From positions 806,001 to 870,000 of the forward strand of contig OZ014423.1 in NCBI GenBank assembly GCA_963965975.1: a DNA stretch of 64,000 nucleotides. Reading direction: 5' to 3'. Below, one piece after another: positions 1-64,000 of this stretch. Made by a program: the position numbers and the translations under genes. The notes under the pieces are model-generated. The model saw only the letters and a program-made list of their open reading frames with translations, did no database searches and was not told where the DNA came from. Source of the stretch: Xestospongia bergquistia (lineage: Eukaryota; Porifera; Demospongiae; Haplosclerida; Petrosiidae). Position 1 is the first letter of the stretch, and every line of letters begins with the position of its first letter.

Positions 1-9792
<9,792 letters not shown>

Positions 9793-10184
9793 TACAAAGT
9801 ATTCCTCGGGTAGAGTACGTTATCACTACAAAAATAATACCTCGTGTGTGTGTGGACGTCTGCAAAACGACAGCTCATTAAAATTATAGTTAATTAAAAT
9901 TAACAATTATTAACCTCGGCTATAATGATATTCATAGTACAACAATGATATGGAGGTGAGGCCCTTCGTATTAAAGTGCTGTGTGAAAGTGAGCACTGCA
10001 ACTTGATCGCCACCGTATTCATAGCTATTAAGTCGCCCGTAAGCAGGAATTAACTATTGAACAACAAGATTGTGAATAAACAAAGCGATCAATCCAAGAA
10101 GCAGACTGCGCATTCATAGTGTTTGCTGTTCGACTGGCGGAAGGCAAGATTGTTCCACAGTGAGTGTGTGTTTGCTGTTCAATA
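9793..10184. promoter_or_regulatory. Divergent intergenic promoter region, Brr2 / PH-BTK-ANK-WD40 gene
   Basis: 392 bp separate the two divergent start codons. The Brr2 start lies in GTAATGGCGGAGG, resembling a YY1-type start-site motif. An ACTGCGCATTC half-site at about 10105 resembles half of an NRF-1 site. No TATA box is obvious. Promoter function is inferred from the head-to-head arrangement. Confidence 0.5.
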
Positions 10185-11125
10185 ATGGCTAGCCCCAATG
10201 GAGTTACTATTTACAAAGAAGGGATTCTGATGAAGCGAGCTAGAGGCCTGCATAACAGAAGAAATATTAAATGGCAGGACAGATACTGTAGACTTACAAA
10301 TATTTCACTTGACTACTTTGACCCTAAGAAATTGGTAAGTCAATGAAATGATGCATGGAGAGAGAAATAGAGAACTTAACTTAAGCAAATGATGTGGATA
10401 TCAAACATAACCCATTCAAGGAAATCCAATCACGCCTTATCATAATGCTATCTTTTCAGTTGACTCTTAATAGTTAAAATATCATAACAATGGCTGACAC
10501 AACAGATATAGTTTACTTTGCTAGTAGTAAGTGCAATACTAGCGTGTTAGACGTGCCTTCATTATAGTCAAGACACACAATAAGGTGATTTTAATAGCAA
10601 GGTCAGTAATTAAGGTCTACTTACTAGCTAAAGTCTTCTTCAAAGCACAAGGATTGTTGCTGTTACAACTTAGATTGCACTTTTGATTAAGAGTATACTT
10701 CCCTTCACACAAAAGACATTTTTTATATTATGTTTGCCAAACATTTGCTCATTTACTACACACCATCTACCTGTTAAAGTCAACAAACATAATATAAATT
10801 GGATTCTTCATACAGTGATGACTTACTATTTAAATATGTGTTGCAAGAATCAGTTTCAATATTCACTTCTCTGTCATATTATGATGTATTCATGTTATGT
10901 CATATTTTTGTTGAGTTATTTACTTACATAACTTTGTAACACAGTCTTTGCAAACAATCCTTAGGCTCTCTCTGTCCTTTTCTGTTACATGTTACAGTGT
11001 TTGCTTGCTGACTACAGCAACTGTTTATTTTCAGTAATGGTTTATAGGTTGTTGTGTGTGTGATCTGAACATCTGTTGACAGATTGTGTTACTGTTATGG
11101 TTTGGTGTGTGTAATAGGTAATAGT

Positions 11126-11173
<48 letters not shown>

Positions 11174-13189
11174 AATGAACCAAAGGGGCAGTTCAAACTA
11201 GCTCAAATTAACATCATAGAAATCATTGCTCACGGGACATTTGACAAATTAAAGGGTCATCCCTTTCAGGTGAGCCACAATAGTAAATGACACAGGGTAT
11301 GGCATGCTTCAAACTTCTACAACAGAGGTATTACTTTACTCTTTATTAGTGGAATGCTTTTAACTAAAAAGTACTATAATGATGTAATTAGTAATATAAT
11401 TGAAACAAATATTCATTAGTTTCTATAATAATTGTAGTTTATATATCACTCATCTGTCTGTCTGTCTGTCTGTTCAGTCATTTAGTCATGTTGCATGATA
11501 GAGAGAGAGAGGGGGGTATGTCATTTGGCTCTTGTCTTGTTGATCATTGCCAAATGATTATAAATTAAGGAAACAGACAATTAATGGATGGAAAGATGAA
11601 TGAATAGACTTAATGAACAATTGTTTATTGTTATATAATACGTCATGTTGTATAATCAACAAGGCAAGGGTTGGGATATACCATTAATGCTTGTTTTGGC
11701 TAATAGAGAACTCACCCACTAAAATGTTATGTTATCAGACTTGTTATCACACACATCTAATATACCCCATTGTAATATCAGCATATAAGTCCCTTAATCC
11801 TATAATTGGAGCTTCCAACAACACTAAATACATCAATGATAATTTGGATTATAACTCAATATATTGGCATAAATTATTTGATTGGTACATTCTTGTGGTA
11901 ATATACTATTGAATTTTTGAACTCTCTATGCTTACAATGACAGCTGCCTAATCCTGGAAAACTATAACTTGTATAAACATCACTGCTCGTAGTTATGCTA
12001 GGATAAATAATAAATTATGTACTTAGTATATTTTTCATCTATCTCTGTTTTTGTTTGGAAAAAGAAACACTGTAAAAAATAGAAAATATCACTGATCCAT
12101 GTGTGTGTGTGTCTGTGTGTGTATAGTTGGAGTCAGAATGGTCTGTTATAATGTTAGATACATTTTACAATCAGCTTACTTGGTGAATTAATGTACAAAC
12201 GGATGTCTTCACAATGTTCGTGTACAACCTTGATGGTATTGTAACCTATCCATGTTCTGTTTTACCTGTGTACAATGATATCCTATGGTTTAAGGAATGG
12301 TCACTTCATTGTAGTCAGTGTTTATTGCTTGTAGGTAGTGTTTCTGTCAGTTTAAGAAGTAATTTTATTGTTTGCTAATGTAGTCTGTGAAATTACTCGT
12401 TAAAGGAAGAAAGAGCACTACAATAATTTTCGTATGAAAAGTTGAGGCAATTAATACATTTGTTAATGTTAATGTGTACCTGACATGTATATCCTTTCTC
12501 AGTGGTAGTTTCTTTATTTGGTGATAGACTTAGGTAGTTAGATTCCTTAAAAAGATAGGGGTGGGTAAGCACCTGGTTAAGTGGGCATGAAGAAAGAGGT
12601 TTGGCTGAGAATAGACTATAGTGTTTAATCTGTGTAGTATCAACTATAATGTCTCTTTGCTCTTTTGAACTGGATCTATACCAACCAGACTACCCACCAT
12701 CTAGAGACTATACATACATGAGATAAATATGTTAAATCATGTCTACTTTGAACACAACACTTGTGAGGTCTCTATTTTCCTCTTACACCTCTAAATCACT
12801 TTGTCTAGTTTTAATAGACAATATTGTCTATACAATGTATCCTTTGACAGTGATCTCATTGCTGTTGTAATATAAAATGGTTGTGAATGAAAATGAATCT
12901 ATTTTCATATTTATTTTGATTCATTTTCAATGTAATATTGTATGAAGCCTAATACAATACATTATATATACATCATATATATATATATATATACTATTAC
13001 TGAAGTAGTTTGACTCAGACTTAAATATATATAAAGTTACCTCATTTTAATACTAGTATAATAATGTCATTATAGTTTTGTCTAATAGTCTATCTTTGTC
13101 ATTTATCTGCTGTTGTGGGTTTCTTTGTGAACTTTTGATATCACTTTTATTGTTGTTTGGTTTCTCATTGACAACATGTTGTCGTCATC

Positions 13190-13232
<43 letters not shown>

Positions 13233-15514
13233 TACTCACTCAATAGATTGGAGATCTAAGTGAAGTTATGTATTTTGCTTCTAAATCTCCTCAAGAACGC
13301 AATGATTGGATGGAAGCATTTCGTTTAGGTAAATACCTTCATTATATAGTATTAAAATATTCATTATTCTCCTTGATGTAGCTGCCATTAATAATGGTAA
13401 CGAATTATTATTAAAACATCATCCTGGTGTTTATGGACTCACTAATAAAGATCGTTGGAGTTGTTGTGGAAGAGCTAGAAGAGAATGTGAGGGTTGTGTA
13501 GACTCTAAGGGTGCGCTAAAAATATTGGGACATAATGTTGACGGTAAATACAATTATATCATAATCATTAATAACTAATTGCTTTCAAATTAATAACTAG
13601 TTGCTTTCGATCTGTTATTTATGTTTGTGGTACATGTCATTTGAATGTGTTGGAATGTTTTTGGTCTCATTGGTACTTAAAGAATGAATCAACACACACA
13701 CACACACACACATATAACTGTATATATAAGTGTATGATGCACATACTGTATATATTGTTAACTAACTTTCCACTGTTTCTAGTTCCAGAATAAACTATAA
13801 AATGATAACAAAAAATTGTTGTTGCTGTATTGAAACCAGTTTTATTTACAAGTTAAACTTGTTTGACATTAAAAAGCCATTTGTTGTCTTAAGCTAGTTT
13901 GTTGTTGATTTGAATAATTTATTTACTAACCTGCTTACTTACCTGTTTGACCTACCTCTTCTTTAGGCAAAAAGGAGCGATCAAAAACCACACCCATGGA
14001 CTTTGTCACTTTAGGGGATGACCGTTCCTCGCCTTCTCCTATTCGAGACTCCAAGGAGGATCTCTCAGGTTCTATCAAGTCAGACATCAGTGATTCAACT
14101 CTCACAGAACCTAATGAAGAACATGGAAGCATAAGACGAACATTTACTATTGCTGACACACCACCTCGACCACAACTTAAAAAACAGAGGTGAATTGTAG
14201 ACCTGCTATAAAGGTATTTTTGATATCTTTTGTAGCGCTAGTGCTCCATCTTCCTCAACAATACTTCCCAAGAGTCCAACATTAAGTGATACTATCGAAG
14301 AAGAAGAAACCAAAGAGGACAAAGAGAATACTGAAAAAGAAAGTCGTCATCCATCATCTATGCACCCACCTCAAATTGATGACATTACTCGGAGTGGTGC
14401 AAGTTCTCCAGCACTCAGTACAGGTTATATGGCATACACTAGTCATGTGATTGTCACATGATCTGTTGTTAGCACTGTAAAACCTTTCATCATTATGGAC
14501 ACTTTAAAATAAATTTCAGGACATTTCTTTTAAAAGTTTTCCTAAAAGTTCATTGCAGAAAGGTTTTGTTTTTTTAACTTGTGATGTCACAATTTACATC
14601 ATTTCTTGTACCTCTACTCCCCAACACATTCTCAACAGTCTAGACACCTATAATATTATAATGCACATTTAATACATTACAATATACATAATATATACCT
14701 ATATAAATTAACCAGTGTGACAACAATGACAATGTTTACATACTTGTAGTATCCTATAGTAAGAATGTGCTAACTAAAATATTCAGAAGGTTATCATTTA
14801 CTAGACAAAGTTACTGTTGTTTAAATGAACGCTAAATAATATAGTTTGTGAGTAAATGCGTGTAGTATAAATTCCTAGTATATATCATTGTGGGTTACTA
14901 TCAGTTACTAATACATTGTTGTTTACTACATGTAACTAGTCACAATATAGACCAAGCCTTTGTTGCTATGATAACAGTGTAGTTTGACAAATGATTTATA
15001 TACATGCCTATCTGTCCATTTTGTCTTTCTGTTGATCCATTTTCATCATATATTCTCTTTCCTTTGCAGATTCTGGTCATGGTACAAGTTCTCGTCCTGC
15101 TTCCATGGTAACATATGAGGGAGAGAACCTCCCTTTGACTCCTCACTCTACTCGATCTACCTTCACAACAGTCACAACAGATTCAGACCCAACCAAAAGT
15201 CTGGGTGGTGATTTGCGATCAAGAAATATAGACACGTTATCCATTTTGTCAGATGTAAGTGGAACTTCAGGTTTTTCAGGGACATTGTCTAATCCTTTGA
15301 CACGTATTAAAAGAGCAGCTCGACCTCAGGTGAGACATGTCTGTCTGTCTGTCTGTCTCTATATCTATCATATCTCCTAGAGTGTTATTCTTAAAGATGG
15401 CAGTGTAATTCTTTTGGAACCTAGTTCAACATCTGAGTCTAATATGGGAGAGGGTATTGCTAAACTACATCAAGCGTGCAAGGTGAGTTGAAGTAGAATT
15501 TGAATATCAAGTTA

Positions 15515-15594
<80 letters not shown>

Positions 15595-18524
15595 TAGGAT
15601 GGCAATCTAGAGATAGTTAAAGATGAACTAGATACAGGTGCTCCTATCGGAGGACAAGAGATATTTAATGGACTCCCCATGTTACCTCTTTTTATAGCTT
15701 TCCTCCATGATCACAGACATGTTAGTTCTCTATTAATATATTTATTTATCTGTGCATTATTACTAGATAATGACATTTTTAATGGATCATGGAGCCGATC
15801 CAAATGCACTTGACATGGTTTCACGATCTTGTCTAATGCACATGGCTTGTCAACGTGGATGTAAAGACATAGTAGAAATGTTGATAAGATATAAGGCTGA
15901 CATTAATATGAGAGTAAGTACTTGTAGACATCTTTAATAGTTGATTCATGGATGCTCTATCTCTCTCTCTCTCTCTCTCAGAATCATGAAGATAATACAC
16001 CACTTTGTGAAGCTAGTAAAAATGGCCACAAAGATATTGTTGAAGTACTCATAGACAAGTAAGTAACCAGGTAAATAGATATATTAAATTACTTTTTCTC
16101 TTAATTAGGGGTGCTACAGTAGATTTTGAAGGTGGCACAAATCACACTCCTCTACATTATGCAGCTGAAGCTGGTCACTATGATATTGTGGAGTTTTTAC
16201 TTAAAAAAGGCGCTAATCCGATGAAAAAAACAAAGAAAAACAACACGGCATATCATTTAGCATTCACCAAAGGTCACACTGAGATCATGAGACTTATTCA
16301 AGATGTTCTCCCGCCCAAACAAAGACCCTATCAGCTCAAGGATGTAATAGAGCTCCCCAGTGAACAGGTTGTGTCCTCATTGTCATTCCGTGAAGATCAA
16401 GGATGTAAACCAGGACTTGTGACAGGATCATGGGATTGTATGGTATGTCACATGACAAATCACATGACAAATCACATGACAGATCTAAGCTATTTAATAA
16501 TACGATAAATTATAAAGCCTTTAAAATTTCCAGAAAGTACTAATGATAGGCACAACTGTACTGGGAAATATCATATAATATGAAGCCATCTTTATTTGAG
16601 ATAATCTCATTGTAGAAGTTAAATGATACACTAACTTATCATTGAGACAAAGAGTACAATAAATGTCTTTACAAACCTATGTTGTTAGTGTCGTAGGAGG
16701 TTCCATCTATTGTACGGCAATTTATGTAAATGTAGATATGCAGCTGTATCAATAGCATATGCATCATTGTTATTGACTAAGGAAATGTTTTCATTACAAT
16801 TGTATTGTTACTTCCTTTATTTGTTTTATAAACTGTTTTATTGTTTTGTATAGACTAGAGTATGGGAAATTAATGAAGAGGGTCTTACTCAAGTGAATGA
16901 AATCAGACTACCGAATACAGTGTTGGGTTTGGCTTACCACACCCCCTATATTGCCATGGGAACGACGAGTATTCAAGTAGTAGACAGTACAAATTATGAA
17001 TGGAGAAGAATAGTTGCTGATGATGTAAATGAAGATGAGAGTCTAGAGGTAAAATAGAGAGAGAGAGAGAGAGTGAGATGACTGGTTATATCTTCTATTA
17101 GGATCCTCCATTACATCATGTTGCTTATACTCCTGATGGTCATTTGATAACAGCTGCTGTTGAGTCCAATATTATTAAAATATGGCCACCCACAACTCAA
17201 GACTCTGTCATTAAACAACCTATAGTTAATCTTTATGTTGAACAGGAGAAATCTAGTGCTAGAAGTACAACAGGTGGAAGTATATCAAGGTGAGTGTCTT
17301 GTTAATAATAGGTGTGGTTTTTAAATGAATTCTAGGTTGTGTTTATCGACTTGTGAAGATGCTCCGTGGTTAGCAACAGTTCTTCAACCTGGTCCTCTCC
17401 TAACTCCGTCTGGTAATAAAAAAGTTCATATCTTTAATTGGAAAGAACATAAAATGTACCACATTATTGATACAGGTATGAATGGATGAATGGACAGACA
17501 AATGGATGGATAGATGAATGAATGGATAGACCAATGGATGGATAGATGAATGAATGGACAGACAAATGGATGGATAGATGAATGAATGGATAGACCAATG
17601 GATGGATAGATGAATGAATGGATAGACAAATGGATGGATAGATGAATGAATGGATAGACCAATGGATGGATAGACCAATGAATGGATGAACTATTGAATG
17701 ATTTATGAATCGTAAGTACTTAACATTCTTCACAACAGGTCAAGGTGGTCTGAAATTTAATGTACACCTTAGTTTCTCTCCAGGTGGACGGTAGGTCATT
17801 TGAGACTTTGTTGACTTTACTGATATACCTCCTCTCTCTCTTAGCTATCTTATGATTGGTTGTGAGAACAAGTTGACTAAAGTACAGAGTGACAATGCAG
17901 ATATATTATTGAGTTCAACATTAGAAAAAAGTAAAATAATATAATCAAGATTGTTCAAGATGAATCTCTCTCTCTCTCTCTCTCAGCTGATGAAATCACT
18001 TCTCTTGCATATTCTCCTTCTGGTGATCATGTGGCTGTCGGATTAGCCTCTGGTGACATAAAAATTATTAATTCTGAATCAGGAATACTTGCATTTACAT
18101 TGAGACACAAGGTCTATATTATATTTTCTCTGTTTCTTCATTTATTGATTTTTTCATCTCTCATATCATAGGATGGAGCAGCTGCAGTCACTTCATTATT
18201 ATATTCACAAAATAGAGGATACATGGCCAGTGGTCATTTACAAGGATTAGTACTACTCTGGGAAGGTAATCATGCATCTATATGTCTGTATCATTCATCC
18301 ATTTATTCATTTATACATCCATTTATCTGTACCATTCATCCATTTATACATCCATTTATCTGTATCATTCATCCATTTATTCATTCATACATCCATTTAT
18401 CTGTATCATTCATCCATTTATTCATTCATACATCCATTTATCTGTATCATTCATCCATTTACTCGTTCATTCTGTTTTTGCAGTATATAATGCACAAAGT
18501 AGTACACGAGATGTCTTTCAATAA
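10185..18524 (+). CDS. PH-BTK zinc motif-ankyrin-WD40 protein (954 aa, unrecognised architecture)
   Basis: Twenty exons join with consistent phases: 10185-10334, 11174-11269, 13247-13328, 13382-13543, 13967-14189, 14236-14423, 15070-15329, 15381-15482, 15598-15720, 15767-15913, 15982-16058, 16109-16442, 16854-17048, 17102-17289, 17336-17475, 17739-17790, 17845-17930, 17987-18111, 18172-18265, 18484-18524. Residues 1-115 look like a Tec/RasGAP-type PH domain (KEGILMKRA start, DWMEAFRLA last helix). A BTK zinc motif follows: HHPGV, then CC, then C nine residues on, with a loop three residues longer than in BTK. Next is about 230 residues of Ser/Thr/Pro-rich linker (about 165-390), then about five ankyrin repeats ([38 protein letters not shown]), then about six WD repeats (VWEI, IKIWPP, LLWEV). 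No kinase or GAP domain. An in-frame ATG at 10164 would add seven residues. Probable role: lipid-recruited scaffold (inference). Confidence 0.85.
11129..11170 (+). repeat. (CT)n tract before a 3' splice site
   Basis: Uninterrupted CT dinucleotides ending 3 bp before the acceptor TAG of exon 2 of the PH-BTK gene; it forms the polypyrimidine tract. Confidence 0.9.
13193..13229 (+). repeat. (CT)n tract upstream of exon 3 acceptor
   Basis: CT dinucleotides about 17 bp upstream of the acceptor at 13246 in the PH-BTK gene. Confidence 0.9.
15518..15592 (+). repeat. (CT)n tract before a 3' splice site
   Basis: About 37 CT dinucleotides running directly into TTCCTAG, the acceptor of exon 9 of the PH-BTK gene. 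Confidence 0.95.
17476..17690 (+). repeat. Intronic GGAT/GAAT minisatellite
   Basis: Variants of GAATGGATAGACCAATGGAT and GAATGGACAGACAAATGGAT alternate with GATAGATGAAT spacers, giving a higher-order period of about 32 bp. It fills most of the intron between exons 15 and 16 of the PH-BTK gene. The Ile/His/Ser-rich antisense frames here are not genes. Confidence 0.9.
18270..18470 (+). repeat. Intronic CATCCATTTAT-type minisatellite
   Basis: Repeated CATCCATTTATCTGTATCAT and CATCCATTTATTCATTCATA units fill the last intron of the PH-BTK gene. Confidence 0.9.
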
Positions 18525-19009
18525 ACTGTTAATAGATTCTCTTCATTTTAAAATGCACTACTTCTCTAATGTGTGTGACATCACAAAATATTAATATTAA
18601 CATTATATGTGCTATGTTAATTGAAATTTTTAAGTTTTTTGTAAATAATTAAAAATTAATAATAAAGTGTGCAATAATAATAATTATTATAATGTTGAAA
18701 TGTTTTTTGACTGTTTATAAAAACTTTTTTTGTCAATTTTTTATTAAAAATAAATTGACACGTTAATCATTCCCAAAATAATTTTCTAGCATAAATTTAT
18801 GTACCATATTCACTTCAAAATAAAGTACAATACGTTTGATACGTTTTTTTATTTCCATGTTCTAATCTCCAAATTTTAAACGAGATGTTGTAACACGTGT
18901 CACTACAATTATTAATACAATATTATTACCTCACATCATACAATTTTAATAAATTAATATAATATCATTAATAAATGCATTATGATTGAGTCCCTAGATT
19001 GAAAATAAA
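18525..19009. other. Intergenic, convergent 3' ends
   Basis: 485 bp between the stop codons of the PH-BTK gene and mitochondrial HSP70. AT-rich, with AATAAA on the plus strand at about 18521 overlapping the stop and TTTATT-type signals for the minus gene. Nothing else recognised. Confidence 0.6.
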
Positions 19010-22193
<3,184 letters not shown>

Positions 22194-23028
22194 GGTTCAC
22201 TGCGTTTGTAAGGACACACGTGTGCTGATGCAATTCACGCATGCGCATATTAAAACTGAGCTGTAGCAATTATAACAGTGGCCATAATTAAGAGGAAGTA
22301 GTGAATATTCATTAAGAGTGATAGTACAATAACCGACACAATACGTATAAATTGTTGAACTATTATAATTACACTTACATTGGCCCAAAATCCTAACAAA
22401 AGCAACATAAAATGAGTAACTGAAAACTCTTATATTATTTGTTAAACTCATGTAACAACCAATTTTATAAGTTTTAATGTTTGAAATTATCATTTCACAT
22501 TGTTACACACACAGTCCTCTAGTCAACTTATTACTGATACTTAATGGGGAATCAACTATCTGGCAGCACTTGGCTCAGGTGCTATACCCAATAAAATTGG
22601 ATTATGTGACCACGTTTACTGAAATATATTGACTATGAATGAAAACTTTAAAATGATGTAAAACTTGTTCTATATACACAGTTTATAACAGTTCAAAGGA
22701 TTAAATGAATCTGTTCACTAATTATGCTTTTAAAAATAGTAGTCACACAGTATTCATATGTTGTTATGTAACCAGTCACATACCAGAACAAAATGGGAAT
22801 GTAGCGATGGATTAATTAACAATGAAATGTCTGTCTGAAAGATCAGATCAGTTCGTGTGATTAGCAAGCAATCATCTTTTATCTGGTTAAATGTGATAGT
22901 AGAGAGGCAGAATATCAACTGAATGTCAAAGTTTTATATCAAACTTTATTGTTTGACAATCAAAATCATTACAGAGTAAAATATTGGTAAATGTAACATT
23001 TCAGGATCTGCCATGTTCTTAATCTCAT
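22194..23028. other. Intergenic: mitochondrial HSP70 promoter plus remnant 3' part of the HSP70 duplicate
   Basis: Upstream of the HSP70 start are CACGTG at 22217-22222 and ACGCATGCGCAT at 22237-22248, an NRF-1-like palindrome. Just below 23029, antisense DNA still resembles the next HSP70 exon (ATGAGATTAAGAACATGGC against the DEIENMV codons of the intact gene), but out of frame and after a stop. The remainder, about 22260-22980, shows nothing I recognise. Confidence 0.6.
22237..22248. promoter_or_regulatory. NRF-1-like palindrome at mitochondrial HSP70
   Basis: ACGCATGCGCAT matches the core of the NRF-1 consensus YGCGCAYGCGCR. It lies 44 bp upstream of the start codon of a nuclear-encoded mitochondrial gene, a classical NRF-1 target class. 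Confidence 0.55.
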
Positions 23029-26073
<3,045 letters not shown>

Positions 26074-26238
26074 CTTTATGAATCGATAATGCAACGTGTT
26101 GAGGAAATACTTGCTGGCGAGAATACGTGCGAAGTCGGAATTACGTATAAGACGTCGTCGGAAAATTGCGCATGCGCAGATGTCACTAATACGGATATTA
26201 CCACTAGTCCTCTACAGTTTACTGTCGTAAATTCATAA
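26074..26238. promoter_or_regulatory. 165-bp bidirectional promoter, HSP70 duplicate / DCTN1
   Basis: Head-to-head start codons at 26073 (-) and 26239 (+) flank a perfect 12-bp palindrome TGCGCATGCGCA at 26167-26178, which fits the NRF-1 consensus exactly. No TATA box seen. Confidence 0.65.
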
Positions 26239-29200
26239 ATGGCAGAAGGTTCCTCCTCAGACTGGATTAGACCAGGTGTCCGTGTCTCGATCAAAGACAA
26301 AAACTTAGAGGGAACGGTGAGATTTGTGGGTAACACTGATTTTGCCCCTGGAAAATGGGTAGGTGTAGAATTAGATGACCCTAAGGGCAAGAACAATGGT
26401 GTTGTGAAGGGCAAGGTAAGCTAAGCACTTCCTACTCACTGTGTCTAAGCCAGTTTTTGTTTATATCGCAGACTTATTTTGAATGCCGAGATCAACATGG
26501 TCTCTTTGTTCGATCCACTCAACTAGAATCTATTGGAGATCCATCAACTCCTCTCTCGAGTATCCCCTTACCTAAATCAGTGGTAAAACGATCATCCTCT
26601 GGAAATAAATCACCAACAACAGGGAGAAGATCTCCTTTAGTAGGTTCCCCAGCAACTAAGAAATCTCCTAAATCTTCAAAAACTGATCCAACCCAGTCCC
26701 ATAGCACTACCCATAAACCTGCCCCACCCACCTCTCAAAATCCTCTCAAAGAAGAAAAAGAAGAAGTAATTGAAAAGCCGGCCTCATTTGCTGTGAGTGA
26801 ATGATATGTTAATATCTACTTATTGACCACACCCACTAAATATTATGTGATCATACTTTCTTTTATAGCCCCCGCCCACAATATCTGTGAGTGGAGCATC
26901 AGAGGAGGTACGAGATTTGCAACAGAAGTTAACCATTTTACAACAAAAGAGATCTGAAGACAAAACGAAAATAAAAGAACTAGAAAAATTCCGACTACAA
27001 TTTCAACAGGTCTATTTTAGATAGTTAGTAACATTATTACTAATTATAATTGTAGATGATTGAGTATAAGACAAAATGGACAGAGTCTCAAACTGAACTA
27101 CAACAACAATTGAAGCAAACAAGGAAAGAAGCACGAGAATTTCAACTACAAAAAGAACAGATTGAAGAAGAATTGAGAGAATTGTCTGATGCTGTAGAAA
27201 TTGCTACTCTGGACAAAGAAATGGCTGAAGAAAAAGTTAATACTTCCTTCCATTATTCATTATTTCATAATTCTATTCTAGTGTGAAGGACTCCAGGCTG
27301 AGAATGAGGCTTTAAAGGAGAGAATACAGGAACTGAGTATGGACTTAGAAATTCTTCAAAATGAAATCAGTGAATCAGGCTACGAAGGTGCAGCTGCCAG
27401 TGGTCAGCTAAAACAACTTGAGCAACAAAATGCCCGTCTGAAAGACGCCCTTGTGAGGTAAGAAAAATAGGTTTGGCTATCACACACATACGCACCCTCC
27501 CTGTCTCTAGATTGAGAGATGTTTCAAATGAAGAGAAGGCAGAACACCAACTTGTTGTCAAAGAGTTAGAAAAACAAACTCAATCTTTAGCTTTAGTTAG
27601 GGAACAAAAGAATCGACTCGATGAGGAATTAAAAGTAAGACAAATGATCTGATCACATGATAGTCATGTGACCATACATTGTTATAGGCAGCAGATGAAT
27701 TGATTACTTCACTTAAAGAACAAGTAGATGTTGCCATGGGAGCAGAAGATATGGTAGAAAAACTAACAGATAAAAATCTTCAGTTAGAAGAGGAATTAGC
27801 TCAATTAACGGAGACTGTGTCTGACCTGGTATGTGGTATACTTGTCAAAATGAAAAAATAATTAAATATTTCTTGCAGGAAGATTTGCGGGAACTTAGCG
27901 AGCAACAAGAGGAGATCAGAATTGAAGTGGAGCATGATTTGAGAGAAGAATTGGACCTCAATATGAACAATATACGTCAAATGGAACGACGACTTGAGGC
28001 CTCTCAAGAAACTATTGTAGACCAGCAGCAAACTATTGAAAAATTCAGAGAACTTGTTCGTCAACTTCAGGTAACTGGAATATGAACGGAGTAACAAGTT
28101 ATGTGTCATACCTTTATAGGCAGATTTAGCAGAATTAAGGAGACAACCAAAAGGTGAAGAAGAGCAAACATTACCCCCTGTTGCTCCTGATACTATGTTA
28201 AAACAGTTAAAGTCATCTGTTGTCCAAGCTTATTCTAGAGTAAGTTAAAAATGACAAACTATTTTGATGTTCTCACGTAGACAATTGATTACGAGTTGCG
28301 TAAACTAGAAACTAAACAATTATCTGATATGATAAATCATTTGAAATCATTCTTACCCAGTTCGTTTCTTGTTAGTGGAGGTGAGTGATGTTTGAAATGA
28401 TCATGTGATAACCACGTGACTTTATTAGGTGATTATGATGCACTTAATGTAATCATGTTGCTGCCAAGACTTGTCTTTAAGGCAGACCTAATTATAGATC
28501 AACTGAGACAGCAGGTCTGTATAGCTCATCTCTATCTCTATCTATCTATCAATTACCTATCTTAAAAATTTAGACTGCCATGGATGATGCTTTGAGCTCA
28601 CCAAGTTCTCTCAAGAACAATGCAAAGAAGGATCTTCTAACATATGTAGCTTTTCTGATATACAAGTTGTCTTCCTTACAGCTGCTTGCTAATAGAACCA
28701 TCAGGTATTAATATATATATAGTATATGATAAGTTATTTTTTTATTTTACAGAGCACTATATGAATGTGATGTTCAAACATATCGTCAAATTGGTGGGTT
28801 AAGAGATGATCTTGCGCTCCATGAGAGAGCTCTAGATATCCTGATTGAACTGCTTAAGAAAGAACAGGTTAGACCAGTTTATAAAACTAGTTTGAAGCTA
28901 TTGATTTCCTTTAATCAGTTGGACGAATCTGTACCTCTAAATGGAATCGAGAAAGCCATCAATCATTTTGAGGTAACCATAGCAACATTACTTGTTCTAT
29001 TTTGATTCTATTGATCTGTAGAGTCTTTTACAAAGTCGTCTCACACTTGTTCCAAAGTGTGGTCAGATGGACCTGTTTCAGGACCAAGTTAAAGTGGTGT
29101 CAGGTAGCTGTGATTATTGTTCACTTGAAATGATACGATTGCAAGCATTCACTAAAGTAAAGCTACAGTCATGTGATGGTCATGTGACTAACACATTGTA

Positions 29201-32200
29201 TTATAGGATGGAGCTGGGTTTATGACTCAATTGAAAGAACTGGAAACATTCAACAACGACATTCGTCAAAACTGTAGGAGAGCTAGACGTCGACTTCCCA
29301 CCCCTCAATCTGGGAAAATAGTTGTGTGTCCTACCGAACTCTTTCCCACAGTTATAAGCCATCAACGTCTCATAGTAACCAACTTCAGAGCTTTACATAA
29401 TAAAGTATATGAGACAGCCCAAGGTCTCTCTGGTAAGTTGTTAAATATATGTAGATCTTTATTTCTTTTCTTGTAGAGGGTGAGACTTTATCTAATAGAG
29501 AATTGGAGACCTTTTTACAAGAAGTATCACAAGTTGTGTTACAGGAAGTCTGGATAACAGAGGAACGATCATCTGAAGAATTAATCCAGTATGTTATCAG
29601 ACTGTCATATCATTGATTTATCAAACTATCATATCATTGATTTATCAAACTATCATATCATTGATTTATCAAACTATCATATCATTGATTTATCAAACTA
29701 TCATATCATTGATTTATCAAATTATAATATCATTGATTTATCAAATTATAATATCGTTGATTTATCAAATTATAATATCATTGATTTATCAAATTATCAT
29801 ATCATTGATTTATCAAACTATCATATCATTGATTTATCAAACTATCATATCATTGATTTATCAAACTATCATATCATTGATTTATCAAATTATAATATCA
29901 TTGATTTATCAAACTATCATATCATTGATTTATCAAACTATCATATCATTGATTTATCAAACTATCATATCATTGATTTATCAAACTATCATATCATTGA
30001 TTTATCAAACTATCATATCATTGATTTATCAACTATCATATCATTGATTTATCAAACTATCATATCATTGATTTATCAAACTATCATATCATTGATTTAT
30101 CAAACTATCATATCATTGATTTATCAAACTATCATATCATTGATTTATCAAACTATCATATCATTGATTTATCAAACTATCATATCATTAATTTATCAAA
30201 TTATCATATCATTGATTTATCAAACTATCATATCATTAATTTATCAAATTATCATATCATTGATTTATCAAACTATCATATCATTGATTTATCAAACTAT
30301 CATATCATTGATAATTTCTCATTTAGTATATGTCTCTCCAAGACAGCCAAGTCTTTAGAACAATTCCTCAATGATCTTCAAGATGGTACTTATGATGCTC
30401 CAGACCCAAAGATAAAGGTTAGTAGTCTTCAGTCCCACAGACAAAATATGACTTGCTCTATATAGAATATATAAAGCATTACTATAGTTACTAGCACTGT
30501 ATCCCTAATCCACTCTGCCGTATTCCTTATAAAGTCATATCTTCCCCCCTCTTGTCTCTTTATTTGTTCTCCTCCATTCTCCTCCAGGTAACTCCTCCAT
30601 TGAGTGTTCGTGCTCAAGCTGTCAAAGCTGAGCTCAGTGACACTGAAGGATTAAAGTATAAAATAGAAGAGAAAAATAATGAAATCATTGAATTAAAGAA
30701 GAGCATTAAAATGAAATCTCAAGAAGTTGGAGAAGTAAATGTTAAAGTTGGACTGCTTGAGAAAAAATTAGAGATTGCAGATACTGAGGTATGTCATGTG
30801 ACTGTTGTGTGATTTTATCTTTAGTATTTGTACAGTGTGTTCGTAAAGTAGAGGAAGAAAAAATGGAGACAGAAAGAATCAAGACGATAATGGATCAACA
30901 AGAAGAGTAAGAGATAAATAGACTAATAGGAAGATGATTTTAGATGGATGGATGGATATATGAGTGGATAAATGGATGATAATTGATGAATGGACAGACT
31001 GTTCATTAATGGGATGTAGGTCAATTTATGGTTTCGTAAATGAGTACGTTACTAATTGATCAAAGTCACATCATGTACATGTACATATATGTTACTAAAT
31101 TCATCTACACCCTTGTTTTGTGGTGTCTGCTCGTGGTCTGTCTATTACCATTATTACTACTTGGAGTATGTAGTAGTTGTATTTACTATGTAGTAGTTGT
31201 ATTTACTGAGTAGGGCTAATTATTGTAATACCTTAGAAAGCAATGAATCATTTTAGAACAATCTTCTTTATAATGATCTTTTAATTAGACTAATATGATA
31301 TAATGATTTTTAGCAGGATGATTATAGTGAGGATGATATTATAAAATGATTTTTAGGAGGATAATTAGACAAATGTTATCTCTTTATAACAATAATAATA
31401 ATAACCAGTTATTATATCAGTTGCTTATAATATCTACCAGTACTTACTTAGTAAGTTGATTTAACATGGCCCTCTTTCACTAGGAAATTCAACAAAGCCA
31501 TTATAGTTCTTCAGAGAGACATTGAAACCCTCGAGGAAGAAAGAGACACATTAAAGCAGAAACTAGACAATCAATCTAAAACTCACATTCCTGCCGATAT
31601 CTCTAGTACTAGAAGATCGATGTCACTCAGTGGTTAGTAGAGTACATCACTTCTATATGGGGGACTACCCATGTCTCCTCTAGGTCGACAAGCACTAGCT
31701 GCTCTGATCTCCCGTTCACCTGTGACTCCCCAAAGGAGTCAAACAGTAACTCCTTCTGTTCAAAATAGTATCCCAACTTTGTCTGAGAATGGTCAAGAAC
31801 AAGAAACAATCATATCAAACTCTCCACTACTTTTAGCTCAAGTAGGCCATATGATAAAGTCACATGATAATCACATGATATACACTATAGATTGATTCAT
31901 TAAGGAAAGCATTAAACTTTTCACAGGATGAGAATATTTGTTTGAAAGCTCAAATGGCTAAAGTAAGTTAATCAACGTAATAGTCTATATTAACTGGACG
32001 TTAACAGGCTAAATTGGCATCTCTGCCATCTTTGAATATTCCAAAGAGATTGTTAGCTACTAATAAGCAACAAGATGATGAACAAGATATAAGTAATCGT
32101 ACTGACCTGGAAAAGTCAGTATTGAAACGAACAAATGGTTTACTACAGGTTGGTTGGATGAATAAATAGGCTGACGTTATATTAATACTTAGGATTTGAG

Positions 32201-32741
32201 TACTGTCCTTCGTCAAACTTATATTGTAGACATTACAAAGAAAGAGAGTAAGTTTGACATTGTTACTGTTCTGTTATTTACATTACACATTCAGACTCAG
32301 CATCAAGTTCTAGAGATGTACTAGCTCAACAGCTGTCTAGTTTAGTTGAACTAAAGAAAAAAGCTGATAAGGTATATTATTGTACTAATCACATGACTGG
32401 TCACATGATTATTTTGTGGATATTAGTTAAAGGAGGATACTATGCAAGTACTGGCAACCACTCATCCAGGAGGCCTTGTGCTAAGTCGACTCCGACCTTT
32501 TGTTTCACCTCAATTTACAAAAGTATGCATAATTTTGTAAATATGTAGTTGATCTCTCTCTCTCTCTTTCTCTCTCTCTCTCAAGGTTCTTTCTGAGGCT
32601 AATACTCCCTCGCAGCTACTTGCAAGGTTACACCTTCCCTGTCCTCAAGAAATAGTGACATCATCAGTGAAAGGCTCAAATCAAAAGTTGATTTTGTCAG
32701 CCAATCAATTCCAAGCTCTTCATAAACTAGTTATAACTTAA
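26239..32741 (+). CDS. DCTN1: Dynactin subunit 1 (p150Glued)
   Basis: Largest dynactin subunit; it tethers dynein to microtubules and cargo. Exon 1 (26239-26415) and exon 2 (26472-26792) encode the CAP-Gly domain: residues about 10-80, with [17 protein letters not shown] (canonical GKNDG is GKNNG here). A Ser/Pro/Thr-rich basic linker follows (about 90-180), then long heptad coiled coil from 26869 ([15 protein letters not shown]) through 28239, the globular dynactin domain (LKKEQ region, about 28280-30420), a second coiled coil ([19 protein letters not shown], about 30590-30910, then 31483-31620) and a conserved tail ending LHKLVIT at 32741. Exons near 28120-28239 and 28919-28972 join with clean phases. 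One intron (about 29590-30330) is filled with a 24-bp tandem repeat and another (about 30910-31480) is long and featureless. Confidence 0.93.
29594..30316 (+). repeat. 24-bp intronic minisatellite, about 30 copies
   Basis: Tandem copies of TATCATATCATTGATTTATCAAAC with A/C, G/A and single-base-deletion variants fill an intron of DCTN1. The period is a multiple of three and lacks stops in two frames, which explains the long Ile/Asp/Ser/Asn open frames. The flanking exon ends are LIQ-type CA|GTATGT and TTTAG|TATATGTCTCTCC. Confidence 0.95.
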
Positions 32742-32931
32742 AATGAGTTCATTATAGAGACATAATAATTATTGACTTCAGTGTCATTGTTAATATCAAA
32801 TCAAATAAGAAAAATTGTAGTCTTATCAAATAGTAGATGCTATTTTTTTTAAAAAAATGACAAATTGTGTTAAATTTTATTAGGCTTAAAAGAGTAACAG
32901 CAAATCTAAATAATGTTAAAATGTCAGTCTA
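32742..32931. other. Short convergent intergenic gap
   Basis: 190 bp between the stop codons of DCTN1 and subtilase copy A. It holds a TTTTTTTTAAAAAAA tract and AT-rich 3' UTR sequence only. Confidence 0.6.
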
Positions 32932-35602
32932 TTACTGGACATATAACTCTATAATCTCAAGAGGTGTGTCCTCATTATGACGATTTTCATTACCACATAA
33001 TCGTAACTCAATATCTGAGTTTGTCTTCGGAACATCCTTACAGAACCATTGACCCCTATCACAACAAATATCTTTTTCAGTACAACCTTGACCATCCCAT
33101 AGAGGATCATCTGTATATAATGTATTATAACGATAAGTATCCTTAGCTCCAGTTTCACAAAAGTAGTCTTCACCAACAAAAGATGGTGTAAAGAAAGAAG
33201 ATGTGACATCTTTATTAGTGCATTGACAGGAAAAACTTATAAAACGTCCAACTGGATCAATTGCACCAGCAAAAGTCCAAATATGATGTCTTTTGCTGTT
33301 ATTTTTATATGTCAAAACAACTCCATCTACATAGAGATCATCTATTGTATAATAGGGGTTTCTTTGGAACCAGTAGAATGCATTAGGTGTAGACCATTGA
33401 TAACCTCTTACACGTCCACAAACTTTTGAGTACTTAAAGTTAGAAGTTGAGAAGAAAGCAGACGAACAACCTGGGTTATTTTGACCACGTTGACAGGTCT
33501 TAAGTGACCCATCTTGTCTGAGAGTCAAATCACCAGGACACTTTGTACCTGGTACTGACATATTAAGATAAGCTACTCTCATAAACCCTTTGTTGCCTTT
33601 TATATCTTTCTCCAATTCACAATATACAGACTTTTCTCCTTCTTCTGTCTTTATCAGATACTCTCCTGATGTAGCAGAACCATATTGTAATAGGTCAGCA
33701 CAACATGTAATGGTAGCAGGAATTGTAGTAGGTATTGGTTGTGAAGGTTGTATTGAACATGCTGTGTATAAAAAAAAAGATAAATTTATAAGCAAGCCAA
33801 CTAAAATTAGAGGCCATATTTAGCACCATAAACAGAACTCTTTGTTGGTTAGGAGTGGCGCGTGTCTAAATATTACAACTCATAATTCATATTTAAAATA
33901 CAGCTGATAAGTTTACTAATTAAATATTTGAATTAACTTACGGGCAGGTGTTGGTATGAAAACATTTGTAACTGTTTTGGTAGCAGTAGTAGTCTGGGTC
34001 TGAGTTGGACCTGGAGTAGTCAATGTGGTTGTTCTTTCTATTGTTGAAGTTAAAGTCGAAGTCACTAATTCAGTAGTTCGAAAGATACTTGTAACAGTAC
34101 TAGTGACATAGCTAGTAAGACTGGTTGTACTGGTAATGAAGGTAGTAGAGACCAAGGTTTTTGTTGTTGTCGAGGTGACTGTCTCTCTCACAGTAGTTGT
34201 ACTTGTACTGATTGATGTCACAGTTTTTGTTGATGTAACTGTAGATGTTGTTGCTGGTGCAGCTATGTGTAATAGAACATCATTACAATTAATATAATAT
34301 TACAAAGGGACTCACCTCCTACATGTAACAGTCTGTTGGCAGTGTTACTTCTCACTTTGTTTGCAAGACTGTTGTAGTTTAGTTTGTTTTTCAACGATTC
34401 TTGTACAAGTTTTTGTGTGATTTGAGCTGGTGTTAGATTGGGTTGTTTCTGTAAATGAATAGCTACCACACCACTAACTATTGGAGTAGCCATTGACGTG
34501 CCACTGTATGTTATTGCACATGTATTGCACCGATAATCAGCTCCCAGTACAGAGGCACCAGGAGCAAACACATCGACACACGTTCCCCCATTGCTATAAT
34601 AGTAAACATTATCACCATTAGCTGAGCCGGCAACAGTAATAACTCCAGATGTACTAGCAGGACTATATTTGCAAGCATCATCTCGATCATTGCCAGCAGC
34701 TACAACAACAATGATTCCTCTATTGACAACATTAGTTAAAGCTGTATCCACAGATTTAGAATAGGAGCCACCCAAAGACATAGAGATAACTCCAGGACGA
34801 TTTGAATTATCTATTTTATTTGCAGCATAGTTCAGTCCATCAATAACAACACTCCATGGAGCACTACCTGTACATCCTAATACACGTACACTATAAGCTA
34901 TTGCCTTTTTTGCTGCTCCATATTCTTTTCCAACAGCTAAACTAGCTACATGTGTGCCATGACCATCACAATCTTTGCCTTTTTGATTTTCTTTGTTTCT
35001 AACATCGTTAGGATCATATCCAGGGTATTTAGCTCTTCCACCAAATTCACTGTGGTCATAATTGATACCTATGTATTGCAAAATATATAATTCAGGCTTT
35101 ACAAATTATATACCTGTGTCTAAAATATAGACATCTGTTCCTTCTCCGTTACCATAAGGATTAAATTTGTTATCCAAGACAGAGCTGGTCTGGTCAATGC
35201 GATCCAGTGCCCATGAGATAGAGATATATGCATATGTCTCTTCTTCAACAAATTCTACATTATCAAAATCTTTTACCTGAAAAGTAACAAGACTATAACA
35301 AGACACCATCTTATAATTCATATAGAACTTACCTTATGTGCTCCATCTTCTGACAGCTCTGCAGTTACTATTTTAGCAAAAGGACCCTCTATTTTCTCAA
35401 AAATGGCAGCATTCAGGGACTCATTTCGAACTTCATCAGCAATGGTCTCAAACTTATCATGGCTGGTCTCGTTTTTCAACACAACAATATAGCGACCTGT
35501 TGTCTCAACTCCAGGAGCAGCACGTATAACTCGACGAGCTTGCACTACAGCTACTGCAGAGAGCAGGAGTACTAGTGCTAAAGAGCCTTTGTAAATTTGC
35601 AT
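32932..35602 (-). CDS. Secreted subtilase with Ser/Thr stalk and fibrinogen-like C-terminal domain, copy A
   Basis: Five exons with matching phases (35602-35333, 35276-35114, 35068-34316, 34262-33942, 33761-32932) give 778 residues. Residues 1-21 are a signal peptide (MQIYKGSLALVLLLSAVAVVQA; an upstream in-frame ATG exists at 35641). Then an I9 propeptide-inhibitor (GRYIVVLKNETSHDKFE), then a proteinase K-type S8 domain with triad Asp in YILDTG, His in CDGHGTHVAS and Ser in SGTSMATPIVSG, and oxyanion Asn in AAGND. Exon 4 is a Thr/Ser/Val-rich stalk of about 105 residues (STTTV, TSTVTS), probably O-glycosylated. Exon 5 holds a fibrinogen-C-like start (CCADLLQY, SGEYLI, SVYCELE) and then about 200 Cys-rich residues (GFMRVAYLNM, KVCGRVRGYQW, HIWTFAGA, DDPLWDGQGC, IELRLCGNE) ending IELYVQ. 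Likely a secreted, self-activating protease with a ligand-binding tail. Function is inferred. Confidence 0.9.
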
Positions 35603-36492
35603 ATTTCCTGCTTGAACTCGAATATCTAAACTAATCATCACTTTATATAGACTCGAAAAAGCTGAATCAGTAAAACCAGCGACATTAGTATTAACACAAA
35701 TGTTTTTGAATTCTATGACAGAATTTTAGTATAAAAATGAATACAACAAGAGATTGTAAGGAAAAACAAAAAAAAGAGGAAAATTAACCAGCATTAAATG
35801 ATATTAAGAGCATTTTTCTTGGTATTGTATCTCTAAATAAACAGTTGTCATTAAAAAAACAAATAATAAGCTAATTATATATATAATTTTGTGAAATGTT
35901 CATATTATGTTGTACTTTATATAATAATACTGTTCTATATTCTTTAAATCAAATTATTTATATGTGATTGTATGATATTCATATGAAAATGTCTAGATAC
36001 TACTTTTATTATAAATAATAATATTAATAGTCAGTGAATTGGAATGTGATCTGTGGTACATGTAAATTATTTAAAAGGTAAATTGATTATTAACTCAAAC
36101 CACAATGACACTTGTATGACAATGTGGAAGTCTATTAAGGTCACATTCCACCCACTATTAATACAACTTTAATCATTTATAATCCTTTTAAGGTGGATAC
36201 CTTATGTAACCTGATACATTTGTTGGCATAGTAACTGACAGTCTAATAGACAGCAGTTATAAGATTCTCTCTATCAAATGATACCACTGATCTCCAGGAT
36301 ATCACAAGAGTACACCTGGCAAAACACCTCCAAAAATTTGATGGATAAGATTATTATATATATAAACATGTCATCATAAATTTGTCATAAAGAAATGTCA
36401 TAATGTAAGTAGTACATATAAAACAAGATGCATATTGTATTTGTCTGAGCAAAAGGAATTGTACAATACAAACAAACAAACAAAAGTACTTT
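35603..36492. other. Intergenic spacer between subtilase copies A and B
   Basis: About 890 bp. The segment from about 35930 to 36490 (for example CATATGAAAATGTCTAGATA and the blocks around CTGATCTCCAGGATATCACA) recurs in the spacer between copies B and C, so the tandem duplication unit includes flanking DNA. No coding sequence seen. Confidence 0.7.
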
Positions 36493-39359
36493 CTATTGGA
36501 CATATAGCTCTATAATCTCAAGAGGTGTGTCCTCATTGCTGCGGTTTTCATTACCACATAATCGTAACTCAATATCTGAGTTGGTTTTCAGAACATCCTT
36601 ACAGAACCATTGACCCTTATCACAACACGTATCTTTTTCACTACAGCCATGACCATCCCATAAAGGATCATCTGTATAAAATTTGTTATAACGATAAGTA
36701 TCTTTAGCTCCAGTTTCACAAAAGTAGTCTTCGCCGACAAAAGATGGCATAAAGAAAGGAACAGGAGACTCTTTGTTAGTACATGGACAGGCAAAATTTT
36801 CATAACGTCCAATTGGATCAATTGCACCTGCAAAAGTCCAAATATGTTGTCTTTTGCTGTTATTTTTATATGTCAAAACAACTCCATCTACATAGAGATC
36901 ATCTATTGTGTAAAGAGGGTTTCTTTGAAACAAGTAGAATGCATTAGGTGAAGACCATTGATAACCTCTTACACGTCCACAAACCTTTGAGTACGGGACA
37001 CCAAAAGTTGAGAAGAAAGAAGACGTACAACCTGGTTCAGCTTGACCACGTTGACAGGTCTTAAGTGACCCATCTTGTCTGAGAGTCAAATTACCAGGAC
37101 ACTTTGTACCTGGTACTGACATATTAAGATAAGCTACTCTCATAAACCCTTTGTTGCCTTTTATCTCTTTCTCTAATTCACAATATACTGACTTATTTCC
37201 TACAAGGTACTCTCCTGATGTAGCAGAACTATATTGTAATAGAGTTGAGCAAGACTCAAATACAGTGTTTGGAGGAGGTAATGGTAAAACAGTAATGGGA
37301 GGTAATGTGGATGGTGTAGTGGGTGGTCCTAAGGAAGCATTGTTCTGAAGAAGATCTGCAATATAGTTTATACCACCTTTAACAATAGAGCCAATGTTGT
37401 CTATCATATTCTTCTCTAGATCTTCAAAATTTCTTAGAGTCTGACAACACACTAAAACATGAAAGGAAACTAGTAACCTTTTGATAGTATATTATTGAGT
37501 TAGATAACAGTAATGTACATCCTGTTAATATAAACTATGTAGGGCTATGTTACCACTAAATTTAACAACAAAAGATCTTACTTCCTTCTAGAGTTGGTGT
37601 AGGTGTGATGGTGACAGTGACAGAAGGAGCAATAGTGATAGTAGTTGTTGAGACAGACGCAGTTGTCATGGTTACAGTTGATGTCAGAGTGGTGGCTGAG
37701 ATAGTGACTGTTGATGTCACAGTGTTTGTAGAGACACTGGTAACAGTAGACGTTGATGTCATAGTATTTGTTATAGGGATGCACAACTGAGTACCTATAT
37801 ATGGTGAGAAAATAACATAGTTACTATGACTACATAATTAAAAAAAATAAAGCCATCTGCTATTTGACTAATAGACTGTATGTAAACAAGCGTCAATGTG
37901 TCTACAATATTGTACATTGTGGTACATTATTGTGGTTTACATTATATTGTTTTCCCCTTTTTGATATTATTAGTACACAAAGAAATATTTTAGGTGTGTC
38001 CACCTCAAATTCTTACAGTACTCTATGCAATTACATGTATATGATATCTAACTTACAGTTCACATTTACAAGACAGTTGGGTGTTGAGCTTCTCAAACTA
38101 GGCTCCAAATAGCGATAATTTAGTTTATCTTTTGAACATTGCTGTACCAGTTTTTGCTTAATTTGAGCTGGTGTTAGATTAGGTTGTTTCTGTAAATGTA
38201 TAGCTATAACACCACTAACTATTGCAGCAGACATTGATGTTCCACTAAATGCTTTACTACACGAACATTTATTACAGTTGTAATCAGCTCCTTGTATCAT
38301 GTTGCCAGGTGCTAATATATCAATGCAGGAACCGCCATTCGTAAAATAGTAGACGTCATCACCTTGTGCAGTGCCTCCAACAGTAATAACTCCAGAAGTA
38401 CTAGCTGGAGTTTTCAAACAAGCATCATTTCGGTTATTTCCAGCAGCTGCAACAATTGGAATTCCTTTAACGATGATGTCCACCAATGTTTTATTGACTG
38501 CTAAGGAATTGCCTCCACCCAATGACATAGAGATGATACTTGGACGATGTGGATTTGAAGACATAATTTTAGTTGCAGCATGGTTTAGTCCATCGATAAT
38601 AGCACTCCATGGTGCACGATTATTACACCCTAATACTCGTACACTATAACAAGTAGCTTTTTTAGCGACTCCACTATACTTTCCGCAAGCAAGACTTGCA
38701 ACATGTGTTCCATGTCCATGACAATCCCTACCTTGTTGACTAGTATTGTAAATTGCATCAATTGGATCGTATCCTGAATAGTTAGCTCTATAACCTTCAA
38801 ATTCACAATGGTCATAGTTGATACCTTTTTTAAGAATTAAGTGTCCTAACATTTTTAGTATTATTCTTACCTGAGTCAAGTATGTAAATATCAACACCCT
38901 CTCCGTCACCACAAGGTTCAAATTTACCATTTAATGTTGAACTAACTTGATCTATACGATCCAGTGCCCACGAGATAGTACCCTCAGCATATGTCTCTTC
39001 TTCAACAAATTCTACATTATCAAAATCTTTTACCTGAAAAGTAACAAGACTATAACAAGACACCATCTTATAATTCATATAGAACTTACCTTATGTGCTC
39101 CATCTTCTGACAGCTCTGCAGTCACTATTTTAGCAAAAAGACCCTCTACTTTCTCAAAAATGGCAGCATTCAAGGACACATTTCGAACTTCATCAGCAAT
39201 GGTCTCAAACTTATCATGGCTGGTCTCATTTTTCAACACAACAATATAGCGACCTGTTGTCTCAACTCCAGGAGCAGCACGTATAACTCGACGAGCTTGC
39301 ACTACAGCTACTATAGAGAGCAGGAGTACTAGTGCTATAGAGCCTTTGTAAATTTTCAT
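36493..39359 (-). CDS. Secreted subtilase with Ser/Thr stalk and fibrinogen-like C-terminal domain, copy B
   Basis: Exons 39359-39090, 39033-38871, 38824-38057, 37794-37582, 37451-36493 give 790 residues. Signal peptide MKIYKGSIALVLLLSIVAVVQA (upstream in-frame ATG at 39413), I9 propeptide, S8 domain with YILDSG, CHGHGTHVASL, AAGNN and SGTSMSAAIVSG all present, so the triad is intact. The catalytic domain has more Cys than copy A (CNKCSC, VLGCN). The stalk is shorter (about 70 residues, TSTSTVTSVST). Exon 5 adds a stretch absent from copy A, MCCQTLRNFEDLEKNMIDNIGSIVKGGINY, perhaps a short helix for oligomerisation, before a Pro/Thr-rich linker and the fibrinogen-like/Cys-rich domain ending IELYVQ. 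It is closer to copy C than to A, consistent with a later B/C duplication. Confidence 0.9.
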
Positions 39360-40169
39360 GTTTTCTGCTTGCACTCGAATATCTAAACTAATGATCACTT
39401 TATATAGCCTCAAAAACGCTGAATCAGCGATATTATTATTAATACAAATGTTTTTGAATTCCTATGAAACAATTGTAATATAATTATGAATACAACCAGA
39501 GATTGTAATGAATAAAAAGAGAGAGAAATAAAATAACTTTAAATGATATATGATGGATATTAATTTGTATTGTATCTCTAAATGAACAGTCATCATAGAA
39601 AATAACATAATGTCTACAAATTTGGTGAGATTTTCATATTATGCTGTACTTTATATAATAATAATGATCTCTATTCTTTAAATCTATTTATATGTGATTG
39701 TATGATATTCATATGAAAATGTCTAGATACTAATTTTATTATAAATAATAATATTAATAGTAGAATGTGATCTGTGGTACATGTAAATTGGGGATTATTA
39801 ACTCAAACCACAGACATATGTAGACGAGGTGTTGGTCAATTATGATAACATTCCACCCACTACATTAATCTTTAAGGTATGTAACCTGATACATTTGTTG
39901 GCATAGTAACTGACGGTCTGTGTGTTCTAATAGACAGCAGTTATGACATTCTCTCTATCAAATGATACCACTGATCTCCAGGATATCACAAGAGTACACT
40001 TGGCAAAACACCTCCAAAAATTTGATAGATAAAATTACTATTATAATATTATAAACATGTCTTGTCATAAAGAAATGTCATAATGTAAGTAGTACATATA
40101 AAACTATATTGTTGTATTTTGTCTGAGCAAAAGGCATTGTACAATACAAACGAATAAACAAAGTACTTT
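39360..40169. other. Intergenic spacer between subtilase copies B and C
   Basis: About 810 bp, homologous along much of its length to the A-B spacer. No gene seen. It contains the promoter of copy B near 39360-39420 (TATATAG at about 39402 antisense, possible TATA-like). Confidence 0.6.
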
Positions 40170-43089
40170 CTATTGGACATATAGCTCTATAATCTCAAGA
40201 GGTGTGTCCTCATTGCTACGGTTTTCATTACCACATAATCGTAACTCAATATCTGAGTTGGTCTCTGGAACATCCTTACAGAACCATTGACCCCTATCAC
40301 AACACATATCTTTTTCAGTACAACCTTGACCATCCCATAAAGGATCATCTGTATATAATGTATTATAAAGATAAGTATCTTTAGCTCCAGTTTCACAAAA
40401 GTAGTCTTCACCAACAAAAGATGGTATGGAGAAAGGAACAGGAGAGTCTTTGTTAGTACATGGACAGGCAAAGTTTACATAACGTTCTATTGGATCAAGG
40501 GCACCAGCAAAAGTCCAAATATGTTGTCTTTTGCTGTTATTTTTATATGTCAAAACAACTCCATCTACATAGAGATCATCTATTGTGAAAAGAGGGTTTC
40601 TTTGAAACCAGTAGAATGCATTAGGTGAAGACCATTGATAACCTCTTACACGACCACAAACCTTTGAGTATGGGATACCACAAGTTGAAAAGAAAGCAGA
40701 TGAACAGCCTGGTTCAGCTTGACCACGTTGACAGGTCTTAAGTGACCCATCTTGTCTGAGAGTCAAATTACCAGGACACTTTGTACCTGGTACTGACATA
40801 TTAAGATAAGCTACTCTCATAAACCCTTTGTTGCCTTTTATCTCTTTCTCCAATTCACAATACACTGACTTATTTCCTACAAGGTACTCTCCTGATGTAG
40901 CAGAACTATATTGTAATAGAGTTGAGCAAGACTCAAATTTAGTGTTTGGAGGAGGTCCAGTAGGTTGTGTAGGTGATGGTGACAATGGTGAAACAGTAAT
41001 GGAAGGTAATGTGGATGGTGTAGTGGGTGGTGCTAAGGAAGCATTGTTCTGAAGAAGATCTGCAATATAGTTTATACCACCTTTGACAATAGAGCCAATG
41101 TTGTCTATCATATTCTTCTCTAGATCTTCAAAATTTCTTAGAGTCTGACAACACACTAAAAACATGAAAGGAAACTAGTAACCTTTTGATAGTATATTAT
41201 TGAGTTAGATAACAGTAATGTACATCCTGTTAATATAAACTATGTAGGGCTGTGTTGACATTAAAATTAACACAACAAAAGATCTTACTTCCTTCTAGAG
41301 TTGGTGTGGGTGTGATGGTGACAGTAAAACCAACAGATGAAGTAATAATACTAGTAGTTGTAGAGACAGACACAGATGTCGTTGTTACAGTTGATGTCAG
41401 AGTAGTGGCTGAGATACTAGTAGTCGTGACTGTTGATGTCACAGTGGTTGTAGAGACACTGGTAACAGTAGACGTTGATGTCATAGTATTTGTTATTGTA
41501 TATGTTGTTGGGTCACATGACTGAGTACCTATATATGGTGGGAAAATAGCATAGTTACTATGACTACATATTTTAAAGACAAGACCTCTGCTCTTTGACT
41601 AATATATTGAATGTAAGCAGGTGTCATTGTATGTAAAATATTTGTATGTTGCAGTACATATATAATTTACAATGAATCATTCTTTCTTCGATGACATGTT
41701 GTACAAAAATATAATATTTTGGTGTATCAGGATCAAATTTTTACAGTACTCTATATACAATTACATGATATCGAACTTACTGTTCACATATAAGAGCCGG
41801 TTGGCTGTTGTGAGTCTCAATTTAACTGGCAAATACCGATAGTTCAGTTTATTTTTTAAGGACTCCTGTATCAATTTCTGTGTGATTTCAGCTGGTGTTA
41901 GATTAGGTTGTTTCTGTAAATGTATGGCTATCACACCACTAACTATTGGAGTAGACATTGATGTTCCACTGAGTGTTTTAATACATGAACATTGATTACA
42001 AGTGTAATCAGCTCCTTGTATTATGTCGCCAGGTGCTAGTATATCAACACAGGAACCGCCATTTGTATAATAGTAGACATCATCACCTTTTGCAGTGCCT
42101 CCAACAGTAATAACTCCAGGAGTACTAGCTGGAGTTTTTAAACAAGCATCACCTTCATCATTACCAGCAGCTGCAACAATTGGAATTGATTTGTTGAGGA
42201 CGTTCTTCAACACAGTATCAACTGAGCTAGCATACCCTCCACCCAATGACATAGAGATGATACTTGGACGACGTGGATTTGAAGACATAATTTTATTTGC
42301 AGCATGGTTTAGTCCATCGATAATAGCACTCCATGGTGCACGATTATTACACCCTAATACTCGTACACTATAACAAGTAGCTTTTTTAGCAACTCCACTA
42401 TTCTTTCCACAAGCAAGACTTGCAACATGTGTTCCATGTCCATGACAATCCCTACCTTGTTGATTAGCATTGTAAGTGGCATCAATTGGATCACGTCCTG
42501 AATAGTTAGCTCTATAACCTTCAAATTCACAATGGTCATAGTTGATACCTATTTTAAGAATTAAATGTCCTAACATTTTTAGTATTGTTTTTACCTGAAT
42601 CAAGTATGTAAATATCAACACCCTCTCCATCACCATAGGGCTCAAATTTACCATTTAATGTTGAACTAACTTGGTCTATACGATCCAGTGCCCACGAGAG
42701 AGTACCCTCAGCATATGTCTCTTCTTCAACAAACTCCACATTATCAAGGTCTTTTACCTGAAAAGTAACAAGACTATAACAAGACACCATCTTATAATTC
42801 ATATAGACCTTACCTTATGTGCTCCATCTTCTGACAGCTCTGCAGTTACTATTTTAGCAAAAGGGCCCTCTACTTTCTCAAAAATGGCAGAATTCAAGGA
42901 CTCATTTCGAACTTCATCAACAATGGTCTCAAACTTATCATGGCTGGTCTCGCTTTTCAACACAACAATATACCGACCTGTTGTCTCAACTCCAGGAGCA
43001 GCACGTATAACTCGACGAGCTTGCACTACAGCTACTGCAGTGAGCAGGAGTACTAGTACAAAAGGAAGCTTTTCTTTGCAAATTTGCAT
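40170..43089 (-). CDS. Secreted subtilase with Ser/Thr stalk and fibrinogen-like C-terminal domain, copy C
   Basis: Exons 43089-42814, 42757-42595, 42548-41781, 41528-41289, 41155-40170 give 810 residues. Signal peptide MQICKEKLPFVLVLLLTAVAVVQA, I9 propeptide, S8 domain (YILDSG, CHGHGTHVASL, AAGNDEGDAC, LSGTSMSTPIVSG; triad intact), stalk of about 80 residues (TSTVTSVSTTTVTSTVTT), the CCQTLRNFEDLEKNM segment, a longer Pro/Ser/Thr linker (SPLSPSPTQPTGPPP) and the fibrinogen-like/Cys-rich domain ending IELYVQ. It is head-to-head with the granulin gene 237 bp away, so the two may share a promoter. Confidence 0.9.
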
Positions 43090-43326
43090 CGTTCTATTCT
43101 ATGTGCGCTAATTTTCAATTGCGCTGGCCTCTTTTTCTCCCAACTTACATGTATTACAATCATGGTCGCAAAGTCCAAGCCGCAATTAAAATTAGATTGT
43201 AAAATTTATTATTAGACTGAATTGTTGCTAAGGAAGACTGACAAAGGTAGGCTCCACCCTCATGATAATAAGTGCTTATTGTTGCATCTAGAGAATGTGT
43301 TTTGTCTACAATTGAAGACCAGGAAA
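43090..43326. promoter_or_regulatory. Bidirectional intergenic region, subtilase C / granulin
   Basis: 237 bp between divergent start codons. No strong core motif recognised. Its equivalent in the second duplication copy (upstream of 52158) has diverged. Confidence 0.4.
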
Positions 43327-43929
43327 ATGTCATTACTTAACTTAATCGTTTGGTGTCTTCTTCTCCATCTGACCAACTGCAGTCTCCTCTACAATGCACC
43401 ACTTCATGGAGGCATCAGTAAACTTTGCCCAGATCGTAATACAGAGTGTTCTCCAGATAATACTTGTTGTCCTCTTGCTGATGGCAAGTATGGTTGTTGT
43501 AAATACTCGAATGGTGTCTGCTGTGAGGACAAGGAGCACTGTTGCCCTAACAACGCAAAATGTAGCCAAAATGGGGCCAGATTTGAGTGTATTGACAAAG
43601 ACGGAAGAGTTATAAGTGAAAATTATGAAAATGAATATCTTGATAGTTACTTTTACGGTTGGAGGACATGTCCAAATGGATATTGTTGGAATGAGTTTAG
43701 CACCTGTTGTGGTACAGCTTCATCTGGTTTTTACTGTTGTCCAATTCATGATGGTGTTTGCTGTGGAGATGGATCCTGGTGTTGTGAGAAGGGCTCCCGA
43801 TGTGGACCTACACCAGCTAAATTAGGAAGAAATGATGAGGGTTATAATCCTACATGTATTTCACCCGATGGGTCGACAACAGTTGCGTATTTGGGTAGCC
43901 AACCTTATATAAAGAAGGACACAATTTAA
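43327..43929 (+). CDS. Secreted two-domain granulin
   Basis: Single exon, 200 residues from the ATG at 43327, chosen because it starts a good signal peptide (MSLLNLIVWCLLLHLTNCSL); the frame is open upstream to an ATG at 43222. Two granulin modules with paired cysteines follow: CPDRNTECSPDNTCC, YGCC, GVCCEDKEHCC, then C...C; and CPNGYCWNEFSTCC, FYCC, GVCCGDGSWCC, then C...C. The first has the canonical twelve-Cys layout. The second is slightly shortened at the start and extended before its last Cys. Granulins are secreted, disulphide-ladder growth-factor-like or lysosomal proteins. The role here is unknown. A degenerate copy of the 3' half lies at 52714-52925. Confidence 0.9.
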   Translation: MSLLNLIVWCLLLHLTNCSLLYNAPLHGGISKLCPDRNTECSPDNTCCPLADGKYGCCKYSNGVCCEDKEHCCPNNAKCSQNGARFECIDKDGRVISENYENEYLDSYFYGWRTCPNGYCWNEFSTCCGTASSGFYCCPIHDGVCCGDGSWCCEKGSRCGPTPAKLGRNDEGYNPTCISPDGSTTVAYLGSQPYIKKDTI

Positions 43930-44069
43930 AGTTATTCTGTTTTTTTCTCTGATACTATTTGTTATAACTTTGTTTTAATCAACATCCATTCTCAGTACAA
44001 CAGTATTTTTATTATGAAGAGTTAATAACTGTTAATAGTGTAGTCTGCCTTTTCAGCATAGAATATAGA

Positions 44070-44925
44070 TGAAGGGGTTATCATATTCCCTGAATGACAG
44101 ACAGGAAGACTTCTCCAGCAAAGTCACATGTTCTTGTGTAAATTAAATAATACTTTTTACAGTGATTGTACAAGTAATGAAAGAAATATCTGAGATATAG
44201 TTATGTGGCTGGATGAAGTGTGATAAAGAAACCATTCTATGACTCATTTAGTTCCTCATTACTATAATTGGCAGTGTTTTGAAGTGTGTGTGCTTCATAT
44301 TATTTACTACTGTGTGCCCCCCTTTTTTGAACCATCAAAAGATCAAAAGATTAATACCTGGAATACCCAAGAAGGAAGACAGCCTTGGTCTATGTCACAA
44401 TACCTGCTTTGTAAACAAAGTTCATACCTTAAAACAACTATCCATGATCATTGTTACTCCCACTCCTTTGTAGTAATCTCAGCTGTATGAGTGCACATCT
44501 CATATCGCTGTTGACCCTTTATGAGGTAATGCTTCATATGACTGTCATGTGACTCATAGATTATATTTTAATTGACTATTGAGATTTCAGACAATTAAAA
44601 GTCTTATTTAAAATTAAACACTTTGAATACAAAACTACAAAAACCTAATTTAATGAAAATTTTTTTTCAACTATTACTAAGTACAACTGGACTTATTTGC
44701 TTCAATTTAACTTTAACTTTCATTTTTGCGGCAAATTAGAATCTAGAAAATGAAGGTACATAATGAATGAATAGTCAAATTAATGGATGATAAAATATAT
44801 GAAGTAATTACAAAGATTTATTAATCTATGTTTAATTATTATATAAACCCTCAAAAGTATCTGCTTAGCTGTCATAGCTGGTACCTGGCTTATGATTAGC
44901 TCACATGAACAAGATACATGATGTG
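44070..44925 (+). pseudogene. Decayed duplicate fragment of the WDR59 5' region
   Basis: Three blocks match WDR59 in order: 44073-44190 with 53038-53165 (start exon and exon 2; GAAGGGGTTATCATATTCCC against GAAGTGGTTATCAAATTCCC), 44275-44590 with about 53930-54300 (exon encoding NHQKVDIWDTQEGRQP) and about 44790-44925 with about 54550-54645 (exon encoding KPSTVFACISAHMNKIYD). The start codon is gone, splice sites are altered and frames are broken. It lies downstream of the granulin gene, the same relative position as intact WDR59 has to the granulin remnant. Confidence 0.8.
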
Positions 44926-46283
44926 TGCAAAAAATGTGCAATTTGGTTACTGTTCTAAATGGCAAAAAACCAAAAAATCTTACCTCTTTCTGAAGTTGGA
45001 GTTGGTGTGACAGTGGAAGCAACAGATGTCACAATGTTTGTCACTGTGACTGTTTTAGCCACACAAGATTCAGTATCTAAATAAATACTGTCAACAGACT
45101 GAGTACCTATATATGGTGGGAAAATAGCATAGTTACTATGACTACATATTTAGAAAATAAAGCCATCTGCTCTTTGACAAATATATGGTTGAATATTTGA
45201 AGTAATTGCAAAGATTTATTAATCTGTGTTTAATTATTATAGAAACCCTCAACAGCTATCTACTTAGCTGTCATAGCTCGTATCTGGCTCATGATTAGCT
45301 CACATGAACAAGATAGATGATGTTTTGAACTGCAAAAAATTGAAACCTTACTTCTTTTTGGAGTTGGTGTGACAGTGGAAGCTATAGTACTGGTAACAGA
45401 TACCACAGTGTTTGCCACCATGCGTGTGTCAGCAAAACAAGACTGAGTACCTATATAAGGTGGGAAAATAGTGTAGTTGATATGGCTACATATTTAAAAA
45501 ATAAAGCCATCTGCTCTTTGACTAATAGACTGAGTGTACACAGGTGTCATTGTGTCTAGAGTATTTGAAAGTCTATACATGATTTCATCTTTGATGATAA
45601 TTATATTAGTACATAGCAGAGTAATATTTTGGCATGTCTTTGTCAAACACTTACAGCACTCTATACAGTTAGTGGATATCTAACTTACTATTCACATATG
45701 CATTTACAAGACAGTTGGGTGTTGAGCTTCTCAAACTAGGCTCCAAATAGCGATAGTTCAGTTTATCTTTTGAACACTCCTGTATCAGTTTTTGTCTGAT
45801 TTGAGCTAGTGTGAGATTAGGTTGTTTTTGTAAATGCATGGCTATAACACCACTAACTATCGGAGCTGCTGCAGATGTGCCAGTTAATGTTGTAATACAC
45901 TTTTGGGAACATTTTTCTTTACAAGTGCAATCAGCTCCCTGTACTATATAACCTGGTGCAAATATATGTCAACACAAGGACCACCATTGGTATAATAGTA
46001 GACATCGTCACTTAGCAGTTCTAAGTATGCAGAGGCTGCAACTGTAATAACTCTAGGGGTGCCAGCTGGACTTATATAACAAGCGTCATATCGATTGTTA
46101 CCAGCTGCTGCAACAATTGGAATTCCTTTATTGAGGATCTCCACCACTGTTTTATTGACTGACTCAGCCCAGATACCACTCAATGACATAGAGATGATAC
46201 TTGGACGACGTGGATTTGAAGAAGTAATTTTATTTGCAGCATGGTTTAGTCCATCAATAATAATGCTCCATGGTGCGCGACTA

Positions 46284-46420
46284 CACTGTTAAAACAAGGG
46301 TGTACATTTACACCAAAATAGGTGTGCACCATACACTTTAAAAACTCTACCCCTAGGGTGTAAATCTAAGACTGATATTTACACCATATTGGTGTATATC
46401 GCAACTCTTTCAAGTGTAAA
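46284..46420. repeat. Left terminal inverted repeat and subterminal GGTGTAAA motifs
   Basis: CACTGTTAAAA terminus followed by at least six copies, in both orientations, of GGTGTA or TTTACACC. Confidence 0.85.
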
Positions 46421-46594
46421 TTGGAAAATTATTTTAAAATTGAAATCTGTAACATTATTTTATTATTATATAAAACACTCAATATAATACATACCTGTTA
46501 TAATAAATAAACTGTAATAAACTAATAAACTATACATTATATAAATAAACTATAATAAAACTAAACTATAATAAACTAATAAACTATACATTAT

Positions 46595-47723
46595 CTAATT
46601 ATAAAGTATACTGTCCATCTTCTTTAGAGATGTAACAATCTCAATAACTGCAGGGGTATCTTGTTGTGAGTCTTCCAGTCCAAATACATAGTGCTGGATC
46701 ATTAATAAAAGCGACTGGACAGGCTTTGGGTATGCTATATCATAAAGGAAGTAAGAGCCAACCAGGTGGATCAAGGCACTCTCAAAAGAACTGAGTTCAC
46801 ATGTGACTTCTTCTTCTACCATGATATGGAAAGTGGTCTCTTCAGCAGAATGGCATACGATCATGTATGGAGCACTGAGCTGAACTTTTGCAGAAAAGAC
46901 TGCCAAGTCATCTGAATTCTAAAGTGAAATTAAAGAACTTTTATGAATATTAAAAAAAATTTTGAGGAAATCTCTGAGTCAAATTGTTAAATCACAACCA
47001 AAAACATAACAATTACCTAAAGTTAACATTACCTTCACAAACTGTACCAGCCTCTCATGGCGGCTTTTAGGAATCAACAATTCAGATAATAATTGAAAGG
47101 CTACTAAACCTATTACAAAAAATCATGTTATTGTATTCACTTGAATTATAGTGAAGCACCTTTATCCACAAGTCCTTCACTTTGCTCATCAAGAGTGGTG
47201 AGAAGCTGTTTCAGTTTTGGCCTATGCTTGAATTCCAATCGAGAATAAGCAATTATCCTTTTTTCCCATGTTGGCCAACTTTCCATGAGTGAATGGATGC
47301 TAGTCTTTTCATCTAAGCCAATAATTTTGAGATGGGACATTTAAAGTTGAGGAACAATGACTGCCATTTACGTCAAGACTTCTGTTTTCCTAGCAATGAT
47401 AATTGTTATGATAATTTGCTTTAGAGAAAAACTTTATATCAAGCACAGATGGGCAACAGTCAACACTAGATAACATAGTGACAAAATATATCACTGACCT
47501 TTTTAGCAGATATTGTACTGTCTATAATCTTTTTCAACTTGACCCTATCGGGTATTTTCTCAGCAACTTCCTTGAGATGTCCATCGCTCATAGAAAGAAA
47601 CGTTTCTCCGTCAATGGAATGGCTTTGAAAGTTGTCCAAAACTTTCTGAGGGATTCCTTTGGATGACAGGAACAGAGACAGTTCATCAGCAGACAAATCT
47701 TCCAATACAACGCAACTCGCCAT
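46595..47723 (-). CDS. Transposon accessory protein with N-terminal SAM domain
   Basis: Exon 1 (47723-47499) encodes MASCVVLEDLSADELSLFL, KGIPQKVLDNFQ, IDGETFLSMSDGHLKEV and IPDRVKLKKII, which fits a SAM domain (about 70 aa). Later exons encode SIHSLMESWPTWEKRIIAYS, about 47146-47310; GLVAFQLLSELLIPKSRHERLVQFVK, about 47030-47110; and a final exon NSDDLAVFSAKVQLSAPYM to 46595. The last three join in phase. The junction of exon 1 to the next exon is not resolved; a TAA lies just upstream of the ATG at 47340, so splicing must enter downstream of it. It is divergently transcribed from the transposase with 139 bp between starts. Function unknown. SAM domains self-associate, so a DNA-bound oligomeric or regulatory partner of the transposase is a guess. 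Confidence 0.7.
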
Positions 47724-47862
47724 TGAAAAGTAGAGAGACTGAGTGCAGCTGTTAAGGCAGGTGCTAAAACTGGTTGAAGTTTTGCGCATGCGTAACACCA
47801 TGCTGTTTAGAAAAATAGAAGGCAGGTGGCAGTTATCATAAACCGTTCTCAACAGATAACTC
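47724..47862. promoter_or_regulatory. Internal bidirectional promoter of the transposon with NRF-1-like site
   Basis: 139 bp between the SAM-gene and transposase start codons contain TGCGCATGCGTA at 47783-47794, one base from the NRF-1 palindrome found at the two HSP70 promoters. Confidence 0.55.
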
Positions 47863-50800
47863 ATGGATCCCGGAAATATCAAAGTTTGCCCACTATGTTC
47901 ATTTATGGTACCAAGCCTCATGTACTTGCTTAAACATGTTCGAGAAGTCCATGCACACAGACCTGGATTTTGTATCACCTGTTGTCTCGGTGGTTGTCGA
48001 AAACAATTTAGAAAATTCGAAGTTTACAGAAATCATGTGTATGATTTTCATACGGATTCTGAGCCTGTTATTCAATGTTCTACCTTTCAAGATCAGGATG
48101 ACCCTGATCATTGGTTGAATTGTGAAACTGACTCATTCAATGACCCAGAGATGACCTCATCCATTCTGTATTCAAAGAAAAGGGCTGCTGCTACATGGAT
48201 TTTAAAAGTCCAAGAGATGTACAAACTACCTCAGTCCACAATGGAACAAATTCTTAAGGATGTAACTGGTTTTTTTCAAAATATACTCATGGACCTGCAT
48301 GATGAATTGAAATCGATCTTGTCAAATTCTGGTATTGACCACACACTGCTTCAGGGATTTGACCAGTTATTTAGTGCTAACTCTTTCTATACTAATCCAT
48401 TTTTGGGATTAGAAACTCAGCATGCACAGCTGAAATATTACAAAGAGTCGTTGAATTTTGTGGTAAGAAGTATTATAATAAGATATTTGTATTGGTCAGT
48501 ACTAACTTTATGTTCATGTTATTTACAAGGAGCCAGAGCCAATTCTTCTTGGCACCGAAAGACAGTGGACAGGGAGTGGAAAAAAGAGAAGACATGCTGA
48601 AGTGCGAGAAGAAATGATGTATATTCCTTTATTGAAAACCATTCAGTCCCTCTTTTATAATCTTGATGTTGTGAGAATGGTATGTTCATAAGTAAATATG
48701 TACACTTTTAGAAAACACATTATTAAATATTTTATCTTTAGGTTGAGATGGGCCATAATTCAGATGATGGAATTATTAGAGACTATTGTGATGCCACTAT
48801 GTTTTCAAAACATCCCCTCCTAGCATTAGACTCAAACTTTCTTCAGATATTTTTATATTATGATGATTTAGAGGTATGTAACCCACTAGGTTCAAAACGT
48901 ATTATCCACAAGCTGGGTAAGTTATTCATTCATCCTTGTAATATAATTTACAGTCTATCTCCGCCTCTATGCAATATAGCTGTATTTTATTTTGTCCTTG
49001 GAAACCTTCCTCCTTTATTCCGCTCAAAGGTGAGCCGGATTCAACTAGCAGCTATTGTAAAGAGTGAACTTTTGAAGAAGTATGGTGCTAACAAAATTTT
49101 GAAGCCTATTATAGAAGACATAAAGAAATTGGTGAGCAATCACATCTACTGTATCTTGTTAACTTCTTGTTGACTCTTTTATAGGAAACAGGATATATGT
49201 TTCAGATCAGAGGACAGCCTCAAATGAAATGGGGAACTCTATGTTTGGTTCCTGCTGACAACTTGGCAAGCAATATATTAGGCGGCTTTAAAGAAGGTTC
49301 CACTGCCCATAGAGGTTGTCGTCACTGCCTTGCTCTACCATCTGACATTCAGTCAATATTCACTGAATCCAAACTTATATTACGTAACCCTGATGAACAC
49401 AAAACTAACTGTGATGAACTTGACAAAGCAACTAGTCAACGAGACCGAGACAAACTATCTATGGAATTTGGGATCAACCAGAGGTCAATTTTGGATGAGT
49501 TACTGTACTTCAAAGTTTGTTCAGGAGCCCTTGTACAGGATGTCATGCATGATGTCCTTGAAGGTACAAAAGCATACTTGCTTATTCATTTAATTAAAAT
49601 CTTCTATATGTATTCTTGAGTATGAAACAAAAGAACTCCTTCAGCAACACATAGACAAAGATGGTTACTACTCTTTAGAGTATCTAAACCAACAAATAAC
49701 TGGCTTTGAACTAGGATTGATGGAGATGAAGAATCGACCATCAACTATTGCTTTATCTACTCTACGAAGTAATGATCACAAACTGAAGCAAGAAGGTAAC
49801 AAAGGTTTCAACATCATGTTTATTTTTTTGACTTTACTACTTTGTAGCTGCACAAATGTGGTTGCTAGGAAGGGTTCTACCATTGATGGTTGGGGACAAG
49901 GTTCCTAGTGGTGATGAATTTTGGATCAATTATTTGGACTTATTGGAGATTGTTGATATCCTAATGGCCCCAGAGCTCACTGAAGATGATGTAGCTAATC
50001 TAGCAACACTAATTTCTGACCACCATCAACAGTTCAAGCTACTGTATCCTAATGCCTCCATCACTCCTAAAATACACTATATTGTGCATATGCCAAGGTT
50101 GATTCTTGAGTGAGTTTATGCAAATAACAAGTTCAGACAGACATATACATGTATGCAATTTTTATATTTTTAACAGATTTGGACCACTAAGACAACACTG
50201 GACAATGCGTTTTGAAGCAAAACATTCCTATTTCAAAAAAATCACTCAAAGTGTTGGTAACTTCATCAATCTACCATACACTCTGGCCATGCGTCATCAG
50301 AAACTTCAGTGCTACCATAGGATGAATAATTTTGAGTATCATTCTGGAACATTGGATGTTGGTCCAGGTGAATACATAATTTCTCATTTGCTATCATTTT
50401 CACCTCATTCATCTAGGTGACATTGTGTCTGCTTTGGTTGCTCCACCAGAGTTAGTTGAGTGCTCAGGAGATATTACAAGGTTATTATGATTACACTGTT
50501 TGAATCTCCTACCTATGTGTACCTTGTTTTAATTAATTTCCGCTAACAAATTTCTGAGAATAACTCTACCTGAAAGTATTATAATTTTAAACATGCAATC
50601 ACTAAAGTCCCTCCCTTCCTAACAAGTGACTTGGCTATGAGACTAGGTATATTTGTTGTTGTAAATTTAGAACTGCCTTGATTTGGCATCAAGTACTTAT
50701 AAGGTTATTTTGTGATTCTTTATTACAGGGTTGTATGGGTGTCCATTGACGGCACATTGTACAAGAAGTCTTGTGCCTTGGTGGTGAAGATGGACACAGA

Positions 50801-51050
50801 TTATCCTGTGTTTGGGAAGCTGCTCAATATATTTGTCATTGATTATAATGAAGTTTATTTTGAAGTGCAAGTTTTAAACACATTAGAATTCAATTATCAC
50901 TATCATTGTTTTGTTGTTCAAATGTCCTCAGTTAAATCCACAGTCAAATACAATGACCTTTTTTCATTCCAACCACATCATATTAGAACAATGCCTGTTT
51001 GTCATTCAGTCATACACTGTATAGTTCCTAAACATTATTTCACATCATGA
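47863..51050 (+). CDS. Transposase with N-terminal C2H2 zinc finger (CMC-like, unassigned)
   Basis: Exons 47863-48462, 48530-48679, 48742-49131, 49185-49563, about 49621-49795, 49848-50108, 50177-50367, 50417-50480, 50729-51050. Residues 1-70 contain C2H2-like fingers (CPLCSFMVPSLMYLLKHVREVH; CRKQFRKFEVYRNHVYDFH). The core has conserved blocks I associate with a large animal transposase family annotated only as uncharacterised: LQIFLYYDDLEVCNPLGSK, YFVLGNLPPLFRSKVS, VPADNLASNILGGFKEG, RGCRHCLA, LVQDVMHDVLEG, AAQMWLLGRVLPLMVG, HWTMRFEAKHSYFKK. Candidate catalytic acids are the Asp in YYDD and ADNL and a later Glu. All junctions join in phase except 49563 to 49621, where the only AG (TTCTTGAG) gives the wrong phase for YETKELL and reading on meets TGA at 49617. 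This copy may therefore be inactive. Confidence 0.82.
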
Positions 51051-51160
51051 TTTTAATAAATTAATAATAATTAATTTTAATAAATGAATTAATAATAAAT
51101 TATTAATAATAATTTATGATAATTAAGATTTATGAGTTAGAAAAGTAAAAGGCAGAGTAA

Positions 51161-51308
51161 ATCATATCATCATTGACCAATTGTTATGGTGAATGCATGT
51201 GTTTTACACCTAACTGCTGTACTTTACACCCTAAGGTAGATTTACACCCCTAAACCAAGAATAAGTTACACTCTGGTATACGATATTTACACCCCATTTT
51301 TAACAGTG
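51161..51308. repeat. Right terminal inverted repeat and subterminal TTTACACC motifs
   Basis: TTTTACACCTAA, TTTACACCCTAA, TTTACACCCCTAA, GTTACACT and TTTACACCCC precede the terminus TTTTTAACAGTG. Confidence 0.85.
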
Positions 51309-52158
51309 TATTACACCCTAACACTCGTACACTATAACAAGTAGCTTTTTTAGCAACTCCACTATTCTTCCCACAAGCAAGACTTGCAATATGTGTTCCA
51401 TGTCCATTACAATCACATCCTTGTTGCTTAGTACCGTAATAGACGTCAACTGGATCATAACCTGAATAGATAGCTCTACCACATTCAAACTCTCTGTGAT
51501 TATAGTTGATACCTGATTAATTATAATGTTGAAATATTTTCATTTTAGTACACTTTTTTACCTGAGTCAAGTATGTAAATATCAACACCCTCTCCATCGC
51601 CATGGGGTTCATATCTGCCGTTTAATGGTAAATTGACTTGATCTATACGATCCAGTGCCCATGAAGCAGTACAAGCTTTACCTTCATCAGTACAACCAGG
51701 ACCTTCATCAGTACAACCAGCACCTTCAGTACAAGTAGTACCTTCATTGGTACAAGCAGTGCAAGTACCCTCAGCATACGTCTCTTCTTCAACAAATTCT
51801 ACATTATCAAGGTCTTTTACCTGAAAAGTAGCAAAACTATAACAAGACACCATCTTATAATTCATATAGAACTTACCTTATGTGCTCCATCTTCTGACAG
51901 CTTTGCAGTTACTATTTTAGCAAAAGGACCCTCTACTTTCTCAAAAATGGCAGCATTCAAGGACTCATTTCGAACTTCATCAGCAATGGTCTCAAACTTG
52001 TCATGGCTGGTCTCGCTTTTCAACACAACAATATAACGACCTGTTGTCTCAACTCCAGGAGCAGCACGTATAACTCGACGAGCTTGCACTACAGCTACTG
52101 TAGTGATGAGCAGATATATTAGCGCTAGTGGAAGGAGTTTTTCTTTGTAAATTTGCAT

Positions 52159-53028
52159 AATTCTTTTGATGTCTTGATTTTCAACTGCACTGGCCTCTTT
52201 ATATATGCAGGAACTCGCGAAGGAGCATGTAACGAACGTGGAATAACCTCCAAGTGAGCATAGTATAGTATGTGCAATGGCTCATTGTAGGAAGTGATAT
52301 AATCAAAATTTATTGACTCTCGTTATAAAAATTCACAATAGTAATAACACTGACCACTAATCACCTCATCACTACCAAAAGGAACATGCGTGGTATGTGT
52401 GTGTGTGGAGGTCCTCATAATGGAAGGTTAACAGTTCATACACGTTTATAGCATGTTCATTTGAGGTTATCTACTTTAGAACATTTTGTTGACCTCCCAT
52501 AATAAAATCACCTCATAACCTCCGAAATGAGGGTCCAACTAATAAAGGTATATATATAATTATATATAAATATAATATATAAATTATATATAATTATATA
52601 CATAATTAATTATAAATAATTATTATTTATTAAAATGTATAATTATACAGATAATTATAATAATATATTATAATAATACATTATACAAAATTATGAGCTT
52701 ATAACCTCCACCTTTAGCTTTGTTTGGTTTCTTCTGTTGTCCAATTGATAATGTTATTTGCTGTGGAGATGGATATCCTGATAATGTGCAAAATATAACC
52801 AATGTGAACCTATAACAGCTGAGAGAAGAGATGAGGGTTATAATCTGAGATTACTTCACCAGCTGAATCGACAACAGCTGTGTATTTGAGTAATCAACCT
52901 TATAATCAAGAATTAACACTATTTAAATTGTGATAATTTTGCTCTATTTTTGATTCTTATTGCAATAAAAAATTCTATTATTATTATTAATATCATTATA
53001 CTGATTCAGCATTATTTCTAACAACAAA
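52159..53028. other. Intergenic: AT-rich tract and granulin remnant
   Basis: Between subtilase D and WDR59. 52545-52690 is nearly pure A/T with TATATA-rich palindromes. 52714-52925 is the granulin pseudogene. The rest holds nothing recognised. Confidence 0.6.
52714..52925 (+). pseudogene. Granulin 3'-half pseudogene
   Basis: Matches 43712-43929 of the intact granulin: TTCTGTTGTCCAATTGATAA against TACTGTTGTCCAATTCATGA, TTTGCTGTGGAGATGGAT identical, then GAGGGTTATAAT and a shared ending before TTTAA. Several indels break the frame, and the first granulin module and signal peptide are absent. Confidence 0.85.
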
Positions 53029-58115
<5,087 letters not shown>

Positions 58116-58224
58116 TAGAACATAATATGTATAAGAGATGTAGTTGTTTTATTAACTAGACTATGTGAATTAAAATACTAATATAATAAATGTATTAATA
58201 AAAATGAAATAATTCACATTGACA

Positions 58225-59046
58225 TTATACATCTGTCACTTCAACATTTTCGTTAAGTTTCTTTTGAAATTGATCTTCATAAAGACGTCCTTTATGTTCT
58301 AATATTAATTCAGTCAGTGTGTTCAGAAATACAGTAACATCTTCTATTTCTTTTTGCCCGTCCAGCATACCCTCACTTGTAAACCAATTGTTAACATTAG
58401 ATATTGAGAGAACACTAATGTTATGATCTCGCTCAAATCGCTCCTTCTCCTCCTGTATTACCTGATACTCAGAGGAATCTGCTTTGGTTGCTATGACAAT
58501 TTTGAGATGGGAGTCAATTTTCCCAGTGGCTGTTGCCTGTGTGATAATATTTGGTAATTCTAACCAACTATTTCGATCAGAGTAAGAGAAGAAAAATGCA
58601 ATGCAATTGGTTGAACTGAGACAAGATGGAAGAATGTGTTCAAATTTACGTAATGCTCTCTCTCCCGTGTCCCAAAATTCAATCTGCATTAATTCAATGT
58701 GTTCTTGACTTCCCATTAATTTTGCTGGCCAGTATATTGTTGTTGTTTGTATACCTAAAGTTTCTTGATGTAGACGGGGCACATGTTGCCCAGCAAGTTT
58801 CATAACAGTACTTGTCTTTCCAATAGCAGCTTTACCATAGAGGAACATTTTACAATGATGTAATGGCGCTTTCTTCATCAATGGAGATACAATAGAGGGG
58901 TGTTCTAACAGACCAAATTGGACACGTTTTTTCCTTTTGAGCAGAGAATTCATGTAAATTCTAGCTTCTCTACTCAGCTGCCAGTCTTTCACAATCCCTT
59001 GTGAGTACGAACCACTCTCTTTCCTTTCTTCCAAGTTTTCTGCCAT
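58225..59046 (-). CDS. CPLANE2: CPLANE2/RSG1-like small GTPase
   Basis: Single exon, 273 residues. Rab-like GTPase of the ciliogenesis and planar polarity effector complex, which acts at basal bodies and intraflagellar transport. Residues about 68-76 are the P-loop (GKAAIGKTS). ETLGIQTTTIYWPAKL matches the switch I region of RSG1 proteins (family ETTGIQTTVVFWPAKL), WDTGE is the switch II DxxG motif, and ATKAD replaces NKxD for guanine recognition, a departure also seen in this family. An N-terminal stretch RKKRVQFGLLEHP matches the RSG1-specific segment before the GTPase core. It lacks a C-terminal prenylation Cys. Only 80 bp separate its ATG from that of VPS51. A single-exon gene among intron-rich neighbours suggests intron loss or retroposition. 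Confidence 0.9.
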   Translation of the reverse strand: MAENLEERKESGSYSQGIVKDWQLSREARIYMNSLLKRKKRVQFGLLEHPSIVSPLMKKAPLHHCKMFLYGKAAIGKTSTVMKLAGQHVPRLHQETLGIQTTTIYWPAKLMGSQEHIELMQIEFWDTGERALRKFEHILPSCLSSTNCIAFFFSYSDRNSWLELPNIITQATATGKIDSHLKIVIATKADSSEYQVIQEEKERFERDHNISVLSISNVNNWFTSEGMLDGQKEIEDVTVFLNTLTELILEHKGRLYEDQFQKKLNENVEVTDV

Positions 59047-59126
59047 TTGCAGTTGAACTGGTACATCCCACGCATTCCATAATTAATGTGGGTGTGGCTA
59101 AATTACTTTGTGGGCGTGACATCAAA
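59047..59126. promoter_or_regulatory. 80-bp bidirectional promoter, CPLANE2 / VPS51
   Basis: Head-to-head start codons with GTGGGTGTGGC and GTGGGCGTGAC (CACCC/GC-box-like) between them. No TATA box. Confidence 0.6.
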
Positions 59127-62100
59127 ATGTCTACGGAAAATGTAATGGAAGAGCAGTCCATTGCAGAAGGTAAGCAACGTACATAATTTAAAATGAGTTG
59201 AATTGTGCCATTGTTTGTTTTTTAGATGATCATTCTGAGCGCCAGATGAGGAGACGTCGGAGGGGTCTGTTACGCATGTATTATGGAGTGGACGACCAAG
59301 AACTGACTAGTCAACAAGGCAATCCGTTAGATATTGACAGTGCTGGATTTAAAGTAGACCAGTATATGGAGAAGATGTTAAAAGAGTTATCATTGACAGA
59401 TTTGTATGAGAAAGAGAGACGCATGAAAAAAGGTTAAAGTTAATTAATGATTATTAATATTAATTTGATGTATGTATGGCCTTTTCTCTCAGAGACACAA
59501 CAACTCGATAGTAATATGCAATATTTAGTATATGAAAATCACTCAAAGTTCATAACAGCATCAGAAACTATAAAAGAAGTAAGAATAATTCATATGTGTC
59601 CATTTCTTCTGTCTATTAGTTTGTCTGATTGTCCATCTATTCATTCATACATCCGTCTTGTTCATCCATTTTTGTAGATGAAGGATGATTTCCAGCGACT
59701 AGAAGATGACATGACTCAATTGAGTTCTCGTATGATAGGAATTAGAAGTTCAAGTGATTCTATTAACGAAGCATTAGCTGAAAGAAAACAACAAATAAAC
59801 AAGTTATCATCAGTTCATCATTTATTAAAGAAGGTTAATAAATGGAGTATTAAATTAATAGTTTAATGTAATAGAGAAGACAAGTGTTTATATTCCAGTT
59901 TATTTTGTAGCTGCAATTTCTATTTGAGTTGCCTGGTCGTCTGAAGAAATGTTTAGAAATGGGATCTTATGGTCAAGCTGTAAGGTAAGCATGAATGGAT
60001 GGATGGATGGGTTGAGGAAGAGATAGAGAGAGAAGGAAATGTTGTTAGATATTATATTATTTTTTAGTTATTATGTTAAGGCTCAGAAGATATTAAAACA
60101 ATACCAACAACTTCCTTCATTTCATGGTATTCAACAAGATTGTTTAGCAATTGTTGAACAGTTAAAAACTGCATTAAAATCACGACTGGATGATCAACAA
60201 GTATGACATATATACCATAATAGATCTAATTATTGATAAGAGTAAAATTGAACTACATTGGCATGATAGAAATAATTAACTTAACTGTTTTGACTAGAAG
60301 TCAATGGCTCACTAACCTCTACTGTAAATATACATTGTACATTTGGGCATTGGCCTGTTGGTCTAGAGGTATGATTCTCGCTTAGGGTGCGAGAGGTCCC
60401 GGGTTCAATTCCCGGACAGGCCCATCCCTTTTGTTTCTCATTATGACATTTCAAATTTTGCAGCGTATCAATAAAATTTCTTGTTGATAATATTTTTGTT
60501 GTTTTAGTCATCTCCAAAAGTGATTGCTGAATCAGTTGATCTTTTACTAGCATTAGGGGAACCACCCCATATGCTTTGTCAACAGTTTCTCACAAAGTGA
60601 GTTCTAAGTAATGAGTATCAAATTAACATAATTTATAGTTCTGAGCGACAACTTGAAGCTGATTTATTGAATATAGAGGCAGCTGCTAAAGTATGTAACA
60701 GTTATAACCTTTAGTTATTGCAATATGATTTCTTATAGGAGTCTCCGCCCATTGATAGCAATGAAGAAGATGGTGTTATTATGGTGGGTGTGGTTTGTTA
60801 GCCTACAAATCATTTAAATTTCAATGCCATTTTAGGATGCTGTGGAATTTGTGGGTGTGGTTTGTAATGGTTTCCTAGGCAACATGAGTCTTGTCATTCA
60901 GTCATGTTTTGATATGTTTGTTAATAAAAGGTAGCAAAATAGATAAATAAAAAAATAATGGATACATGTATTATTTTGTATTTTCAGAGAAGGATCAACA
61001 GTCTCTCAACAATCGCTAGTTAACTTTGTACAAGGCTTAATGAGTCGATGTACACTTAGTGTTCAGAATAAACTCTTGTTAGAAGTAAGAAATAATTTCA
61101 TTTGCTTTATTAGAACATTTATGTTTTGTTGCTTCTAGGCTAAATTTTTGAATAGTGCAAATTTAGCTCGGGCACTTGACAGATTATCTGGAAAACTCCA
61201 TACTCTAGACCAACTTATACCAGCAGCTGGAATTTACAAGTACATTGTGCACAAGTCATGTGACGTTCATGTGATTCTCATGTGATTATACTTCTAGCCA
61301 TAGCCAAGAGTTAATCAAATTGGTTGTACAAGGTCACACTGAAAACCATGCTCATTGTCTTCAGCAAAAGTTTTTAATAACTGTGACAGATATTCGTCAA
61401 GAGTTAGCCATGTTTAAAGGTACCACTCCCACCTCTGCCCCACCCCTTAATGATCACTGTGACACTCTCTATACATCTATAAAGAGTGGATTGGATTTAT
61501 CATTAAGTAATTTGCAGGTTAACTGGATAAATAGAAATTAGATGGATAAATACTGATAGATGGATGGTTATTAGCTAATGGACGAATAGATTGATAAGAT
61601 CATAATTGTCTGGTTTTGTAGGAGTTTATTAGCTCTAATGTTAGTTTCTCTTCACGAGAAGATTTCAGGAGAGATTTTTGTATGAGACTTGTCCGGCAAC
61701 AAATTGTCATGAATTTCCTTAAGACAGTTATTACGTCATGTAAAGTGGGTGGAGCTTTAATGTTCTTACGTGTTTACATTTAGTATATAGGAATTTACTG
61801 AAGTATCTTGTGAAACACCTGTTAGTAGTAGTACCACAGCCTCCTCTTATCCTCCGTCTTTGATCCTGATCTTGTCCAGTATGGTCCATGATCTTGAAAG
61901 ATCTCATCTCAGCTATTTGGTATGTTATGAGAAATACAGTATAAAAGTTATTGAGAGGAGTACATTAATAAGGAGTTGTTCTCTGTCATTTTTTTCAGAC
62001 CAATATTACTAGGTTTATCTTTATGTTTAGGTAAGCTATGCTGATGAAAAGTTTCCACCTAATGAGAAAGGACCCATACCTGCTACTTCAATAGAATCAC

Positions 62101-63132
62101 TAGTAACTAATGCCAAATCTACTGCTGAGGTACACATGATAAAACTTGTTCTAGTTTAAACTTACTTCTTTTTCTAGATGCTGATCAATCATTATGTTCG
62201 TGTTCAAGGACAAGTACTTGCTCAGGTAGAACTTTTTGGTGCTTAAATATTTTATCCTTTTCTGTGTCTTTCAGATGATACGTAAAAGTGTTGAAACTCG
62301 AGATTGGTTGAATACTATAGAACCTCGTAATGTTCGCTCTGTAATGAAAAGATTAGTTGAAGAATTAACATGTATTGACAAACAAGTTGGACTTCTTTTT
62401 GAAGAAGGAATTAAAAAGAGTGAAGGCTCTGGTAAGTGGGCAAAAATAGGCTTTAATTAGAATGTATGGATTTCATTATAGAGACAAGTCGTACATTTAC
62501 ATATAGCATCACTCGTGGTGGACATGGGGGATACCCCTATTCTTCAAGGTAATTATTCAGTTGCTATGGTAACATTGATTTGATTGTTGTTTTTCTACTA
62601 GTCACAGTGGAATGGGTGACTCGAGTTTATTAAGTAACATCCAAAAATTGTTTTATGAAAGAATTGAAGTTTTTGGGACTGTAGAATACACTAAATTATC
62701 AATAGTTACTGGAATCATCAAAATAGCTTTAAAGGTAAATCTTTGTTTATCCGTTTATTAATTTATCTCATTAACTGTGTATTCATCCATCTGTCTCTTT
62801 TGATTATATTGCAGGCTTTGGTTGAATGTGTTCGTTTGAGGACATTTGGTAAGTTTGGTCTCCAACAGATGCAGGTTGATGCTCATTATCTACAAATATA
62901 TCTCTGGAAATATGTCACTGATGAACAGTAAGACTTCTTCATATATGACTACTGTCTTTCTATTTGACAATAACAGATTAGTTCGAGTATTACTTGATGA
63001 GGTATTAACAAGTACTATAGCCAGATGTGTTGATCCAGTGATGATGGAACAGAGTGTAAGTAATCTTATAGTTTCTATTGTATACTTGTCTTTTTATTGT
63101 AGGTTGTTGAGTTGATATGTGAAAAGACTTAG
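59127..63132 (+). CDS. VPS51: VPS51, GARP/EARP tethering complex subunit
   Basis: Tethering-complex subunit for endosome-to-Golgi and recycling traffic. Starts [14 protein letters not shown] at 59127. Early motifs [33 protein letters not shown] and LIYENHSKF-like [18 protein letters not shown] match the conserved VPS51 N-terminal region. A heptad segment follows ([19 protein letters not shown]) that would enter the CATCHR coiled coil. The C-terminus has [49 protein letters not shown], then [16 protein letters not shown], ending VVELICEKT at 63132. About 18 short introns, one with a tRNA gene. At 60785-60870 the short exon around [14 protein letters not shown] follows a GT-rich intron. Confidence 0.94.
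60352..60423 (+). tRNA. tRNA-Pro (anticodon AGG)
   Basis: 72-nt cloverleaf without an intron. Acceptor GGCCTGT pairs with ACAGGCC (60416-60422), discriminator C at 60423. The A box TGGTCTAGAGG and B box GGTTCAATTCC fit. Anticodon stem CTCGC/GCGAG (60377-60381/60389-60393) with loop TTAGGGT, anticodon AGG at 60384-60386. It lies in the sense strand of a VPS51 intron. Confidence 0.95.
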
Positions 63133-64000
63133 AATTGTATTATTTTATCAATAACTCGATACATATACTATCATTAATGTTATATTATATAAAACAAGAT
63201 TAATTTGTTTAGTAACTTTATTAAGTAAACTGTGTTGTCCTGCTATTTTAAATGTATAAGTACTGAACCAGTTATTGGAGATAAGGAAATCTTCATAGAA
63301 AGAAGCTAAATGTCGAAACAATACAATCATAATTTATTATTATTATTTCTTCAGTCAGTAGAGCATTATGTCCCCTAGTTCAGTAGCTGAAAACTTGTCT
63401 TAAAATAATTTTAATCATGTGTACAATAAAAGTTACTTACATTGGCTATGTTAATCTGTTTTTAAAAAAAAAGATAAAATCTTACAACCAAAGATAAACA
63501 AATATTTTAACAAAAAATAAAAGACAACAAACTTTAAAAAATGTTTTAATAAGTGAACAGAGTCTAGTCATTGAAATTGCAAAGAAGGTCTCGAAATCCA
63601 GTCAGATAATTAATGTTATTAGGCGCGTGCCGCCCATTTCTACACGTTAATCTTCTTGTAAATTATTTACAAGAAGATTAACGTGTACAAATGGGCGGGC
63701 ACGCGCCTAATAAGATTACTAGCCAAGCATCGTGTGACTTACATTAATTATTTTTAATTGATTTTTGTTAGTTTTTTTGTAAAAAATTAACACGATGCAA
63801 AATTAAAGAATTGGTAAAGTTAATAATTGTGTTTTTTTGTAAGAACCTGTCAATGATTATAATCAATTATAAAAAAAATAATATTGTAAATAAAGAATAG
63901 CTTGAAAAAATTGTTACTAGAAGAATGTAAGAAAAAGAAATGATAAATTATTTAGAAAAGAATGTTAAACTGAATTTAATAGTTTTTGCAAGTTGAAGTT
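63133..64000. other. Downstream intergenic region
   Basis: 870 bp after VPS51. Contains the hairpin at 63616-63712 and, at 63728-63798, a weaker inverted pair GCATCGTGT / ACACGATGC. Otherwise AT-rich without a gene. Confidence 0.6.
63616..63712. repeat. Long near-perfect inverted repeat (foldback element)
   Basis: Arms of about 46 bp (TTATTAGGCGCGTGCCGCCC ... and its complement ending GGGCGGGCACGCGCCTAATA) around a loop of only a few bases near 63664, with one or two mismatches. GC-rich outer arms in AT-rich DNA. Foldback MITE or cruciform-forming element. Confidence 0.8.

Follow-up and report, generated by a model that had tools for sequence, protein, structure and literature searches.

A predicted sponge gene that probably joins a Tec-like PH-BTK unit to ankyrin and WD40 repeats

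Gene organization

The window, a stretch of 64,000 nucleotides from the sponge Xestospongia bergquistia, contains on the plus strand (contig 13 of the genome) a putative gene of 20 exons, whose predicted product carries a PH domain, a BTK-type zinc motif, a linker rich in S, T, P, E and D, ankyrin repeats and a WD40 part, in this order (Table 1). When the exons were rebuilt from the sequence, all 19 introns were found to be of the GT-AG type, the phases matched at every junction, and the resulting frame encodes a predicted 954 residues followed by a stop codon. An in-frame stop is located upstream of the initial ATG. A preliminary description of this DNA had proposed 20 in-phase exons forming one frame of 954 residues, and its coordinates, splice sites, phases and length were reproduced exactly.

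Table 1. Exons and other features of the PH-BTK/ankyrin/WD40 gene, with positions counted from the first nucleotide of the window.
Feature	Position	Strand	Basis
Exon 1: ATG and first part of PH (residues 1-50)	10185..10334	+	Rebuilt exons; Pfam PH 10-110
Exon 2: PH middle (residues 51-82)	11174..11269	+	Rebuilt exons; Pfam
Exon 3: PH C-terminal part (residues 83-110)	13247..13328	+	Rebuilt exons; Pfam
Exon 4: BTK-type zinc motif, after a phase-1 intron	13382..13543	+	Pfam; solved-structure alignment
Exon 4, ligand codons: H123; C137 and C138; C148	13420-13422; 13462-13467; 13495-13497	+	
Exon 5: S/T/P/E/D-rich linker	13967..14189	+	Rebuilt exons; codon scores
Exon 6: linker; weak donor CAG/GTTATA	14236..14423	+	Splice-site and codon scores
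Intron 6: likeliest border if there are two genes	14424..15069	+	Splice-site scores; first-exon search
Exon 7: linker; strong acceptor; opening codons with coding signal	15070..15329	+	Splice-site and codon scores
Exon 8: linker end and beginning of the first ankyrin repeat	15381..15482	+	Pfam; repeat borders by eye
Exon 9: ankyrin repeats	15598..15720	+	Rebuilt exons; Pfam
Exon 10: ankyrin repeats	15767..15913	+	Rebuilt exons; Pfam
Exon 11: ankyrin repeat	15982..16058	+	Rebuilt exons; Pfam
Exon 12: last ankyrin repeats straight into first WD blade	16109..16442	+	Rebuilt exons; Pfam
Exon 13: WD40 part	16854..17048	+	Rebuilt exons; Pfam
Exon 14: WD40 part	17102..17289	+	Rebuilt exons; Pfam
Exon 15: WD40 part	17336..17475	+	Rebuilt exons; Pfam
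Exon 16: WD40 part	17739..17790	+	Rebuilt exons; Pfam
Exon 17: WD40 part	17845..17930	+	Rebuilt exons; Pfam
Exon 18: WD40 part	17987..18111	+	Rebuilt exons; Pfam
Exon 19: WD40 part	18172..18265	+	Rebuilt exons; Pfam
Exon 20: C-terminal tail, stop TAA	18484..18524	+	Rebuilt exons

Domain architecture of the predicted protein

To define the domains, the whole protein, the linker and the WD part were compared with Pfam, the matches listed being the best 25 of 34 families for the whole protein, the single matching family for the linker and the best 25 of 30 families for the WD part. Within the whole protein, the PH domain (residues 10-110, 51.9 bits against a Pfam cut-off of 25.1), the ankyrin repeats (Ank_2, 154.7 bits against 27.3) and the WD40 repeats (55.4 bits, and 63.5 for the WD part alone, against 27) all score above their cut-offs, in agreement with the domain set of the preliminary description. 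The remaining member of that set, the BTK motif, keeps its ligands while scoring 16.1 bits by itself (E 0.01), under the gathering cut-off of 24, and it is recognised by these four ligands and by its place after the PH domain. Among solved structures, the first 159 residues best match the PH-BTK unit of human Tec (2lul; E 3e-11, residues 9-149), to which the PH domain and the BTK motif align jointly. In this alignment, the positions of the zinc ligands are occupied by H123, C137, C138 and C148.

Neither SH3, SH2 nor tyrosine kinase domains occur among the Pfam matches listed for the whole protein, the linker and the WD part, and neither C2 nor RasGAP domains among those listed for the whole protein. 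Moreover, the PH domain begins at residue 10 and the upstream stop precedes the ATG, which leaves no room for C2 and RasGAP domains ahead of it. Since the defining catalytic domains were not found among the Pfam matches listed, as the preliminary description had stated for kinase and GAP, the protein is neither a Tec kinase nor a RASA GAP.

The linker comprises residues 165-410 (about 245 residues) and has one Pfam match only, below cut-off at 13.3 bits. S, T, P, E and D make up 54% of it, compared with 28% of the rest of the protein. A count by eye gives six ankyrin repeats and, behind them, seven WD blades. A few residues separate the last ankyrin repeat from the first WD blade, and both lie in exon 12, so that the ankyrin and WD parts belong to one gene; both the passage from one to the other within this exon and the conclusion that this half cannot be two genes had been put forward before, and both hold. 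A structural model of exon 12, generated alone and without an alignment, has a mean pLDDT of 41.8 with 0 of 111 residues above 70, a level at which ankyrin and WD folds are not resolvable.

Relatives in the genome and origin of the PH-BTK unit

The sponge's own genome (146.46 Mb, 21 contigs), whose animal nature is shown by nine Wnt matches on three contigs, was searched with the whole protein and with its parts. The whole protein gave at least 143 matches, a lower bound obtained from the 48 of 1,178 candidates that were scored; 14 of these matches are the gene itself, and the rest fall within residues 410-636, in the ankyrin part and at its margin. For the WD part there were 10 matches, comprising eight from the gene itself and two weak ones (E 2.5e-4 and 0.007), and the PH-BTK part gave seven, comprising four from the gene itself and three weak ones (E 0.0175 to 0.1). 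No paralogue was found in this genome with the whole protein (among the candidates scored), the WD part or the PH-BTK part. Contigs of viruses and of bacterial genomes were also searched for relatives of the PH-BTK part; among their 16 and 60 pattern matches, respectively, there was no relative.

When the same genome was searched for the BTK motif, four places had an E of no more than 1; the present gene, whose motif is too weak, is not among them. The first is a Tec-type gene on contig C3, with a BTK motif of 36.6 bits, an SH3 domain of 47.1 bits and, on a partial piece, a PH domain of 22.7 bits, just under the cut-off of 25.1. The second is a RASA-type gene on C7, in which one C2 piece scores 56.7 bits and two RasGAP pieces score 44.3 and 23.2 bits, the latter below its cut-off of 28.3, while the PH domain and a second C2 domain were recognised by eye; its BTK motif reaches 21.0 bits in the genome search, under the cut-off, and the piece holding the motif has no Pfam match at E 0.001. 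The third, on C8 (L015/L016), has a BTK motif of 35.1 bits followed by a disordered tail that runs to the stop; its PH piece has no Pfam match, no kinase was seen, and neither ankyrin nor WD40 repeats were found nearby (within about 3.5 kb past the stop for ankyrin). The fourth place, on C12 (L011), scores 24 bits over 16 positions.

The intron pattern distinguishes between these genes. In the present gene a phase-1 intron lies 13 codons before the histidine of the BTK motif, and by eye the C3 and C8 genes have an intron of the same phase at a distance of 12 codons from it, on the same side, the acceptor side alone having been read in C8; in the RASA-type gene on C7, one open frame crosses this place, also by eye. 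Because the phase-1 intron is common to the C3 and C8 genes and not to the C7 gene, the PH-BTK unit is, on this comparison of sequences, most likely of the Tec type. The term "Tec-like" in the preliminary description is thus supported twice, by the best solved-structure match and by the shared phase-1 intron as read by eye.

Comparison with known proteins

LRRK2 is not known to have a PH-BTK unit. According to PMC4087324, that protein likewise combines ankyrin and WD40 repeats in one signalling protein, and it additionally has ROC, COR, leucine-rich repeats and a kinase domain. Tec-family tyrosine kinases, represented by human TEC (2lul), by the C3 gene, with which the phase-1 intron is held in common, and by BtkSD of the sponge Suberites, which has the typical Tec domains (PMC5793068), share with the present protein the PH domain, the zinc ligands and the BTK motif, here below its Pfam cut-off; the present protein differs in that no SH3, SH2 or kinase domain occurs among its Pfam matches listed, ankyrin and WD40 repeats taking their place. 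Tec architectures that include a PH domain are also reported from choanoflagellates and filastereans (PMC8662651). The GAP1/RASA RasGAPs, represented by the C7 gene, likewise have a BTK motif behind a PH-like stretch, but C2 and RasGAP domains precede it in C7, both absent here, and the intron pattern differs. The C8 gene, with a BTK motif and no kinase seen, shares the phase-1 intron and differs in that ankyrin and WD40 repeats were not found nearby.

The BTK motif has already been combined with other domains, given that TIR_2 and the BTK motif occur together in sea anemones (PMC5094078). This protein, actiniarian NG2, resembles the present one in that, in an early animal, the BTK motif is accompanied by domains other than a kinase; it differs in having TIR_2, and the available text mentions neither ankyrin nor WD40 repeats for it, the term "PH domain" being absent from the main text (PMC5094078).

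The preliminary description had suggested a new architecture, and no description of PH, BTK, ankyrin and WD40 in one protein was found among the papers listed by the literature searches, protein databases and most subscription papers being outside their scope. That the combination represents an old, unnamed family, spread through many sponges or other early animals and new only for want of a name, is about as likely as not: the frame is intact, with no stop or frame break, which speaks for such a family, while the papers listed name no such protein. As all component domains are familiar, the surprise is moderate.

Lipid-binding residues of the PH domain

In BTK, the residues K12, K26 and R28 form the basic PIP3-binding signature of the first two PH strands. 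In the alignment to Tec, K17 and R33 of the present protein correspond to BTK K12 and R28, while Gln31 stands at the place of BTK K26, and this replacement makes PIP3 specificity doubtful. Accordingly, a single gene whose PH domain binds another lipid or a protein, rather than PIP3, is a possibility that we consider seriously without favouring it; the product would then be a fixed scaffold or a degradation adaptor and no PI3K effector. The glutamine at the position of a binding lysine is consistent with such a function, against which K17 and R33 are kept. For a degradation adaptor in particular, ankyrin and WD40 repeats are both common as substrate receptors, but no domain that would suggest a ubiquitin ligase partner is present among the Pfam matches listed.

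One gene or two

The PH-BTK half is joined to the ankyrin-WD half through the linker only, and most doubtfully via intron 6. The linker was the weak point of the single gene in the preliminary description; most of the evidence gathered here favours one gene, which we regard as quite probable though not proved, with intron 6 as the likeliest border and intron 4 as a less likely one should there be two. Introns 5 and 7, of 46 and 51 bases, are too short to hold a border, which leaves intron 6, with 646 bases, and intron 4, with 423 bases, as its possible places.

The linker exons 5, 6 and 7 are each open in one of the three sense frames, the one used, and the chance of such an open frame is 0.0046, 0.0092 and 0.002, respectively (for each exon, 5,000 sequences under a first-order Markov model). 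Among the sense frames, the used one alone also has a positive codon score, of 0.49, 0.53 and 0.34 bits per codon, respectively; one antisense frame is positive as well (0.19, 0.09 and 0.29 bits per codon), so that the score discriminates poorly for exon 7. The 12 codons that open exon 7, its first ATG among them, reach 5.4 bits, a value attained by 0.96% of 2,185 open noncoding windows, which overlap, are not independent and derive for the most part from introns used for the background as well, against 48% of the gene's own coding windows, which include training codons.

If two adjacent genes on the same strand were present, the first would encode the PH-BTK unit with a disordered tail ending just past exon 6, and the second an ankyrin-WD40 protein starting from exon 7 or 8. 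We judge this arrangement unlikely. The donor of exon 6, which would suit it, is weak: at 4.1 bits it is the third lowest of the 19 and lies slightly below the 90th percentile (4.4 bits) of all GTs of the window; still weaker donors are nevertheless found inside certain domains, in intron 9 (3.4 bits, ankyrin part) and intron 18 (3.8 bits, WD part). Reading through past exon 6 leads to an in-frame stop (14459), with AATAAA at 14508, both in favour of two genes; one AATAAA is the chance level, with 0.85 expected per 646 bases, and the 12 codons read through are neutral (0.4 bits), which argues against two genes. The C8 gene, with its BTK motif, its tail and no ankyrin match in the stretch examined past its stop, offers a precedent for such a first gene.

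On the downstream side, the acceptor of exon 7 is strong (9.5 bits) and its phase fits, and the coding signal opens this exon, with no ATG between the last upstream stop and 15070. Intron 6 has no alternative first coding exon in the form of a single ATG exon with a phase-1 donor above 2 bits, and intron 4 has one weak candidate (13684-13729, donor 3.1 bits); the search covered one ATG exon spliced straight to the next exon, as distinct from paired small exons or non-coding exons. A downstream protein that starts from Met313 or Met409 behind a non-coding first exon is possible. A border in intron 4 instead is less likely than one in intron 6: its splice sites are good (7.6 and 9.9 bits), and the stretch from the last upstream stop to exon 5 lacks an ATG. 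A border within exons 8-20 is ruled out, as ankyrin and WD repeats run throughout and exon 12 holds both.

Proposed function

Taking the single gene as the preferred reading, its product is more plausibly than otherwise a cytosolic scaffold of 954 residues with a Tec-type head and no enzyme, recruited by phosphoinositides. The N-terminal PH-BTK unit would most likely bind membrane phosphoinositides, and when the lipid appears, the protein would bring its partners to the membrane, acting as an adaptor with a Tec front end. It is further conceivable, although rather doubtful, that in early animals a PH-BTK unit of the Tec type became separated from the kinase and was attached to a fused ankyrin-WD40 platform. 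The outcome would be a PI3K-regulated scaffold without a kinase, which may organise Tec kinase signalling or compete with it, in a genome that has also retained Tec-type and RASA-type genes. If one transcript spans the gene, PH-BTK units are not restricted to kinases and RasGAPs and also act as lipid sensors at the head of pure scaffolds; counting the C8 gene, this genome would then present the BTK motif in four settings, which would be informative on how Tec signalling was assembled.

Within such a scaffold, the zinc motif would brace the PH domain, as in Tec kinases, and the disordered linker of about 245 residues, which may be phosphorylated, would free the PH-BTK head to reach the membrane. 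The ankyrin stack probably continues into the WD40 propeller, which would create one continuous docking surface, and the outermost strand of the propeller seems to be supplied by the residues just past the last ankyrin repeat.

BTK-motif genes elsewhere in the genome

Among the reading frames listed, the gene on contig C8 is a second BTK-motif gene lacking a kinase, besides the PH-BTK, ankyrin and WD40 gene of the window (hereafter the main gene). Its strong BTK motif is followed by a Ser/Thr-rich tail of about 230 residues that extends to the stop codon, and no kinase was found for it in those frames. The short BTK-motif match on contig C12 may have arisen by chance.

Genes neighbouring the main gene

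The helicase gene located 5′ of the main gene appears Brr2-like by eye, and its start lies about 390 bases from that of the main gene, on the opposite strand (window 9792-10185, judged by eye); given this spacing and orientation, the two genes may share a promoter. The HSP70 N-terminal fragment resembles, by eye, an exon of the neighbouring HSP70 gene, and could be a partial copy of this adjoining gene. The remaining features of the window, including a tandem array of S8 subtilase genes, are summarized in the table. Plus-strand frames flank the minus-strand Ras/Roc-like GTPase on either side.

Features identified in the window and in the sponge's own genome (G000)
Feature	Location	Strand	Evidence
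BTK-motif gene (L015/L016)	G000 contig C8, about 7258500-7261100	minus	BTK motif, 35.1 bits
Short BTK-motif match (L011)	G000 contig C12, about 5298237-5298284		24 bits, 16 positions
Helicase gene, upstream neighbour of main gene	window 4981-5547 (DEAD match)	opposite to main gene	DEAD match
Exon of neighbouring HSP70 gene	window 21675-21971		125.9 bits
HSP70 N-terminal fragment	window 25810-26211	minus	102.4 bits
S8 subtilase genes, tandem array	window 32935-52281	minus	Pfam Peptidase_S8 and by eye
Peptidase_S8	window 34266-35105	minus	Pfam, 134.1 bits
Peptidase_S8	window 38034-38930	minus	Pfam, 142.2 bits
Frame resembling S8 subtilase frames	window 41764-42654	minus	by eye
Peptidase_S8	window 45672-45968	minus	Pfam, 44.5 bits
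Frame resembling S8 subtilase frames	window 51253-51516	minus	by eye
Ras/Roc-like GTPase, one frame	window 58228-59082	minus	38.6 and 35.2 bits
tRNA gene	window 60352-60423	plus	54.8 bits
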